From positions 434,001-498,000 of the forward strand of contig NZ_SMCV01000002.1 of NCBI RefSeq assembly GCF_004342285.1: a stretch of 64,000 bases of DNA. The letters run 5' to 3'. Position 1 is the stretch's first letter, and each line of letters starts with the position of its first letter. Both the position numbers and the translations under genes were made by a program. Below, in pieces: positions 1 to 64,000 of the stretch. Below the pieces are notes generated by a model that saw only the letters and a program-made list of their open reading frames with translations, was not told the origin of the DNA and did not search any database. This DNA comes from Klebsiella sp. BIGb0138 (GTDB lineage Bacteria; Pseudomonadota; Gammaproteobacteria; Enterobacterales; Enterobacteriaceae).

Positions 1-143
1 TGTTCGACAAGCGCCACTTCCGCGAAGGTAACGCCCAGAGTACCGGCAACGCCACCACGGGCGCCTGGCTGTGGGGCGCCGGGGCAAATACCTATAACGA
101 ACCCGGGCGTACCTACTACATGCAGGTGGGACTGCACTTCTGA
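1..143 (+). CDS. iroN: Catecholate siderophore TonB-dependent receptor, C-terminal end (IroN-like)
   Basis: The last 46 codons of an outer-membrane receptor enter from the left edge in frame 3 and stop with TGA at 141-143. The visible end contains FDKRHFREGNAQ, then YNEPGRTYYMQVGLHF, which is the terminal beta-strand region ending in aromatic Phe that FepA and IroN share. Such receptors import ferric enterobactin or glucosylated enterobactin (salmochelin) through the outer membrane with TonB energy. The fragment alone cannot separate FepA from IroN; the call rests on the convergent iroD, iroC and iroB genes next to it. The start and most of the gene lie outside the window. Confidence 0.8.
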   Translation, partial: FDKRHFREGNAQSTGNATTGAWLWGAGANTYNEPGRTYYMQVGLHF

Positions 144-167
144 TAACAGCATAGCGTGACAGATAAG

Positions 168-195
168 GCGGCGGACGGGTCTCCCCTGCCGCCGC
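168..195 (+). terminator. Possible hairpin terminator after iroN
   Basis: A 7-bp GC stem (GCGGCGG at 168-174 with CCGCCGC at 189-195) lies 25 bases after the iroN stop, between the convergent iroN and iroD genes. It is followed by only a weak T-rich stretch, so function as an intrinsic terminator is uncertain. Confidence 0.4.
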
Positions 196-287
196 TCTTC
201 TGCCATCACGACAGGCTAATCCTCACTCAGCCCGCTTCCGGGAATACACCATTCTGTTGCGTGACCTGTCAGGGTCCGCGGAACCCC

Positions 288-1544
288 TTACGACGACAGC
301 AGGGCCAGGCCGTCGATGAGGGCGCCCCGCCACCATGCATAATCATGACCGCCGGTATAAATGGCGCAGCGGCTATCGACGCCCGCGGCAAGCAGCCGCT
401 GGTGCAGTTGCTGCACGTGCGGAACCGTCGAGCCCTCTAAGGATCCGACGCATAGCCTAACGCGCACCGTCTGCGGAGGCGCGGAGAGCAGATGTTCGCT
501 CACCCAGGAGATATCGCTGGAGGAAAACAGAAAAGGACGACCGCTGCCGTCCGGCGTCCACCACATCGATGGAGAGTGACACAGTACCAGGCCGAAGGTA
601 TCCGCCGCATGACGGGCCGCCATCAACGCGGTCACGCCGCCCAGGCTCTGCCCCGCCAGAACGGTCTGCGAACGGCCCGCCCAACAGCGATGCGCCTGTT
701 CCGCCATAACCTCAGGCAGCAGGCGGCAGGCAATGTCGAGCACCAGCTCGCGGCGTCCACCGAGGATTTCGGTACGATCGCGCTCATCCACGTTATCCAC
801 GCCGAGTACCGCCACGGGAGGAATGCGGCCATTGTTAATCGCGGCGTCAATCGCCGGCGCCACGCCGACGTGATCGAACCAGGTTTCGCCATCCGGCAGT
901 ACCAGCATGCCAAGAGGCTGGGCTGCGGGAACATCCGGTAGATATAGGCGTACGCGGCGCTTCCGTCCGGCGATAGCGCGCTGGGAAACGCTCAGGCTGC
1001 CGGAAAAACAATGCGGCCCCCGCGCCCATTCATCTTGCGCCGGCGCCTGGTCAAGGGCCAGTACGGACTCCCGCTCGACGCCTCGCACGTTAATCCCCGG
1101 CGTCTTATTCAGCGGGTCGGCCTGCCCGGAGAGCGGCGAGAAGCGCCCTCCCAGCTGGGAAAGCGCGTCGGCCGGGGTCCCCTGCGGAATTTCAACGATC
1201 GTATATGATCCGCAGTAGGTCGCCGGCAGGCGCAGGGTTAAGATCCAGATATCGCTGGACGGCAGGCGGCGCATGAGGCCTTTATCAACGTCGGACTTAT
1301 CCGTCACGCGGTTCAGGCGCACGTAAACCCCCTGTAACGGCCTCTCCGCGCGCCACAGAAAAGTCACCTCGCGGGCATTGCGATCGCCGGCCACCTCCGT
1401 GACCAGCGGCATATTCATCGCGTCAACGTCGCGCCAGAACTCAGAGACGTCCAGTGGGGAGCCCTCGGCCAGTTGCCTGAGAAGAGCGGCGGCGGTACCA
1501 ACATCCGCTGGCGCGACGGGCGGGGTGTGTCTCATTTTCAGCAT
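288..1544 (-). CDS. iroD: Salmochelin/enterobactin esterase IroD
   Basis: Cytoplasmic hydrolase that opens the trilactone of ferric enterobactin and its glucosylated forms to release iron. The 418-residue protein has the Fes/IroD layout: an N-terminal Fes-type domain (about residues 20-160) and a C-terminal alpha/beta-hydrolase domain of the esterase-D fold. The nucleophile elbow GQSLGG and a C-terminal GGHDYAWWR segment carrying the catalytic His are visible. It is about 10 residues longer than the E. coli plasmid form as I recall it. ATG at 1544 lies directly against AGGGA; a second ATG at 1535 has better spacing (9 bases) and is a real alternative. It is the last gene of iroB-iroC-iroD. 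No iroE follows: the gene ends 145 bases from the convergent iroN. Confidence 0.93.
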   Translation of the reverse strand: MLKMRHTPPVAPADVGTAAALLRQLAEGSPLDVSEFWRDVDAMNMPLVTEVAGDRNAREVTFLWRAERPLQGVYVRLNRVTDKSDVDKGLMRRLPSSDIWILTLRLPATYCGSYTIVEIPQGTPADALSQLGGRFSPLSGQADPLNKTPGINVRGVERESVLALDQAPAQDEWARGPHCFSGSLSVSQRAIAGRKRRVRLYLPDVPAAQPLGMLVLPDGETWFDHVGVAPAIDAAINNGRIPPVAVLGVDNVDERDRTEILGGRRELVLDIACRLLPEVMAEQAHRCWAGRSQTVLAGQSLGGVTALMAARHAADTFGLVLCHSPSMWWTPDGSGRPFLFSSSDISWVSEHLLSAPPQTVRVRLCVGSLEGSTVPHVQQLHQRLLAAGVDSRCAIYTGGHDYAWWRGALIDGLALLSS

Positions 1545-1578
1545 TCCCTATCATTCAAAAGGTGTGTTGTTCTGTGCA

Positions 1579-1611
1579 CCAGGGTGGCCGTTCAGAGAAC
1601 GGTCACCCTGG
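1579..1611. repeat. Intercistronic hairpin between iroC and iroD
   Basis: A 14-bp inverted repeat (1579-1592 against 1598-1611, one G-T mismatch, 5-base loop) sits in the 113-base iroD-iroC gap. Neither strand shows a T-tract after it, so it looks more like an mRNA processing or stabilising stem, or a REP-like element, than a terminator. Confidence 0.55.
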
Positions 1612-1657
1612 TTTATTGATGCCTAAGGTGGCGGAATTATCGCTCCGTGCGGAACGC

Positions 1658-4600
1658 TTATCCCACCATTTCCCCCGCGGTTTCGCACGCCGGGCCGCCC
1701 ATGCCGTCGCGACCAACGCTATCATGCCACAGGCGTGCGTAGAGACCATCCGCCGCGATCAGTTCATCGTGCGTGCCGTATTCAGCAATGCGCCCCTTAT
1801 CGAGGACGGCAATCCGGTCGCAGCGGCGCGCGGTGGTGAGGCGATGTGCCACCACCAGCGCCGTTCGCCCTTCGGTGCGGGCGCCTTCGGACAACGAGGT
1901 CATTAACGTCTCTTCGCTAGCCCGGTCCAGCCGGGACGTGGCTTCATCAAGCAGCAGAACGTGCGCATTGACCAGCTGAGCGCGGGCTAACGCGATGAGC
2001 TGGCGCTGACCCGCCGACAGATCGGCGCCGCCGTTATTGACCGGCGTCCGGAATCCCTGCGGCAGCGAACGAACGATGTCAAACAGACCGGCCCGCCGCG
2101 CGGCGTTTTCCACCTCGCCATCGCTGCTCGTCGGCCGCGCATAGCGGATATTCTCCGCGATATCGCCGCTAAACAACGCCACATCCTGATCGACCAGCCC
2201 CACCTGGGCGCGGTAATCAGCCAGCGACATCTCATCGACGCCGCGTTCGCCGACGCGGATCCGGCCACCGGTGGGCGCATAGAGCCCGGCAATCAGCTTG
2301 ATCAGGGTGGACTTGCCCGCGCCACTGCGCCCCACCACCGCCACCACCGTGCCTTCCGGGATCGCAAGGGTGAGTTTATCCAGCGCGGGACGCTCACCGC
2401 CGGGATAGCGGAACGTCACCGACTCCAGATGAAGCGCGCCGCTGATCGACGGCGTCGCTGACGGCTCGACCGACTCCGCGCCCTCGGTCGCCAGCAGCTC
2501 ATCAATATGTTTACCGCTGGCCGTCGCCTGCTGCCAGGAGTCCACAATACCCGACAGCTGCTGTACCGGACCATAGAACTGCCCCAGCAGCAGGAAGAAC
2601 GCCGCCAGCACGCCGGCGGTCATCTCGCCGTCGGCGACGCGGGTAGCGCCCACCAGCAGGACGGCAGCGTAGGACGCCTCGGTACAAAAGGTCAGGAAGG
2701 GGAAGTAGACGGCAAGGTACTTTTGTGCCCGCACACGGGTGGCGCGGAAGCGATCCGACAGCGCTTGCAGCCTGGCCGACTCCTGCGCCTGCTGACCGTG
2801 AGACTGCACGACCCGCAGTCCGGATACCTTCTCCTGCAACGTACTGTTGACTTTACCGATCTCAAGACGCGCCTGGGCATAGGCTGGGGAGCTCAGGCGA
2901 CGGTAGATCCACGTTGCCAGAATAACGACCGGAACCGCGCCTAATGCCGTCAAGGCCAGGATCGGATCGAGCCAGAACATCGCCGCCGCAATGGCGACAA
3001 TCGTCACCAGGCTGGTTGCCGCGCCGGCGAGTCCGTTTTGCAGGAACCGGGCAAGCGCGTCGACGTCAACCGTCATACGGGTAAGACGGGAATCGACATT
3101 CTTCTCATGATAAGGCAGGGCAAGCCGCAGCAGATGTCCGAAGCTGCGTAAGCGCACCGTATGCTGCACCGATTCCGCCGCGCGCGCCGCAAACACCGTC
3201 TGCAGGGCATAGCAACACCAGCTGACGGTCACCAGACACAGCGCGAGCAAAGCGCAAATACCGATCGTGGACAGATCTCCGGCGGCGACGCCGGCATCAA
3301 TGCCGCGCTGCAAGAGCACCAGCACGCCGACGCCCGCCGCTGAATCAATGGCGATCAGCAATGCGGCAATAGCAAACATCCATGCGACAGGCGACAATAG
3401 CGACGCGACCCGCTTCCCCTTACCGGCCAGCGCCCGCTGCACTGCGTTCTCCGGCACGCTGGTCATGCGCGCCACAAAGCCTTTCTCTCCGGCAGACGGC
3501 ATCTCTGGTGCCTCATTGTCGTCCACCGCGGGCGCTGACGGCCACAGTTCGGCATGCGAAGCCGGGGGCGGCTCCAGAAAATCGCCTGCGCCTGACATCA
3601 GCGCGCGAAACGTCTGGCAACGAGCCGCAAGCTCCGCCTGCGTACCGATATCCACCACCCGTCCTTTGTCCAGTACCACAATCTGGCGGGCCAGCTGCAA
3701 CGTTGAACGGCGACGTGCGATCACCAGCAGCATATGCCGATCGTCCGCATAGCGCCCCAGTGCGGTATTAATTTCCGCTTCGGTGCCGGCATCAACCGCC
3801 GAGGTGGTATCGTCGAGAATCAGCACGCCCGGCGCAGAGATTAACGCCCTGGCCAGCGCAATACGCTGCCTCTGCCCACCGGAGAGATTGGTGCCGCGCT
3901 CGCTGAGGCGGGTTTTAAACCCCTGCGGTAATGCGGAGATAAACGCGGTCGCCCCGGCCGCGTCGGCGGCGCGGCGGATGTCTTCGTCCGTCGCCTGCGG
4001 ATGACCGTAGGCAATATTCTCCGCCACCGTCCCGGCAAACAGAAAAGCGTCCTCAAACACGACGCCAACAGCGCGGCGCAGCTCTGCCAGTTTGAGATCG
4101 CGAAGATTCTGCCGCCCCTCCGTGGTATTAAGCCACACGTTTCCGGCGGTGGTATCGTAAAAGCGCGCGAGCAGCATCAGCAGCGTTGATTTGCCCGAAC
4201 CTGACGCGCCCACCACCGCCACCGTCTCGCCGGCGCGCAGGGAAAATGAGACATCCTGCAGAACACCCGCGCCGCCGCCATAGTGGAAACCAACCTGCTC
4301 CAGCTCCAGTCCGACGACCTGCCCGCTCACAGACTGCGTCCCGTCCGCCATCTGCGACCGGGTGTCGATCAGGGAGAAAACGCGTTCTACCGAAGCCTGC
4401 GTGCGCTGCGCGATGACCAGAAATGAAGCCAGCACACGGGTTGGCCCGGTTAGCATCGCCAGGAAGCTGGCGAAAGCAACAAACGTTCCCAGGTCGATGC
4501 GGCCGTTCATCACCGACCATCCGCCGAAACAGAGCAGCACGATTTGCCCCACCACCGGCAGCGCCAGCATGGTGGCGCCCGGCATCGCCTGGGAGATGGC

Positions 4601-5329
4601 AGCGCCGATGCGTACGCGAACCATCTGCCGCGACTGGCTATCCAGCCAGCGCGTCTCGCGCAGTTCCGCCACGCATGACTTAACCACCGAGATCTGGGTC
4701 AGAACCTCGCGCATATGTTCCGTCAGGTGGGCCAGTCTGTCAGAGGCTAGCCCCGTCTGGGCAAAAACTCGGCGACGCGCGCGTAGCGCGGTAACGGCCA
4801 GAGAGGTCAGTACGCCGACGACGATCAGCGTCATCGCCGGCGACATCCATAGCATCACCGCGATACCGGCGACGTAGTAAGTGAACACCGCGAGTGGAAC
4901 AGGACACATCTGCAGCAGGGTATGCATCTGCTGCAGATCGCTGTTGGTACGCGAAATCACCTGTCCGGTGCGCAGGGCATCCTGCCCGGCGCCGTCCAGT
5001 TTCTGGATGCTGTCGAAGGCCCTTCCACGCAGGGTATGCTGAACCCAAAGAGAGAGTTCTCCGGCGTATCCGCGGCGCACGTAGTTGCCGACGAAGTCCA
5101 AAAACGCAATCAGCAGCAGGCCGCAGGCGAGCCATGGCAGTTGGGTCGGGTCGCCCGCCAGCGCATCGTTAACCGCCTGGCGGGTCAGCAGCGGCGTCAA
5201 GGCGGCAAGAACGATCGTCGCCACCGAGGCCACCACCACAATAAGGCTCAGTTTCTTACGTTCCCAACACACGCCGGCAAGACGAACTATCCAGGAGCGG
5301 GCAGGCATGGGAGAGTGTGATGCAGGCAT
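1658..5329 (-). CDS. iroC: Salmochelin ABC exporter IroC
   Basis: Inner-membrane exporter of glucosylated enterobactin. The 1223-residue protein is two complete half-transporters fused: membrane domain, then ATPase, then a second membrane domain and ATPase. Walker A motifs are GASGSGKST (about residue 380) and GRSGAGKST (about residue 1005). The signature motifs are LSGGQRQR in the first ATPase and LSAGQRQL in the second. ATG at 5329 follows AAGGAGG by 4 bases, which fixes the start. It lies 157 bases after iroB and 113 bases before iroD, all on the minus strand, so the three genes probably share a transcript. Length and architecture match known IroC. Confidence 0.95.
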   Translation of the reverse strand: MPASHSPMPARSWIVRLAGVCWERKKLSLIVVVASVATIVLAALTPLLTRQAVNDALAGDPTQLPWLACGLLLIAFLDFVGNYVRRGYAGELSLWVQHTLRGRAFDSIQKLDGAGQDALRTGQVISRTNSDLQQMHTLLQMCPVPLAVFTYYVAGIAVMLWMSPAMTLIVVGVLTSLAVTALRARRRVFAQTGLASDRLAHLTEHMREVLTQISVVKSCVAELRETRWLDSQSRQMVRVRIGAAISQAMPGATMLALPVVGQIVLLCFGGWSVMNGRIDLGTFVAFASFLAMLTGPTRVLASFLVIAQRTQASVERVFSLIDTRSQMADGTQSVSGQVVGLELEQVGFHYGGGAGVLQDVSFSLRAGETVAVVGASGSGKSTLLMLLARFYDTTAGNVWLNTTEGRQNLRDLKLAELRRAVGVVFEDAFLFAGTVAENIAYGHPQATDEDIRRAADAAGATAFISALPQGFKTRLSERGTNLSGGQRQRIALARALISAPGVLILDDTTSAVDAGTEAEINTALGRYADDRHMLLVIARRRSTLQLARQIVVLDKGRVVDIGTQAELAARCQTFRALMSGAGDFLEPPPASHAELWPSAPAVDDNEAPEMPSAGEKGFVARMTSVPENAVQRALAGKGKRVASLLSPVAWMFAIAALLIAIDSAAGVGVLVLLQRGIDAGVAAGDLSTIGICALLALCLVTVSWCCYALQTVFAARAAESVQHTVRLRSFGHLLRLALPYHEKNVDSRLTRMTVDVDALARFLQNGLAGAATSLVTIVAIAAAMFWLDPILALTALGAVPVVILATWIYRRLSSPAYAQARLEIGKVNSTLQEKVSGLRVVQSHGQQAQESARLQALSDRFRATRVRAQKYLAVYFPFLTFCTEASYAAVLLVGATRVADGEMTAGVLAAFFLLLGQFYGPVQQLSGIVDSWQQATASGKHIDELLATEGAESVEPSATPSISGALHLESVTFRYPGGERPALDKLTLAIPEGTVVAVVGRSGAGKSTLIKLIAGLYAPTGGRIRVGERGVDEMSLADYRAQVGLVDQDVALFSGDIAENIRYARPTSSDGEVENAARRAGLFDIVRSLPQGFRTPVNNGGADLSAGQRQLIALARAQLVNAHVLLLDEATSRLDRASEETLMTSLSEGARTEGRTALVVAHRLTTARRCDRIAVLDKGRIAEYGTHDELIAADGLYARLWHDSVGRDGMGGPACETAGEMVG

Positions 5330-5486
5330 CAAGCCTCCTTCATCGATAAATGAGATCCATTAGCACAGGCGACGAACCGCCGCCGGAAAGATCCGTTTAA
5401 ACATCGCGTCAGGGCGAGCTTCTGCAGCCCCATCGCAGGAGCAGGACAGGCGCGATCGCCCTAACGCATCGCATCAAAAAGAGCAA

Positions 5487-6602
5487 TCAGCCGCGTTGCA
5501 ACATGGCGATCAGGTTTTTAACCACCTCACACGGCGTAGCTTGCGCCGCCATCTCCGCGGCGACCGCCGCGGAAGCGGCGCGAAGATCGCGGTTGCCGAG
5601 GAAATCGTTGATCATGCCGCTCGTCAGCCCACCGTCGCCGGGAATGATTCCGCACCCGCGTTCCACAACGGCGCGGGCGTTGACCGGACGATCGGCCCCC
5701 TGGCCAAACACGATCTGCGGTATCCCGGCGTGCAGGGCGGTCAGGGTGTTGCCTGCCCCTCCGTGGTGAATGAACCCGTCGGCGCCGTTGAGAAAGACCC
5801 CCATTGGGATCCAGTCGACAAGGCGCACATTTGGCGGCAGTGTGCGCAAATCAGAACGCGCATTCGCTGACAGATGCAGGATGATCTCGGCATCCACCTC
5901 GCCGGCGGAATCCATGACCCATGAAATCAGATCCAGGCCATCAACCATCGGTTTGACGGTACCCAGACTCACCAGCAGGCGTTGGCGATCTGGCGTCCGG
6001 TCCCACCACGCTTCCCAGACGGCCCCCCCGTTGTAGGGAACGTACTGCATGGAAATGATCGGCTCTCCCTCATTTTGCACAATGCTCATGCTCGGCGGCG
6101 TCACGTCGATCCACGCCATATCCCGCGGCGGCGCGTCGACGCCGTGGCGCCGGTAAGCATCGGTGAGCGACCGTGTTACCCCTTTGATGTGCCAGGGGGT
6201 GTGCCCGAATCCCACCGTTTGCATCACCACCGGAATGCCATATTTTGCGGCAATTAACGGCCCGACGACTCCCAGCGGGGGGTAGACAATCAGGTCAGGC
6301 CGCCAGTGTCCGGCGAACTCGACCAGCTGATCGGCCATCTCTTCGCTGAAGAAAGAGAAGTTGCCCATTTTAGTACCGAGGTTGCTTTCCTTTCGTAACG
6401 CTTCCCGCCGGCGATAGTCGGCTTCCGAATCAAAACCCGGCGCGGCGTCAAACACCACCAGCCCCGCTTCTGCTGCTTTCTGAGCAAATTTCCCGCCGCT
6501 GGCGATCAAGACTTCGTGACCATCGACACGAAAAGCCTGAGCAAGAGACAACACCGGGTACAGCAGCCCATATAAAGGTGGGCCCACAAACAGAATACGC
6601 AT
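5487..6602 (-). CDS. iroB: Enterobactin C-glucosyltransferase IroB
   Basis: Transfers glucose from UDP-glucose to C5 of the enterobactin catechol rings, making salmochelins that escape lipocalin-2. The 371-residue product starting MRILFVGPPLYG is the standard IroB length. It has the GT-B UGT-type layout with the C-terminal donor-binding stretch HHGGAGNTLTALHAGIPQIV near residues 280-300. An in-frame upstream extension to 6686 exists, but ATG 6602 has GAGAGGGA seven bases before it and matches the known N-terminus. First gene of iroBCD. A Fur-like site lies about 460 bp upstream. Confidence 0.95.
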   Translation of the reverse strand: MRILFVGPPLYGLLYPVLSLAQAFRVDGHEVLIASGGKFAQKAAEAGLVVFDAAPGFDSEADYRRREALRKESNLGTKMGNFSFFSEEMADQLVEFAGHWRPDLIVYPPLGVVGPLIAAKYGIPVVMQTVGFGHTPWHIKGVTRSLTDAYRRHGVDAPPRDMAWIDVTPPSMSIVQNEGEPIISMQYVPYNGGAVWEAWWDRTPDRQRLLVSLGTVKPMVDGLDLISWVMDSAGEVDAEIILHLSANARSDLRTLPPNVRLVDWIPMGVFLNGADGFIHHGGAGNTLTALHAGIPQIVFGQGADRPVNARAVVERGCGIIPGDGGLTSGMINDFLGNRDLRAASAAVAAEMAAQATPCEVVKNLIAMLQRG

Positions 6603-7419
6603 GAGAAAATCCCTCTCCGCTTGACTAACTGAAGTCTGGAAGTTGACGCAGTCGCTCTGCGGCCAGGGCGGCGATATATTTTTCATCAGGCCGCCGCCCG
6701 ACCTGTGCGCCTGCGTCAGAGTGAGTTTCGCCAGAGAGAGGACGCCGGCGTCCCGGTGACCTCCCTGGCGAACCGGGCTTTCCCTGTCCCGACTACCGGT
6801 AACGCCTGAGCGTCATTGTCCACGAACCACCAGAAACGGTGCCGTGCTGCCTGGCGCCGTTCTGGCCCTGTACGCATCCGCCGGGTGCAGAGACCGATCG
6901 GCGAGTTTTGCTGTGTCGGTTATTCCTGAAGACAAAACCTGGTGCCTCATCCTGATGGCGTCAGCCTGTGCTCGCCGGCGAGAAAAGAGTTCCGTTGATC
7001 AATCGCGCCCTCTTTCCTTGCGGTCTCTGTAATAACCTTGCCAGATAAAATCCCAATAACGAATGCTAATGATAATGATTAACAATACCATTAGCATTTG
7101 CAACAATAGCCGGAGTTTAATGGAACTGAGAGGCGCATATTAGGAATAATCCCCCCTCAGCGAGAACAACATGAGGGGAATTTGCCGGCGTCGAGAAAGG
7201 GATGAGCAAGAGGCCCAGGAGACAAGCGTTATTTGCCGTTCGTCAGAATATAGGCTTAATATTAAGGCGGGTTATTTCTTCTCCTGGCCGGTGATACAGC
7301 CTCATTCGGATCCGGCGTCTGAAAAGAGATCTGTCATGATGCCTGCGAGCCCTGATAGTGAAGCCCGCTTTTAACGGCTTGATGATTAAAGCCATGAGTC
7401 ATTAATATCACGTCATTTA
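6603..7419. other. 817-bp non-coding region upstream of iroB
   Basis: This stretch separates iroB from the 3' end of the LysR gene. I see no convincing gene: the short open frames at 6844-7032 and 7171-7374 have no recognisable product or good ribosome site. The part from about 7020 to 7160 is AT-rich and holds the Fur-like palindrome listed separately. If that marks the promoter, iroB has a long (about 450-base) untranslated leader, or there is a second promoter nearer to 6650. Confidence 0.6.
7065..7083 (-). promoter_or_regulatory. Fur box candidate for iroBCD
   Basis: The 19 bases match the consensus GATAATGATAATCATTATC at 16 positions. The site overlaps the left arm of a larger perfect inverted repeat, AATGCTAATG at 7062-7071 and CATTAGCATT at 7089-7098. 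Iron repression through Fur is the known control of iro genes. The distance to iroB (about 460 bp) is unusual. Confidence 0.7.
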
Positions 7420-8334
7420 TTATAAAGTCGTTCGATTACCGCTATTATCCTGCTCGAAAATTTTGTGCTGGATGAGACGATCCCGTAACCAGTTCAGGGA
7501 TTTACCGACGCTCTTCTTTTTCGACCACAATAAATCCACGCCAACCTCCCAGTCCGTATGAGGATATTCCTGCTGGCGCAGTTCAACGAGCGTGCCCTCA
7601 TGGAGCTCTTTGCCAATGAACAAACGCGGCAGAGAGGCCCAGCCCAGCCCCGCGATGGCAGCCGCAATCATGGCGTTATAGCTCTCAACGCGCCATAGCA
7701 TCGGGCTGCCAAGATATTCCGTGGTGGCAATGTGCTGTTCCTGGGGGCCGAAGGTAATATGCCGCCAGCGATGCAGATCCGCAAAAGAGACCGGGCCCTG
7801 CCCCGCCAGCGGGTGCGATGCGCTAACAACGTGGACCATAATGACCTTTCCCAGCTGGACAAACTGGAGGCGGTCGCTATCAACCATGCGGGCGATCACG
7901 ATCCCGGCGTCCACTTCTCCTCGGCTCACCAGACCGGTCACATTCCCCTGATGGGGCTCGCGGATATGGATATCCACCTGAGGAAATGTCATAGCAAATT
8001 CATATAAAACCGGGGCTATAGTCGGGTATGGCACCTCAATCGCCAGCGTAATGCAGGCTTCAGTCTGAACATTGTAAGCCCCCACTCTTTGCTCCAGCAC
8101 ATTGCATTGCTCAAGGACGGTTTTGATGTATTCACGTAATACGGTCCCCTCCCCGGTCAGGGTGATCTGTCGGGGGGAACGCTCGAACAACCGGAGATTG
8201 AATTCATCCTCAAGGTTGCTCATTGCCATATTCACCGACGACTGCGAACGCTTCAGCGCCCGGGCGGCGGCAGAAAACGAACCGGACCGCGCAACCTGCT
8301 CGAATACCATAAGTTGTTCCAATGAATACTTCAC
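7420..8334 (-). CDS. LysR-family transcriptional regulator
   Basis: A 304-residue regulator with an N-terminal winged helix-turn-helix (residues 1-60, including SGSFSAAARALKRSQSSVNMAM) and a LysR substrate-binding domain from about residue 90 to 290. It is divergently transcribed from the purine permease and deaminase pair, with 109 bp between them. This arrangement normally means the regulator controls the divergent genes in response to their substrate. The ligand cannot be read from the sequence; a purine such as xanthine, urate or guanine is inferred from the neighbours only. Confidence 0.85.
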   Translation of the reverse strand: MKYSLEQLMVFEQVARSGSFSAAARALKRSQSSVNMAMSNLEDEFNLRLFERSPRQITLTGEGTVLREYIKTVLEQCNVLEQRVGAYNVQTEACITLAIEVPYPTIAPVLYEFAMTFPQVDIHIREPHQGNVTGLVSRGEVDAGIVIARMVDSDRLQFVQLGKVIMVHVVSASHPLAGQGPVSFADLHRWRHITFGPQEQHIATTEYLGSPMLWRVESYNAMIAAAIAGLGWASLPRLFIGKELHEGTLVELRQQEYPHTDWEVGVDLLWSKKKSVGKSLNWLRDRLIQHKIFEQDNSGNRTTL

Positions 8335-8443
8335 TTCAGCCCCCCAGATTTCAAAAAAACTGAAAACAGCTGACTAACTTATATCACGTTTACCCACATA
8401 TAGTTGGCCATCGCTTCCTTCGGGCACTCTTCAGGGGATTCAC

Positions 8444-9763
8444 ATGGCTACCGTTTTAGAAAACCAGAGCACGACCAACCCGCTGACCATAAAACGCATC
8501 GCTTCTCTTGGGCTCCAGCACGTGCTGGTGATGTACGCCGGCACGGTCACCGTTCCGTTGATTCTGGCGGCCGTGCTGCAACTGAGCAGTAGCGAAACCA
8601 TTACGCTAATCAATGCCTGCCTGCTCACTTCGGGGCTGGCGACGCTGCTGCAGGCGGTGGGCATTGGCCGTTTCGGCAGTCGCTTACCGCTGATTCAGGG
8701 ATGCTCTTTTATCGTACTGGCGCCGATGATTATGATTGGGCAACAATACGGCATCGCCACCATCTTCGGCTCGGTTATTGCCTGCGGCCTGTTCACTCTG
8801 CTGGTGGCCCCGGTGTTTAGCCGCCTGGTGCGTTTTTTCCCACCGATCGTCATTGGCTGCGTGATCACCCTGATTGGCATTTCACTGATGCCCGCAGCGG
8901 CAATTTGGCTGGGGGGCGGTAATCCGCATGCGCCAGACTTTGCCCAACCGCAGAATTTACTGCTCGGTTTTGCCACTCTCGCCGTCACCCTGCTGTTCTA
9001 CTGCAATACCCACGGGGTAATGCGCAACTTCAGTATCCTGTTCGGGCTGCTGGCCGGGACGCTGGGCGCCTGGCTGTGCGGCTTAACTCATTTCGGTGCC
9101 GTGACCGGGGCCTCCTGGGTTGGCTTCAGCCTGCCTTTCGCCTTTGGTCTGCCGCATTTTGCTGTCGCGCCAATCCTGGTGCTGTGTCTGTCGATGCTGA
9201 TTGTGATGACCGAGACCACAGGCAACATTTTACTGATTGATAAGCTGATCGGACAGCCGACCACATCACAGCGCCTGGCAGATGCGATCCGCGCCGATGG
9301 GCTCTCCACCATGGTCGGCGGCTGCCTGAACAGCTTCCCCTATAACGCTTTCTCACAAAATGCCGGCCTGCTCATGCTGACCAAAGTCACCAGCCGACGC
9401 GTACTGATCGCCGCGGGTCTCATTCTGGTATTGCTGGGGCTGTTTCCTAAGCTCGGGGCTATCGTCGCGATGATCCCGAATCCGGTGCTCGGTGGCGTGG
9501 CCGTGCTGATGTTTGGCATGACGCTGGCAGCGGGCGTGCAGGAACTCAAAAACGTCGATTTTGGCGATGAGAAAAATGTCCTGATCGTCTCGGTGTCTAT
9601 TGCAAGCGGCGTGCTTCCCGTCGCATTCCCTGCGCTTTTTCAGCAGCTACCGGCGTCCGTAAAACTGTTTCTGGACAGTGGAATTTTTATCGGCGGCTTC
9701 ACCGCAGTTCTTCTCAATGCGTTGCTTCATCGCCGCACACTCAAAACGGAGACATCGCTTTGA
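8444..9763 (+). CDS. NCS2-family purine (xanthine/urate) permease
   Basis: An inner-membrane nucleobase symporter of 439 residues with about 12-14 hydrophobic segments. Family hallmarks are ETTGN near residue 250 and a QNAGLLMLTKV segment near residue 305, which correspond to the substrate-binding helices and the NCS2 signature. It resembles the XanP/UacP/UacT branch more than uracil permease UraA, but the exact base is not certain. ATG 8444 follows AGGGGATTCAC. The stop overlaps the start of the downstream deaminase, so the two are translationally coupled. LysR regulator divergent upstream. Confidence 0.88.
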   Translation: MATVLENQSTTNPLTIKRIASLGLQHVLVMYAGTVTVPLILAAVLQLSSSETITLINACLLTSGLATLLQAVGIGRFGSRLPLIQGCSFIVLAPMIMIGQQYGIATIFGSVIACGLFTLLVAPVFSRLVRFFPPIVIGCVITLIGISLMPAAAIWLGGGNPHAPDFAQPQNLLLGFATLAVTLLFYCNTHGVMRNFSILFGLLAGTLGAWLCGLTHFGAVTGASWVGFSLPFAFGLPHFAVAPILVLCLSMLIVMTETTGNILLIDKLIGQPTTSQRLADAIRADGLSTMVGGCLNSFPYNAFSQNAGLLMLTKVTSRRVLIAAGLILVLLGLFPKLGAIVAMIPNPVLGGVAVLMFGMTLAAGVQELKNVDFGDEKNVLIVSVSIASGVLPVAFPALFQQLPASVKLFLDSGIFIGGFTAVLLNALLHRRTLKTETSL

Positions 9764-10236
9764 TTACCCCAACCGACATACAGTTTCTCAGGTTATCCAA
9801 CGAGGTGGGCCGCCGGGCTATCGCGCTGGGTAGACATCCCTTCGGCGCGGTACTGGTCGCCCCTGATGGCGACACCGTGCTGCTGACGCAGTGCAACATT
9901 GATACCGTAAACCATGCGGAATCGACGCTGGCGCGCATTGCCGCCAGCAATTATCCCGCGGAATATCTCTGGCGATGCACGCTCTATACGGCGGTCGAGC
10001 CTTGCTGTATGTGCGCCGGGACGATTTACTGGGCGAATATCGGTAAAGTGGTGTACGGCATGAGCGAGGAAAAGCTGCTGGATTGTACGGGAAGCCACCA
10101 GGAAAATCCGACGATGAGCATTCCGGCTTCTTATATCTTCAGCCATGGGCAGAAAACGATTTCGCTTGTCGGACCGGTGGCGGAGATCGAAGACGAGACC
10201 CTGGCATTACAGCGCGAATTCTGGCTGACACGGTGA
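9760..10236 (+). CDS. Cytidine/deoxycytidylate-deaminase-fold nucleobase deaminase (guanine deaminase-like)
   Basis: A 158-residue zinc hydrolase of the CDA/GuaD/TadA fold. Zinc ligands are visible as NHAE (about residues 51-54) and PCCMC (about residues 86-90). The start is TTG at 9760, overlapping the permease TGA as TTGA, with GGAG seven bases upstream. Genomic pairing with a purine permease suggests it deaminates an imported base, for example guanine to xanthine as Bacillus GuaD does. It is unlikely to be tRNA deaminase TadA because that gene sits elsewhere and sequence context differs. Substrate is inference. Confidence 0.8.
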   Translation: MITPTDIQFLRLSNEVGRRAIALGRHPFGAVLVAPDGDTVLLTQCNIDTVNHAESTLARIAASNYPAEYLWRCTLYTAVEPCCMCAGTIYWANIGKVVYGMSEEKLLDCTGSHQENPTMSIPASYIFSHGQKTISLVGPVAEIEDETLALQREFWLTR

Positions 10237-10467
10237 TAGTCCCTCGGTCCGCGCGGGGAGAGTGTGAAAACATCGTTTCGCGGCGCGGCCAATCGCCAGG
10301 GGAAGCTCCCCTGAGCGTTTACAAATAAAATAACGACCGGGTATAAAGGGCGTTATCAGGGGCAAAGTCCGGCCTGCCGTTTTATCAGCGCCATGAGGTG
10401 CCCCAATCGTCAGTCCCCTGCCCGACCGGGGCAATCATCATACCCATCGTCGCTAAGGAGTTCTCTG

Positions 10468-11541
10468 GTGCATTGGTTGGTTCGTCTACGCCTGGCCTGG
10501 CGCCAGGTTATCACTACGTTGCCTTCACGGGCCCGGCTGGCCGCGCGCGATGCGCTGGCCACCGCACTGGCCTGCGTGCTGGCGTGGGTGCTGGCAGGAT
10601 GGCTGTGGGGGCACGAGCATCCCACGTTTGCGATCGTCACCGCGGTGGTGTGTCTGGCCCCGGGCTTACCCAGCCACCTCAAACAAGCCCGCAACCTGGT
10701 GATTGGCTGCACGCTCGGTATTGTGATGGGAGAACTGATGTGGCAGTTCCCCGATACTCACCCGCTGGTGCGTATGAGCGTCGGCATGTTCTTTGCGATT
10801 CTGCTGGGCGCCGTCATCGGCCCGGCGCCGGTGGTGCCAATCCAGGCCGGCGTGTCGGTGGCGCTGGTCCTCGCCATGGGGCCGGATACCGCCGGCGGCA
10901 CGCGTTTGCTGGACGTCCTGCTGGGGGCCGCGGTGGGGCTATTGTTCAGCCAGGTGCTGTTTACGTCGAATCCGTTCAAGGATATCGGACGGGCCACCTC
11001 TGACTTCTTGCGTCAGATCGGCAATGGCCTGGATCGGGTGCTCAGGGCCTGCGAGGCGCAAAGCGGCGAGGCCGCTGAGGCGGCGCTGGGCCACCTGTCG
11101 CAGGCGCAAGGGTCTCTGGCGGCCCTGCGCGCCGCGGTGACCGAAGCGCAGGTCAGCAAACGCTGGTCGCTGCGCGGTCGGCTCAATGCCGGCCGGCTCG
11201 CGCTGGTCACGCGCCGTTACGATCGCCATGCCGTACGCGCCTATGCCACGGCGCTCCTGCTGGCGGAGAGCCTCGGTCGGGCCACCTCGCACACGCACAC
11301 GCCGCCGCCCGCCGCAGTCATGGCATATTGCCAGTGGTTATCGGACAGCTGCATGGTGCTGGCCAGGCAATCCGCCGTCGTCGCGCTCACGGCAGATGAC
11401 CCGCAGGCCAGTATGGGAACGCGGCCTCAGTCCGCCGCCACGGAGGGTGACATGCTGCAGCCTGAATGGATCGCGGTGGAGGACAATGCCCGCCAGCTGG
11501 AGCATGCCCTGCGGGCGCTGCTGGGATCGCGCGACGCGTGA
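10468..11541 (+). CDS. FUSC-family aromatic-acid exporter-like membrane protein
   Basis: A 357-residue protein with six hydrophobic segments in the first 170 residues, followed by a soluble helical tail. This is the half-length form of the fusaric acid resistance/aromatic acid exporter family. GTG at 10468 is chosen because AAGGAG stands 7 bases before it; an in-frame ATG at 10393 has no ribosome site. The gene follows the deaminase by 231 bp and may have its own promoter. A full-length relative, YccS, is encoded at 44225-46360. The substrate is unknown. Confidence 0.75.
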   Translation: MHWLVRLRLAWRQVITTLPSRARLAARDALATALACVLAWVLAGWLWGHEHPTFAIVTAVVCLAPGLPSHLKQARNLVIGCTLGIVMGELMWQFPDTHPLVRMSVGMFFAILLGAVIGPAPVVPIQAGVSVALVLAMGPDTAGGTRLLDVLLGAAVGLLFSQVLFTSNPFKDIGRATSDFLRQIGNGLDRVLRACEAQSGEAAEAALGHLSQAQGSLAALRAAVTEAQVSKRWSLRGRLNAGRLALVTRRYDRHAVRAYATALLLAESLGRATSHTHTPPPAAVMAYCQWLSDSCMVLARQSAVVALTADDPQASMGTRPQSAATEGDMLQPEWIAVEDNARQLEHALRALLGSRDA

Positions 11542-11909
11542 TCCTGCCGTCGAGATGCCTGCGCGTAAGATACGGCCGCTGTCATTGCTCGCGGCCCGCC
11601 GGCGATTATTTTTTCTCCCGGGCGAGGATTTTCCGCCCGGCGTGAACAAAATGTATATGTTCGCGTAGCGTCGTCGTACCATCGGCGCAGCTCAACCCTA
11701 ATACCTTTTTATAGCTTCATCAGGTCGCCTTCGACGCCGCCAAAGAAGGCAATAATTGCCCCTCTCTACCGTGAGCGCCAGCCACGGGGAGACATAGTTT
11801 TCGCCGCCAGCCGACACACAGATCGCCATTTCAGGCGGCATTGCGAATTGTCAACGGGAGTAACCGCAGGTACTCTGCAAGTGACAACATCACAATACAA
11901 GAAGATATT
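11542..11909. other. Intergenic region upstream of the binding-protein gene
   Basis: A 368-bp gap. It contains a CCGGGCG...CGCCCGG stem (about 11619-11640) without a T-tract and an imperfect TGAACA...TGTTCG inverted repeat around 11644-11664. It must carry the promoter for the binding protein at 11910. No gene was recognised. Confidence 0.5.
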
Positions 11910-12707
11910 ATGACGACAACAACACTCTCCACACGTTTCCGTAAGACCCTGACGATGGCGATCCTGGCCGGTTGCGCATTTGGCGCTCAGGCAAAAATTG
12001 AACAGATTCGCTTCGCCGTTGACCCCACCTACCCCCCGTTTGAATCCAAAACTTCGCAAGGTAAATTAGTCGGTTTCGATATCGATCTGGGTAACGCGCT
12101 CTGCGCGCAAATTCAGGCCCGCTGCGTGTGGGTGGAAAGTCAATTTGACAGCATGATCCCTGCCCTGAAAGGGCGCAAGTTCGATGCGATTCTCTCCGAT
12201 ATGGGGATCACTGAAGAGCGACTGAAGCAGATCGATTTTACCGTTCCGCTCTACGATACCCATGCGCAGCTGCTCGCCCGTAAAGGCACAGGCCTGTTAC
12301 CGGAGGCCGGTTCGCTGAAAGGAAAAACCGTCGGCGTTGAGCAAGGTACGGTTCAGGAGCGTTATGCAAAAGCGAAATGGGAGCCGTTTGGTGTGACGGT
12401 TACTGCGTATGGCGATCAGGCGCAGGTGGAGAGCGATTTAGTGTCCGGCCGTCTGGATGCCGTATTCACCGATGCCGCCCAGGCCGCCATCGGCTTTCTG
12501 AAACAACCGCAAGGGCAAGACTTTGAGCTGGCCGGCCCCATCGTTGAGGATCCGATTATCGGCCCGGGAACGGCAATCGGCCTGCGCAAAGGTGATGAAG
12601 AGCTGAAAACCGCGCTGGATAACGCCTTTGCGGAAATCAAAAAGAACGGCACCTTCGAACGCATTCAGAAGAAGTACTTTGCTACCGATATTTCCATTCA
12701 GCAGTAG
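11910..12707 (+). CDS. Periplasmic cationic amino-acid binding protein (ArgT/HisJ family)
   Basis: A 265-residue solute-binding protein. Residues 1-28 form a Sec signal peptide ending in GAQA, followed by the mature start KIEQIRFAVDPTYPPFESK, typical of lysine/arginine/ornithine/histidine binding proteins. The GFDIDLGNAL segment of the first lobe is present. No permease or ATPase gene is adjacent, so it probably docks on an existing HisQMP-type complex. ATG 11910 was preferred over an in-frame extension to 11841 because it begins the signal peptide. The next gene, 27 bases on, is an M14 deacylase. A paralogue lies at 22716-23519. Confidence 0.85.
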   Translation: MTTTTLSTRFRKTLTMAILAGCAFGAQAKIEQIRFAVDPTYPPFESKTSQGKLVGFDIDLGNALCAQIQARCVWVESQFDSMIPALKGRKFDAILSDMGITEERLKQIDFTVPLYDTHAQLLARKGTGLLPEAGSLKGKTVGVEQGTVQERYAKAKWEPFGVTVTAYGDQAQVESDLVSGRLDAVFTDAAQAAIGFLKQPQGQDFELAGPIVEDPIIGPGTAIGLRKGDEELKTALDNAFAEIKKNGTFERIQKKYFATDISIQQ

Positions 12708-12734
12708 CGCCGAATCAGGAATTGAGTTTACGCC

Positions 12735-13850
12735 ATGCAACAACAACACCATCCCCTGCTTAGCGCCACGCTGGGAACCCAGCGTGAAATCATCAGCTAC
12801 CATTTTGGCGGGGAGAACGAAAAACAGGTTTATATCCAGGCCGCCCTTCACGGCGACGAGATACCCGGCATCGCGACCGCCTGGCATCTTAAACAGCGCT
12901 TCATTGAGCTGGAAAACGACGGAAAGTTGAAAGCGGCGTTCACCCTGGTGCCGGTGGCTAACCCACTGGCCCTCGGGCAACACTGGCACGGCTCGCATCT
13001 GGGCCGTTTTCACACCGCCAGCGGTCAGGACTTTAACCGTAAATTCCCCATGCTGGGCGCAGAGCTGGTTAAAGCGCTTACCGGTCGTCTTACCCCCAAT
13101 GAGGCGGAAAACAAACGCCTTATCCGCGACGCTATCGAGCGGTATTACCGGGATAGCGCGCCAAAAACCGAACTGGACGCTCAGCGTTTTATCCTCATGC
13201 GCATGGCAAGCCAGGCGGACTTAATGATCGATTTGCATTGCGACTGGGAGGCGCTGGCGCATCTTTATACGATGCCGCACGCCTGGCCTGATATCGAACC
13301 TCTGGCCCGCTGGCTGGGGAGCGAGGTCCAGCTGCTGGCGCAAATTTCCGGAGGCGAACCTTTTGATGAAGCCTGCTGCGAGCCCTGGCTGACGCTAAAG
13401 GAACGCTTTGGAGAGACGTATCCTCTGCCGCGCGGTTTGTTGCCTGTAACCGTAGAACTTCGCGGCGTACGCGATGTGTCATCAGAGCAGGCGGCAAAAG
13501 ATGCGGATGCCATTATTCAGGCCTTAATCGCCGGGGGATATATTGCCGGCGAAGCCAGTCCTCCTCCCCCCCTGATCAATGCGGCTACTCCGCTGGCGGG
13601 GTGCGAATACCTGCACGCTCCGCATTCGGGAGTCATTCTGTATCGTTGCCCGCTGGGAGCACAGGTCAAGGCTGGAGAGGTAGTTGCCGAGATCCTTGAC
13701 CCGCTCACCGACCGGCTCACGCCGCTGGTCGCGAGGTTTGGCGGCATCGTCTATGCGCGCCATTGGGATAGATTCGCCAGCGCAGGGGGGCTGGTCGTGC
13801 GGCTTGCCGGACAGGATGCGGGGCGCACAGGGGAGTTGCTGGTGAGTTAA
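12735..13850 (+). CDS. M14-family succinylglutamate desuccinylase/aspartoacylase-like deacylase
   Basis: A 371-residue zinc hydrolase. The metal site is visible as HGDE (His39, Glu42) and DLHCD with the third ligand near residue 167. The C-terminal domain (about 285-371) is a beta-rich biotinyl/lipoyl-like barrel, as in the AstE/aspartoacylase group. Family members cleave N-acyl groups from amino acids. It probably shares a transcript with the upstream cationic amino-acid binding protein (27-base gap), which suggests import and deacylation of an N-acylated amino acid. The exact substrate is not known. Confidence 0.82.
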   Translation: MQQQHHPLLSATLGTQREIISYHFGGENEKQVYIQAALHGDEIPGIATAWHLKQRFIELENDGKLKAAFTLVPVANPLALGQHWHGSHLGRFHTASGQDFNRKFPMLGAELVKALTGRLTPNEAENKRLIRDAIERYYRDSAPKTELDAQRFILMRMASQADLMIDLHCDWEALAHLYTMPHAWPDIEPLARWLGSEVQLLAQISGGEPFDEACCEPWLTLKERFGETYPLPRGLLPVTVELRGVRDVSSEQAAKDADAIIQALIAGGYIAGEASPPPPLINAATPLAGCEYLHAPHSGVILYRCPLGAQVKAGEVVAEILDPLTDRLTPLVARFGGIVYARHWDRFASAGGLVVRLAGQDAGRTGELLVS

Positions 13851-13908
13851 TACCACTAACTCCTGCGATTATATCTTGATACAGGAATAATGTTTCAGAC
13901 CCTGAGAT

Positions 13909-13943
13909 GAAAACAGAGGGGGAAATCTCCCTCCTCTGTTTTC
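13909..13943. terminator. Bidirectional terminator between convergent genes
   Basis: A near-perfect stem, GAAAACAGAGG pairing with CCTCTGTTTTC, with A-rich and T-rich flanks on each side. It lies between the M14 deacylase (stop 13850) and the convergent kinase gene (stop 13960) and should end both transcripts. Confidence 0.85.
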
Positions 13944-13959
13944 ATTACAATGAATCTAT

Positions 13960-14823
13960 CTATGCCTGAGACTGGGAGACATGCCTTGCTGCCGCCTCGT
14001 TCGCGTTAGATACTGCCTCTTCAAAGTTTTCCCCTCTCATCAGGCTGGTGCACAATACCCCCATAAAGCAATCACCAGCGCCATGCGTACTCACCAGTTT
14101 GACCTTCCTGGCCGGTAAAGTCCGCCCGGTTTGATCTGCTTCACAAAACGCCACACCATGTTCGCCCGCGGTGACAACCACCCGGGGGAAGCGCCTGGCC
14201 AATAATTCTGCCGCCCGAAGAGCTGAGGATAAATCGCTCACCGTAATGCCACTCATATCACGCGCTTCGATGCCATTGACCACCAGCAAACTGATACAAT
14301 TTTCCAGTTCAGAACTCAGTTCTCTTGCCGGGGCAGCATTAATGCATACGGGAATATCACGTTTTTTAGCTTCCGCTGCAGCACAGAGATTGATCGTTTC
14401 CGGAACCTCATTTTGCAATACCAGCATCCTGGCATCCTGCCAGACGCTCTCCTGCTGAAAGAGTCCTGCCGGAATACGTTGATTCGCATTCGAGACAACA
14501 ACCGCGCCATAGTCCCCATCAGCATCGGAGATAGCGACGCTCATTCCCGAAGGGGCACCGCTAATTTCCACGACAGCCCCGGTGTCCACTCCGGCATCAC
14601 GCAGCGTCTGCAGCAAAAATTGTCCTTGTGCATCTGCTCCCACCGCGCCAATAAACGCGACAGCAGCGCCCGCTCTGGCGGCTGAAATGGCCTGATTTCC
14701 TCCCTTACCGCCAAATTTGTAAGCGCAGCCTGAGCCTATTACCGTTTCCCCTTTCTCCGGACGATGGTGCGCATCCAGCATAATGTCGTAATGAAGGCTC
14801 CCCGCTACAACAATTTTACTCAT
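13960..14823 (-). CDS. Ribokinase-like (PfkB family) sugar kinase
   Basis: Cytoplasmic ATP-dependent carbohydrate kinase of 287 residues. The first PfkB signature GGKGGNQAISAARAGA is at about residues 38-53, and the catalytic loop THGAGDCFMG is near residue 240, with Asp as base. It is slightly shorter than RbsK (309). It is the last gene of a six-gene minus-strand operon, two bases after the RpiR regulator. Its role would be to phosphorylate the sugar brought in by the ABC transporter, after isomerisation if the TIM-barrel enzyme acts first. The sugar is not identifiable. Confidence 0.85.
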   Translation of the reverse strand: MSKIVVAGSLHYDIMLDAHHRPEKGETVIGSGCAYKFGGKGGNQAISAARAGAAVAFIGAVGADAQGQFLLQTLRDAGVDTGAVVEISGAPSGMSVAISDADGDYGAVVVSNANQRIPAGLFQQESVWQDARMLVLQNEVPETINLCAAAEAKKRDIPVCINAAPARELSSELENCISLLVVNGIEARDMSGITVSDLSSALRAAELLARRFPRVVVTAGEHGVAFCEADQTGRTLPARKVKLVSTHGAGDCFMGVLCTSLMRGENFEEAVSNANEAAARHVSQSQA

Positions 14824-14825
14824 GG

Positions 14826-15683
14826 TTAATATTCCCGCAGGTCCTGAACCGCATGCTGGGTTTTCATCAAATTCTTCTCCGCCTGCTTCAGATCTTTCTT
14901 GGCAATAGCCACAAACAATGCATCCAGAATATTCAGTTGGGCAATGCGTGACGCGGCGTTTTCCCCTAACAAATGCGATCCCTGAGAAGTTGAATTGAGT
15001 ACCACATGCGCATTACGCGCAATAGGCGATTCGGCATAATTCGTAATCGCAATCACTTTGGCCCCATTACGAGCCGCCAGTTTTACCGGGTCGTTAACGG
15101 CACGCGTCGCACCGGAATGGCTGATTGCCAGTACAGCATCGTCGTCTGACAACACTGCGGCGGACATCAACATAATATGGGCATCGTCATATACTGTCGA
15201 TTTTATACCAATCTTTAATAACTTATGCGATAAGTCCCGTGCTACTGTAGCCGACCCCCCAACCGCATATAAATCAATATGACGTGCCTTAAATATAATA
15301 TCCGCAGCGCGGTCAAATTCAGCAATATCCAGTATTGACATCGTTTCTTCAATAGCCTGAATAGAGGTTCTGAATACTTTTGACAACAATTGTTCCGATG
15401 AGTCACCGGGCTCAATTTCCGCATGTAAACTTGCCACTTCAGACTGGTTGTAATAAATCAAACCGGTTCTGAAATTCCTGAATCCCGAAAAGTTAAGCTT
15501 TTTGGCAATTTTGACAATCATTGCTTCTGAAACATTATTTTCCTGGGCAATTTCCTTTAACGAGGTCTGCTCAGTAATGTCCGTTCGGGCAATGATAGCC
15601 TCAACGACACGGCGTTCTAAAGGTGTCAGCTGGGGCAGTCGCATACGTATTTGAGCACCAATGGCTCGTGGATCCTGCTTCAT
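14826..15683 (-). CDS. MurR/RpiR-family transcriptional regulator
   Basis: A 285-residue regulator with an N-terminal RpiR helix-turn-helix (about residues 1-80) and a C-terminal SIS sugar-phosphate-binding domain (about 125-255, with YAVGGSATVA and ISHSGAT). The start ATG at 15683 overlaps the permease stop by one base, so it is translated from the operon it presumably controls. SIS-type regulators sense phosphosugars, so the kinase product is the likely effector. The palindrome at 20331-20350 before the first gene is the best operator candidate. Confidence 0.88.
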   Translation of the reverse strand: MKQDPRAIGAQIRMRLPQLTPLERRVVEAIIARTDITEQTSLKEIAQENNVSEAMIVKIAKKLNFSGFRNFRTGLIYYNQSEVASLHAEIEPGDSSEQLLSKVFRTSIQAIEETMSILDIAEFDRAADIIFKARHIDLYAVGGSATVARDLSHKLLKIGIKSTVYDDAHIMLMSAAVLSDDDAVLAISHSGATRAVNDPVKLAARNGAKVIAITNYAESPIARNAHVVLNSTSQGSHLLGENAASRIAQLNILDALFVAIAKKDLKQAEKNLMKTQHAVQDLREY

Positions 15684-16654
15684 TACTTGCCTCTGGTCGC
15701 TCTGTCAATCAACATCGCTATGATAATAATAAGACCAGTCGCAAGCAATTGGTAAAAAGCCTGGATATTAAGTAACGTCAGGCCATTACGTAGCGCACCA
15801 AGAATGATTGCGCCGATAATTGTACCTACTACGCTACCTTTCCCTCCCATCAGAGACGCGCCGCCAATAGCCGCAGCGGCAATGGCGTCCAGCTCCCACA
15901 GGTTACCAATCGTCGGCTCTGCCGCACCTAGTCGGCCAATCAGGATAAGGGAAGCCAGAGACGCAAGAGTGCCTGAGATAACAAATACCGTGACTTTGGT
16001 TCTTTTCACCGGCACGCCGGCAACGCGAGCAGCTTCTTCATTGCCGCCGACGGCCAGAATATATTCTCCTAACGGAGTTTTATTCATAACGGTCCACAGC
16101 ACCAGAGCAATAACGGCAACAATAACGATAGGCGTTGGAATGCCAAAAATTTCACTGTTAATCAGGCTACGGAATTCCATTGGGATACCAAATACCGGAT
16201 TGCCGCCGGTATAAATCAGCGCGATAGCACGGAACAACGACAGCCCCCCGAGGGTAACAATGAAGGGTTGCAATCCAGCATAGGCAACCAGCGAACCGCT
16301 AAAGACGCCGCAGATAGCCCCTATACCCAGCGTTGCCAGAATGGCCAACGGCACGGGGACTCCCGCTACCATCATGGTTGCCCCTAAAACCGCCGATAAT
16401 GCAGCGGTCGGACCAACCGAAAGATCGATACCTCCGGAGATAATTACCAGGGTCATCCCGAGCGCAATTAATGCGTTAATGGATGATTGTTGTAAAATAT
16501 TCAGCAAATTAGGGATAGTGAAAAACACCGGTGATAAAAAAGAAAACGTAATAATGATAATAAGCAAACCAATTAAGGTTCCAGCATCGCGAAGGTTAAA
16601 TTTAAACGGCAGCGCACGAAGCTTTTCGGGCCGGGAATTACTTTGTAAAATCAT
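15683..16654 (-). CDS. Sugar ABC transporter permease (RbsC family)
   Basis: A 323-residue inner-membrane permease with about 8-10 hydrophobic segments and the conserved ISGGIDLSVG stretch near residue 73 and AVGGNEEAARVAGVPV near residue 206, typical of the RbsC/AraH/XylH group. It forms the channel with the ATPase encoded 35 bases upstream and receives sugar from the binding protein at 18209-19249. The stop overlaps the RpiR start by one base. Confidence 0.9.
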   Translation of the reverse strand: MILQSNSRPEKLRALPFKFNLRDAGTLIGLLIIIITFSFLSPVFFTIPNLLNILQQSSINALIALGMTLVIISGGIDLSVGPTAALSAVLGATMMVAGVPVPLAILATLGIGAICGVFSGSLVAYAGLQPFIVTLGGLSLFRAIALIYTGGNPVFGIPMEFRSLINSEIFGIPTPIVIVAVIALVLWTVMNKTPLGEYILAVGGNEEAARVAGVPVKRTKVTVFVISGTLASLASLILIGRLGAAEPTIGNLWELDAIAAAAIGGASLMGGKGSVVGTIIGAIILGALRNGLTLLNIQAFYQLLATGLIIIIAMLIDRATRGK

Positions 16655-16689
16655 GATTATGGCCTTTCAAATTAATACGGATAACAAAG

Positions 16690-18192
16690 TCAAATGGTCT
16701 CTTCGACATCTTTAATGGCAAAGCGTGCAATATTATCTTCCGTGATAGCATCACCCTTCAGTTCCTTAGTAATCTTCCCTTCACGCATAACCAGTACGCG
16801 GTCTGAAATACGAATAATCTCTGTCATCTCTGAAGAGACAACAACAATCGCTTTGCCTGAACGGGCCAGTTTTTCTATCAGATTATAAATTTCTGATTTT
16901 GCCCCGATATCAATTCCCCGGGTTGGCTCATCAAACAGAAAAACCTGAGCATCTGCGGCAACCCAGCGTCCAATAATAACTTTCTGCTGATTACCTCCAC
17001 TTAATGTGCCAATCGTTTTATCAATATTCAGTGGTCGTAGCTTCAAATCGCTCATCACTTCATGCGCAACCTGGTTAAGCTTAACTTTACTGATCATTCC
17101 CGAAATGGTGAAGTTACGCATTGAAGGCAGCGCCATATTCATCTTCACCGCACGTTCTTTAATAATCCCTTCTTTCTTGCGGTCTTCAGGCACCAGGCCG
17201 ATACCTGAGCTGATGGCGGCACTGACGTTATGATTGCGTACGGCCTTACCGTTAACAAACACGTTGCCGCTGCTACGTTTATCAATACCGGCAATCAGTT
17301 TCATCAGTTCCGTACGCCCGGCTCCGACCAGACCCGCAATACCGAGCACCTCACCGGCACGGACGGTGAAACTGGCATCGCGCACAGCGCCACCACGAGA
17401 GAGATTCTCAACGCGAAGAACTTCACGCTCGGTCACATAAGAGTTGTGCTCAAGTTTCTCAATCTTGCGCCCGACCATCTTTGAGACGATGCTCTCTTCA
17501 TCCTCATCACAAATATTCACCACCCCAACCTGCCTGCCATCCCGCATAATGGTGGCCCGGTCGCAGACTTTGAAAATTTCGTTCATCTTATGAGAAACAT
17601 AGATAAGCGATACCCCCATAGACTTCAGATCCGAAATCAGTTCGGCCAGCCGGTCAAACTCTCTCGGCGTCAGACTGGATGTCGGCTCGTCCATGGCGAT
17701 GATTTTTGCATCGTCCAGCATGGCGCGAGCAATCTCCACGATCTGCTGCTGTGAGACTTTCAGGTTCTTGATCGGCTCATTGGGATCAATTGTCGGATCC
17801 AGCTGTTTGAGAATCAGCTTCGCTCTTTCCAGCTGAGCGTGTTTATCCACCCATAGGCCTTTTGCTTTGGTAAGCGGCCGGCCAAGAAACATATTCTGCG
17901 CAACGGAGAGTTCCGGAACATGCTGTAATTCCTGGTGAATCATGGCAATACCCGCATGACGAGCGCTGAGCGGATTCTTCATCTGAACGGGCTGTCCGTT
18001 CACGCTAATCTCGCCGCTATCGGCCTCTCGTACGCCTGAAAGAATATTTAACAGCGTGGATTTTCCTGCGCCGTTTTCACCAATCAGGGCATGAACCTCT
18101 CCAGCTTTGACCGAAAAGTCCACGTCCTGTAATGCCGCCGCATTACCGTATGTCTTACTTATCCCACGCATCGTTAAGCGATACTGTTCCAT
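16690..18192 (-). CDS. Sugar ABC transporter ATP-binding protein (RbsA family)
   Basis: A 500-residue double ATPase. The N-terminal cassette has Walker A GENGAGKST near residue 40. The C-terminal cassette has the degenerate GLVGAGRTEL, and LSGGNQQKV as signature, as is normal for RbsA, MglA and XylG. The start is ATG 18192 (MEQYRLTMRG) after GGAGGGTGT; an in-frame extension to 18264 would overlap the binding-protein gene and is rejected. It lies 16 bases after that gene in the sugar operon. Confidence 0.92.
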   Translation of the reverse strand: MEQYRLTMRGISKTYGNAAALQDVDFSVKAGEVHALIGENGAGKSTLLNILSGVREADSGEISVNGQPVQMKNPLSARHAGIAMIHQELQHVPELSVAQNMFLGRPLTKAKGLWVDKHAQLERAKLILKQLDPTIDPNEPIKNLKVSQQQIVEIARAMLDDAKIIAMDEPTSSLTPREFDRLAELISDLKSMGVSLIYVSHKMNEIFKVCDRATIMRDGRQVGVVNICDEDEESIVSKMVGRKIEKLEHNSYVTEREVLRVENLSRGGAVRDASFTVRAGEVLGIAGLVGAGRTELMKLIAGIDKRSSGNVFVNGKAVRNHNVSAAISSGIGLVPEDRKKEGIIKERAVKMNMALPSMRNFTISGMISKVKLNQVAHEVMSDLKLRPLNIDKTIGTLSGGNQQKVIIGRWVAADAQVFLFDEPTRGIDIGAKSEIYNLIEKLARSGKAIVVVSSEMTEIIRISDRVLVMREGKITKELKGDAITEDNIARFAIKDVEETI

Positions 18193-18208
18193 ACACCCTC
18201 CGCCTGAC

Positions 18209-19249
18209 TTACTGTTGAGCCAGCAGCTGACGCAGCTTATCGTTATCTTTGGTCGAAAAAGCATCCGCGTTATCTTTCGTGATCAAAGCCTGAGGCGTAG
18301 AGACCACACGGGAAATTTCCTGACCATCAATCAGGCGCAGCATAACTTCCATTGCGACTTCCCCCGTCAGTATCGGGAAGCTGTCCACCGTGCCCGTCAG
18401 TTCGCCACGTTTAATCGAGGCATAGGCATCTGAGATACCATCGGTACCAAATACGGCCACCTGCCCGGCTTTATTCAGCGAACGAACCGCTTCCACCACG
18501 CCCAGCGCCATGGTGTCGTTATTTGCGTAAAAACCAATCAGATCGGGATGCTGCTGCAAGATTGTTGAGGCCGCATTAAACGCCTGTTCACGACTCCAGT
18601 TCGCCGGTACGCTGGCAACAATATTGAACTTGCCGTTGACCTGTAGCGTCTCTTTGAAACCGCTGGTTCGCTGGCCAGCGGCATAGACACCAGGCTGCCC
18701 CTCGATCACTGCAACTTTACCGCCCTGCGGATGATGTTCGATGAACCATTTCGCCACCCGCACACCGTTATCTTTCTGCACGTTCCCGACGTAATACGGT
18801 GCATTTGGCATCACCGCATCGTTAACATTGACCACCGGAATTTTTTTGCTGGTGGCACTTTCCAGAGCGGGTTCGAGGTTGATATCAGTCTGAGGTGATA
18901 CCAGCAGCCCGTTAAATCCCTGGGAGATAAGCGTTTCCGCTATTGATAACTGACCCAGTTGATCGTCTTCATTTGCGGCAGCCTGGTAAGCTACGGTGAA
19001 GCCATATTTTTTACCGACGTTCTGATAACCTTCGCCGAGTGAACGCCAGTATTCATTGGTCAGCGTTTTCGATACGCCGCCAATTTTAAGTTTGCTGTCG
19101 ACTTTCGGCATAGGGCCATATTTGCTGCTGAGTTGCGTCCAGTCTGTGCGATCCGGTTCAGTATCCGATTTCAGCGGGGCTAAATCAGCGGCGTAAGCCA
19201 TCGAGCACAGTAAAGAAGAGGCGAGTACAGAGAGTATGAGCTTTTTCAT
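18209..19249 (-). CDS. Periplasmic sugar-binding protein (RbsB/LacI-fold family)
   Basis: A 346-residue solute-binding protein. Residues 1-20 are a signal peptide (MKKLILSVLASSLLCSMAYA). The mature part has the periplasmic-binding type I fold with ISQGFNGLLVSPQTD and FYANNDTMALGVVEAV segments. It carries an unusual 25-residue acidic/polar leader before the fold begins at KLKIGGVS. It delivers sugar to the RbsC/RbsA-like pair. The ligand is unknown; sequence resembles general ribose/allose/autoinducer-2-type binders. Confidence 0.88.
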   Translation of the reverse strand: MKKLILSVLASSLLCSMAYAADLAPLKSDTEPDRTDWTQLSSKYGPMPKVDSKLKIGGVSKTLTNEYWRSLGEGYQNVGKKYGFTVAYQAAANEDDQLGQLSIAETLISQGFNGLLVSPQTDINLEPALESATSKKIPVVNVNDAVMPNAPYYVGNVQKDNGVRVAKWFIEHHPQGGKVAVIEGQPGVYAAGQRTSGFKETLQVNGKFNIVASVPANWSREQAFNAASTILQQHPDLIGFYANNDTMALGVVEAVRSLNKAGQVAVFGTDGISDAYASIKRGELTGTVDSFPILTGEVAMEVMLRLIDGQEISRVVSTPQALITKDNADAFSTKDNDKLRQLLAQQ

Positions 19250-19307
19250 TTTTCAGCCTTTAATTTTCGCATCAGGGTACATTTTTAATTTTTGCTAATT
19301 CTTTGCG

Positions 19308-20288
19308 CTATCTGGCCAGCATAATGTCATTAACTATCCACTGAGAGGCAACTGCGTCCTGGCGGCTGATGGCCGCTGCCAGTTCATCATTGCCATTCAG
19401 TTGTTCACAAAGTTTCAGTAGACGGGTAACAGTCGCAATGTTGATTTCAGCTTCACGAACCGGATCCAGACCACTGGCATCCGGGAAAGTGTCAAAGTAA
19501 TAGGCCCCCTGATAACCATCGCGCTGCATCTGCCAGAGAAATTCCAGCGTGGCACGTGGGTTGACCGAGCCCACCATCAACCCATCGTCACGTTTTCCCC
19601 AACCGTCATTGAGATCAAGCCCCAGCAGACGTGAACGGCGCGCTACCATCGCCGCAGCGTAAGCTGGAATTTCATTGGCAAACAGCACGTGAGCAAAATC
19701 AAGCGTGATCCCCAGATTCGGACAGCCAGCTTCTTCTACCGCCAGTAAGCATGTCGTGGCATTGGGGAAAATACTGTAAGCACGCGGCTCATTCGGTTTG
19801 TATTCGATACTGATATCGACGTCCGGCGCATATTCGGCAATTTCACGGACTGCGCTCACCGCATCGTCCCAGATTTTTTTGTAATCGGCCTGGAAGCAGT
19901 AATCATAGCCATCCTGCCCCATCCACAGCGTCATCAGGCGTGATCCAAATTCGCGCCCGGCATCAATTCCGCGTTTTGTCAACTCAATGGCTTCGCGGCG
20001 GATCTGCGGATTAGGGTTAGTAAATGCCCCGATTTTAAATTGCGGTGCATCCCAGCGCATTTGCATACCGTTGACCGCTAGTCCTGCATCTTCAATGGCC
20101 AGGCGCAGCGTTTGAATATCAGTCGTGATGTGTTGCGGATAGTTCAAATCAAGATGGGTTAACCCTTTTACCTTACCGGCGCGGGCAATCATCTGCAGCA
20201 CAGAGGGTTTTCCCTGAAGATCCGGCCAATAGAGGTTCGCCCCTGAGGCAAAAGAGTTTAAACGCGTGGCAAATTTCAATTCCGACAT
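19308..20288 (-). CDS. Sugar (phosphate) isomerase/epimerase, xylose-isomerase-like TIM barrel
   Basis: A 326-residue enzyme of the AP-endonuclease 2/xylose-isomerase-like barrel family. Likely metal ligands are Glu in SIEYKPNEPR (about residue 178), Asp and His in TLDFAH (about 211-214) and Asp/Asn around GLDLNDGWGK. Family members interconvert aldoses and ketoses or epimerise ketoses. ATG 20288 follows AAGGA by 9 bases; an in-frame upstream ATG at 20336 lies inside the operator and is rejected. First gene of the operon, so isomerisation is probably the first or second catabolic step. Confidence 0.8.
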   Translation of the reverse strand: MSELKFATRLNSFASGANLYWPDLQGKPSVLQMIARAGKVKGLTHLDLNYPQHITTDIQTLRLAIEDAGLAVNGMQMRWDAPQFKIGAFTNPNPQIRREAIELTKRGIDAGREFGSRLMTLWMGQDGYDYCFQADYKKIWDDAVSAVREIAEYAPDVDISIEYKPNEPRAYSIFPNATTCLLAVEEAGCPNLGITLDFAHVLFANEIPAYAAAMVARRSRLLGLDLNDGWGKRDDGLMVGSVNPRATLEFLWQMQRDGYQGAYYFDTFPDASGLDPVREAEINIATVTRLLKLCEQLNGNDELAAAISRQDAVASQWIVNDIMLAR

Positions 20289-21118
20289 GAGGGTGGATCC
20301 TTCAAAACTAGTTTGTGATGTACTTTCCTTCTTCACAATTATTTGTGAAGTTATGATTTAAACTACACTTCACCACCAGGTTATCAAGCGTGACAATCCG
20401 AAAAATGAATAAAATGAGAGATGAGTCACGAAACAAAATGGGAACCCCTTGTCCTAAGACTCTGTTGTCCAGACATAATAAATATTAATAAACAATGAGT
20501 TAATGAGGATAGTAGTGAGGGGATGTAAATAAGGAATCTGTGATGGCGGTTTCAGAGTATGCCTGCAGTATCCTGATGGATTCCGAACTACGAGCGCCGG
20601 GTGCAGTTCAACATCCGGGGATGCCGTAAGGATCGCTCCCCCTTGATGTTGGGGTATATGGGCCAGGGACGAACATGGTGCCATCAGGACAGGGCGGATC
20701 CTATGATGTTCATCCTGCCTGCTATAGGGCGGTATCGTCCATTCCGTGCAACAAGATATTGTTTTGCCTCAGCCACCGGGTCGTCGTTTAGAGCAGAAAA
20801 GCTGATTTGAACAGAATGTTTAAATATCATCAGTTCAGTTTTTTCAATTAAAGTAGACTATCGGTGACTTCATTTTCTAATCCGGATTAAAAAATTCGGC
20901 TTTTTTATCAATGAATATTTATTCTATATTGACATATAAGACCACAGACAATATAAGGAAGTAGCTAGACAATATACATTCCTGTCTTATCCCAGCGTTT
21001 TATCACCCGTATCTTCAAAGAAACCGATCGTCTGCAATTAAATTAAGACGCAGACAATCATATATCGGTCTGAAGTCATTTTATTACCGGTCTCGTTAAT
21101 CAGCCACGACACCATCAG
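20289..21118. other. 830-bp AT-rich intergenic region
   Basis: Besides the operon control region at its left end, no convincing gene is visible. Open frames at 20454-20684 and 20601-20810 overlap on opposite strands and have no recognisable motif. The part 20820-21060 is strongly AT-rich, with runs such as CGGATTAAAAAATTCGGCTT. It may be the remnant of a lost insertion, but no element end or repeat was identified. Confidence 0.5.
20331..20350. promoter_or_regulatory. Palindromic operator candidate of the sugar ABC operon
   Basis: A perfect 8-bp inverted repeat, CTTCACAA and TTGTGAAG, separated by TTAT, lies 43-62 bases before the isomerase start. A further TTTGTGA half-site lies at about 20312-20318. 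The orientation (TCACA then TGTGA) is the reverse of a CRP site. Binding by the operon's own RpiR regulator is inferred. A possible promoter (TTGATA, 16-base spacer, TAGTTT on the minus strand, about 20361-20388) stands just upstream. Confidence 0.5.
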
Positions 21119-21412
21119 TTACGCTGTTCCTTCGAAAACCGACACCGCTACGGCATAAGCACTTGCCATATAACTGGCCCAGATAACAACCATACGGTGG
21201 ATATTTCCATTACGGTTCTCTTCCGCAATAGCGGCATCCATTACTTTTACCGCATCATTAACTTCAGCCAGTTTACCGTTGTATGTTCGTTTCTGCTTCG
21301 TTCCATTGCCTGCCGGCAGCGTATAAACCCCAGCTGACGTGTTCGGTTTCGCGTTACCCATTGACGCTTCTGCCGCGATGAACTGAACGGCGCCAACCTC
21401 AATACCGGACAA
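21119..21412 (-). CDS. Unrecognised small protein, possibly a fragment
   Basis: A 97-residue reading frame with an alanine-rich hydrophobic stretch near its C-terminus (about residues 75-92). The only start is TTG at 21412, without a well spaced ribosome site, and the frame stays open upstream into the terminator at 21435-21459. This suggests either a chance frame or the 3' remnant of a longer gene. I do not recognise a family. Confidence 0.3.
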   Translation of the reverse strand: MSGIEVGAVQFIAAEASMGNAKPNTSAGVYTLPAGNGTKQKRTYNGKLAEVNDAVKVMDAAIAEENRNGNIHRMVVIWASYMASAYAVAVSVFEGTA

Positions 21413-21434
21413 ATCACCTGGGCATAAAGGGCGT

Positions 21435-21459
21435 AAAAAAGCCCCGCAGCAGCGGGGCT
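21435..21459 (-). terminator. Intrinsic terminator of the small gene at 21503-21724
   Basis: AGCCCCGC and GCGGGGCT pair around a four-base loop and are followed on the minus strand by six T (21435-21440). It lies about 45 bases after the stop of the minus-strand gene. Confidence 0.9.
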
Positions 21460-21502
21460 TGTCGACGGCTGGCGACGAGCCTGACCATCAAGGCGTGCCG
21501 CG

Positions 21503-21724
21503 TTACGGGTAGGTGGCCGCAAAGTGTTCTTCAATCTGCGATCGAATATCTTCCGAATCACTCAGCGTTAAGGAGTCATATCCGACGATATGAACATCGG
21601 GGTCATCCCCGAAAACCGTCACCAGCGCGTAGAGGTCCTCATCACCTGCAAAAACTTCGTACTTTACCCGTGATTGTTGATCGCTAACTAACATGTAGGT
21701 TTCAACCAGTTTTTGAGTAACCAT
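21503..21724 (-). CDS. Small acidic protein of unknown function
   Basis: A 73-residue acidic product beginning MVTQKLVETYM. The ribosome site AAGGAAAG stands 3-8 bases before ATG, and a strong terminator follows, so this is a real single-gene transcription unit. It has no signal peptide or membrane segment. I do not recognise the family. It lies between the AT-rich region and the phosphatase gene of the arginine-like operon (228-bp gap). Confidence 0.7.
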   Translation of the reverse strand: MVTQKLVETYMLVSDQQSRVKYEVFAGDEDLYALVTVFGDDPDVHIVGYDSLTLSDSEDIRSQIEEHFAATYP

Positions 21725-21952
21725 ACTCTTTCCTTTTGATGAAAAGCCGCCTTACCCTTTTAGCACACAAAAGTGATAGTGTGCATTAAAGCCGGCAATT
21801 AACCGGCGCCTGCCGCTCCTCATTTGGCCCGCAGAATATGACCCGGGATAGCATGCTTATCGTGAAATGCCGGTTATTGTGCGGTTTTAACCGGCGAACA
21901 GGCTTAAGCTGTTTGTTCATCGTCAGCCCCGCTGGTTGGCGGATGGCAGGTA

Positions 21953-22735
21953 TTAATAGCGGTACTCACGTAAATAATTCAGCGCTGAGGCATGCAGTTC
22001 GGCATTGGCGCTGACCAGCACATCGCCGCGGGAATGAAAGTTCAGCGGCTGCCCGGCCCAGTCGCTGATAATTCCCCCCGCCCCTTCGACCACCGGTATC
22101 AACGGTAAGAAATCCCAGGGGCCCAGACCATATTCCACCACCAAATCGGCATGACCGCTGGCCAGCATCGCGTGAGCATAACACCCTCCCCCCATGCGCT
22201 GCATCTGGCAGGCGGCGGCTAACCGTTGATAATACGGCCAGGCCGCGGCAGCAAAATCATCGGGTGAGGTGGTGCATATCCTCGCTGCGCTAAGCGACCG
22301 ACAGCGGCTGGTTTGTACCGCCACACCATTCAGCGTGGTGGCGCCTGACTCTTCAGCCAGCCACAGCTCATCGGTGACCGGAACAGAGATCATTCCCGCG
22401 ACCATACGGCTATTTTTCATTATTCCGGTTAGCGTGCCAAACAGAGGAAAGCCGCAGACAAAAGCCTTAGTGCCATCGACCGGATCGATTATCCAGGTCG
22501 CGGCGTCGCCGGGTTCGCCGCCAAACTCTTCACCGCAGATCGCATCCTGCGGGAAATGACGCGCGACAATTTCGCGGATTTTTATCTCAACGCGTTTATC
22601 CGCTTCGGTAACCGGGCTGTTATCCTCTTTGATCTCTACCGACAGTTCGCTTCTGAAATAGCGCAATACGATCGGCCGGACCTCACGGGCTATTTCCTGT
22701 AACACCGGGGTATATTTAGTGGGTTGCATCGCCAT
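21953..22735 (-). CDS. Inositol-monophosphatase-family phosphatase (HisN-like)
   Basis: A 260-residue magnesium-dependent phosphatase. Metal-binding residues are visible as GEE (Glu69-Glu70), IIDPVDGT (Asp84, Asp87) and WDFLPL near residue 210. The group includes inositol-1-phosphatase, CysQ and histidinol-phosphatase HisN; the sequence is nearer the HisN-type than SuhB. ATG 22735 (or 22729) overlaps the 3' end of the binding-protein gene by about 20 bases, so the two are translationally coupled. Last gene of a four-gene operon. The phosphorylated substrate in this pathway is unknown. Confidence 0.82.
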   Translation of the reverse strand: MAMQPTKYTPVLQEIAREVRPIVLRYFRSELSVEIKEDNSPVTEADKRVEIKIREIVARHFPQDAICGEEFGGEPGDAATWIIDPVDGTKAFVCGFPLFGTLTGIMKNSRMVAGMISVPVTDELWLAEESGATTLNGVAVQTSRCRSLSAARICTTSPDDFAAAAWPYYQRLAAACQMQRMGGGCYAHAMLASGHADLVVEYGLGPWDFLPLIPVVEGAGGIISDWAGQPLNFHSRGDVLVSANAELHASALNYLREYRY

Positions 22736-23519
22736 CGACCTTATTATGAGGGAAGAAAATCACCCCTTCCTTGAAATAGTTACGGCTGATTTTTTCGATC
22801 GTGCCGTCGGCGTGCAGTTCAGCAATCGCCTGATTAAAACGCTGCAGCAGCGCGGTATCCTCCTTACGGAAGCCTAAGGATACCCCTTTGCCCAGCGTCT
22901 CTTCATCGATTACCGGCGGGCCTGAGAAGCCAAAGTCCTTGCCCTGCGGCCGGCTCAGCAGCGCCGTTTCCGCCGACTGGGTGCCCTGAAGTAACGCATC
23001 CACGCGGCCGTTCACCAGATCGGCATAGGCCAGATCCTGATTTTGATACACCTGAATATTAACCCCTTGAGGAACCCAGTGCTTCTTGATAAAGATTTCT
23101 TCAATGGTGCCCTGAGTCACGCCGATGGTTTTCCCGCGCAGCGACGCCGGCGTCGGCTGTAAATTGCTTCCGTTGCGCGCCACCAGCCGACGAGAAACAT
23201 CGTACAACATATGCGAAAAATTGATGATCTGCGCCCGTTTCGCCGTCGCGCTAAAATCAGAGTTAATCACATCGAATTTTTTCGCATCCAGAGCGGCGAT
23301 CAGCGCATCAAAAGGCACTTCCACCCACGAACATTGAATCTTCATTTTTTCACAAAGCGCATGCCCGATATCAATATCAAACCCAGCCAGTTTACCGTCC
23401 TGAGTTTTATATTCGAAAGGCGCGTAATTGGGTTCCACACCATAGCGAATCTGCTCCGTGACTGCGGCCATCGACGATAATGAGCAACACATAACACCTA
23501 AAGCTAAAATTCTTTTCAT
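22716..23519 (-). CDS. Periplasmic cationic amino-acid binding protein (ArgT/HisJ family)
   Basis: A 267-residue binding protein with a signal peptide (MKRILALGVMCCSLSSMAA) and the mature start VTEQIRYGVEPNYAPFEYK. ATG 23519 follows GGAG by 7 bases. By eye it is roughly 45% identical to the protein at 11910-12707, so the two are paralogues. No permease or ATPase is encoded nearby. It lies 80 bases after the aminotransferase in an operon with an ornithine-cyclodeaminase relative, which points to arginine, ornithine or a derivative as ligand. Confidence 0.87.
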   Translation of the reverse strand: MKRILALGVMCCSLSSMAAVTEQIRYGVEPNYAPFEYKTQDGKLAGFDIDIGHALCEKMKIQCSWVEVPFDALIAALDAKKFDVINSDFSATAKRAQIINFSHMLYDVSRRLVARNGSNLQPTPASLRGKTIGVTQGTIEEIFIKKHWVPQGVNIQVYQNQDLAYADLVNGRVDALLQGTQSAETALLSRPQGKDFGFSGPPVIDEETLGKGVSLGFRKEDTALLQRFNQAIAELHADGTIEKISRNYFKEGVIFFPHNKVDGDATH

Positions 23520-23599
23520 ACCATCACTCCAGATTATGCTCATTTTAAATCAATGAGCATGACGGTTTGCTGTGTAAGGGTTATTTCAGCGATGCGCCT

Positions 23600-24739
23600 T
23601 TACTCTCCGGCACGTTCTTGCGCTATTTCTTTAATAAATGCAGAGACCCGCGATAAGCCTTTTTGCAATATCTGTTGATTATTGGCGAAACCGATTCGCA
23701 GATAGCCTTCCATATCCATGGCGTCGCCCGGGGTGAACATGACCCCATATCTTTCCAGCAGGCTGATACAGAATTCCCGCGAGCTGAGCGGCAAATCATA
23801 TTTCAGTAACGCCGTGGTGCCAGCATCGGGTTTGATATAGCTAATATAAGGCTCGGATTGTACCCACCGATCGAGGATCTCAAGGTTCTCGCGCAGCATT
23901 TTCTGATTGCGCGCCAGAATCTGGTCGCGATTTTCCAGCGCGAGAGAAGCAAAATAATCGTCCAGGATCCCCACGCTGATCGTGTTGTAATCACGATGAA
24001 CTTCAACGGCTTTTAGCAGCTCAACAGGCCCGGCGATCCAGCCCAGACGTAATCCGGCCAGCGAATAGGCTTTTGACATGCTGGCGGTGCTGATGCCTTT
24101 TTCATAGAGATCGGCCACGGCCGCGGTATAACCATCGCCGTGCTGATTGGTGCCGCGGTAGACCTCATCGCACAGCAGCCAGGCGCCGGCTTCACGCGCG
24201 ATGTCAACAATCTGCCGCAGGAAAGCAGCATCCATCAACGCGCCAGTCGGATTATTCGGATTGTTGATGGCAATCAGACGGGTCTTATGATCAACCAGCC
24301 CGCGCAGTTCGTTCAGATCGGGGAGAAAGTGATTTTCTTCCCGGAGGGGGAGAATTTTCACTTCAGCGCCATAGCTGGCGGGGATGGAATAATGCTGCTG
24401 ATAGGTGGGCAAAACGGAAATTACCGTATCCTCCGCCTCAACCAGGGTTTCATAGACCAGCGCGTTGGCGCCAATCGCGCCGTGGGTCATCAGGATATTC
24501 TCCGCAGATTGCTTCTCATATTGCTGAGAAATGATGCCGCGCAGACGGCTGGAACCGGTTATCTCCCCGTACGTCATTTTGATATCGAGCATATCGCGCA
24601 GCACATCCTCGGTTCTGCCGCTCATGGCCAGCAGTTCCCGCATCGTTAGCGATTCAACGCAGGTCTCCGCCAGGTTATATTCACAGCGCGTTTCCCACTC
24701 ATTCATCCACTGCTCTACGCCAAAAGTTCTTATTTGCAT
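23600..24739 (-). CDS. Pyridoxal-phosphate aminotransferase, class I/II
   Basis: A 379-residue fold-type I enzyme. The PLP lysine is Lys223 in SMSKAYSLAGLRLGW. Asp191 in LLCDEVYRG binds the pyridine nitrogen, and NNPNNPTG (159-166) is the usual substrate loop. The general resemblance is to aspartate/arginine-type transaminases and capreomycidine-synthase-like proteins, but I cannot assign the substrate. The start lies one base after the stop of the cyclodeaminase-family gene, so the two enzymes are made together and probably act on the same keto acid. Confidence 0.87.
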   Translation of the reverse strand: MQIRTFGVEQWMNEWETRCEYNLAETCVESLTMRELLAMSGRTEDVLRDMLDIKMTYGEITGSSRLRGIISQQYEKQSAENILMTHGAIGANALVYETLVEAEDTVISVLPTYQQHYSIPASYGAEVKILPLREENHFLPDLNELRGLVDHKTRLIAINNPNNPTGALMDAAFLRQIVDIAREAGAWLLCDEVYRGTNQHGDGYTAAVADLYEKGISTASMSKAYSLAGLRLGWIAGPVELLKAVEVHRDYNTISVGILDDYFASLALENRDQILARNQKMLRENLEILDRWVQSEPYISYIKPDAGTTALLKYDLPLSSREFCISLLERYGVMFTPGDAMDMEGYLRIGFANNQQILQKGLSRVSAFIKEIAQERAGE

Positions 24740-24740
24740 C

Positions 24741-25703
24741 TTATTTATCCTGAGCTTGTAGGTTGTTCATCAGCTGACAGGCAATCGCGACGTCTTCCAG
24801 ACCCAGCCCAACCGAGCGAAAGAAGACATGCTGCCGAAAAGTGGGTTTCTCGCAGGCGCCACTGCACAGTTCTGCCAGGTCGCCTTTGATGTCGTTGTGG
24901 TTCCAGCCCGTAGCGGACGCCGCCAGCACCATTTCCCCGGCCTGCAAAGGGGTGATTTGCCGGTAATCACAGTAGACCTCCATGCCGGCTAGCGATTCAG
25001 GTGGGACCTCGTGCGCCCCCGGCGCATTGGTGCCGATCGAGGTAATCAGGCAAGGTCTGGTCAATTGCGATGGGTCAATCACCGGTGTGGCGGAAGAGGT
25101 GCATAGCATCAGAACATCGGTATCCTGTACCGCCTCATCCAGCGACGTGTGCACGCTGATACGCCCGGCGGGGAGTGCCAAATCCGCGGCTAACGCATCC
25201 GCTTCCAGGGAGGATTTACGGCTATAGATCCCGATCGCCTCCCATTGCCTGAGGTTTACGACCTGCCGCAGGTGGGCCAGGCCAACGGGACCGGTGCCGA
25301 TCAGCGTCAGTTTCTTTGCAGTCTGCGGCGCAAGATAATCTATCGCCAGCGCCGTCGTGGCCGCCGTTCGCTCAATAGTCAGCAGCGAGGCGTCGCACAG
25401 CATCAGCGGCATACCGGTTTCCGTCGACATCAGCAGTGTCCAGGCAGTGATAATCGGTCTGCCGGCAGTGACAAGATATGGGGATATTTTTGCACCCAGC
25501 ACCTTGCTGGTCATATCCACCGCCAGGTAGTTGATGAAATCCCCCTGGTTATCGGGCAACAGCACCACGTTTTGTGCCGGTTGCACCACGGCGCCCCTGG
25601 CCAGACCGATAAACGCCTGACGTAGCGTGCCGACAACATCAATCCGGGGAAGTATCTGCGCCGTTTTTTCGGCGCTAACAACGGGAATTCCGACAGGTTT
25701 CAT
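24741..25703 (-). CDS. Ornithine cyclodeaminase/mu-crystallin-family enzyme (possible imino-acid or arginine dehydrogenase)
   Basis: A 320-residue NAD(P)-dependent enzyme. The dinucleotide site LIGTGPVGLAHL is at about residues 134-145, and conserved lysines lie at 67 and 72. At the position of the catalytic Asp of true ornithine cyclodeaminase (GxDxPG motif), this protein has Asn226 in GTNAPGAHEV, so it is probably a ketimine reductase or amino-acid dehydrogenase such as DauB and not a cyclodeaminase. Start ATG 25703; an in-frame extension to 25778 runs through the promoter. First gene of the operon, behind a DauR-like regulator gene. Confidence 0.85.
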   Translation of the reverse strand: MKPVGIPVVSAEKTAQILPRIDVVGTLRQAFIGLARGAVVQPAQNVVLLPDNQGDFINYLAVDMTSKVLGAKISPYLVTAGRPIITAWTLLMSTETGMPLMLCDASLLTIERTAATTALAIDYLAPQTAKKLTLIGTGPVGLAHLRQVVNLRQWEAIGIYSRKSSLEADALAADLALPAGRISVHTSLDEAVQDTDVLMLCTSSATPVIDPSQLTRPCLITSIGTNAPGAHEVPPESLAGMEVYCDYRQITPLQAGEMVLAASATGWNHNDIKGDLAELCSGACEKPTFRQHVFFRSVGLGLEDVAIACQLMNNLQAQDK

Positions 25704-25762
25704 AGCGTATCCAGCTGGCCAGTCTGGCTGGCGATGGTGAAAATTCGCACTACATGAACTAA

Positions 25763-25800
25763 AAAGTACACTATGCACAAATTGTTTACAATGTATAAAC
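25763..25800 (-). promoter_or_regulatory. Promoter and operator candidate of the arginine-like operon
   Basis: On the minus strand TTGTAA (25786-25791) and TACTTT (25763-25768) are 17 bases apart. The -35 box lies inside overlapping palindromes: ATTGT-TT-ACAAT at 25781-25792 and the near-palindrome GTTTACA-ATG-TATAAAC at 25784-25800. A repressor bound here would block the polymerase. The DauR-like protein encoded next upstream is the obvious candidate. Confidence 0.4.
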
Positions 25801-25992
25801 CCGGCATAGCAGAGGCAGACTGCCGCCCGGATTAAACATAAATACTGGCGAAAATAAACATCAAGCCATTGAATAATTTGAATTAAATAAAAATTAGCGG
25901 GCCTCTGACAAAAACCAGTCGCCGGGAGGAATAAGAAATCCCTATGGAGATTGTCAGGGTGAAAGGGATTTAACGGGGTCGTTGCAGGCGGA

Positions 25993-26622
25993 TTATGACT
26001 TTTTCAGTTCACGAAGATATTTATAGACGGTCGTTCTGCCCAGAGAGAGCACGCTGGCAATATAGTCAGCCGCATTCTTCGCCCTGAACGCCCCTTCGTG
26101 GTGTAAAGCGATAACTAAACGCTTCTTCTGCTCTCTGGTCAGTAACGCCAGCGTGGTATTTTGCTGACGTATCCAGTCATGCAGGAATGTATTGATCTTT
26201 TCCTGCCAGTCATCTTTGAACAACTCGGCGGGCTGGGGCCTCAGTCGGGAGGCAGAAAGAAAGAGTTCCAGAGCATTTTTGGCTTCTTCAAAAATGGCCG
26301 TGCTCAGATTGATACATAGAAGATAATCGGTATGGCCCTCGCGACCTGCGGCAATACTGACAGAACGCATCTTTTTACCATCCCAGTTGAGCTTTTCGTA
26401 AGGTCCGGTCAGCCGTTCAAGGCTGCTCATTTCCATCTCTTCCAGGCCAGCATCATCGCCCGGTTTCCGTCTGGAGAGGTTATTCGCAATGTAGGCCACC
26501 TTACCGGTAGTCACATTATGAATAACCACTTCCACGCTCGGGAAGAAAAGGGCCGCAATGCCCTCGGCAATAGATTTCAGCAACTCGTACTGGGTTCCCT
26601 GCTGTTCAACTGTTTTTGCCAC
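25993..26622 (-). CDS. DauR/YheO-type transcriptional regulator
   Basis: A 209-residue regulator with an N-terminal PAS-like YheO domain (about residues 10-120) and a C-terminal helix-turn-helix (about 160-205, ending in VLSLGRTTVYKYLRELKK). GTG at 26622 is chosen because AGGAG stands 5 bases before it; the longer frame to 26676 lacks a site. In Pseudomonas, DauR represses the D-arginine operon that includes the cyclodeaminase-family enzyme DauB. The same pairing here supports arginine-related chemistry. It lies 289 bp upstream of the four-gene operon, same strand. Confidence 0.82.
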   Translation of the reverse strand: MAKTVEQQGTQYELLKSIAEGIAALFFPSVEVVIHNVTTGKVAYIANNLSRRKPGDDAGLEEMEMSSLERLTGPYEKLNWDGKKMRSVSIAAGREGHTDYLLCINLSTAIFEEAKNALELFLSASRLRPQPAELFKDDWQEKINTFLHDWIRQQNTTLALLTREQKKRLVIALHHEGAFRAKNAADYIASVLSLGRTTVYKYLRELKKS

Positions 26623-27053
26623 ATGTTCTCCTGGAACGCTCAAACGGATGCAGATGAAAATGCACGGTGTGCACAATCGTCAGATGACAATCTTTACGTT
26701 GGGGTAAGTTAAGATGTCCGTCGCCTATAATCAACATGAGATTCCCATCCAGGCGTGCGCGGTAGCGTTTTTCACCGTGGATCAAGCCGATCGCCTGACA
26801 ATGCTTCTGGATATCGTGGACGATGGGCGAAACATGTCAAAGTATGCCTAATCTGAAACTCTCGCCGGGAATCCGCGATGTTATGGCGATGAAGTGACAC
26901 GGCAGAGAAATAAGAAAAAGTCATAAACAAAGCATCAACTATACGTTACCGATCTTTTATCTTTTTTATAACGATATGATATTACTCGCAGGCAGATGTT
27001 ATAAGGCCGCTTTTTATTCCGTGCTCTTTTAATTGATTTTACCTGGGATGAAT
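26623..27053. other. 431-bp divergent intergenic region with one very small reading frame
   Basis: The region separates the DauR-like gene from the exported phosphatase. A 45-codon frame (26714-26851, plus strand, MSVAYNQHEIPIQ...) is present. It has no good ribosome site and might be the remnant of a SnoaL/NTF2-like protein, but this is a weak guess. The AT-rich part 26900-27030 should hold the promoter of the phosphatase gene. Confidence 0.4.
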
Positions 27054-27584
27054 ATGAAAAAAATTAGCATGTTTTTTGCAGCAGGGCTTTCGCTGTTCAG
27101 TACCCTTTCCTTTGCCGCTGCCCCCCTGGTCACCTTCGTCTGTACGGGCAATACCGGTCGTAGCCCAATGGCCGAAGCGTTAGCCTCTCATCTTATTCAG
27201 GCTGAACATCTTAATATCCATGTTCAGTCGAGGGGCGTGAAGGTTAATCCCCAGGAAACCCAGCCTGAGGCAGGCACCGTCGCCGTATTAAAAGAACGCG
27301 GTATTGATGTTTCCGCGCACAGAGCAAAGCAGCTGACGGCCGACGATATTAAAGACTCACAGGTCGTATTAACGATGACCGCCGCGCATAAAGAGAAGAT
27401 TCTGGCTGAATATCCTCAGGCGCGGGATCATGTCTTCACGTTAACCGAGTATGCCCAGGGACAGCATGCCGATTTACCGGACCCTTACGGAAAACCGCGG
27501 CAGGCCTATGAACAACTGGAAAGTAAAATGGATGTACTTATTCCTGAAGCATTAGCGAAAGTCGCTAAAAACCACGGTGGGTGA
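27054..27584 (+). CDS. Low-molecular-weight protein tyrosine phosphatase/arsenate-reductase-fold protein with signal peptide
   Basis: A 176-residue protein. Residues 1-22 form a clear Sec signal (MKKISMFFAAGLSLFSTLSF then AAA). The mature domain opens at once with the phosphatase loop: Cys30-Thr-Gly-Asn-Thr-Gly-Arg36-Ser (C-X5-R), and a DPYG segment supplies the general acid Asp near residue 144. ATG 27054 follows GGGA by 7 bases; an ATG two codons earlier is possible. Family members are normally cytosolic (Wzb, YwlE, ArsC). An exported version is unusual, and Cys30 is the only cysteine. It is convergent with the HAD phosphatase gene, 50 bp apart. Confidence 0.82.
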   Translation: MKKISMFFAAGLSLFSTLSFAAAPLVTFVCTGNTGRSPMAEALASHLIQAEHLNIHVQSRGVKVNPQETQPEAGTVAVLKERGIDVSAHRAKQLTADDIKDSQVVLTMTAAHKEKILAEYPQARDHVFTLTEYAQGQHADLPDPYGKPRQAYEQLESKMDVLIPEALAKVAKNHGG

Positions 27585-27634
27585 TGTAAGATCCGCGCCA
27601 ACGTGACGTGAATTGTCCGTTCATTAAACCCCAC

Positions 27635-28327
27635 TCAGCGGATATCGCGCTGGCTGATAAAGCGGGCAATTTCCGCCGGGAGCTGATACATCGACTGAAT
27701 AATTACCCCTGCGCCGGCCGCCCGCAGTTTTTCACCATGCAAAGGATAAGTATGCGCCCCCCCAATGTAGCCAATAACCGCCATGCCCGCCCTGCTGGCT
27801 GCGGTTACCCCATGGACGGAATCTTCAATCACCAGCGTATTTTCTGGGGCCGCATTCATCACTCTTGCAGCATGCAGGTATATATCAGGCTGGGGTTTGG
27901 CGCGTCCAGGCCCTAAATCGACGGCGGAAAAAACGCCGCCAGGAAAAAGCGGCTTCAGGCCAACCAGGGTCAACGCATAGTCAATCTGGCTGCTGGAGGA
28001 GTTGGAGCAGATGCATTTTGGAAAGTCCAGCGAACGGAGAACCTCCAATGTACCGTCGGTTCGCGTCAATTTTTGTGCAAACTCCTCCTGCAACAACGCA
28101 TAGAACGTACCGTTGATCGAAGCCGGCACGGCAACGCCCTGCCGATCGCGAACCTTATCGATCAGCTCGTCCCATGAAAGTCCGCTGAACTCGCTGGCAA
28201 ACTCGTGAAACCCTATCGTCACTCCGTGGCTTTCCAGCAGCCGCAGAGTCAGATTGATACCAATAATCTCGGAATCAATCAGCACGCCATCACAGTCAAA
28301 TATTACCAGTTCAGGTGCTCTGGCCAT
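27635..28327 (-). CDS. HAD-superfamily sugar phosphatase (YieH/GmhB-like subfamily)
   Basis: A 230-residue hydrolase. The nucleophile motif is IFDCDGVLIDSE (Asp9 and Asp11 from MARAPELV), motif II is CSNSSSS, and the C-terminal acidic motif is VIEDSVHGV. This is the beta-phosphoglucomutase/YieH-like subgroup that acts on phosphosugars such as 6-phosphogluconate. ATG 28327 is preferred; the in-frame extension to 28381 has no ribosome site. It lies 64 bases after the aldolase gene and probably ends the PTS operon. It may remove a toxic phosphosugar or dephosphorylate a pathway intermediate; this is inference. Confidence 0.85.
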   Translation of the reverse strand: MARAPELVIFDCDGVLIDSEIIGINLTLRLLESHGVTIGFHEFASEFSGLSWDELIDKVRDRQGVAVPASINGTFYALLQEEFAQKLTRTDGTLEVLRSLDFPKCICSNSSSSQIDYALTLVGLKPLFPGGVFSAVDLGPGRAKPQPDIYLHAARVMNAAPENTLVIEDSVHGVTAASRAGMAVIGYIGGAHTYPLHGEKLRAAGAGVIIQSMYQLPAEIARFISQRDIR

Positions 28328-28391
28328 CTTTATTTTTCCCGTTAGGATCCGGTCGCCGCCGGTGGCGGCAGGCGACCGCACAGACTAAGAT

Positions 28392-29306
28392 TTAAGCAGC
28401 CTGTACCTGCTTTCTGTATTTGACCAGCAGTTGCTGGATATCGCGCAGACGGGAAACCGCTATTGAAGACAGTTTCTCTTTTGAAACATCACGGTCAAGA
28501 GAAATGCAGTCTTTCCAAAGCGAGCGTCCGGCAATCACTCCGGATGCGCCGTTGCGCAGGGAGATCTCAACCTGGTTCAGGAAGGTGGCATGGTCGACTC
28601 CGGCAGACAGTACCGCCCACGGAATATCGCCACAGATTTCCGTCACCGCTGCGCAAGCTTCTTCCGTTCCCGGATAAGGGATTTTCAGTACCTTTGAACC
28701 GCACTCAATGCATAGCTTACAGCCATCCTGAATCAGCTGCGGAATTCTACGCTGGTATTCTTCCTTACTTTCATTTTCCAACGGGTAGGTCAGGAACTCC
28801 ACGACCAGTAGCAGGTCTTCACGCGCGAAGTCGGCAATGACCTCCCTCAGCGTCGCAAGGTTGGCGGTATTGGCATCCGGTATATCGGAACGCAGGTAGA
28901 TCATAATTTTCCCGCCGGTAGCGCCCAGTTCGCGAACTTTGCGCGCATTAATCCCTTCCACCATCGTAGAGATGCGATATCCCTGCTCTGAGGTTTCCCA
29001 GCCGGACGCATCCAGGCCGACCAGCAGACCGGTATTACGTGGCAGTACGCCTTCATCGACAATTCCCGGTACGGCACAGAGAGGGTCGACTAATACACAG
29101 CCCGCTTCAGAGGCAAGATAGCGGGTAATATCATATTTCGTTTTACCCAGCGTTTCGTTACTGATCTCTTTTTGCGCTTCAGGGGTTGCCGCTAATAACG
29201 TCCGCATTCCTCCGCGCTGATCGCAGGCGACAACCATCATTGAACCTGTAGCATCGCAAATCATTTGATAGCCGCGACGCTCAGCGGTGGTCATTATATT
29301 CATCAT
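28392..29306 (-). CDS. Class I aldolase of the LacD/YihT family (tagatose-1,6-bisphosphate aldolase-like)
   Basis: A 304-residue TIM-barrel aldolase. The Schiff-base lysine is in GSKVLKIPYPG (about residue 208), which aligns with DVLKVEVPV of LacD, and VACDQRGGM near residue 27-34 matches the substrate-phosphate region. LacD cleaves tagatose 1,6-bisphosphate with loose stereospecificity, and YihT cleaves sulfofructose 1-phosphate. Two adjacent ATG codons (29306, 29303) follow GAGGGTATAT. It lies in the operon after the P-loop kinase gene (35-base gap). It should make dihydroxyacetone phosphate plus an aldehyde from the pathway's ketose phosphate. Confidence 0.87.
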   Translation of the reverse strand: MMNIMTTAERRGYQMICDATGSMMVVACDQRGGMRTLLAATPEAQKEISNETLGKTKYDITRYLASEAGCVLVDPLCAVPGIVDEGVLPRNTGLLVGLDASGWETSEQGYRISTMVEGINARKVRELGATGGKIMIYLRSDIPDANTANLATLREVIADFAREDLLLVVEFLTYPLENESKEEYQRRIPQLIQDGCKLCIECGSKVLKIPYPGTEEACAAVTEICGDIPWAVLSAGVDHATFLNQVEISLRNGASGVIAGRSLWKDCISLDRDVSKEKLSSIAVSRLRDIQQLLVKYRKQVQAA

Positions 29307-29341
29307 ATATACCCTCTTATAGGAGATTAACAGTATTAAAA

Positions 29342-29881
29342 TTAATTGCAGTGCAGACGCTGGCCAATCCATGTCATCAGATCGTGGCCATCGCTGAGGT
29401 TATTCTGGTCAACGATATAGACATCACTTAACGCCATTGGCTGTGCTTTCTCAGCCAGTCGCATTAATTCCGGAATATACTCTTCCCCCGGATGCCCCTT
29501 CACCCGACAGGAGCACCGTGATTTATAGCGCTCAGCCACATTTTCCGCCGAGATCTTATTCCATATTTCAATAACACTCTGGCATCCAGCCATCGCAAGG
29601 TATTCTTCAAGAACTGACCTGTCGCGAAAACCAAACCAGGCATCTAATATAAACAGCGAATTTTCCGGCGCGCTCCTGACAATCCTGAACATAGCTTCAT
29701 ATGCGGCATACCCGAGCTTACGATTTAATGGTCGGTCAATAATATCGGCAAACTGAAGCATAAAGGGCTCTTTAATTTCATCGATACTCAACACTGGCGC
29801 ATTAAAATGCAGAGAAATATTTTTTGCCACCGAGCTTTTCCCTGACGCGGGAATACCATTCACTAAAATCAGTTTCCTCAT
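29342..29881 (-). CDS. P-loop kinase-like ATP-binding protein
   Basis: A 179-residue protein beginning MRKLILVNGIPASGKSSVAK, with Walker A GIPASGKSS at residues 9-17. The rest resembles small-molecule kinases of the AAA_33/gluconokinase-like type, with Arg-rich stretches (AERYKSRCSCR, about 116-126) that could form the lid. It starts inside the EIIA stop (ATGA overlap, 29878-29881). A second kinase in a PTS operon is unusual; it may phosphorylate a non-PTS intermediate or have a regulatory role. Substrate not identifiable. Confidence 0.75.
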   Translation of the reverse strand: MRKLILVNGIPASGKSSVAKNISLHFNAPVLSIDEIKEPFMLQFADIIDRPLNRKLGYAAYEAMFRIVRSAPENSLFILDAWFGFRDRSVLEEYLAMAGCQSVIEIWNKISAENVAERYKSRCSCRVKGHPGEEYIPELMRLAEKAQPMALSDVYIVDQNNLSDGHDLMTWIGQRLHCN

Positions 29882-30315
29882 AATAACCTCAGTATTTCAT
29901 CTACAGAGGTAGCGTTTCTGATTTGCGCTAATGTCGTCTCATCTTCCAGCAGTTCCACTATCGAGGCAATGCCTTCGGTAATATGGGTATTGCTGTCGAC
30001 CCCAGCAAACATCACCACAATATCTACCGGCGAGCTGCCATGAATTGATATCGGTACTTTTAACGTTGCCATACTGAAACAGTTCTTTATTACCCCACAC
30101 TCTGGTCTTGCGTGAGGAATAGCAATACCTTCATCAAAGACGTAATAGGCACCAAATTCCTCCGTATTATTAATTACCGCGGTGGGATAATCACGGGTGA
30201 CAAACCCGCCGGTAATTAATGGCTGCGCCACTATTTCAATTATCTCATGCCATGAATGAACTTCAATGCTGACCTGAATACAATGGTTCTCCGAGAGAAA
30301 GTCTTTAATACTCAT
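29878..30315 (-). CDS. PTS EIIA component, ascorbate/fructose type (UlaC-like)
   Basis: A 145-residue cytoplasmic phosphocarrier of the EIIA-2 (fructose-mannitol/ascorbate) class. The phosphorylated histidine is His68 in AIPHARPE, at the same position as in UlaC. It takes phosphate from HPr and passes it to the EIIB encoded at 32007-32297. The start lies six bases after the stop of the 89-residue unknown gene. The 3' end overlaps the kinase gene by four bases. Confidence 0.9.
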   Translation of the reverse strand: MSIKDFLSENHCIQVSIEVHSWHEIIEIVAQPLITGGFVTRDYPTAVINNTEEFGAYYVFDEGIAIPHARPECGVIKNCFSMATLKVPISIHGSSPVDIVVMFAGVDSNTHITEGIASIVELLEDETTLAQIRNATSVDEILRLL

Positions 30316-30321
30316 ACAACC

Positions 30322-30591
30322 TCATATATTTTTGCGGATAGTGTTCCTTAATTCGTCAATTTTAACGAAAACATCATCAACACAATTTCTGTAGTCCTTG
30401 CTGGCAGCGTAAATTTTGATGGCCTGGTTATATTTCACCATTAACAGTTTTTGCGTTGCATTATCCGCCGGGTTTTCAGCCAGTGCGGCTTCTAACTGTG
30501 ATAACTCAAGCTTGACTTTCTCGGCCTCAGCGTCATAGGTATTCCCCTGCACCTTACCTGAATTAAAGAGTTTTTTTAATGATGAAAACAT
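30322..30591 (-). CDS. Unrecognised 89-residue helical protein in the PTS operon
   Basis: A mostly helical, charged protein beginning MFSSLKKLFNSGK. From about residue 20 to 88 it looks like two or three amphipathic helices, which could form a helical hairpin or coiled coil. It has no signal peptide, no membrane segment and no cysteine except one near residue 69. It lies between EIIC and EIIA. A short palindrome GTTAATT-T-AATTAAC (30638-30652) stands between the EIIC stop and this gene. A regulatory or scaffolding part of the transporter is possible, but no family is recognised. Confidence 0.75.
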   Translation of the reverse strand: MFSSLKKLFNSGKVQGNTYDAEAEKVKLELSQLEAALAENPADNATQKLLMVKYNQAIKIYAASKDYRNCVDDVFVKIDELRNTIRKNI

Positions 30592-30654
30592 ATTGCCTCC
30601 TGGTGCGTTACTACGTTATTTCTGCCGGGGGATATCAGTTAATTTAATTAACGA

Positions 30655-31992
30655 TTACTTGCTCAGTTTTCTGTTAGCAAACCAGACAATTAGGACGACG
30701 AAGACAATAAAGCCGATGACGAATGACCAGTCATTCTGGAAAGCATGGCCTAATACCAGCCCCGTACTGATGACATCAGAGTCGCTGAAGGTCACACCTT
30801 TAAAGCCGAAGGACTCCAGCAGCGGCACCAGAATGGCGGGCAGCAGGGTGATAAATAACCCGTGTACCACGCCGCCGATAATGGCCCCTTTTCTGCCACC
30901 CATCGCGTTACCAAACACCCCGGCAGCCCCTCCGGCGAAGAAGTTGGTTAACAGGCCGGGCAGGATCATCGCCAGACCGAACATCGGAAAGACGATCATG
31001 CCGATAATTGACCCCACGGTAGTGGCGAGAAAGCCAACGATGACCGCGTTTGGCGCGTAGGGGAACAGTACCGGGCAGTCCAGAGCGGGTTTGGCATTCG
31101 GCACCAGGCGCATGGCAATACCACGGAAGGCTGGTACCAGTTCGTTCAGCAGTAAACGTACACCGCTGTACAGCACGAATACACCGGCAACAAACTGCAT
31201 TGACTGCATAAAGGAGTACATAATGTAGTTAGTATCCCCGGCGAACTGCGCGATATAACCCGAACCGGCGAAGATTGCAGGAATGATATACATCGGCACC
31301 ATAATCACCGCCATCGACAGGTAGGTATCCTGCAGGAACTTAAAGTTATCAGGCAGTTGCAGATCTTCGGTTGAGTGGGAGTTCTTACCGACCACTTTGG
31401 CCACTGCCGCCTGCACCAGATAGCCAATGGTGCAGAAGTGTCCCAATGCAATATCATCCGAATCAGTGATCTTACGCACGATAGGCTGCGCGATTGCCGG
31501 CATCAGCACCGCCATGATGCCGCCAAAGATTCCACCGGTTAGAATCAGAGAGGCCCCACTTAACCCGGCTTTATAACCAATGACGGTACCAATGGTTGCC
31601 ATCCACAGCAGAGCCTGACCGGTCAGGAAGATATATTTAAACGGTGTAATACGGGCGATAAGGATGTTAACGGCAAAAATGACCAGCAGTGTAAGCGCGA
31701 CTTCCGAGCCCAGCTCACGGTTAGCCACCCCGGCAATCGCAGCGACGTCGGTGATATACCCCTTCATACCAAAGCCTTGGGTGAAGATATCATTGAGGAA
31801 GGTCAGCGCCTCGACGATGATATTGATCCCGGCCATCATGATCAGGAAGCCAAGCAGGGTTTTAAAGGTCCCTTCAACCGTTTTCCCGAGCGATTTTTTC
31901 TGTAAGATCAGACCCAGCATTGCAATAAGCGCAATCAGTATCGAAGCCTGCCCTAAAAAATCTTTGACTATAAAATGAATAATAGCGTCCAC
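30655..31992 (-). CDS. PTS EIIC component, ascorbate (UlaA/SgaT) family
   Basis: A 445-residue membrane permease with about 11 hydrophobic segments. The LLGFLIMMAGINII stretch and ALDCPVLFPYAPNAVIVGF near residue 320 align with the UlaA sequence, including the invariant APNAV. GTG at 31992 is chosen as start because GAGG lies six bases before it and MDAIIHFIVKDF begins the first helix; an earlier GTG at 32004 overlaps the ribosome site. It lies 14 bases after EIIB. UlaA carries L-ascorbate, but no ula catabolic genes are present here, so the substrate probably differs. Confidence 0.9.
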   Translation of the reverse strand: MDAIIHFIVKDFLGQASILIALIAMLGLILQKKSLGKTVEGTFKTLLGFLIMMAGINIIVEALTFLNDIFTQGFGMKGYITDVAAIAGVANRELGSEVALTLLVIFAVNILIARITPFKYIFLTGQALLWMATIGTVIGYKAGLSGASLILTGGIFGGIMAVLMPAIAQPIVRKITDSDDIALGHFCTIGYLVQAAVAKVVGKNSHSTEDLQLPDNFKFLQDTYLSMAVIMVPMYIIPAIFAGSGYIAQFAGDTNYIMYSFMQSMQFVAGVFVLYSGVRLLLNELVPAFRGIAMRLVPNAKPALDCPVLFPYAPNAVIVGFLATTVGSIIGMIVFPMFGLAMILPGLLTNFFAGGAAGVFGNAMGGRKGAIIGGVVHGLFITLLPAILVPLLESFGFKGVTFSDSDVISTGLVLGHAFQNDWSFVIGFIVFVVLIVWFANRKLSK

Positions 31993-32006
31993 GTAACACC
32001 TCACGA

Positions 32007-32297
32007 TTACTTGTTTTTCATATAAGCAAGGATTTTTTCTTCTATCTCATTCTTATCCGTCAGTTTATTTAATATGATAACTTTTTTCTTTTGTTCCTCG
32101 CTGGCGTCGGCATTTAAAATATCGGCAAACATTTTTTGTGTAAGAATGAAATCATATTTAAAAGATGATGCTTCAGAAACCGTCGTATGATCGATATCGG
32201 CATCAATCTGTAACTTCTTTAATACTGCTTTCGCGCTCATCTCAATAGCAAAACTTGAGCCAAGGCCACAGCCACATACGCAGAGTACTTTAAGCAT
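32007..32297 (-). CDS. PTS EIIB component, ascorbate/galactitol type (UlaB-like)
   Basis: A 96-residue cytoplasmic phosphotransfer protein. The phosphocysteine is Cys8 in CVCGCGLGSS, matching VCGNGQGSS of UlaB; Cys6 and Cys10 flank it, which is atypical. It lies ten bases after the phosphofructokinase-like gene and 14 bases before EIIC. Confidence 0.9.
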   Translation of the reverse strand: MLKVLCVCGCGLGSSFAIEMSAKAVLKKLQIDADIDHTTVSEASSFKYDFILTQKMFADILNADASEEQKKKVIILNKLTDKNEIEEKILAYMKNK

Positions 32298-32307
32298 TTT
32301 AAATACC

Positions 32308-33288
32308 TCAGATAAGTTGAGTTAGTTTAGCCAGTTTGTAGATGTCGCTTTCTTGATCTACTAAACGTCTTTCAGAATCTTCAAGATCGAGCGGAATCGC
32401 TCTATTGTTGTTATTAATAACTATGATTTTATTAGTCAGACCGCTGTTGATACATCTCACCACTTCTTCAGCTAATATTGCACCTTCAATAATTTCCTCG
32501 CCGGTTGGCATCCCGCTTCTTAAACCATATCCTAAAATCGTTTTTCTGATACGAATACCAATCTTGTGCTCGATTTTGCCAATCATAGTATCAATCGCCC
32601 CCTGGAATCCTGGGGTATATTCTTTGGTGTAGCCTTCTGAGCAGAGGATTATCACGCTATTCTGCTGTTTTATTTTACATTTAATACGACTGGCCAGCTC
32701 GTCGATATCCCATATGGCTTCAGGAATTAAGGCAATATCGGCATTACTTTTCAGCGCGGCCTGAAGCGTCAGTTCGCCGCAGTATCCCCCTAGCAGCTCA
32801 ATCATAAATACACGCCCCGGCAGCCCGCGCCCGGTATTACGTAGTTTGGCGACCTCAGCAATAACCTGTTCACAGGCGGTAGAAAACCCCACTGTATAAC
32901 TGTTACCGGCAATATCATTATCAATCGTCATACCGATTCCGTAACAATTTATACCGTAGCCACTCAGATTCTTTAGAAACTGAAATGAACCATCGCCGCC
33001 TCCCATAATCAGACAATCCAGTTTTTTACTACGAATATTTTTAACTATTTTTTCGTAGTCAGATTTTCTGCATTTATCCTCTTTTCTGCCGGAAGAAACT
33101 AACGGCACGGCGGAGATTGAAAAATCGACTAAATCTCTGGTTGATATTTCCTTGGCACAGTTGCCGATCAAACCATTAATACCACCATCAAAAATAACAA
33201 TTTCTGTTTCAGTCATTCGATTGATCTGAAAAAGAAAATTATTCATGCCGCTGACGTCGCCACCACTAATTACCAAACCAATTTTCAT
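32308..33288 (-). CDS. 6-phosphofructokinase-family (PfkA-type) kinase with altered sugar pocket
   Basis: A 326-residue PfkA-fold kinase, near E. coli length (320). Seen: GGDVSGMN (9-16), GGGDGS (96-101, Gly at the position that marks ATP instead of pyrophosphate use), and the catalytic TIDND (121-125). The 6-phosphate arginines are kept (Arg159, Arg248, Arg257), but the MGR sugar loop reads LGG (166-168) and the His of LGHIQRGG is Tyr254. This suggests a ketose 6-phosphate other than fructose 6-phosphate. ATG 33288 follows GAGGG. It is the first gene of the PTS operon and is clearly more AT-rich than the core genes. Confidence 0.85.
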   Translation of the reverse strand: MKIGLVISGGDVSGMNNFLFQINRMTETEIVIFDGGINGLIGNCAKEISTRDLVDFSISAVPLVSSGRKEDKCRKSDYEKIVKNIRSKKLDCLIMGGGDGSFQFLKNLSGYGINCYGIGMTIDNDIAGNSYTVGFSTACEQVIAEVAKLRNTGRGLPGRVFMIELLGGYCGELTLQAALKSNADIALIPEAIWDIDELASRIKCKIKQQNSVIILCSEGYTKEYTPGFQGAIDTMIGKIEHKIGIRIRKTILGYGLRSGMPTGEEIIEGAILAEEVVRCINSGLTNKIIVINNNNRAIPLDLEDSERRLVDQESDIYKLAKLTQLI

Positions 33289-33429
33289 GGTGCCCTCAGG
33301 TTATTTACTCAGCTCTTAAGGTGAAATCGATTCTAATAGTGGGCATATTATTTTTTTTGAACCCCATCACATATTTGTGAGATTTCAGGGCTCAAAAGGT
33401 TATTGACAGGTTAAAAATACATAAAAAAT

Positions 33430-33445
33430 TGTGATAATAATCACT
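33430..33445. promoter_or_regulatory. CRP site candidate upstream of the PTS operon
   Basis: TGTGA-TAATAA-TCACT matches the TGTGA-N6-TCACA core at 9 of 10 positions. It lies 142 bp before the first gene. Confidence 0.6.
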
Positions 33446-33562
33446 AATATTTAGAGCGTTTTTAAAGCCAAATTTTTTAACCATATGTTTTTATTTATCT
33501 TTTTTGTTAGGCTCTATTTTTTAAAAAGTGTGTATTTTGCCAAAAAATCGGCGTATTCATTT

Positions 33563-33578
33563 TGTGATAAGTTTCACA
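33563..33578. promoter_or_regulatory. CRP site candidate with perfect core, upstream of the PTS operon
   Basis: TGTGA-TAAGTT-TCACA matches the CRP core at 10 of 10 positions, 275 bp before the kinase gene. With the nearer site it suggests strong cAMP-CRP control of the PTS genes, as usual for sugar uptake systems. Confidence 0.65.
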
Positions 33579-33798
33579 TTAAATACGGAGATGAGGGGAA
33601 AAGAACCGGGAAATAACCAGTGGATGAACGCTGGCAATAGCCAGGAGATACCACCGCGGGAGGGAAGTCGCAAGTGAAGAGGTTTTTTTACCCGGGAATG
33701 AACTATCGACCGACGGAACATAATCCCCTGTCAAGGTAGCGGCTTTACTACACCTGCAGATTACGTTAGCTCATGGGTTAAACGACAAAAAGCAAAAA

Positions 33799-33820
33799 GG
33801 GGTTACCTGTCGGTAACCCC
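33799..33820. terminator. Terminator after tRNA-Ser
   Basis: GGGGTTACC and GGTAACCCC pair around a four-base loop, with T-runs on both sides (TTTTTTT on the plus strand, TTTTTGCTTTTT on the minus). It lies 10 bases after the tRNA 3' end. Confidence 0.9.
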
Positions 33821-33830
33821 TTTTTTTATT

Positions 33831-33918
33831 TGGCGGAAGCGTAGAGATTCGAACTCTAGAACCCTTTCGGGTCGCCGGTTTTCAAGACCGGTGCCTTCAA
33901 CCGCTCGGCCACGCTTCC
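33831..33918 (-). tRNA. serT: tRNA-Ser(UGA)
   Basis: An 88-base class II tRNA on the minus strand, starting GGAAGCGTGGCCGAGCGG and ending in an encoded CCA. The anticodon TGA sits in CTTGAAA, the long variable arm is GGCGACCCGAAAGGGTT, and the T-arm has the usual GTTCGAATC. In E. coli serT lies beside yccA, the same place as here apart from the peptide-binding gene in between. The metabolic island begins just downstream of its 3' end. Confidence 0.97.
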
Positions 33919-34062
33919 GGTATGGGGCGCACTATAAACACCTCGGCGTAGCCTGTAAAGCCCGATTTTGTTCAACTGCCTTAAAAACAACCAAAAATGC
34001 GTTATTCGTCTGAAATACAGGCAGTTTGCGTAAAAAATCAACGCCAATCGGGCGGGTGATGG

Positions 34063-35691
34063 TTAATGTTTTTTGATGTACATATCTTTCGTGAAATAGT
34101 AGCCCAGCTTATCCGGCGTAAATCCTCCCACCCACGGCTTCACCAGGTGGGTACGAACATAATGATAAACCGGCACCGCCTGGACATCTTTCCCCAGCAG
34201 ATCCTCGGCCTGCTGATAGAACTGGCCACGGGTAACAACATCCGGCGCCTTAGCCGCGCTTTTTAACGCTTCATCATAGGCCGGGTTGCTGTACTGGCTG
34301 GTGTTTTCACTATCGCCGGTGCGGAAGTTATTCAGGAAGGTGGCGGCATCGTCATAATCAGCAATCCACGCGTAGCGCACCGCATCAAAATTATGCGTAT
34401 GCATGGTATCGAGCATCGTCTTCCACTCTTGATTCTGCAGCTTCGCCTCTACGCCGAGGTTTTTCTTCCACATCGAACTGACGGCAATCGCCACCCGCTG
34501 ATGTGATTCCGACGTGTTATACAGCAGATTGAATACCAGCGGATGACTGTCGCTGTACCCGGCTTCGCTCAGCAGCTTTTTGGCCTCGGCTATACGTCTA
34601 TCGCGCGGCCAGCTGGCATAATCTGGATTTTGCAGTTTTACGCCGCCAATATCAGGCTGGCTGATCAACCACGCCGGACGCTGCCCCTGCCCCAGCACTT
34701 TTTCAGCGATGATGTCTTTATCCAGCGCCATATTCAGCGCCAGTCGGACCCGCGGATCGTTAAAGGGCGCTCTGGTGGTATTGAACTCGTAATAGTAGGT
34801 CGCCAGCTGCGGCGAAACGTTCAGCTGATCGCCCATGGTCTTTTTGAGCTGAGCGAACTGGTTAATCGGCACCGTATAAACGATGTCGATTTCACCGGCT
34901 TTATAGCGGTTAACGTCAGCCGCTTCCGAATGAATCGGCAGCCAGGTCACTTTATTGATGACGGTATGAGCATTATCCCAGTAGCGCGGGTTACGTTCGG
35001 CCACAATCCGCTCGTTGACCACCCATGCGGAAAGTTTATACGCCCCGCTGGTGACAATATGTTCCGGTTTGGTCCACTGCTCGCCAAAGCGGGTCACCAG
35101 CACTTTATCAATCGGGACCAGCGAAGGGTGCGCCAGCATCGCTAAAAACGCCGCGTTCGGCTGGGTTAATGTCACTTCAAAGGTGCTGTCATCGATAGCC
35201 CTGACGCCCAGCGTCTCCGGCGCTTTTTTGCCCTGCGCAATATCCTGCGCATTGACGATATGCATATTGCCCGGGTAGCTGGCATAAGGCGATGCGGTTA
35301 GCGGGGAAACCAGACGTTGCCAGCTCCAGACAATATCCCGCGCGGTGATGGCGGTCCCGTCTGACCAGGTCGCCCCGGGGCGTAAATGGAACGTCCAGAC
35401 GGTGTTATCTTTATTTTCCCACTTCTCCGCCAGCCGCGGCTGAATTTCGCCCTGCGGCGAGACGCTGACCAGCCCCTCGAAGAGATCGCTGATGATATTG
35501 AACTCAACATCGCTCTCCACTTTATGCGGATCCAGAGATGCCGGTTCGCTGCCGTTATTTCTGACCAGTTCCTGCTTCTCTGCCAGCACCGTTCCCGGCG
35601 GCACCTGCGCGGCGAAAGCCGTGAACGTCGTACCGAGTAACCCGATGGCCAGTAATGCGCGTGTGAGGTGATTGTATTTTTGTAATTTCAT
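34063..35691 (-). CDS. Oligopeptide-binding protein, OppA/MppA family
   Basis: A 542-residue periplasmic solute-binding protein with a signal peptide (about residues 1-27, ending AFAA) and the cluster-C fold of OppA and MppA. The segments SEPASLDPHKVESDVE near residue 48 and GATWSDGTAITARDIVWSW near residue 105 are typical. No permease genes are adjacent, so it probably uses the OppBCDF complex encoded elsewhere. It sits between yccA (divergent) and serT, where E. coli has no such gene. Whether its ligand is a tripeptide or murein peptide cannot be told. Confidence 0.88.
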   Translation of the reverse strand: MKLQKYNHLTRALLAIGLLGTTFTAFAAQVPPGTVLAEKQELVRNNGSEPASLDPHKVESDVEFNIISDLFEGLVSVSPQGEIQPRLAEKWENKDNTVWTFHLRPGATWSDGTAITARDIVWSWQRLVSPLTASPYASYPGNMHIVNAQDIAQGKKAPETLGVRAIDDSTFEVTLTQPNAAFLAMLAHPSLVPIDKVLVTRFGEQWTKPEHIVTSGAYKLSAWVVNERIVAERNPRYWDNAHTVINKVTWLPIHSEAADVNRYKAGEIDIVYTVPINQFAQLKKTMGDQLNVSPQLATYYYEFNTTRAPFNDPRVRLALNMALDKDIIAEKVLGQGQRPAWLISQPDIGGVKLQNPDYASWPRDRRIAEAKKLLSEAGYSDSHPLVFNLLYNTSESHQRVAIAVSSMWKKNLGVEAKLQNQEWKTMLDTMHTHNFDAVRYAWIADYDDAATFLNNFRTGDSENTSQYSNPAYDEALKSAAKAPDVVTRGQFYQQAEDLLGKDVQAVPVYHYVRTHLVKPWVGGFTPDKLGYYFTKDMYIKKH

Positions 35692-35958
35692 ATCCCTTGC
35701 CTTTGTTACACTTCATTTGTACCCTCTCCACACTTAGCCACAGAATGGCGATAACGCAATATTTTTCAGTAACCTATCAGATTCCGATCTGGTTCCTGAC
35801 GCTAAACGCACAAACACACCGCCTTACCATCATTTATTAGAATAATATGCTGCATCATTACCTTGAGGTCTACGTAAAGATGGGTAAAAGCCCTATGGCT
35901 TCAGGCGTGGTTTTTTTATGCTTCATTATTAATTACATCTGTCATAAGAGAGTGACTC

Positions 35959-36618
35959 ATGGATCGTATTATTACGTCGTCGCGTGACCGTTCATCGCTG
36001 CTCAGCACGCACAAAGTGCTGCGGAACACCTATTTCCTGCTCAGTCTGACGCTGGCATTTTCCGCCATTACGGCAACGGCAAGCACGGTACTGATGCTGC
36101 CCTCTCCGGGACTGATTCTGACCCTGGTCGGTATGTATGGTCTGATGTTCCTGACTTACAAACTGGCGAATAAACCGACCGGCATTCTGGCGGCGTTCGC
36201 CTTTACCGGCTTCCTGGGCTATATCCTCGGGCCGATGCTCAACGCTTACCTGTCAGCGGGGATGGGCGATCTGATCGGTCTGGCGCTGGGGGGGACCGCT
36301 CTGGTGTTCTTTTGCTGCTCGGCCTATGTGCTGACCACACGTAAAGATATGTCCTTCCTCGGCGGTATGCTGATGGCGGGCGTAGTGGTGGTGCTGATCG
36401 GTATGGTGGCGAACATTTTCCTGCAACTGCCGGCTCTGCATCTGGCGATCAGCGCGGTGTTTATCCTGATTTCTTCAGGCGCTATCCTGTTTGAAACCAG
36501 CAACATCATCCGCGGCGGTGAAACGAACTACATCCGTGCAACGGTGAGCCTGTACGTATCGCTGTACAACATCTTCGTCAGCCTGCTGAGCATCCTTGGC
36601 TTCGCCAGCAGAGACTAA
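35959..36618 (+). CDS. yccA: FtsH protease modulator YccA
   Basis: A 219-residue inner-membrane protein of the BI-1/YccA family with seven hydrophobic segments. It matches E. coli YccA in length and in its N-terminus [25 protein letters not shown]. YccA is a substrate and inhibitor of FtsH and protects a jammed SecY. A terminator follows 20 bases after the stop. The gene order yccA-tusE-yccX is as in E. coli. Confidence 0.95.
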
Positions 36619-36637
36619 CCGCTCTCCTGTTCTTCTC

Positions 36638-36668
36638 AGGCCCTGCTTATGCGGGGCCTTATTTTTTG
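36638..36668 (+). terminator. Terminator after yccA
   Basis: AGGCCCTGC pairs with GCGGGGCCT around TTAT and is followed by TTATTTTTT. Confidence 0.85.
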
Positions 36669-36705
36669 CTACACTGCCGCCAGTTTGAGCGGTATGTGAC
36701 GAATT

Positions 36706-37035
36706 ATGTTTATCTTTGAAGGCAACGAAATAGAGACCGATAGCGAAGGCTATCTGAAGGATACCACCCAGTGGAGCGAAGCAATGGCCGCGGTCATCGC
36801 CGGGCAGGAAGGGATTACCCTTTCCGTTGAACACTGGGAAGTGGTGCGCTTTGTGCGCGACTTTTATCTGGAATTCAACACCTCGCCGGCGATCCGTATG
36901 CTGGTGAAGGCGATGGCGAGCAAGTTTGGCGAAGAGAAAGGCAACAGTCGCTATCTCTACCGCCTGTTCCCGAAAGGCCCGGCGAAGCAGGCGACAAAAA
37001 TTGCCGGCCTGCCTAAACCGGTAAAGTGCATCTAA
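36706..37035 (+). CDS. tusE: Sulfurtransferase TusE
   Basis: A 109-residue DsrC/TusE protein of the sulfur relay that hands persulfide from TusBCD to MnmA for 2-thiouridine in tRNA. The only cysteine is the penultimate residue (ending VKCI), which is the acceptor. The end overlaps the convergent yccX by four bases. Confidence 0.95.
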
Positions 37036-37313
37036 TAAAGAATGGCAAACTTTTGCCACTCTCTGCTGGGTTGATGGGGCTCGGTATTCACCCTGTCAAC
37101 CCGCGCGCTGCGCGGTCCGCCGGCCTTCAGCCAGGCCACTAACGCCGCGACCGGCTCCTCCTCTCCGCAGGCCAGCACCTCCACGCTACCATCATCAAGA
37201 TTACGCGCGTAACCCGTCAGCCCCAAACGTAGCGCTTCCCGCTGCGTCGAGTAGCGAAACCCAACGCCCTGCACGGAACCATAAACCCATGCCATTGTGC
37301 ATACTGTCGCCAT
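37032..37313 (-). CDS. yccX: Acylphosphatase
   Basis: A 93-residue small enzyme hydrolysing carboxyl phosphates. The signature [13 protein letters not shown] (Arg in the phosphate loop) is at about 13-25 and the catalytic Asn is in [13 protein letters not shown] near residue 38. It matches E. coli YccX in length and context. The start of 37313 avoids a longer overlapping frame to 37612. Confidence 0.95.
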
Positions 37314-37362
37314 ATTCCCCCCTTTCCGGGCAACCCCTTACGCTGAGAATAGCAAATTCTCG

Positions 37363-38151
37363 TCAACGTACATGCTTCGGCAGCAGACCATAGTGCTGAC
37401 GAAAACGCGCGCTGAATCGAGAACCGGACTGATAGCCGCTGTTGAGAGCGATCTCGCCTATCGGCAGCGACGTCGATTGCAGCTGACCTAGTGCATGAGC
37501 CATGCGCACCTCTTCGACGATCTGGCGAAAGCTTTGCGACTCCTGACGTAAACGACGGCGTAGCGTCGACTCCCCCACAAACAACATCTTCGCCACCCGG
37601 GAAACGCTCCACGTTTCGGCGGGCGACAGCATAATAATCTGCCGGACCTGACCAGTCAGATCCTGCTGTCTTTCACTCAACAGCGGCCCGGCGTACCCTG
37701 CCTGCTGTAACGCCAGCAGTAACCCCATCGTCTGATGCTGCTGCATCGCCGCCGATAATTCGCCGCGAACCGTCTGCAACACGTTTTGCCACATAAACGC
37801 CAGCTCAGGGGTTATCGGCGCACATAATGAAGTCAGGCGGCCGGGCTGCGGCTCGCTCATGTAGCGGGTTTTAAAATCCGCCAGCAGGTCTGCCGTCAGC
37901 GAAAGCAGATCGGAACAAAACAGCCCGCTATCCGGCTGATTAATCACTTCCAGTTCGACGTCAGCGGGCAGAATGATCAGCTGCTGTGGCGTCGCCAGCA
38001 TCTGGCTGACGCCCTGTACGATAATCTTACTCCCGCGATTAACCCGACACAGCGCCGGTGAAAACAGCCTGACGCGATGCAGTTTATATAATCGTCGGGA
38101 GGTAATTTCTGCCGCCGATAACGCGCTGTGATGAAAATGAATGTTCCGCAT
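37363..38151 (-). CDS. AraC-family transcriptional regulator
   Basis: A 262-residue regulator with a variable N-terminal domain (1-150) and a C-terminal double helix-turn-helix (about 165-260), including VSRVAKMLFVGESTLRRRL and the family hallmark SGYQSGSRFSARFRQHYG. ATG 38151 (MRNIHFHHS) is preferred; the frame open to 38337 runs into the next gene. It lies 20 bases after the PEBP-like gene on the same strand, so the two likely form an operon. This pair is inserted between yccX and rlmI compared with E. coli. Confidence 0.85.
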   Translation of the reverse strand: MRNIHFHHSALSAAEITSRRLYKLHRVRLFSPALCRVNRGSKIIVQGVSQMLATPQQLIILPADVELEVINQPDSGLFCSDLLSLTADLLADFKTRYMSEPQPGRLTSLCAPITPELAFMWQNVLQTVRGELSAAMQQHQTMGLLLALQQAGYAGPLLSERQQDLTGQVRQIIMLSPAETWSVSRVAKMLFVGESTLRRRLRQESQSFRQIVEEVRMAHALGQLQSTSLPIGEIALNSGYQSGSRFSARFRQHYGLLPKHVR

Positions 38152-38171
38152 CTTCGTTCTCTTGAGGTCGT

Positions 38172-38726
38172 TTAGCGCCCCGCCATCGCCGTCAACTGCG
38201 CGCTGGCGATGGCATGGCCGTGCAGCTGAAAGCCAACTAACGCGCCGCTGGCCTGGGCATCTATCGGTAATGCTGGCGTATCCAGCGCCCACACCGTAAA
38301 GCGGTAACGGTGAGGCTTGTCCCCGGCAGGTGGGCACGCTCCGCCGAATCCCGCATAGCCGAAATCATTCCGCCCCTGAACCGCGCCGACAGGCAGTGTA
38401 GCGCTATTTTTATCCCCGGCACCAGCCGCCAGCTGAGAAACCGCTGGCGGGATATTGACTACCGTCCAGTGCCACCAGCCGCTGCCGCTGGGGGCATCCG
38501 GGTCATAAGCGGTCACCGCAAAACTCCGGGTTCCCGGCGGCGCATTTTCCCAGGCCAGCTGCGGTGAGATATTGTCGCCGCTGCAGCCAAAACCGTTAAA
38601 CCGCTGTGCTATCGCCAGAGTGCCACCTTCACGTATGTCGCTACTGGTGACGCGAAACGGTGCAGCCGCCGCGCCGGTACCGCTCATCGCCATCATGATA
38701 GCCGCTAACCAGGATCCTGTTTTCAT
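38172..38726 (-). CDS. Exported PEBP-family (YbhB/YbcL-like) protein
   Basis: A 184-residue protein with a signal peptide (MKTGSWLAAIMMAMSGTGAAAA) and the phosphatidylethanolamine-binding protein fold. The hallmark DPDAPSGSGWWHWTVVNIP lies near residues 65-85. ATG 38726 follows GGAGG by 8 bases. YbcL is a periplasmic relative in E. coli; the ligand of such proteins is not settled. It is upstream of the AraC-type gene. Confidence 0.85.
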   Translation of the reverse strand: MKTGSWLAAIMMAMSGTGAAAAPFRVTSSDIREGGTLAIAQRFNGFGCSGDNISPQLAWENAPPGTRSFAVTAYDPDAPSGSGWWHWTVVNIPPAVSQLAAGAGDKNSATLPVGAVQGRNDFGYAGFGGACPPAGDKPHRYRFTVWALDTPALPIDAQASGALVGFQLHGHAIASAQLTAMAGR

Positions 38727-38916
38727 CGTATTTTCCTCCGTTGGGTGAGGAAACACTGTAAGATCGAGCGCAGGTTTTTATTGTGCCGAAGCGCCTGCGT
38801 TTTGTGCCGAAACGCTCACCCGCCGACGCAGGCGGAATGATGCTTGCGCCGGTCACTTGTGCTAACCTACGCGCCATTTTTCGGTGCCGACATTCCCGTT
38901 GCTTAAAGGTAGCCCC

Positions 38917-40119
38917 ATGACAGACTCCATTTATCCCCGCTTAGTGTTAACCAAAGGACGCGAGAAATCTCTGCTGCGTCGTCACCCCTGGATTTTCTCC
39001 GGCGCCGTCGCCCGTCTGGAAGGGAAAGCCCGCTCCGGTGAAACCATCGACATCGTTGATTCTCAGGGGAAATGGCTGGCCCGCGGCGCCTGGTCACCCT
39101 CTTCACAGATTCGCGCGCGCGTCTGGAGCTTCGATCGTCACGAAGCTATCGACAACGCCTTTTTCGAGCGCCGCCTGCAACAGGCGCAGAGCTGGCGTGA
39201 ATGGCTGGCGGCGCGCGACGGTCTTGACAGCTACCGCCTGATTGCCGGTGAGTCCGACGGGCTTCCGGGGGTGACGATTGACCGTTTTGGCAACTTTTTC
39301 GTGCTGCAGCTGCTGAGCGCCGGGGCCGAGTACCAGCGCGCAGCCATCGTCAGCGCACTACAAACCCTGTTCCCGGCCTGCTCCATTTACGATCGCAGCG
39401 ATGTCGCGGTACGTAAAAAAGAAGGTCTGGAGCTGGCGCAGGGTCTGGTTACCGGCGAACTGCCGCCGGCGCTGCTGCCGATCGCCGAACACGGCATGCA
39501 GCTGTTGGTCGATATTCAGGGCGGTCACAAAACCGGTTACTACCTCGACCAGCGCGATAGCCGCCTGGCGACCCGCCGCTACGTTGCCGACAAACGGGTA
39601 CTGAACTGCTTCTCCTATACCGGCGGTTTCGCCGTCTCTGCATTGATCGGCGGCTGCCGCCAGGTCATCAGCGTCGATACGTCGCAGGAAGCGCTGGACG
39701 TCGCCAGACAAAACGTTGAGCTGAATAAACTGGATCTGTCGAAAGCCGAATTTGTCCGCGACGATGTTTTTAAACTGCTGCGCAAATATCGCGATCAGGG
39801 GGAGAAGTTCGATGTTATCGTCATGGATCCACCGAAATTTGTTGAGAACAAGAGCCAGCTGATGGGCGCCTGCCGCGGCTATAAAGACATCAATATGTTG
39901 GCTATCCAGCTGCTGAATCCCGGCGGCATCCTGCTGACCTTCTCCTGCTCTGGCTTAATGGCGACCGATTTATTTCAGAAAATCATTGCCGATGCCGCAA
40001 TTGATGCCGGACGTGATGTACAATTTATAGAACAGTTCCGTCAGGCTGCCGATCACCCGGTGATTGCAACCTACCCGGAAGGGCTGTATCTGAAAGGGTT
40101 TGCCTGTCGCATCATGTAA
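38917..40119 (+). CDS. rlmI: 23S rRNA m5C1962 methyltransferase RlmI
   Basis: A 400-residue SAM-dependent enzyme (E. coli 396). It has an N-terminal PUA domain (1-75), a central RlmI-type domain and a C-terminal Rossmann methyltransferase: SAM motif [14 protein letters not shown] near residue 228 and DPPKF near residue 305. ATG 38917 ([16 protein letters not shown]) is the E. coli start; a frame open to 38884 is rejected. Confidence 0.95.
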
Positions 40120-40147
40120 CTTGAAAAGCGGAACATTGCCCGCATAT
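40120..40147 (+). promoter_or_regulatory. Sigma-32-like heat-shock promoter of hspQ
   Basis: CTTGAAA (40120-40126) matches the sigma-32 -35 box fully. CCGCATAT (40140-40147) matches the CCCCATNT -10 box at seven of eight positions, spacing 13. It starts right at the rlmI stop, 31 bases before hspQ. Confidence 0.75.
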
Positions 40148-40177
40148 AGCAGGTAATATGTTTCCCAGGAGGTGCCT

Positions 40178-40495
40178 ATGATTGCCAGCAAATTCGGTAT
40201 CGGCCAGCAGGTCCGCCATACGCTGTTGGGCTACCTCGGCGTGGTCGTTGATATCGATCCAGAATACTCGCTCGCGGAACCGGAAGAGGATGAAATTGCC
40301 GCCAATGACGAACTGCGGGCGTCGCCCTGGTATCATGTGGTCATGGAAGATGAGGACGGCCAGCCGATCCACACTTATCTTGCAGAAGCGCAGCTGAGCA
40401 GCGAAGCCAGCGATGAACACCCGGAGCAGCCGTCCATGGATGAGCTGGCCAGAACGATTCGCCAGCAGCTGCAGGCACCGCGATTACGTAACTAA
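40178..40495 (+). CDS. hspQ: Heat-shock protein HspQ
   Basis: A 105-residue protein starting [14 protein letters not shown], almost identical to E. coli HspQ. It acts as a specificity-enhancing factor for Lon and was described as helping degrade denatured DnaA. AGGAGG lies five bases before ATG 40178. A heat-shock promoter stands upstream and a bidirectional terminator after the stop. Confidence 0.95.
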
Positions 40496-40498
40496 TGT

Positions 40499-40526
40499 GA
40501 AAAACCCCGCGATGGCGGGGTTTTTT
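40499..40526. terminator. Bidirectional terminator between hspQ and yccU
   Basis: AAAAACCCCGC and GCGGGGTTTTTT form a stem around GATG, serving both convergent genes. Confidence 0.92.
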
Positions 40527-40528
40527 GT

Positions 40529-40942
40529 TTATTTCGCCAGCCCTAAGCGCGGTATTTCAATCGCCGGGCAGCGATCCATCACCACGTTCAGCCCCGCGTC
40601 GCGCGCCAGGACGGCGGCCTGCTCATTAATCACGCCCAGCTGTAACCACAGCGTTTTCGCCCCAATGGCTATCGCCTCCTGCGCGACGCCCCACGCCGCG
40701 TCGGAATGACGGAAAACATCAACCATATCCACTTTTTCCGGTACATCGGCAAGGGTGGCGTAACCTTTCTGCCCCATCAGCGTCGTGCCGGCCACCTTCG
40801 GCGAGACCGGGATCACGTGATACCCCTGTTCCAGAAGATATTTCATTACCCGATAGCTGGGACGATCGGGTTTGTCACTCGCCCCCACCAGCGCAATCGT
40901 CTGTGTTGAGGTGAGAATGTCTGCGATATCGTTCTCTGTCAT
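40529..40942 (-). CDS. yccU: CoA-binding protein YccU
   Basis: A 137-residue Rossmann-fold protein of the CoA-binding family. The motif [16 protein letters not shown] (about 15-30) forms the nucleotide loop. Its function is not established. Conserved next to hspQ as in E. coli; the yccT gene that E. coli has between yccU and mgsA is absent here. Confidence 0.93.
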
Positions 40943-41096
40943 ATTTTCCTCCCGCTATTTAGGCCAAGTGTAAGCTAATCCGGGTAAACGAGCCATTCCT
41001 CCTGATTAACGGATACGTCAAAAATTTTCACCGCGGCACTTGCAGCCGCAGTCACTTCCAGTAATCTGTCTGCTGGTCAAAATGTGGAATGAAATT

Positions 41097-41555
41097 ATGG
41101 AACTGACGACACGTACGTTACCTGCGCGCAAACATATCGCGCTGGTTGCTCACGATCACTGCAAAGATATGCTGATGAAATGGGTGGCGCGCCACCAGGC
41201 GCTGCTGGCTCAGCACGAGCTTTATGCCACCGGTACCACCGGTAACCTTATCTCCCGCGCAACCGGGCTTGAGGTAAATGCGATGCTGAGCGGGCCGATG
41301 GGCGGCGATCAGCAGGTCGGCGCGCTGATCGCCGAAGGCAAAATCGATGTGCTGATTTTCTTCTGGGACCCGCTTAACGCCGTACCGCACGACCCGGACG
41401 TCAAAGCGCTGCTGCGCCTGGCAACGGTGTGGAATATCCCGGTAGCGACAAACGCCTCAACGGCCGACTTTATTATTCTGTCTCCGCACTTTAGCGAACC
41501 GCTCGATATCCTGATTCCGGATTATCAACGCTATCTCGCCGACCGCCTGAAGTAA
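41097..41555 (+). CDS. mgsA: Methylglyoxal synthase
   Basis: A 152-residue enzyme converting dihydroxyacetone phosphate to methylglyoxal and phosphate. It starts [20 protein letters not shown], with the substrate loop TGTTG near residue 45 and GPMGGDQQ (catalytic Asp71) near residue 67. ATG 41097 matches E. coli. It would be a relief valve when the sugar pathways make too much triose phosphate. Confidence 0.96.
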
Positions 41556-41560
41556 GCCAT

Positions 41561-41581
41561 GCTGGCGGACCGGCCGCCAGC
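41561..41581. terminator. Hairpin between convergent mgsA and helD
   Basis: GCTGGCGG and CCGCCAGC form a perfect 8-bp stem around ACCGG, centred between the two stops. No T-tract follows on either strand, so it may be a weak or factor-assisted terminator. Confidence 0.5.
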
Positions 41582-41583
41582 GA

Positions 41584-43638
41584 TTACGGTTTTCTCGCCA
41601 CAGGAACATCAAGCTCTTCTAATATTTCGACAAACGGCGAAGGCCGCGCCTTGTTGAACAGCAACCAGACGCGAAGACGCGCGCGAGTGATGGCGACATA
41701 CAGTAACCGCCGCTCTTCCGCATCCTGGAAATCTTCCGGTTGCGGCAACAGCGCCTGCTCCATGATGGATTCCCTGGCCGGGGCCGGAAAGGCATCGTCG
41801 CCCTCCTGCAGCCCGAGGACAATCACGTAATCCGCCTGTTGCCCTTTACTGGCGTGAATAGTCATAAAATCGAGCTGCAAATGCGGCCAGCGCGTCGCCG
41901 CTTTCTCCAGCGCATCGGGTTTCAGATGATGGTAGCGCGCCAGCAGCAGGATCCGCTGCTCCGGCTTCACATAGCCGCTAAGCTTATCGAGCAGCTCGTC
42001 GAGCTTATCGTCAGCCAGCAAGGTCACGGCCTTTTTATCTCCGGCCGTCAGGCTGTTCAACGGTTTGCTTAGCTGATGCGGGTTTTGCTGAATAAAACCG
42101 TTCGCCACTTCACCAATACGGCCATTAAAGCGGTAGGTGGTATCCAGCGCACAGCAATCCCCCTCGCCAAAATAGTGGTTGAAGGCGGTGGTCAGGGAGA
42201 GCTGCGCGCCGCTGAAGCGGTAAATAGCCTGCCAGTCGTCGCCCACGGCAAAGAGCGTGGTCTGCGTGTTCTGCCGGCGCAGTGCGGCAAGCAAGGCGGC
42301 GCGCTGCGGAGAGATATCCTGAAATTCATCCACCAGGATATGCTTCCACGGGCTGACAAAACGCCCCTTATCCAGAATATTAATCGCCTGATGTATCAGG
42401 CCGGAAAAATCGACCGCGTTTTCGTCTTTCAGCGCCGTTTTCCAGGCCTTAAGCAGCGGCGCCATCAGTTTGACGCGCTTGCCGAACAGATCCCGCACCT
42501 CTTCTGGCGCGCCGGCGATCATCTCCGCCTGCGATCCCCCGTGCATGCGCATCAGGCTGACCCAGCGATCGAGGCGGCTGGATATCCGTCGCTGTATTTT
42601 TTTGTCCTGCCAGAATTCACCGTCCGGTACCTGCCACGCCATCTCTTCTTCCAGCCACTGGCGCCAGCCTTTGGCCTGCGCCTTTTTCTCCTGGCACTGC
42701 AGGCACCAGTGTTTCAGCAACAGCGCCTGACGAGCGGCGCTATCGCTCTCCAGCCTGCTGATGGCCGGCACTTTTTTACTGCCCTGCTGAATAATATGCA
42801 ACGCCAGAGAGTGGAAAGTGCGTGCCGTAATCTCTTCGCTGCTTAACCGTTCGTGGATGCGCTCATCCATCTCCTGGGCCGCCTGGCGCCCAAATGCCAG
42901 CAGCAGGATCTGGTCAGGCGCGGCTTCGCCTCGCGTTAACAACCATCCGGCACGCGCCACCAGCACCGACGTTTTTCCGCTGCCGGCGCCGGCAAGCACC
43001 AGCAAAGAGCGCTCGCCGTTAACCACCGCCCGCGCCTGCGCCGGATTAAGCGGCGATGATTCGACTCCGGCAAAAAAACCGCGGTATTGCTCCAGCATCG
43101 ACGCTGTAAAAGCCTGATTATGCGCAAGCCGGGCTTCTTCCGTATCACCCAACCAGCTCTGGCACTGCTGCCACAGCTCACGGCAGTTCTCGAAAGCGTC
43201 AAGCCGGCTGGTGGGCATCGGCAGCCCTTTCAGCGCACGGCGTATTTTACTCTGCACGTCAGCGACCTGCTGGCGGGTCAACCACTTCCCTTCCGCGCTG
43301 GAACGAGCGACTTCCGCCAGCTGCTGGCGCAGAACATCAGCCGCAATGTCGCTCATTTCCGCGCTCCACTGCTGCCAGAGAGTATTCAGATGATGAAAGA
43401 AACGCTGCGTTTCGTTCCACTCGGTGCCATGCAAACGCACAACCTTGCTGTCCGGCAGCACAAACTCCAGCTCGCCCCAGACCAGGCCACGCTTACAATG
43501 AACTGACAATAACTGATTGAAAGGTATAAGATACTCATGGTTATCGCCGGAAACTTTTACTCCGGCATTAAGCAGTTGCACCCTATCGTAAGGGTGCTGT
43601 GCCATGCGTTTGCCCAATGTTGTCGCTTTAAGTTCCAT
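41584..43638 (-). CDS. helD: DNA helicase IV
   Basis: A 684-residue UvrD/Rep-type 3'-5' helicase, E. coli length. Walker A is LAGAGSGKTSVL near residue 215, DEFQDISPQR is motif II near residue 437, and TIHASKGQQADYVIV is motif V near residue 590. The N-terminal 190 residues are specific to HelD. Divergent from yccF (122 bp). Confidence 0.96.
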   Translation of the reverse strand: MELKATTLGKRMAQHPYDRVQLLNAGVKVSGDNHEYLIPFNQLLSVHCKRGLVWGELEFVLPDSKVVRLHGTEWNETQRFFHHLNTLWQQWSAEMSDIAADVLRQQLAEVARSSAEGKWLTRQQVADVQSKIRRALKGLPMPTSRLDAFENCRELWQQCQSWLGDTEEARLAHNQAFTASMLEQYRGFFAGVESSPLNPAQARAVVNGERSLLVLAGAGSGKTSVLVARAGWLLTRGEAAPDQILLLAFGRQAAQEMDERIHERLSSEEITARTFHSLALHIIQQGSKKVPAISRLESDSAARQALLLKHWCLQCQEKKAQAKGWRQWLEEEMAWQVPDGEFWQDKKIQRRISSRLDRWVSLMRMHGGSQAEMIAGAPEEVRDLFGKRVKLMAPLLKAWKTALKDENAVDFSGLIHQAINILDKGRFVSPWKHILVDEFQDISPQRAALLAALRRQNTQTTLFAVGDDWQAIYRFSGAQLSLTTAFNHYFGEGDCCALDTTYRFNGRIGEVANGFIQQNPHQLSKPLNSLTAGDKKAVTLLADDKLDELLDKLSGYVKPEQRILLLARYHHLKPDALEKAATRWPHLQLDFMTIHASKGQQADYVIVLGLQEGDDAFPAPARESIMEQALLPQPEDFQDAEERRLLYVAITRARLRVWLLFNKARPSPFVEILEELDVPVARKP

Positions 43639-43760
43639 ATAATGCCGAATTTCAATCAGGTTGGATGTTTTTAAGTTTAACCGCCAGCGACCAGGTGCTC
43701 CAGCGTAAAAAACGTTACAATGGTCAGGTCTTATTATCTCCAGGACTGAACAGAGGGTTT

Positions 43761-44207
43761 ATGCGTACCATTCTGAATATTTTGAACTTTATACTTGGCG
43801 GTTTCGCCACCACCCTGGGTTGGCTGCTGGCGACATTGGTCAGCATCGTCCTGATCTTCACCCTGCCGTTAACCCGCTCGTGCTGGGAAATTACCCGATT
43901 GTCTCTTCTGCCCTATGGTAACGAGGCAATTCATGTCGACGAACTCGAACCGCAGGGGAAAAATAGCCTGCTGAATGCCGGCGGCACCATCCTGAATATA
44001 CTGTGGTTTATCTTTTTTGGCTGGTGGCTGTGCCTGATGCACATCTTCAGCGGCATCGCCCAGTGTCTGACGATCATCGGTATCCCGGTCGGTATTGCCA
44101 ACTTTAAAATCGCCGCCATTGCCCTGTGGCCGGTGGGGCGCAGAGTAGTTTCCGTCGAAACGGCCCGCGCCGCGCGTGAGGCGAATGCACGCCGTCGCTT
44201 TCAGTAA
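43761..44207 (+). CDS. yccF: YccF family inner-membrane protein
   Basis: A 148-residue protein with two YccF domains and about three membrane segments, same length as E. coli YccF. ATG 43761 (MRTILNILNFILGG) follows AGAGGG; an upstream in-frame start at 43665 lies near the helD start and is rejected. Its function is unknown. 17 bases before yccS, so they likely form an operon. Confidence 0.93.
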   Translation: MRTILNILNFILGGFATTLGWLLATLVSIVLIFTLPLTRSCWEITRLSLLPYGNEAIHVDELEPQGKNSLLNAGGTILNILWFIFFGWWLCLMHIFSGIAQCLTIIGIPVGIANFKIAAIALWPVGRRVVSVETARAAREANARRRFQ

Positions 44208-44224
44208 CCGGGCGGAATACGATC

Positions 44225-46360
44225 ATGCTTAGCCCCCTGCTACGCCGTTATACATGGAACAGCGCCTGGTTATACAACGCCAGGATTTTTATCGCCCTGT
44301 GCGGCACGACCGCCGTTCCATGGTGGCTCGGCGAAGTAAAACTGACCATCCCCCTGACGCTTGGGGTCGTTGCCGCCGCGTTGACCGACCTCGACGATCG
44401 CCTCACCGGACGGTTACGCAATCTGGCCATTACCCTGGTGTGCTTTTTTATTGCTTCCGCCTCGGTGGAACTGCTCTTTCCCTGGCCCTGGCTGTTTGCG
44501 CTCGGTTTAACGCTTTCCACCACCGGCTTCATTTTGCTCGGCGGGCTGGGACAGCGTTACGCCACGATCGCATTCGGCGCCCTGCTGATCGCCATTTATA
44601 CCATGCTAGGGGTGACGCTCTACGATCGCTGGTATCTGCAACCGCTGTTCCTGTTGACCGGGGCCGTCTGGTACAACCTCCTGACGCTGGCCGGGCACAT
44701 CATTTTCCCGATTCGCCCGCTTCAGGACAATCTTGCGCGCAGCTATGAGCAGCTGGCACGTTACCTGGAGCTCAAGTCCCGCCTGTTTGACCCGGATATT
44801 GAAGATGAAAGTCAGGCGCCGCTCTACGATTTAGCCATTGCCAATGGCCAGCTGGTCACAACGCTCAATCAGACGAAAACCTCGCTGCTGACTCGCCTGC
44901 GCGGCGACCGCGGGCAGCGCGGCACCCGTCGAACGCTGCAGTATTATTTTGTTGCCCAGGACATCCATGAGCGCGCCAGCTCATCGCATATTCAGTATCA
45001 GACGCTGCGCGATCATTTCCGCTATAGCGATGTGATGTTTCGCTTCCAGCGGATGCTGTCGATGCAGGCGCAGGCGTGTCAGAAACTCTCCCGCGCAATT
45101 CTTTTACGCGAGCCTTATCAGCACGATGCCCATTTTGAACGGGCATTTATGCACCTTGATGCCGCCCTCGATCGCGTTCGGGCCAGCGGAGCGCCAGCGG
45201 AACAGGTGAAAGCGCTCGGCTTCCTGCTGAATAATTTACGCGCGATTGATGCGCAGCTGGCGACCATTGAGTCAGTACAAACGATTACGCCATCAACCAG
45301 CAATACCGAAAGCTTGCTCTCAGACGACAGGCTCAGCGGTTTCAGTGATATCTGGCTACGCCTGCGGCGCAATATGTCGCCGGAGTCGGCCCTGTTTCGC
45401 CATGCCGTGCGGATGTCGTTAGTGCTGTGCGCAGGCTATGCGTTTATTCAGTTCACCGGATTAGATCATGGTTACTGGATCCTCCTGACCAGCCTGTTTG
45501 TCTGTCAGCCGAACTATAACGCCACCCGCCATCGGCTGGCGCTGAGGATTATCGGGACGTTGATCGGGGTAGCGATTGGCCTGCCGATACTGCTGCTGGT
45601 ACCGTCAGTTGAAGGCCAGCTGCTGCTGATTGTCCTGACCGGCGTACTGTTCTTTGCGTTTCGCAACGTACAGTATGCCCACGCGACGATGTTTATCACC
45701 CTGCTGGTCCTGCTGTGCTTTAACCTGCTGGGAGAAGGGTTCGAGGTGGCATTGCCACGCATCATCGATACACTGATTGGCTGTGCTATCGCCTGGGCGG
45801 CGGTGAGCTTTATCTGGCCGGACTGGAAGTTCCGCAATTTGCCGCGCGCGCTGGACCAGGCGCTCAATGCCAACTGCCGCTACCTGGATGCTATCCTCGA
45901 ACAGTATCATCAGGGGCGCGATAACCGCCTGGCCTACCGCGTTGCACGTCGGGATGCACACAGCCGGGATGGTGAACTCGCCTCGGTGGTCTCTAACCTG
46001 TCGACGGAACCGCGCGCAGACTCGACCCTGCGCGAAACGGCATTCCGTTTACTGTGCCTGAACCATACGTTTACCAGCTATATTTCGGCGCTGGGCGCGC
46101 ACCGGGAAAAACTCTCTACCCCGGAGATACTGGCTCTCCTTGATGATGCCGTCTGCTATGTTGATGATGGGCTGCACCACACGCCAGCCGACGAACAGCG
46201 GGTGCAGCAGGCACTCAGCAGTTTGCAAACCCGGATCCAACATCTCGAGCCGCGCGCCGACAGTAAAGAACCGCTGGTGCTCCAGCAGGTCGGTCTGCTA
46301 CTGGCGCTGTTACCGGAAATCTGCCGGCTGCAAAAGCAGGTAGCGGTTCACCCTGAGTAA
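44225..46360 (+). CDS. yccS: FUSC-family inner-membrane protein YccS
   Basis: A 711-residue protein with two blocks of membrane helices (about 15-165 and 395-520) separated by soluble helical parts, the full-length YccS/FUSC layout. It matches E. coli YccS from the N-terminus MLSPLLRRYTWNSAWLY. It may export aromatic or other small compounds; no substrate is proven. Convergent with sxy, four bases apart. Confidence 0.94.
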   Translation: MLSPLLRRYTWNSAWLYNARIFIALCGTTAVPWWLGEVKLTIPLTLGVVAAALTDLDDRLTGRLRNLAITLVCFFIASASVELLFPWPWLFALGLTLSTTGFILLGGLGQRYATIAFGALLIAIYTMLGVTLYDRWYLQPLFLLTGAVWYNLLTLAGHIIFPIRPLQDNLARSYEQLARYLELKSRLFDPDIEDESQAPLYDLAIANGQLVTTLNQTKTSLLTRLRGDRGQRGTRRTLQYYFVAQDIHERASSSHIQYQTLRDHFRYSDVMFRFQRMLSMQAQACQKLSRAILLREPYQHDAHFERAFMHLDAALDRVRASGAPAEQVKALGFLLNNLRAIDAQLATIESVQTITPSTSNTESLLSDDRLSGFSDIWLRLRRNMSPESALFRHAVRMSLVLCAGYAFIQFTGLDHGYWILLTSLFVCQPNYNATRHRLALRIIGTLIGVAIGLPILLLVPSVEGQLLLIVLTGVLFFAFRNVQYAHATMFITLLVLLCFNLLGEGFEVALPRIIDTLIGCAIAWAAVSFIWPDWKFRNLPRALDQALNANCRYLDAILEQYHQGRDNRLAYRVARRDAHSRDGELASVVSNLSTEPRADSTLRETAFRLLCLNHTFTSYISALGAHREKLSTPEILALLDDAVCYVDDGLHHTPADEQRVQQALSSLQTRIQHLEPRADSKEPLVLQQVGLLLALLPEICRLQKQVAVHPE

Positions 46361-46363
46361 ACA

Positions 46364-46972
46364 TCAATACCTCCGGGGTTGGGCACCAGCCCACTCTTTG
46401 AGCTCCTGACGCCGTTGCGTCGGGAGCGCCGCGGCGTGAACGCCGGCGATCGCGCCTTCCAGCGAATAGAGAACATTTAGCGTCAGGGCCTTATTCAACT
46501 CACGTAATTTCAACCAGACCTTCTCCGCGCCAAGATGACGTAGGGTCTGTTCATCAGTGACGCCTGCGTTAATCAACAGTAGCTCCATGTGAAAGCTAAT
46601 ATTTGGCAGGTCTTTCAACCTCCCGCCATCACGCTGTCGCCTCTTTTCATTACGCGCGGTTTGCAACGAGCACGCCGACAGGTTGAATAGCATTTTGCTA
46701 TCGCGCCAAAGCGTTTCGTCAATCTGATAGTATTTCAGCGACACCGGACGGCCATTTTTGCGCATCGTCAAAGGGGGATTCGCATGCTCCCCGCAGTAGG
46801 CCGCACTCTGTTCGCAAACCCGAAGATAGATTTCGCCTTCCGCCACCATGGCAAAAACCGTATCCTCTATCGCCAGGCTATAACCGCCAAATAATGGACG
46901 ACAGCTTATTTTACCTAATGAAGATAAACATTCCTGAAATTGATGGAACCGTAAAGATGAAATTTTCTTCAT
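46364..46972 (-). CDS. sxy: Competence regulator Sxy/TfoX
   Basis: A 202-residue protein with TfoX N- (about 10-100) and C-terminal (about 110-190) domains. It works with CRP to activate competence-type promoters. ATG 46972 (MKKISSLRFHQF) follows AAAGGA by six bases; an in-frame ATG at 46993 is less likely. Divergent from sulA as in E. coli. Confidence 0.93.
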   Translation of the reverse strand: MKKISSLRFHQFQECLSSLGKISCRPLFGGYSLAIEDTVFAMVAEGEIYLRVCEQSAAYCGEHANPPLTMRKNGRPVSLKYYQIDETLWRDSKMLFNLSACSLQTARNEKRRQRDGGRLKDLPNISFHMELLLINAGVTDEQTLRHLGAEKVWLKLRELNKALTLNVLYSLEGAIAGVHAAALPTQRRQELKEWAGAQPRRY

Positions 46973-47429
46973 GATTATTCCTTTGTTAATCATGCAAATA
47001 GAGGATAATTTATGAACGGATCCGCTAATATAGAAAATAAGTGACTTCTTTTATTGCGGCAAGATGATTTTGCCGTTCATCTCAATTAACTCATCATTTT
47101 GCGAGGGGCTTTCAGGAAACTGGCGCCCCGATATGGCAAATATATAAGTGGAAAAATAGACAAGCCGTAGTGAGTGAGATTCAGGTGAATAGATGGGCTA
47201 TCGGCGGGGCTGGCACCGGCGCTCAATTCGTTCGGGCGGTAAACTCCCCCTCCCGACGACTGGCCAGAAAAAATTTACATCTCTCCTCTCCCAACGCCAG
47301 CACGGGTTGGCACGGTTCGGGCACTGCTTCATGTATGAATATTGACCAACAAGATGAGAAATGAGGTTGATCTTTTCCCCTGCTGGATATACTGTATATG
47401 CATACAGTAACCCACAGGCGGGACAGACT
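46973..47429. other. Divergent sxy-sulA control region
   Basis: A 457-bp gap with the sulA LexA box at its right end. On the sxy side there is a CGGCAA...TTGCCG hairpin (47056-47074) and a TTTTGCGA half-site (47097-47104) reminiscent of a CRP-S site but with a poor right half. A frame at 47170-47364 looks spurious. Confidence 0.55.
47390..47409 (+). promoter_or_regulatory. LexA box of sulA
   Basis: TACTGTATATGCATACAGTA is a 20-bp LexA site with both CTGT and ACAG arms intact, 20 bases before the sulA start. Confidence 0.95.
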
Positions 47430-47939
47430 ATGTTGACTTCAGCTTATGCAAATCGTTCATCACTGACTTCTGCTTCAGTACGTCGCCACTCGCATGACGT
47501 CGTCGAACAACCAGCCAGCGGGCTGATTAGTGAAATTGTCTACCGTGAAGATCAGCCGATGATGACACAACTCCTCCTGCTGCCTTTATTACAACAGCTT
47601 GGCCAGCAGTCTCGCTGGCAGCTCTGGTTAACACCGAAGCAGAAGTTAAGTCGCGAATGGGTCCAGTCTTCCGGCCTGCCACTATCGAAAGTTATGCAGA
47701 TCAGCCAGCTGTCTCCCTACAACACTCTGGAATCAATGATCCGCGCGCTGCGTACCGGCAATTATAGCGTAGTGATCGGCTGGTTGGCAGATGAGCTGAC
47801 GGCGGAAGAGCATGAACGCCTGGTTATCGCGGCGGAAGAAGGTCATGCGATGGGGTTCATCATGCGCCCGGTGGGAAATACGAGCCAGCATGGGAGACAA
47901 CTCAGCGGGCTAAAAATTCACTCTAACTTGTACCATTAA
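47430..47939 (+). CDS. sulA: SOS cell-division inhibitor SulA
   Basis: A 169-residue FtsZ inhibitor made in the SOS response and degraded by Lon. It starts [14 protein letters not shown], and the conserved core [20 protein letters not shown] is at about residues 70-89. ATG 47430 is the E. coli start; an upstream in-frame start at 47361 lies before the LexA box and cannot be used. The C-terminal His residue recognised by Lon is present (ending NLYH). Confidence 0.95.
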
Positions 47940-48126
47940 GCTAAATTAGGATTAATCCTGGAATTTTTTTTGCTTCGCCAAAAGCCATTTTTTGACCGGG
48001 GTTATTTTTGCCGGAATGCCTGTCTGATGCGGTCTCGCGGCTTTATTTGCTGAATAAAAATCAACCATATTTGTTAAATGTTGTGTATACAACCCTTTTT
48101 TTTCATATGCCTGACAGAGTTCACAC

Positions 48127-48291
48127 TTGTAAGTTTCGAACTAAGTTGTAGACTTTACATCGCCAGGGGTGATCGGCTTACGCTGCATGTATCAGCATAG
48201 TTAACAACAAGTCACGCCCCGGGTGAAGGATTTAACCGTGAGGTCTTTTGTACCTTCATGGCGAATTTTGGATGATAATGAGGCGCAAAAA
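48127..48291 (+). promoter_or_regulatory. ompA promoter and long 5' leader
   Basis: TTGTAA (48127-48132) and TAGACT (48149-48154) form the promoter, giving a start near 48160 and a leader of about 132 bases, as known for E. coli ompA. The leader forms stabilising stem-loops, and its 3' end (GAGGCGCAAAAA before ATG) is the known target of the MicA small RNA. Upstream, 47940-48120 holds the sulA 3' region and an AT-rich stretch, no gene. Confidence 0.75.
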
Positions 48292-49359
48292 ATGAAAAAG
48301 ACAGCTATCGCGATTGCAGTGGCACTGGCTGGCTTCGCTACCGTAGCGCAGGCCGCTCCGAAAGATAACACCTGGTATGCAGGTGGTAAACTGGGCTGGT
48401 CCCAGTATCACGATACCGGTTTCTACGGTAACGGCTTCCAGGGCAACAACGGCCCTACCCGTAACGATCAGCTGGGTGCTGGTGCGTTCGGTGGCTATCA
48501 GGTTAACCCGTACCTCGGTTTTGAAATGGGTTACGACTGGCTGGGCCGTATGGCTTATAAAGGCAGCGTAGACAACGGTGCTTTCAAAGCTCAGGGCGTT
48601 CAGCTGACTGCTAAACTGGGTTACCCGATCACTGACGATCTGGACATCTATACCCGTCTGGGTGGTATGGTCTGGCGTGCAGATGCTAAGGGCAACTACG
48701 CTTCTACCGGCGTTTCCCGTAGCGAACACGACACTGGCGTATCCCCGGTATTTGCTGGTGGTGTAGAGTGGGCTGTTACTCGTGACATCGCTACCCGTCT
48801 GGAATACCAGTGGGTTAACAACATCGGTGACGCAGGTACCGTTGGTACTCGTCCGGATAACGGCATGCTGAGCCTGGGTGTTTCCTACCGTTTCGGTCAG
48901 GAAGAAGCTCCGGTTGTTGCACCGGCTCCGGCTCCGGCTCCGGAAGTGACTACTAAGCACTTCACCCTGAAGTCTGACGTTCTGTTCAACTTCAACAAAT
49001 CTACCCTGAAACCGGAAGGTCAGCAGGCTCTGGATCAGCTGTACACCCAACTGAGCAACATGGATCCGAAAGACGGTTCTGCAGTGGTTCTGGGCTACAC
49101 CGACCGTATCGGTTCTGACGCTTACAACCAGCAGCTGTCTGAGAAACGTGCTCAGTCCGTTGTTGATTACCTGGTTTCTAAAGGTATCCCGGCTGGCAAA
49201 ATCTCCGCACGTGGTATGGGCGAATCCAACCCGGTTACCGGCAACACCTGTGACAACGTGAAAGCTCGCGCTGCACTGATCGACTGCCTGGCCCCGGATC
49301 GTCGCGTAGAGATCGAAGTTAAAGGTTACAAAGACGTAGTAACTCAGCCGCAGGCTTAA
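48292..49359 (+). CDS. ompA: Outer membrane protein A
   Basis: A 355-residue porin-like anchor. Signal peptide 1-21 ([21 protein letters not shown]), an eight-stranded barrel (about 22-195), a proline-rich hinge ([13 protein letters not shown], 205-217) and a C-terminal OmpA domain that binds peptidoglycan (with [18 protein letters not shown] near 280) and a conserved Cys pair. The surface loops (for example [10 protein letters not shown]) resemble K. aerogenes OmpA. Codon use is strongly biased, as for abundant proteins. Confidence 0.98.
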
Positions 49360-49373
49360 GTTTCACTACCGAT

Positions 49374-49403
49374 AAAAAACCCCGCTGATGCGGGGTTTTT
49401 TTT
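49374..49403 (+). terminator. ompA terminator
   Basis: CCCCGC-TGAT-GCGGGG with A-run before and eight T after. Confidence 0.95.
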
Positions 49404-49465
49404 AACTAAATTTTGGCGTTAACGCTAACAGCTGAGCCGACGACAATCCTGCGCCCTGCTTCCGG

Positions 49466-49921
49466 TTACGAATCTTTGCCCAGCAGTAGCTGTAGATCGT
49501 GCTTCAGGCTGGACATCTTGTTGGCGTACTTCTCTTTATGCTCCGCGTCTTCAATCAGCTGTACGATGGTCTCGGACAGCGTTTTGCCACGCCGCTGCGC
49601 AAGCCCAGCCAGACGTTGCCAGACAACAAACTCCAGGTCGATCGACTTTTTACGCGTGTGCTGATGCTCGGCGTTAAAATGTCGCTTCCGACGCGCGCGG
49701 ATAGTCTGCTTCATCCGGTTCATTAACTCCGGATTCATGTGCTGCTCAATCCAGGTATGCACCAGAACAGGTTCATTTTCGAGCGTCAGTAAGACATCGA
49801 CCGCGGCTTTCGCAGCGCTGGCTTCAATGTAGCGGGTAATCAGCTCACCTTCCCGGTGCTTCTTTACCAGATATTTCCATTTCCAGCCGCTTTCAAGGTT
49901 TTCCAGTTGTTGATATTTCAT
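49466..49921 (-). CDS. matP: Macrodomain Ter protein MatP
   Basis: A 151-residue DNA-binding protein that organises the replication terminus by binding matS sites. It has an N-terminal helical bundle and a C-terminal ribbon-helix-helix (about 95-140, with [17 protein letters not shown]). Length and start [19 protein letters not shown] match E. coli. Convergent with ompA. Confidence 0.95.
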
Positions 49922-50106
49922 TGCGATCTCAATGTGACCGTGTAACTCATTTCAGGATATCAGTTTTTTCCCAATGTGCTGAGAATAAATCATCATTCGT
50001 GATGCACGTAACCGGGTTATCGTCACCGCAAACACAATCAGCCGTGTGCTCAGACGCGGCATAAGGTATAATCGCGCGTTTTACATCTGACTAAAAAACA
50101 GCGACT

Positions 50107-51864
50107 TTGACCATTACGAAACTTACCCGAAACGACCTCGCTCCTGATACGGAAAGTTATCAGGCGCTGTTTGCACAAGCCGATTTAGCCCAGGCAGAGG
50201 CTTCCCTCTCAGGCGAACTGCAGCCCCGTTTATTCTATGGTCTGGAGCAGCTTCTGGTGACTCCGACCATTTCATCATTCATGCTGGTTAAGGCCCCGGA
50301 AGAACCCGAATATCTGCAATGGCTGACGACGGAAACACGCACCTTACATGAACCTGCAGCACCGCTGTACGGTGTTCGCTACCAGATCAATGGCGGAAAC
50401 GTTACCCTCACGCCGGCGAAGACTGCCGACGATAATTTTGCCAGCACCGCGCCGGTTGAATCTGCCGACTGGATCGAAGCCGAACAGCTTTTTGGCTGCG
50501 TTCGCCAGTTTAACGGTGAAATATCCCTGCAGCCGGGGCTGGTTCACCGCACCAACGGCGGCGTGCTGATTATCTCCCTGCGCGCGCTACTCGCTCAGCC
50601 GCTGCTATGGATGCGCCTGAAAAATATGGTCACCCGCCAGCGTTTTGACTGGCTATCCATCGATGAATCCCGTCCTCTGCCGGTTAGCATTCCCTCCATG
50701 CCGCTCAGCCTGAAGGTGATTCTGGTTGGCGAGCGTGACGCCCTGGCCGATTTCCAGGAGATGGAGCCTGAGCTTTCTGCCCAGGCGATTTACAGCGAAT
50801 ACGAAGATAATCTGCAAATCACGGATGGCGAGACGCTGAAACAATGGTGTCAGTGGGTATGGCAAAACGCCCGACAGCTTGAACTGCCGGGACCGGCCGC
50901 TGATGCCTGGCCCCTGTTAATTCAGGAAGGCGCACGCTATACCGGCGACCAGGAGACGCTGCCGCTATCTCCGCTGTGGATTGCGCGCCAGCTGCGTGAA
51001 GCCGCGGCCTTCTGCGAAGGCGAGCAGATCACGGCAGAAGAGATGCAGACCATGCTGGCCCGCCGCGAGTGGCGTGAGGGTTATCTCGCCGAGCGGATGC
51101 AGGATGAAATCCTGCAGGAACAGATATTAATTGAAACCGAAGGCGAGTGCATCGGCCAGATTAATGCCCTGTCGGTGATCGAATTCCCTGGCCACCCGCG
51201 CGCATTTGGCGAGCCGTCGCGTATCAGTTGCGTAGTCCACATCGGTGATGGTGAGTTTATCGACGTTGAACGTAAGGCGGAGCTGGGCGGCAACATTCAC
51301 GCCAAAGGTATGATGATCATGCAGGCGTTTCTGATGTCCGAACTGGAACTCGAGCAACAGCTCCCCTTCACCGCCTCGTTGACCTTCGAGCAATCCTACA
51401 GTGAAGTGGACGGCGATAGCGCCTCCATGGCCGAGCTATGCGCCTTAATCAGCGCCCTGGCGAGCGTGCCGATTCATCAGAGCATTGCCGTTACCGGTTC
51501 AGTCGATCAGTTTGGTCGCGTACAGCCGGTCGGTGGGCTCAATGAGAAAATTGAAGGCTTCTTCGCCATTTGCCAGCAGCGCGGGCTGACCGGTAAACAA
51601 GGCGTCATCATCCCAGCGGCGAATATTCGCCACCTGAGTCTGTCAGCAGACCTGCAGCAGGCGGTGGCGGAAGAACAGTTTTTCATCTGGGCGGTGGAAG
51701 ATGTCACTGAAGCGTTACCCATTTTGACCCAGCTGCTATGGGATGGCGAAGGGCAAACTTTACGGCAAACCATTCAGGAACGGATTGCGCAGGCGACCCA
51801 GCAAGAGAATCGCCATCGTTTTCCGTGGCCGCTACGCTGGTTAGGTGGTTCAGGTTCTAACTGA
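50107..51864 (+). CDS. ycbZ: Lon-family protease homologue YcbZ (LonH)
   Basis: A 585-residue protein with a C-terminal Lon proteolytic domain. The catalytic Ser is in DGDSASMAE (about residue 440) and the Lys in GGLNEKIEGF (about residue 482). The N-terminal 350 residues show no intact Walker A GxxGxGKT loop, so it is not a normal ATP-driven Lon. The start is TTG 50107 (MTITKL), as inferred from the E. coli protein. A fabA control region follows. Confidence 0.9.
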   Translation: MTITKLTRNDLAPDTESYQALFAQADLAQAEASLSGELQPRLFYGLEQLLVTPTISSFMLVKAPEEPEYLQWLTTETRTLHEPAAPLYGVRYQINGGNVTLTPAKTADDNFASTAPVESADWIEAEQLFGCVRQFNGEISLQPGLVHRTNGGVLIISLRALLAQPLLWMRLKNMVTRQRFDWLSIDESRPLPVSIPSMPLSLKVILVGERDALADFQEMEPELSAQAIYSEYEDNLQITDGETLKQWCQWVWQNARQLELPGPAADAWPLLIQEGARYTGDQETLPLSPLWIARQLREAAAFCEGEQITAEEMQTMLARREWREGYLAERMQDEILQEQILIETEGECIGQINALSVIEFPGHPRAFGEPSRISCVVHIGDGEFIDVERKAELGGNIHAKGMMIMQAFLMSELELEQQLPFTASLTFEQSYSEVDGDSASMAELCALISALASVPIHQSIAVTGSVDQFGRVQPVGGLNEKIEGFFAICQQRGLTGKQGVIIPAANIRHLSLSADLQQAVAEEQFFIWAVEDVTEALPILTQLLWDGEGQTLRQTIQERIAQATQQENRHRFPWPLRWLGGSGSN

Positions 51865-51875
51865 TCGGACTTGTT
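51859..51875 (+). promoter_or_regulatory. FadR operator of fabA
   Basis: AACTGATCGGACTTGTT fits the FadR site consensus. It starts within the last codons of ycbZ. FadR activates fabA when fatty acids are scarce. Confidence 0.85.
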
Positions 51876-51876
51876 C

Positions 51877-51894
51877 AGCTTACACGTGTTAGCT
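51877..51894 (+). promoter_or_regulatory. FabR operator of fabA
   Basis: AGCTTACACGTGTTAGCT is an 18-bp near-palindrome matching the FabR site of fabA and fabB. FabR represses when unsaturated acyl chains are plentiful. Confidence 0.85.
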
Positions 51895-51934
51895 ATCCTG
51901 CGTCCCGAACTCAAAATAAGGCTTACTGAAAACA

Positions 51935-52453
51935 ATGGTAGATAAACGCGAATCCTATACAAAAGAAGACCTTCTTGCCTCTGGTCGTGGTGAACTGTTT
52001 GGTGCGAAAGGCCCGCAGTTGCCAGCGCCGAATATGCTGATGATGGACCGCGTCATCAAAATGACCGAAACGGGTGGTAACTACGATAAAGGTTATGTTG
52101 AAGCAGAACTCGATATTAACCCGGACCTGTGGTTCTTCGGTTGCCACTTTATCGGCGATCCGGTAATGCCGGGTTGTCTGGGTCTGGATGCCATGTGGCA
52201 GCTGGTTGGTTTCTATCTGGGCTGGCTCGGCGGCGAAGGCAAAGGCCGTGCGCTGGGCGTGGGTGAAGTGAAATTCACCGGCCAGGTACTGCCGACGGCG
52301 AAGAAAGTGACCTACCGTATTCACTTCAAACGCATTGTTAACCGTCGTCTGATTATGGGCCTGGCGGATGGCGAAGTACTGGTTGACGATCGTCTGATCT
52401 ACACCGCCAACGATCTGAAAGTAGGCCTGTTCCAGGACACTTCCGCGTTCTGA
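51935..52453 (+). CDS. fabA: 3-hydroxydecanoyl-ACP dehydratase/isomerase FabA
   Basis: A 172-residue hot-dog enzyme that makes the cis double bond of unsaturated fatty acids. Catalytic His71 and Asp85 (His70 and Asp84 in mature numbering) lie in [20 protein letters not shown]. The sequence matches E. coli FabA almost throughout. Confidence 0.98.
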
Positions 52454-52478
52454 TAAGCTGTAATGCTGTAAACAAGGC

Positions 52479-52509
52479 GAAGCCCCCGCTCTGCGGAGGC
52501 TTCTTTTTT
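52479..52509. terminator. Terminator between fabA and rmf
   Basis: GAAGCCCCCGC and GCGGAGGCTTC pair around TCT, followed by TTTTTT on the plus strand. Confidence 0.9.
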
Positions 52510-52519
52510 AAAGAGACAG

Positions 52520-52687
52520 TCAGGCAGTTTGTACCCTGTCCTCCATGGCTTCTCGCCAGCCTCCTAGCCAGTAGGACCTTTGGTTCAAGGTCTGGTAGGG
52601 ACACATTTCTTTCGATCTTCCGGTTATCCCGGCCTGATATCCACGCTGATGTGCCCGTTCCAGGCGATCTCGTTTTTGTCTCTTCAT
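52520..52687 (-). CDS. rmf: Ribosome modulation factor RMF
   Basis: A 55-residue basic protein, beginning MKRQKRDRLERAHQRGYQAG, with CPYQTL and YWLGGWREAMED later on, as in E. coli RMF. It dimerises 70S ribosomes to inactive 100S particles in stationary phase. It was found by translating the minus strand between fabA and pqiC, where E. coli also has rmf. ATG at 52687 follows GAGG. Confidence 0.95.
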   Translation of the reverse strand: MKRQKRDRLERAHQRGYQAGITGRSKEMCPYQTLNQRSYWLGGWREAMEDRVQTA

Positions 52688-52880
52688 GCCTCGTTTCCCT
52701 CATTATCTGATCTGGTGGAAAAGAAAACAGTGGTCACTAAATATGCAACCACGGTTAACGAATACCGCGAATCTGAGGCAACGTCAATGCGCAAAATTCA
52801 CGCCATTGTCATAATTGTGAGCTACATGAAAGTTCATTTGTACAAAAACTGTGAACCGGGACAAGTAACAACCTGACGAG

Positions 52881-52921
52881 AAAATAAAAAAGCCGCGGTG
52901 GTTTTTCAGACCACCGCGGCT
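52881..52921 (-). terminator. Terminator after pqiABC
   Basis: AGCCGCGGTGGT and ACCACCGCGGCT form a perfect 12-bp stem, followed on the minus strand by TTTTTTATTTT. It lies 22 bases after the pqiC stop. Confidence 0.93.
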
Positions 52922-52942
52922 GTTAATTTTCATTCATTTTAC

Positions 52943-53506
52943 TTATGGCAGACGGTTCAGCTCGCTGGCAATCGCGGTCGCTTCCTGAGCCCAGGCCTGA
53001 GCCATGGTCTTCACCATCGCATCATAACCGTCCTGCTGCTGCTTAAGCTCAATATTGAACGGGCGCTTAATCAGCTGGCCCCGATGCTTCAGCAGCCACT
53101 CCCCGCTGACGATGACCCGCCCATCGTAACGGCCATGGAAACCGTTCACCGCGACGTTGAGCGTATCCTGGTCGTTGCCCAGAGGCTGCGATGCGACCAC
53201 CCAGCCCGGCAGCTGGTTGCTCAAATTCGCCACCAGCGTGGTGCGTAGCTGCTGATCGAGCGGACTGGCCCACAGGTTATTATTGGCAATGACGTACTGC
53301 ACGTCCGTGGTTTGATAAACCACGCCGTTGCCTGCCAGATAATCCGGGATGCTCACCTGCTCAACCCACAGCAGCTTGTTGCTCTGGTGGGCGGCGCTTT
53401 GCGCGCCGCTCTGGGCAACGGGCAGCTGATAGTAGGTTTTACTCTCCCCACCGCTGCTGCACGCCGTTAACGCACACACCGCTGCCGCCACTAACCATTT
53501 TTTCAT
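52943..53506 (-). CDS. pqiC: Lipoprotein PqiC
   Basis: A 187-residue outer-membrane lipoprotein. The lipobox is LTACSS, with Cys16 after a short signal (MKKWLVAAAVCALTA). It has the ABC-type auxiliary DUF330 fold. PqiC works with PqiB to bridge inner and outer membranes for lipid transport. Its ATG shares one base with the pqiB stop. Confidence 0.94.
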   Translation of the reverse strand: MKKWLVAAAVCALTACSSGGESKTYYQLPVAQSGAQSAAHQSNKLLWVEQVSIPDYLAGNGVVYQTTDVQYVIANNNLWASPLDQQLRTTLVANLSNQLPGWVVASQPLGNDQDTLNVAVNGFHGRYDGRVIVSGEWLLKHRGQLIKRPFNIELKQQQDGYDAMVKTMAQAWAQEATAIASELNRLP

Positions 53507-55143
53507 TATTTCGCTCCCTTCGGCTGAGGATCTTTTTTATCCCTGGCCTCAAATACCAGCGCATTGCTCTTATCATTGAGCGTTTTCAGTACCGGCTGCA
53601 GTTCGCGAAGAACCTGATCCAGTCGCTGCATATCCGCCACCATCTTGTTGTATGCCGCAGAGCCCGGCTGGAAGCCCTTCATACTGCGGTTCAGCTCACG
53701 CAGCGTATTTTGCATATCGCCCGGCAGCTGCTGCATAGACTGGCTTGAAGTTATCTTGTTCAGGCTATCCAGCGTCGCTTGCACATGCTGCATCGTTTTT
53801 TCGCTCTGCGCCAGAGTACTGGTCGCCTGTTCCAGCAGCGGGTTGATCGGCAGATTGTTAATCTTATCCAGCGCATCCATCAGGCGCTGCTGAATCTGCG
53901 CCAGGCCACCGCTGACCGTTGGGATGATCGGATAAGATCCAAACTCACGAATCTGGCCGCGCGGAGGCGCTTTCGGATAGAAGTCGAGATCGATATACAA
54001 CGCCCCGGTCACCAGGTTACCTGTTTTCAGGGATCCCCGCAGGCCGCGGTTGATCAGATCGTCGATATGAGAAGGAATATCCGGGTTGCTGCCAAGCTGG
54101 TTAATCAACCGTCCAGGTTCAATACGCACCTCTACCGGAATGCGATAGTCATCATTCAGGCGCTGATTCAGTCCAGGTATAAAGAAGGGCACTTTACCGA
54201 CGGTCCCTAAACGTATGCCGCGGAATTCCACGGGCGCGCCCGGCTGCAGGCCGCGGATAGAATCTTTAAAGAACATCACGTAATCAACGTGCTGCGTAAA
54301 GACAGAATCCTGAATACTCTTCTGATCGTCGAACAGGTGGTAGCCCGTTTTGTCCGCTACCGGCTCGCCCAGCTCCAGCCCTTCCGGAACATCAAAGCTG
54401 ACGCCGCCGCCAAACAGGGTGGCCAGTGAGCCCATCTCCACGCGCATCCCCGCCGAGGTCAGATCGACCGCGATACCGCTATCCTTCCAGAAGCGAACGT
54501 TGGAGGTGACCAGACGATCGTTTGGCGCATTGATAAACAGCTGATAGGTGATGCTGCGCTTTTGCGCATCGAAGGTGCTGGTTTCAACCGAGCCAACGCG
54601 ATAGCCGCGGAAGAGCACCGGATCGCCAGGAGAGAGCTGGCCGGCTTTACTGCTTTCCAGCAGAATGCGGATCCCTTTCGCATCCGGTGAAGCCAGCGGC
54701 GGAGAATCCAGCAGCGGATACCTGGCGGGTTCCCCCCCTTTCGAACCCGGCTGCAGCTCAATATAGGCCCCGGACAACAAGGTTCCGAGCCCGCTGATCC
54801 CTTCACGTCCCACCTGCGGTTTAACGACCCAGAACACGGAATCGTCGTGCAGCAGCTTCTTCATACCGGAGTTAAGACGGGCTTTAACCTCAACGTGCGT
54901 CAGATCGTCCGTCAGGGTAGCGCTTTCCACCACGCCAACGTCGACGCTACGGCTTTTAATCCGGGTTTTACCACCTTCAATCCCTTCAGCATTGGTGGTG
55001 ATCAGCGTCACCTCCGGCCCCTGATGGCTGTAGTGATAAAAAAGAATCCACGCGCCGATAAGCACAGTGACGATGGGGAAGATCCATACCGGTGACCAGT
55101 TCTTCACCTTTTGCACTTTTGCTTCTCCGCTCTTATTTTCCAT
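53506..55143 (-). CDS. pqiB: MCE-domain lipid transport protein PqiB
   Basis: A 545-residue protein anchored by one N-terminal helix (about 14-34), with three MCE domains (starting near residues 40, 155 and 285) and a long C-terminal helical part forming the syringe-like tube. E. coli length is 546. ATG 55143 overlaps the end of pqiA by 11 bases. Confidence 0.95.
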   Translation of the reverse strand: MENKSGEAKVQKVKNWSPVWIFPIVTVLIGAWILFYHYSHQGPEVTLITTNAEGIEGGKTRIKSRSVDVGVVESATLTDDLTHVEVKARLNSGMKKLLHDDSVFWVVKPQVGREGISGLGTLLSGAYIELQPGSKGGEPARYPLLDSPPLASPDAKGIRILLESSKAGQLSPGDPVLFRGYRVGSVETSTFDAQKRSITYQLFINAPNDRLVTSNVRFWKDSGIAVDLTSAGMRVEMGSLATLFGGGVSFDVPEGLELGEPVADKTGYHLFDDQKSIQDSVFTQHVDYVMFFKDSIRGLQPGAPVEFRGIRLGTVGKVPFFIPGLNQRLNDDYRIPVEVRIEPGRLINQLGSNPDIPSHIDDLINRGLRGSLKTGNLVTGALYIDLDFYPKAPPRGQIREFGSYPIIPTVSGGLAQIQQRLMDALDKINNLPINPLLEQATSTLAQSEKTMQHVQATLDSLNKITSSQSMQQLPGDMQNTLRELNRSMKGFQPGSAAYNKMVADMQRLDQVLRELQPVLKTLNDKSNALVFEARDKKDPQPKGAK

Positions 55144-56401
55144 GCTGCTGCATTTCCTCATGGCTTGAATCTGGTTCACGGTCCCACAACAAACGAGGGT
55201 CAAAGGTCATGGCTGAGAACATTGTCATGACAACAACGAGCGCAAACATCACCGCCCCTATCGCAGGATAGATACTCATCAACCCTCCCATGCGCACCAG
55301 CGCCGAGAGTACAGCGATGACAAAAACATCAATCATTGACCAGCGGCCAACAAACTCCACGACTTCATAAATCAGATGCATGCGTTCCGGGTCGCGCTGA
55401 CCATTACCGTTGGCGTTCCAGCACAGCCAGCCAATCGCGAGCATTTTCAGCGTCGGCACCATAATACTGGCGATAAATATCACCAGCGCCACCGGATACG
55501 ACCCTTCACTCCACAGCAGGATCACCCCGGCCATGATCGTGGAGGGCATTTTATCGCCCAGCAAATCAGTAATCATGATCGGCATGATATTAGCAGGGAG
55601 ATAAAGAATGCATGAAGTCAACAGCAGCGCCAGCGTCCACTGCAGACTGTGTTTGCGGCGCGCCGTACCTTTGGTCTGGCAACGCGGACAAACGGCCTCA
55701 TCAATCGCTAAAACGGCGGTGCAGCATGAACATGAGCGCAGGCCCTGATGGATCCCCGGCATGCCAATCCGCAGCGGCGGTTTAATCGCCGGCATCGGCG
55801 CAATATCGTCCCATAACCAGCGCCTGTCCACGCACTGCAGCGCGCGCAGCTGGAGCAGGCAGAACAAACACCAGGGCGCGAAACTCAGGCCGACGCCGAT
55901 ATCGCCATACGCCATCAGCTTGACGAAGCTCACCAGTACCCCGGCGAGAAAAATTTCCGCCATGCCCCAGGTTTTGAGATGGAACAGAATGCGCGCCAAA
56001 AATGCCTTCACTCCCCGCGGCATATGGACACGATTGACCAGCAGCAGAATCGTCACCAGGCAAAACGTCGGTACCAGCTGCACAAAGAGCAAAAAGAAGG
56101 TTCCGAGGCTGGCGTAATTCTCGCTGAACAGAACGTCCGGGATCTCCAGCAGCTTGATTTCGCTGCTGATGCCGCTGACGTTCATGTTGACAAACGGGAA
56201 CAGGTTCGCCAGCAGCAGCATAAACAGCGCCACCAGCGCATAGGCGGTGGGACGCTGCCGGGGCGCGTCCCATGACGTTGTCAGCGTTGTCCCGCAACGC
56301 GGACACGCGGCTTTCTGGCGATGCTCCAGCTGCGGCAAAGCCACCAGCAAATCACATTGTGGGCACAGAATATGCCGCGCAGCATGATGATGATCGCACA
56401 T
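55133..56401 (-). CDS. pqiA: Intermembrane transport protein PqiA
   Basis: A 422-residue inner-membrane protein with two zinc-ribbon-like cysteine pairs before each half (CPQC and CPRC in residues 14-37; CSCC and CPRC near 225-245) and eight membrane segments in two blocks. Matches E. coli PqiA (417). Paraquat-induced, SoxRS-controlled in E. coli. First gene of pqiABC, 14 bases after uup. Confidence 0.95.
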   Translation of the reverse strand: MCDHHHAARHILCPQCDLLVALPQLEHRQKAACPRCGTTLTTSWDAPRQRPTAYALVALFMLLLANLFPFVNMNVSGISSEIKLLEIPDVLFSENYASLGTFFLLFVQLVPTFCLVTILLLVNRVHMPRGVKAFLARILFHLKTWGMAEIFLAGVLVSFVKLMAYGDIGVGLSFAPWCLFCLLQLRALQCVDRRWLWDDIAPMPAIKPPLRIGMPGIHQGLRSCSCCTAVLAIDEAVCPRCQTKGTARRKHSLQWTLALLLTSCILYLPANIMPIMITDLLGDKMPSTIMAGVILLWSEGSYPVALVIFIASIMVPTLKMLAIGWLCWNANGNGQRDPERMHLIYEVVEFVGRWSMIDVFVIAVLSALVRMGGLMSIYPAIGAVMFALVVVMTMFSAMTFDPRLLWDREPDSSHEEMQQHGK

Positions 56402-56415
56402 GAAAACTCCTCAGC

Positions 56416-58323
56416 TTATGCGCCGTTTTTTAATCCTTCAAGATATTCCCAGCGTTCAAAGGCGGTTTCCAGCGCCTGTTCCGCTTCGGCCAGCTGCGCC
56501 AGCACCTGCTGCGTATGATCATGGGACTGGCCAAAGAAAGCAGGATCGGCAACCTGCTCCTGCAGCGTCTGCAGTTGAGCTTCCAGCTCTTCCAGCCGCT
56601 GTGGCAGCTGCTCCAGTTCGCGCTGCAGGTTATAGCTTAGTTTGCCAGGCGCTCGTTTGACACTTTCTGCTTTCGGTTGAGCGACTTCGACACTTTTTTT
56701 CGCCACCGCTTGTTTTTGCGCCAACGACTGCGACTGCTGCCCGCGGGCATCGTGATAGCCGCCGACATATTGACCAATGCGCCCTTCGCCTTCGAAGATC
56801 CAGCATTCGGTCACGGTGTTATCCACAAACTGCCGATCGTGGCTGACCAGCATGACGCTGCCCTGATAGCCATCGATGAGCTCTTCCAGCAGTTCGAGGG
56901 TTTCAACATCCAGATCGTTGGTCGGTTCATCGAGAATCAACAGGTTGCTTGGCTTAAGGAACAGGCGCGCCAGCAGCAGTCGGTTACGCTCTCCGCCGGA
57001 TAGCGCGCGCACCGGCGTCATCGCCCGTTTCGGATGGAACAGGAAGTCCTGTAAATAGCCCAGCACATGGCGCGGCTTACCGTTGACCAGCACTTCCTGC
57101 TTGCCTTCGGCCAGGTTATCCATCACCGTTTTATCAGGATCCAACTCGGCGCGATGCTGATCGAAGTAGGCCACTTCCAGCTTCGTGCCGACATGAACCC
57201 GTCCACTGTCCGCCTGCAGCTGGCCCAGCATCAGTTTCAACAGCGTGGTTTTGCCGCAGCCGTTAGGGCCAATCAGCGCAATCTTGTCGCCGCGCTGAAT
57301 CTGCGCGGAGAAGTCTTTAACCAGTACTTTACCGCCAACCTGGTAGTCAACGTTCTCCATTTCGAAGACGATTTTACCCGAGCGCGCCGCCTCTTCCACC
57401 TGCATTTTCGCGCTACCCATCACTTCACGGCGTTCGCCACGTTCGCGACGCATTGCCTTCAGGGCGCGAACGCGGCCTTCGTTACGGGTACGCCGCGCTT
57501 TTATACCCTGGCGGATCCAGACTTCTTCCTGCGCCAGCTTGCGGTCAAACTCGGCATTTTGCAGCTCTTCCACGCGCAGGGCTTCTTCCTTCTCCAGCAG
57601 ATACTGGTCGTAGTTGCCTGGATAGGTCACCAGCTTACCGCGATCGAGATCGACGATCCGCGTCGCCATGTTGCGAATAAAGGAACGGTCGTGCGAGATG
57701 AAAATAATGGTGCCTTTGAAGGTCTTGAGGAAACCTTCCAGCCAGTCGATAGTTTCGATATCCAGGTGGTTGGTCGGCTCATCCAGCAGCAGCACGCGCG
57801 GGCCGCTGACCAGCGCGCGGCCAAGGGCGGCTTTACGCAGCCAGCCGCCGGACAGCGACGCCAGCTCGGCGTTGGCATCCAGACCCAGCTGTTCGAGAAC
57901 TTCGTTAATGCGGTTTTCCAGCTGCCACAGTCCCAGGTTATCCAGCAGATCCTGCAGGCGCGCCAGCTCATTTAAATTTTTGCTGCTCGGGTCGGTCATC
58001 ACCAGGCGCGAGACATCGTGATAGCCCTTCAGATAGGCCGCCTGCTCTTCAATCCCTTCCGCAACAAAGTCGTATACGGTGCCGGCGATATTTCGCGGCG
58101 GATCCTGCTGCAAACGGGCAACCACCAGATCCTGTTCATAAATAATACGCCCGTCGTCAAGACCCTGCTCACGGTTGAGGATCTTCATCAGCGTGGATTT
58201 ACCCGCGCCATTACGCCCGACCAGACAGACGCGTTCGTTATCTTCGATATGCAACTCGGCATTATCCAGCAGCGGAGAATCGCTGAAGGAGAGCCAGGCA
58301 CCATGCATACTAATTAATGACAT
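56416..58323 (-). CDS. uup: ABC-F ATPase Uup
   Basis: A 635-residue soluble ATPase of the ABC-F class. Walker A motifs are GRNGAGKST (about residue 36) and GPNGCGKTT (about 352), signatures LSGGWLRKA and LSGGERNRL, and a C-terminal coiled-coil DNA-binding domain (about 560-630). It affects precise transposon excision and ribosome biogenesis. E. coli length 635. Confidence 0.96.
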   Translation of the reverse strand: MSLISMHGAWLSFSDSPLLDNAELHIEDNERVCLVGRNGAGKSTLMKILNREQGLDDGRIIYEQDLVVARLQQDPPRNIAGTVYDFVAEGIEEQAAYLKGYHDVSRLVMTDPSSKNLNELARLQDLLDNLGLWQLENRINEVLEQLGLDANAELASLSGGWLRKAALGRALVSGPRVLLLDEPTNHLDIETIDWLEGFLKTFKGTIIFISHDRSFIRNMATRIVDLDRGKLVTYPGNYDQYLLEKEEALRVEELQNAEFDRKLAQEEVWIRQGIKARRTRNEGRVRALKAMRRERGERREVMGSAKMQVEEAARSGKIVFEMENVDYQVGGKVLVKDFSAQIQRGDKIALIGPNGCGKTTLLKLMLGQLQADSGRVHVGTKLEVAYFDQHRAELDPDKTVMDNLAEGKQEVLVNGKPRHVLGYLQDFLFHPKRAMTPVRALSGGERNRLLLARLFLKPSNLLILDEPTNDLDVETLELLEELIDGYQGSVMLVSHDRQFVDNTVTECWIFEGEGRIGQYVGGYHDARGQQSQSLAQKQAVAKKSVEVAQPKAESVKRAPGKLSYNLQRELEQLPQRLEELEAQLQTLQEQVADPAFFGQSHDHTQQVLAQLAEAEQALETAFERWEYLEGLKNGA

Positions 58324-58335
58324 TCTTTATTCCTT

Positions 58336-60441
58336 TCAGGCTGCGGTAATCAGCCAGCAGTTGTGAATCTGACGGTTACGGGCAAAATCCTGAGACAGCG
58401 TTTTTTGCGTAATTTCCTGCGCCTGCAGCCCCAGTTGCGCCAGCCCGTCATGATCCATACGGAAACCGCGTTTGTTGTTCGAGAACATAATCGTGCCGCC
58501 TTTGCGCAGCAGACGTTTGAGATCCGTCATCAGACGCAGGTGATCGCGCTGTACATCAAAGGCATCTTCCATGCGCTTCGAGTTAGAGAAGGTCGGCGGA
58601 TCGATAAAGATCAGATCAAACTGTTCGGTACTCTCGCGCAGCCAGCCCAGCACGTCAGCCTGCATCAGACGATGCGCGCGCCCGGTCAAACCGTTGAGGC
58701 GCAGGTTACGCTCGGCCCATTCGAGATAGGTCCGGGACATATCCACGGTGGTGGTGGAACGCGCCCCGCCGAGGCCGGCGTGTACGCTGGCGCTGCCGGT
58801 ATAGGCGAAAAGGTTAAGGAAATCTTTCCCTTTACTCATCTGGCCTAGCATGCGGCGCGCGATACGGTGATCGAGGAACAGGCCGGTATCCAGATAGTCG
58901 GTCAGGTTGACCCACAGACGCGCGTTATATTCCTGTACTTCAAGGAAATCGCCCTTCTCGGCCATTTTCTGGTACTGATTTTTGCCTTTCTGCCGCTCGC
59001 GGGTTTTCAGCACCAGCTTGTTCGGCGCAATGCCGAGTACGGAGATAGTCGCCGCAATAATATCAAACAGACGCTGACGCGCCTTATGCGCATCGACCGT
59101 TTTCGGCGGCGCATACTCCTGGACGACCACCCACTCGCCGTAGCGATCGATGGCGACGTTATATTCCGGGAGATCGGCATCGTACAGGCGATAGCATTCA
59201 ATCCCTTCCTGACGCGCCCATTTTTCAAATTTTTTCAGATTTTTGCGCAGCCGGTTAGCGAAATCCTCCGCCAGCGATACCGCACCACCGCCTTCGTTTT
59301 CCGCAAGGTGGTAGTTCTTCTGCACGCAGTCCAGCGGGCCGTTTTTCGCTTTAAACTGTTTGTCCGCACGCAGCTGCAGGCAGCTCAGCAGTTCCGGAGA
59401 GGCGCTGAACAGCGACAGGTTCCAGCCGCCAAACTGGCTTTTCATCGTCCGGCCAAGCAGGCTATGCAGCGCGATCAGCGCCGGCTCGCTTTCCAGACGC
59501 TCACCATACGGCGGGTTGCTGATTACGGTACCGTAAGGGCCTTTCGGCAGCGGATTGCTGAGCTGGGCGACATCTTTTGCTTCAAATGCGATCAGCTCGC
59601 CGACGCCGGCGCGACGGGCGTTGCTGCGCGCGCGTTCAATCACGCGGGCATCAACGTCGGAGCCATAGAAGCGCGATTCATACCCCGCCAGCCCTTTACG
59701 GGCGCGGGTTTGCGCTTCGGCTTTCACCTCTTTCCACACCGCCTCATCGTGCTGCAGCCAGCCGTTAAAGCCCCAGTGCCCGCGATGCAGGCCCGGTGCG
59801 CGATCGGTCGCCAGCATCGCGGCTTCGATTAGCAAGGTACCGGAACCGCACATTGGATCGAGCAGTGGCGTCCCGGGAACCCAGCCAGAACGCGTGACAA
59901 TCGCCGAGGCGAGCGTTTCTTTGATCGGCGCCATACCGGTGCCATCGCGGTAACCGCGCAGGTGCAGACCTTCGCCGCTGAGATCCAACGAGATGTGCGC
60001 CGTCTCTTTATTCAGCCAGACGTTAATCCGCAGATCGGGATGTTCGCGATCGACGTTGGGACGCGGCAGGTTTTTGCGCGTAAAGCTATCGACGATCGCA
60101 TCTTTGACCTTTAACGCCCCGTACTGGCTGTTACGTATTTCCTCGTTCAGCCCGCTAAAATGCACGGCGAAAGTGGCGTCGGGGGTGAAAATCTCCGTCC
60201 ATGGAATGGCCTGAACGCCAAGGTAAAGATCCAGGTCGCTATACACGCTACACTGACCGAGCGGCAGCATGATGCGCGAAGCCAGTCGGCTCCACATCAG
60301 GCTTTGATACAGCAGGCGCGTATCTCCCTGAAAATGGACCCCGCCCTGGACTACCTGGCAGTCCATCGCGCCAAGTGCTTCCAGTTCAGTTTTTAACAGC
60401 TCTTCAAGGCCACGAGCCGTACTGGCAAACAGAGAATTCAT
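58336..60441 (-). CDS. rlmL: Bifunctional 23S rRNA methyltransferase RlmKL
   Basis: A 701-residue fusion. The N-terminal half (THUMP domain then methyltransferase with [15 protein letters not shown] near 189 and NPPYGERL near 308) makes m2G2445. The C-terminal half ([16 protein letters not shown] near 545, [11 protein letters not shown] near 612) makes m7G2069. E. coli length is 702. Twelve bases before uup. Confidence 0.96.
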
Positions 60442-60539
60442 ATCGTCACTTTTACTAAAAGAAAATTGTTGCGCATTATAGCCAATATGCGCCCTATGTC
60501 ATAAAGTTAAAGGCTTATTTTTAAGCCCAGAGGCTGCGC

Positions 60540-61649
60540 ATGATAACGCTATCGCGACTTTTTATTCACCCTGTCAAATCCATGCGAGGAATTGGCCTGA
60601 CGCACGCGTTTGCCGATATCAGCGGCCTGGCTTTCGATCGCGCGTTTATGGTGACGGAAACCGATGGCACCTTTATTACCGCCCGTCAGTTCCCCCAGAT
60701 GGTGAAGTTTACCCCCGCGCCGCTGCATGATGGGATTCACCTGACGGCGGTCGACGGCAGCAGCGCGATCGTGCGTTTCAGCGATTTTGCCCCGCAGGGC
60801 GAGCCTACCGAAGTGTGGGGTAACCACTTTACCGCCCTGATCGCCCCCCCGGCGATCAACCAATGGCTCAGCGCTTTCTTCAACCGCGACGTTCAGCTCC
60901 GCTGGCTGGGGCCGCAGCTCACCCGCCGGGTTAAGCGCCATGATGCCGTTCCTCTCACCTTCGCGGATGGTTTCCCCTACCTGCTGACCAATGAAGCCTC
61001 GCTGCGCGATCTGCAAAACCGTTGCCCGGCCGGCGTGCGCATGGAACAGTTTCGCCCCAATCTGGTAGTGACCGGCGCCGCGGCCTGGGAAGAAGACACC
61101 TGGAAAGTGATTCGCATCGGCGAGGTCGTTTTTGACGTCGCGAAGCCCTGCAGCCGCTGCGTGCTAACCACCGTCAGTCCGGAGCGCGGACAAAAACACC
61201 CTTCCGGCGAACCGTTAGCCACGCTGCAACGCTTCCGGACCGCGCTGGATAACGGCGATGTCGATTTCGGCCAGAATCTGATTGCCCGTAACAGCGGCGT
61301 GGTGCGCGCTGGCGATGAAGTGGAAATCCTGACCCGCGGTCCGGCCAGGGCCTATGGCGCAGGCGATAGCGACGATACGCTGGCGCTGACCCCGCAGCAG
61401 AGTACCACCGTCGACATCGAATGGCAGGGGCAGCATTTTAAGGGAAACAACCAGCAGGTGCTGCTGGAGCAGCTGGAACAACAGGGTATACGTATTGCCT
61501 ATTCCTGCCGGGCGGGCATCTGCGGCAGCTGCCGGATTCGTCTGGAGGAAGGTGAAGTCAGCCCGCTGAAGAAGAACGCACAGGCCTCGGATGGCACGAT
61601 TCTGTGCTGTAGCTGCGTGCCGAAAACCGCCTTACGGCTGGCGCCTTGA
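60540..61649 (+). CDS. ycbX: MOSC and 2Fe-2S domain protein YcbX
   Basis: A 369-residue protein. The N-terminal MOSC part (1-270) carries the conserved cysteine motif [13 protein letters not shown] near 195-207; the C-terminal ferredoxin domain has [16 protein letters not shown] near 322-337 and CCSC near 357. It reduces N-hydroxylated bases with CysJ using molybdenum cofactor. Matches E. coli in length. Convergent with zapC. Confidence 0.95.
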
Positions 61650-61665
61650 GCGCGGGAACGTGTTT

Positions 61666-62208
61666 CTAAACCGCCTGACCCAGGCTGTAGCTGGCCACGC
61701 CCGGTGCCGGCTGCAGTCTGTCGTTCATGATTTTAATCACATCCCCCAGCTGCATCGTTCGTCCGGCGAGCGTCAGCCCCGGTTGCGCCAGCAGGCACAG
61801 CGCGGCATTTTCACCCGGCTCCACCACCAGCAGATTGACCTGCTGCCCGGTGTCGCTCAACCAGGCGCTGGCGGCATCGCCGCTGCCCGGCTGCCAGCAC
61901 TCAGCGTGGGTGGTGAAATGCCAGCTTTTCGGCATCTGCGGTTTCAGAAAACGAATCGCTACCAGCGCATTAAGGACTAATTCCGCACGCTGCTCTTTAG
62001 ATAATTCTATATCGCGGCATTTTTCTTCAAATGAGAAATAAAGAGCAGCATCGTCGACACAAAACCCGGACGGTGAAAAAGCATCAGGCGTTAACATCCG
62101 ACGCGCGAAACGCGAACGGAACAACATACCATTGGCCAGATCGAGCATCATACGATCGTGCTCTTCATCGTAATACCAACGCCAGTTATCGTCAGGTTTA
62201 ATTCGCAT
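61666..62208 (-). CDS. zapC: Cell division protein ZapC
   Basis: A 180-residue FtsZ-bundling protein starting [18 protein letters not shown], same as E. coli. An in-frame upstream ATG at 62259 is rejected because GGGGGAA precedes 62208 and homology begins there. Confidence 0.95.
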
Positions 62209-62374
62209 TGTTCCCCCGTCCTCTTTCACTTCCGTCTGTAATGCCATGACATCCTGCAACAGAATAATTCCAAAATTAAGAAAAGACTAAAATGTCTAAA
62301 TAAGCAACAATGAAGGAATATAAAACAACCAGGGCCGGAAATAAAGCCCTGGGGGGTATCAGAGGGGGAAAAGA

Positions 62375-63385
62375 TTAGATATGGGTAACAATTTCTTTAA
62401 TCAGCGGGGGGCCTTTAAAAATAAATCCGGAATAAATCTGCAGCAGACTGGCGCCGGCAGCCATCTTTTCCCGAGCCGCAATCACCGAGTCAATCCCGCC
62501 AACGCCGATAATCGGCAAGCGACCATTTAATTCCATCGCCAGCGTACGGATAATTTCCGTACTCTTTAATTGCAATGGACGACCGCTAAGACCACCGGTT
62601 TCATCACAGAATTTCATCCCCTGCACCAGCGAACGATCCAGAGTGGTGTTGGTGGCGATGACGCCATCAATATTATGCCGGACTAAACTATCGGCCACCT
62701 GGATCAATTCCTCAGGAGAAAGATCCGGCGCGATCTTCACCGCCACAGGAACATATTTCTGATGCTTCTGCTGCAGCTCAAGTTGCTTATTTTTAATCGC
62801 GGAGAGTAAATCATCGAGGGCCTCACCGTATTGCAGGGTACGCAGCCCCGGCGTATTCGGCGAAGAGATATTAATGGCGATATAACCGGCGTAGGGATAG
62901 ACTTTTTCCATACAAATCAGATAATCATCTTTACCCTGCTCAACCGGGGTATCTTTATTTTTGCCGATATTAATCCCGAGAATACCGTCAAAATGCGCCT
63001 TTTTTACGTTCTCAACCAGGTTATCAACACCGTGGTTATTAAAGCCCATGCGGTTGATCAAACCCTCGGCATCCACCAGACGGAAGATCCTTGGCTTATC
63101 ATTACCCGGCTGCGGGCGCGGCGTCACGGTACCAATCTCAATTGACCCAAAGCCCATGGCGCCGAGCGCATCAATGCACTCGCCATTCTTATCCAGCCCG
63201 GCGGCCAGACCCAGCGGATTCTTAAACGTGAGTCCCATACAGGTGACCGGTTTAGACGGCACCTTCTGGCGGACCAGCATTTCCAGCGGCGTACCTGATA
63301 CACGGCGTAATTGTTGAAAGGTTACTTCATGAGCGCGCTCAGGATCGAGCTGAAAAAGAGCTTTACGAACGAAGGGGTAGTACAT
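62375..63385 (-). CDS. pyrD: Dihydroorotate dehydrogenase (quinone), class 2
   Basis: A 336-residue membrane-associated FMN enzyme of pyrimidine synthesis. It has the N-terminal quinone-channel helix (1-30), [10 protein letters not shown] (about residues 172-181, the catalytic Ser) and VGGIDS (about 296) for FMN phosphate. Start ATG 63385 follows GGAGAGTTC. Confidence 0.97.
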
Positions 63386-63400
63386 GAACTCTCCTGGATT

Positions 63401-63429
63401 CCCGGTGTGCAAACCGGGGGCGTATTATG
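63401..63429 (-). promoter_or_regulatory. pyrD promoter and start-site-switch hairpin
   Basis: On the minus strand CATAAT (63424-63429) is the -10 box, followed by a run of five C at the start site. CCCGG (63418-63414) pairs with CCGGG (63405-63401), just before the ribosome site. In E. coli pyrC and pyrD, high CTP moves the transcription start upstream, the hairpin then forms and blocks translation. The same architecture is present here. Confidence 0.7.
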
Positions 63430-63481
63430 TTCGATCGACGACGGAAAGGGAATTGACCTGCGACAAAAAATGTCACATCCA

Positions 63482-63497
63482 GCGCAAACGTTTACTT
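63482..63497. promoter_or_regulatory. PurR site candidate of pyrD
   Basis: GCGCAAACGTTTACTT matches the PurR consensus ACGCAAACGTTTTCNT at nearly all positions, with the central GCAAACGTTT intact. pyrD is in the E. coli PurR regulon. It lies about 55 bases upstream of the promoter -10. Confidence 0.7.
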
Positions 63498-63635
63498 TTC
63501 ACGCCCGCGTTATGCAAATTCTGACAAAACAAGGGTGGAAAAATCATTTAGGGAAATAAATCGGCTCTGTCACACTGCCATCAAATGTTATCAATTATAG
63601 ATAAATGCAAACATTTGGTTATAAGGAGAGAGAAA

Positions 63636-64000
63636 ATGCGTGTCATTACACTAGCAGGTAGCCCGCGCTACCCTTCCCGTTCCAGCGCGCTTCTGGAATA
63701 TGCCAGAGAGACGCTCTCCGCCGCTGATGTTGAAGTCTGCCACTGGCATTTGCAGAATTTTGCCCCGGAAGACCTTCTTTATGCCCGTTTCGATAACCCG
63801 GCGCTGCATACCCTGAACGAACAGCTGGCGGGCGCCGATGGGCTGATTATCGCCACCCCGGTCTATAAAGCCTCATTTTCCGGCGCGCTGAAGACGCTGC
63901 TCGACCTGCTCCCGGAACGGGCGCTGGAAGGTAAAATCGTCTTACCGCTGGCCACCGGCGGCACCATCGCACATATGCTGGCGGTAGATTATGCGCTGAA
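63636..64000 (+). CDS. ssuE: NADPH-dependent FMN reductase SsuE, partial
   Basis: The first 121 codons of a flavodoxin-like FMN reductase (starting [21 protein letters not shown]) run off the right edge. [21 protein letters not shown] is interrupted by no stop; the N-terminal [10 protein letters not shown] loop binds the FMN phosphate. SsuE supplies reduced flavin to the alkanesulfonate monooxygenase SsuD in sulfur starvation. Good ribosome site AAGGAGAGAG before ATG 63636. Confidence 0.93.

Follow-up and report, generated by a model that had tools for sequence, protein, structure and literature searches.

Which sugar is broken down, and by which reactions, by an operon that joins an ascorbate-type phosphotransferase system (PTS) to a PfkA-like kinase and a LacD-like aldolase? 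Such an operon lies on the minus strand (33288-27635) of the window, the whole stretch of 64,000 nucleotides from Klebsiella sp. BIGb0138 that was analysed. Eight co-oriented open reading frames (ORFs) are present, and both their positions and their profile matches bear out the families named in the first-pass annotation: in 5' to 3' order, pfk (33288-32308; PFK), EIIB (PTS_IIB), EIIC (EIIC-GAT), an 89-aa ORF (ORF89; no family), EIIA (PTS_EIIA_2), a P-loop kinase (PLK; AAA_33), an aldolase (DeoC/LacD) and a HAD protein (HAD). By family, none of the eight is an ascorbate (ula) enzyme, as had also been noted at first pass.

32308..33288, minus strand: PfkA-family kinase, first gene (PF00365, 194.7 bits); predicted ketose-6-phosphate 1-kinase
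32007..32297, minus strand: PTS EIIB (PF02302, 43.3 bits; CGCGLGSS motif)
30655..32004, minus strand: PTS EIIC, ascorbate/galactitol superfamily (PF03611, 412 bits; NF009551, 800.2 against a cut-off of 657)
30322..30591, minus strand: ORF89, conserved small protein; no Pfam or NCBIfam match
29878..30315, minus strand: PTS EIIA (PF00359, 101.7 bits)
29342..29881, minus strand: PLK, small P-loop kinase (AAA_33, 28 bits, barely above the cut-off of 27)
28392..29372, minus strand: class I aldolase of the LacD/YihT superfamily (PF01791, 62.2 bits); probable true start 29306
27635..28381, minus strand: HAD phosphatase, optional member (PF13419, 74.3 bits); probable start 28327

Because alignments of homologues begin at an internal Met, the coding part of the aldolase gene is more likely to be 29306-28392 than 29372-28392; the HAD protein probably begins at an internal ATG (28327).

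We think it likely that this is a catabolic operon for a ketose-type sugar, acting via the PTS, the PfkA-like kinase and the aldolase; the individual reactions, control by CRP and the class of sugar are what we infer from sequence. EIIA, EIIB and EIIC would import the sugar with phosphorylation on its terminal CH2OH (counted here as C6), the PfkA-like enzyme would place a second phosphate on the opposite end (C1), and the aldolase (class I here, class II in most relatives) would cleave the bisphosphate to dihydroxyacetone phosphate and a phosphorylated aldehyde, feeding central metabolism. PLK would serve as a sugar or sugar-phosphate kinase within the same pathway and ORF89 as an accessory protein of the PTS, with the HAD phosphatase optional.

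The operon recurs in Klebsiella, Serratia, Pantoea, Pectobacterium and other genera, where it is annotated automatically. A six-gene core (PfkA-like kinase, EIIB, EIIC, ORF89, EIIA and PLK) is arranged identically in 88 of the 89 Enterobacterales loci, and the remaining one is interrupted by its contig end; this recurrence of gene set and order exceeds chance. The combination of UlaA-, PfkA- and LacD-type genes to which the first-pass annotation drew attention is found again: EIIC and the PfkA-like kinase stand together in 88/89 loci (collected via the PfkA-like gene, so that the presence of pfk in every locus is itself uninformative), and a class I LacD-like aldolase is present in 22/94. The operon is patchy, being found in 12 of 394 genomes of the order; among 20 genomes of the genus, one has the class I aldolase. 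Its patchy presence makes spread by transfer plausible, although gene loss could yield the same pattern. At the sensitivity of megablast, complete Escherichia coli genomes contained neither the window stretch nor the class II stretch of K. pneumoniae. When flanking ORFs of at least 70 aa were clustered in a search for a linked regulator, no ORF outside the operon, its family left unassigned, occurred in more than 24 of the 89 loci, a few of which end early. On that count an isomerase or dehydrogenase is not a regular neighbour, and the sugar that enters is therefore probably a ketose already. Among CC-licensed PMC papers, judged on titles and the openings of abstracts, none was found that describes the operon; papers beyond that licence may do so.

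The aldolase slot is filled in two ways: across 94 loci it holds a class I LacD-like enzyme in 22 and a class II enzyme in 71, never both, and is cut in one. Two unrelated aldolases in one slot are the best sequence evidence for a route of sugar-bisphosphate cleavage, and the replacement by class II in 71/94 loci strengthens the route envisaged at first pass (sugar to 6-phosphate by the PTS, to bisphosphate by the PfkA-like kinase, to triose phosphates). The swap is a clean natural example of two unrelated enzymes serving one step. None of the curated models searched fixes the substrate of either class. The two class II enzymes scored (L018 and L026; 2 of the 71 loci) pass the cut-off of the ketose-bisphosphate aldolase subfamily TIGR00167 (261.2 and 257.7 bits vs 215.6) but miss the GatY/KbaY equivalog TIGR01858 (233.5 and 238.6 vs 443.55); a GatY model gives them 254 and 258 bits, and their top model, fructose-bisphosphate aldolase, 284.7 and 273.5 bits, under its cut-off of 343.05. 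The class I enzyme misses the LacD equivalog TIGR01232 by a wide margin (50.2 vs 432.2 bits) and lies nearest PRK12858 (tagatose 1,6-diphosphate aldolase; 153.7 bits, below the cut-off of 184). Its lysine, glutamate and lysine positions align with those of LacD and YihT chains. YihT, the sulfofructose phosphate aldolase (1to3, 7ag7), is a class I relative of low similarity (E 5e-18), but no sulfosugar gene is recognised among the eight of the window. A similar HAD gene lies 3' of the aldolase gene, on the same strand and within 9 kb of pfk, in 11/22 class I loci and 0/71 class II loci.

As in the ula operon of E. coli, which encodes the PTS for L-ascorbate, EIIC belongs to the ascorbate/galactitol superfamily and EIIA and EIIB are of related kinds; the lactonase, decarboxylase and epimerases of ula are missing from the eight genes, and a kinase and an aldolase are present. 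EIIC passes NF006919, "PTS ascorbate transporter subunit IIC" (486.9 vs 380), which would suit a divergent ascorbate system drawing on ula enzymes encoded elsewhere, but it fails the stricter PRK12996 (379.4 vs 890). EIIA and EIIB both fall under the ascorbate equivalog cut-offs (PRK10372, 114.4 vs 187; PRK10222, 21.8 vs 138), and what recurs beside the transporter is the kinase and aldolase rather than any ula enzyme, leaving the ascorbate reading very improbable. ORF89 is found in 88/89 loci, with 12 of 96 alignment columns invariant among 41 sequences; in a sample of 274 genomes of the class it occurs in one, the window's own. A function for ORF89 via its family was sought and rejected, as matches across the 41 members were weak and scattered (no more than five members per family).

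The PfkA-like kinase has a PFK domain with its catalytic motif (194.7 bits; GGDGS and TIDND) and is 29% identical to L003, the other PfkA-family protein of the genome, which we take as the canonical PfkA. It misses the 6-phosphofructokinase models (TIGR02482, 163.1 vs 371.35; the subfamily model PRK03202, 197.1 vs 253). Three arginines belonging to the 6-phosphate site are retained, as are GGDGS and TIDND; other pocket residues are altered. In one relative (L026), Asn replaces the second Asp of TIDND.

PLK has one clear match among solved structures, the putative kinase 2rhm (E 1.7e-15). Its relatives on plasmids with at least 40% identity come from Sodalis, Klebsiella, Rhizobium, Agrobacterium and Aureimonas; these make up 26 of the 36 records, and the remaining ten are weaker. 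In rhizobia and their kin, a related aldolase adjoins a fusion of a ROK kinase to PLK in 24/24 plasmid records, and PLK is therefore probably a member of the pathway. Seven rhizobial loci encode aldolases 64-74% and PLKs 41-46% identical to the window's proteins. In these clusters (for example L131-L135) an ABC transporter and ROK replace the PTS and the PfkA-like kinase of the window; a regulator gene is adjacent in 5/5 annotated regions, and the smallest set (L132) comprises a regulator, an ABC transporter, the aldolase and the ROK-PLK fusion. A PfkA-family gene is absent near the aldolase in all seven loci; one lies elsewhere in two rhizobial genomes, and none is present on four such plasmid records (plasmids only). 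Most of the rhizobial records listed are from plant sources. No description of the aldolase/ROK-PLK cluster was found among CC-licensed PMC papers. With the aldolase next to a two-domain kinase, cleavage would again be preceded by two phosphorylations.

The rhizobial arrangement raises the question of which kinase acts at C1. PLK might itself be the kinase for that position, in which case the PfkA-like enzyme would be an isoenzyme or act on a second, related substrate: the minimal rhizobial set has ROK-PLK and no nearby PfkA-like gene, and the 4-base overlap of the PLK start with the EIIA stop in 82 of 92 enteric loci (predicted starts) mirrors the ROK fusion. The PfkA-like gene nevertheless stands first in the operon with its catalytic motif intact, and we regard this assignment as unlikely, keeping the PfkA-like enzyme as the predicted 1-kinase. 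Counting against the proposed route, enterics carry three phosphoryl-transfer activities (PTS, PfkA-like kinase and PLK), whereas the route requires two, and the seven rhizobial loci have the aldolase with no PfkA-family gene nearby.

As to the sugar, the first-pass annotation favoured a tagatose-like substrate. The LacABCD pathway has the same logic (6-phosphate to 1,6-bisphosphate to triose phosphates) and an aldolase of the LacD superfamily; the window differs in its PTS class, in having no isomerase among the eight genes and in its kinase, which is of the PfkA family (PF00365), whereas LacC, the tagatose-6-phosphate kinase of LacABCD, is of the PfkB family. The operon could still serve D-tagatose through a different transporter, via the 6-phosphate and 1,6-bisphosphate to triose phosphates. 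Known enzymes of both aldolase classes accept tagatose 1,6-bisphosphate, as PfkA itself accepts tagatose 6-phosphate, and the proximity of the class I enzyme to PRK12858, albeit below its cut-off, and the GatY scores of the two class II enzymes fit such a substrate. Set against these are the unmatched LacD equivalog, the preference of these two class II enzymes for the fructose-bisphosphate aldolase model and the differences of the PfkA-like pocket from that of PfkA. Moreover, a separate D-tagatose PTS system, tagKTH, is reported in K. pneumoniae (PMC10101011); like the window it combines a PTS, a kinase and an aldolase for a ketose, but its transporter resembles the fructose PTS and its kinase uses tagatose 1-phosphate, whereas the window pairs a PTS of the ascorbate type with a PfkA-family kinase. 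Deleting a different permease is reported to impair the use of psicose for growth by K. pneumoniae (PMC6020474). D-Tagatose and D-psicose are both weakened as substrates by these reported loci, on account of which a plain ketohexose would be redundant in Klebsiella. The tagatose-like sugar was not borne out, given these other loci and the class I score against LacD, and a D-tagatose operon now seems improbable.

A higher or modified plant ketose such as a heptulose is a further candidate. The PTS would form a 7-phosphate, the PfkA-like enzyme a 1,7-bisphosphate, and the aldolase would release dihydroxyacetone phosphate and erythrose 4-phosphate. The sugar pocket, altered but with its arginines for the far-end phosphate retained, is consistent with such a substrate, as are the plant origin of most listed rhizobial records, the presence of plant-associated genera among the enterics and the other loci reported in Klebsiella, which would make plain ketohexoses redundant. 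Enteric genera carrying the operon include ones known from plants. At C3 and C4, D-mannoheptulose is configured like tagatose, which also speaks for a heptulose. The single match among CC-licensed PMC papers was one whose title concerns cancer hexokinases, and a heptulose in particular is slightly less probable still than D-tagatose. More broadly, we consider possible, at rather less than even chances, a single undescribed pathway in two forms: an enteric form with an ascorbate-type PTS and a divergent PfkA-like kinase, and a rhizobial form with an ABC transporter and ROK-PLK. The two would share a bisphosphate aldolase step in which class I and class II enzymes are exchanged; PLK would found a new family of sugar-phosphate kinases, and the substrate would be a ketose from plants, perhaps a heptulose or a modified ketose, without a known bacterial pathway. 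If our preferred reading of a ketose catabolic operon is true, a recurring, automatically annotated operon gains a pathway, perhaps for a plant sugar new to bacterial metabolism, and PLK, ROK-fused in rhizobia, may represent a new sugar-kinase family.

The fall in GC content that had been remarked in the kinase/EIIB part is real: GC is 0.35-0.46 in the pfk, EIIB, ORF89, EIIA and PLK genes. Its reading as a trace of transfer did not hold, as pfk lies under the locus average in 93/93 homologues and EIIB in 94/94 (duplicates included; locus GC up to 0.58). Because every homologue scored has the dip, low GC was rejected as a sign of recent transfer. Annotation is likewise to be read with caution: an EIIC so named does not mean ascorbate use, a LacD does not mean tagatose use, and a GC dip does not mean recent transfer.

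Upstream of pfk, three CRP-like sites and a tRNA gene were located:

33356..33371, minus strand: CRP-like site about -83 from the pfk start, TGTGATGGGGTTCAAA, 9/10 consensus letters
33430..33445, minus strand: CRP-like site about -157 from the pfk start, AGTGATTATTATCACA, 9/10 consensus letters
33563..33578, minus strand: CRP-like site about -290 from the pfk start, TGTGAAACTTATCACA, 10/10 consensus letters
33831..33918, minus strand: tRNA-Ser gene (ARAGORN), nearest upstream gene, outside the operon

A site with at least 8/10 consensus letters recurs at -83 in 69/87 loci (against 1.25 for shuffled sequences), at -157 in 84/87 (1.35) and at -290 in 84/87 (1.95); the upstream regions are mutually related, and the shuffle comparison is therefore no proof that selection has retained the sites. 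With three such sites at fixed positions, the operon is probably activated by cAMP-CRP. Sigma-70-like promoters were not in excess in the promoter scan (8 found vs 10.9 expected). This conserved promoter, the aldolase swap and the rhizobial ROK-PLK fusion are points absent from the first-pass annotation. An island driven by the tRNA-Ser gene was considered and not borne out: no attachment repeat was found, the 3' end of the tRNA occurring once in the window (up to 3 mismatches allowed). A terminator-like hairpin of 14 pairs (33794-33825) separates the tRNA-Ser gene from the operon.

The eight co-oriented ORFs of the first-pass annotation were located on the minus strand, at 33288-27635 of the window. 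These ORFs and the CRP-like sites upstream of them are as follows:

33288..27635, minus strand: operon of eight ORFs, from ORF reading and Pfam
near -290, -157 and -83 in the window, minus strand: CRP-like sites, from a consensus scan

The encoded proteins belong to the Pfam families PFK, PTS_IIB, EIIC-GAT, PTS_EIIA_2, AAA_33, DeoC/LacD and HAD; a Pfam search found no family for the 89-residue protein (ORF89). EIIC passes the NCBIfam cut-offs of NF009551 and the ascorbate model NF006919, and EIIA, EIIB, the PfkA-like kinase and the aldolase fall below all curated NCBIfam cut-offs among the families listed. The class I aldolase probably starts at 29306, because its homologues align from the Met at this position. 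Its residues Lys155, Glu192 and Lys230 (ORF numbering) align with LacD and YihT chains, at positions that we take to be catalytic in LacD. The PfkA-like kinase is 29% identical to the other PfkA-family protein of the same genome, which was assumed to be the canonical PfkA and served as reference. It retains the GGDGS and TIDND motifs and the 6-phosphate-site arginines, and differs at the counterparts of E. coli PfkA Met169, Arg171, His249 and Gly124 (numbering and residue roles as we presume them for that enzyme). In the kinase of L026, an enterobacterial relative of the operon, Asn replaces the second Asp of the TIDND motif.

The operon is real, recurring and patchily distributed. With the window's own copy counted throughout, the PfkA-like protein occurs in 13 of 20 genus genomes (one as two pieces) and 12 of 394 order genomes at E 1e-60, and in 7 of 398 genomes of a phylum sample at 1e-70; of the 20 genus genomes, only 1 has the class I aldolase (E 1e-20), and it is that of the window. 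Searching named genomes with the PfkA-like protein gave 104 relatives, and the best 80 of these include Klebsiella, Raoultella, Serratia, Pantoea, Buttiauxella, Erwinia, Pectobacterium, Lonsdalea and Cedecea. Together with the window, 2 plasmid-collection loci and 11 further genomes, these 80 make up the 94 stretches examined; 5 of the 11 duplicate named loci, leaving 89 distinct loci. All 89 carry EIIB, EIIC and the PfkA-like gene (the last by construction, as it was used to collect the loci), and 88 also have the P-loop kinase, EIIA and ORF89; the one locus that does not, L030, is cut off by its contig end. No description of the operon was found in the openly licensed literature searched.

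An adjoining stretch of 10 kb shows an 81% match to K. pneumoniae, which makes a Klebsiella the probable host. The gene list of K. pneumoniae strain 176 (a table that is possibly incomplete) shows no such operon genes in the counterpart region, and this strain has an operon relative at another site, adjoining formate dehydrogenase genes. In strain 176 (L004:9001-12494), the pfk-like gene and the class II aldolase are each matched in two pieces, unlike in ATCC 13883 (L074), where both are matched at full length. In the L024 genome, another EIIC-EIIB-EIIA set of related genes lies within a few kb of the operon (L024:15419-17376).

A fall in GC content in the kinase/EIIB part had been read as a sign of transfer. 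This reading is not upheld, as the GC dip is a trait of these genes: GC lies below that of the own locus in 93/93 pfk homologues, 94/94 EIIB homologues and 98% of 93 ORF89 homologues, but in only 10% of 20 class I aldolases.

The aldolase differs between loci. A class I aldolase, 3' of the P-loop kinase, is present in 22 of the 94 stretches; 71 instead have a class II aldolase of approximately 280 residues between EIIC and ORF89, and one is incomplete at the aldolase position. The two kinds were never found together (0/94; same strand, between 3 kb upstream and 9 kb downstream of the start of pfk). This aldolase swap is unusual. In a quick PfkA-like protein tree of 87 loci (unrooted, with long branches and 3 unlabelled rows), the aldolase types part with one change across the 84 labelled rows; a single exchange would therefore be enough to explain both types, its direction unset by this tree. 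A HAD gene resembling that of the window is found in 11 of 22 class I loci and in no class II locus over the same stretch. The class II enzymes of L018 and L026, the only two family-tested, clear the subfamily cut-off for ketose-bisphosphate aldolases and miss every narrower one; solved relatives of the L018 enzyme are fructose-bisphosphate aldolases, tagatose-bisphosphate aldolases and YdjI.

The operon appears to be a variant of PTS-fed bisphosphate aldolase catabolism. No further gene regularly linked to it was found among the 89 loci, which points to a substrate needing no isomerase or dehydrogenase, hence presumably a ketose. Separate Klebsiella loci are reported for psicose (PMC6020474) and tagatose (PMC10101011), which is why tagatose is not proposed as the substrate here; the candidates are a plain ketohexose, a heptulose and a modified ketose. 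The main puzzle of this pathway reading is that the PTS, PfkA-like kinase and P-loop kinase of the enterics would together provide one phosphoryl transfer too many.

A profile search with the P-loop kinase gave relatives in 8 of 299 phylum genomes, two of them (G440 and G641) outside the order. The G641 relative lies at the end of a 482-residue frame; that of G440 is the C-terminal part of a 512-residue protein that begins with a ROK kinase. The G440 fusion adjoins a LacD-like aldolase. A regulator-like gene also lies next to it, as does an ABC transporter with a binding protein closest to RbsB (the regulator and remaining ABC parts were assigned by inspection). In a plasmid collection, 24 records match at least 80% of the length of the ROK-P-loop kinase fusion, and in all 24, some of which are near-copies, an aldolase overlaps it or lies within 50 bases, as judged by eye from coordinates. 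All five annotated rhizobial regions have an adjacent gene for a "sugar-binding domain-containing protein" (in A. rubi its closest models are DeoR and LsrR, under both cut-offs), and four have a ribose-type ABC transporter nearby, A. rubi having a different ABC type. In seven rhizobial loci the aldolase is 64-74% and the P-loop kinase 41-46% identical to those of the window, and no PfkA-like gene was found near the aldolase. The rhizobial set thus offers two kinase domains ahead of the aldolase, matching the need of a bisphosphate route. A PFK-family gene is present elsewhere in two genomes with the fusion and absent from four plasmid records with it (plasmid sequence alone). A PdxJ-like gene adjoins a HAD gene in two of the five annotated clusters (L131:9724-10473 and L134:8119-8865; family-tested in L131 only), the L131 HAD being 42% identical to that of the window; if linked, the PdxJ-like gene might point to an amino sugar as product. 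In Agrobacterium rubi, a CofD/YvcK-like gene lies directly behind the fusion (L131:14399-15493; GAK-system model, 173.7 of 340 bits).

Upstream of the operon, CRP-like sites matching at least 8 of 10 letters occur at the positions corresponding to -290, -157 and -83 in 84, 84 and 69 of 87 loci; dinucleotide shuffles give 1.95, 1.35 and 1.25. In 86/87 loci, a TGTGA-like half-site follows the middle site, exactly 74 bases from its start; where a locus had more than one candidate, the one nearest to 74 was taken. Because the loci are related, the site counts show conservation and not selection. Between the sites, a TGTCAA block (window 33288-33578) is also conserved across loci, and class II loci have a TTGCAAAT-like end on the -80 site; both may be sites for another regulator. 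Sigma-70-like promoters showed no excess in a consensus scan (8 found versus 10.9 expected).

Two other clusters lie in the window. A separate sugar cluster at 13960-20336 (minus strand) contains a ribokinase-like kinase, a MurR/RpiR-family regulator, a ribose/allose-type ABC transporter and a xylose-isomerase-like enzyme. The gene row at 21953-26676 encodes inositol-phosphatase-like, solute-binding, aminotransferase and ornithine-cyclodeaminase-like proteins and a YheO-type regulator; its aminotransferase passes PRK07324 and, against GntC, a guanitoxin enzyme, scores 334 of 415 bits.
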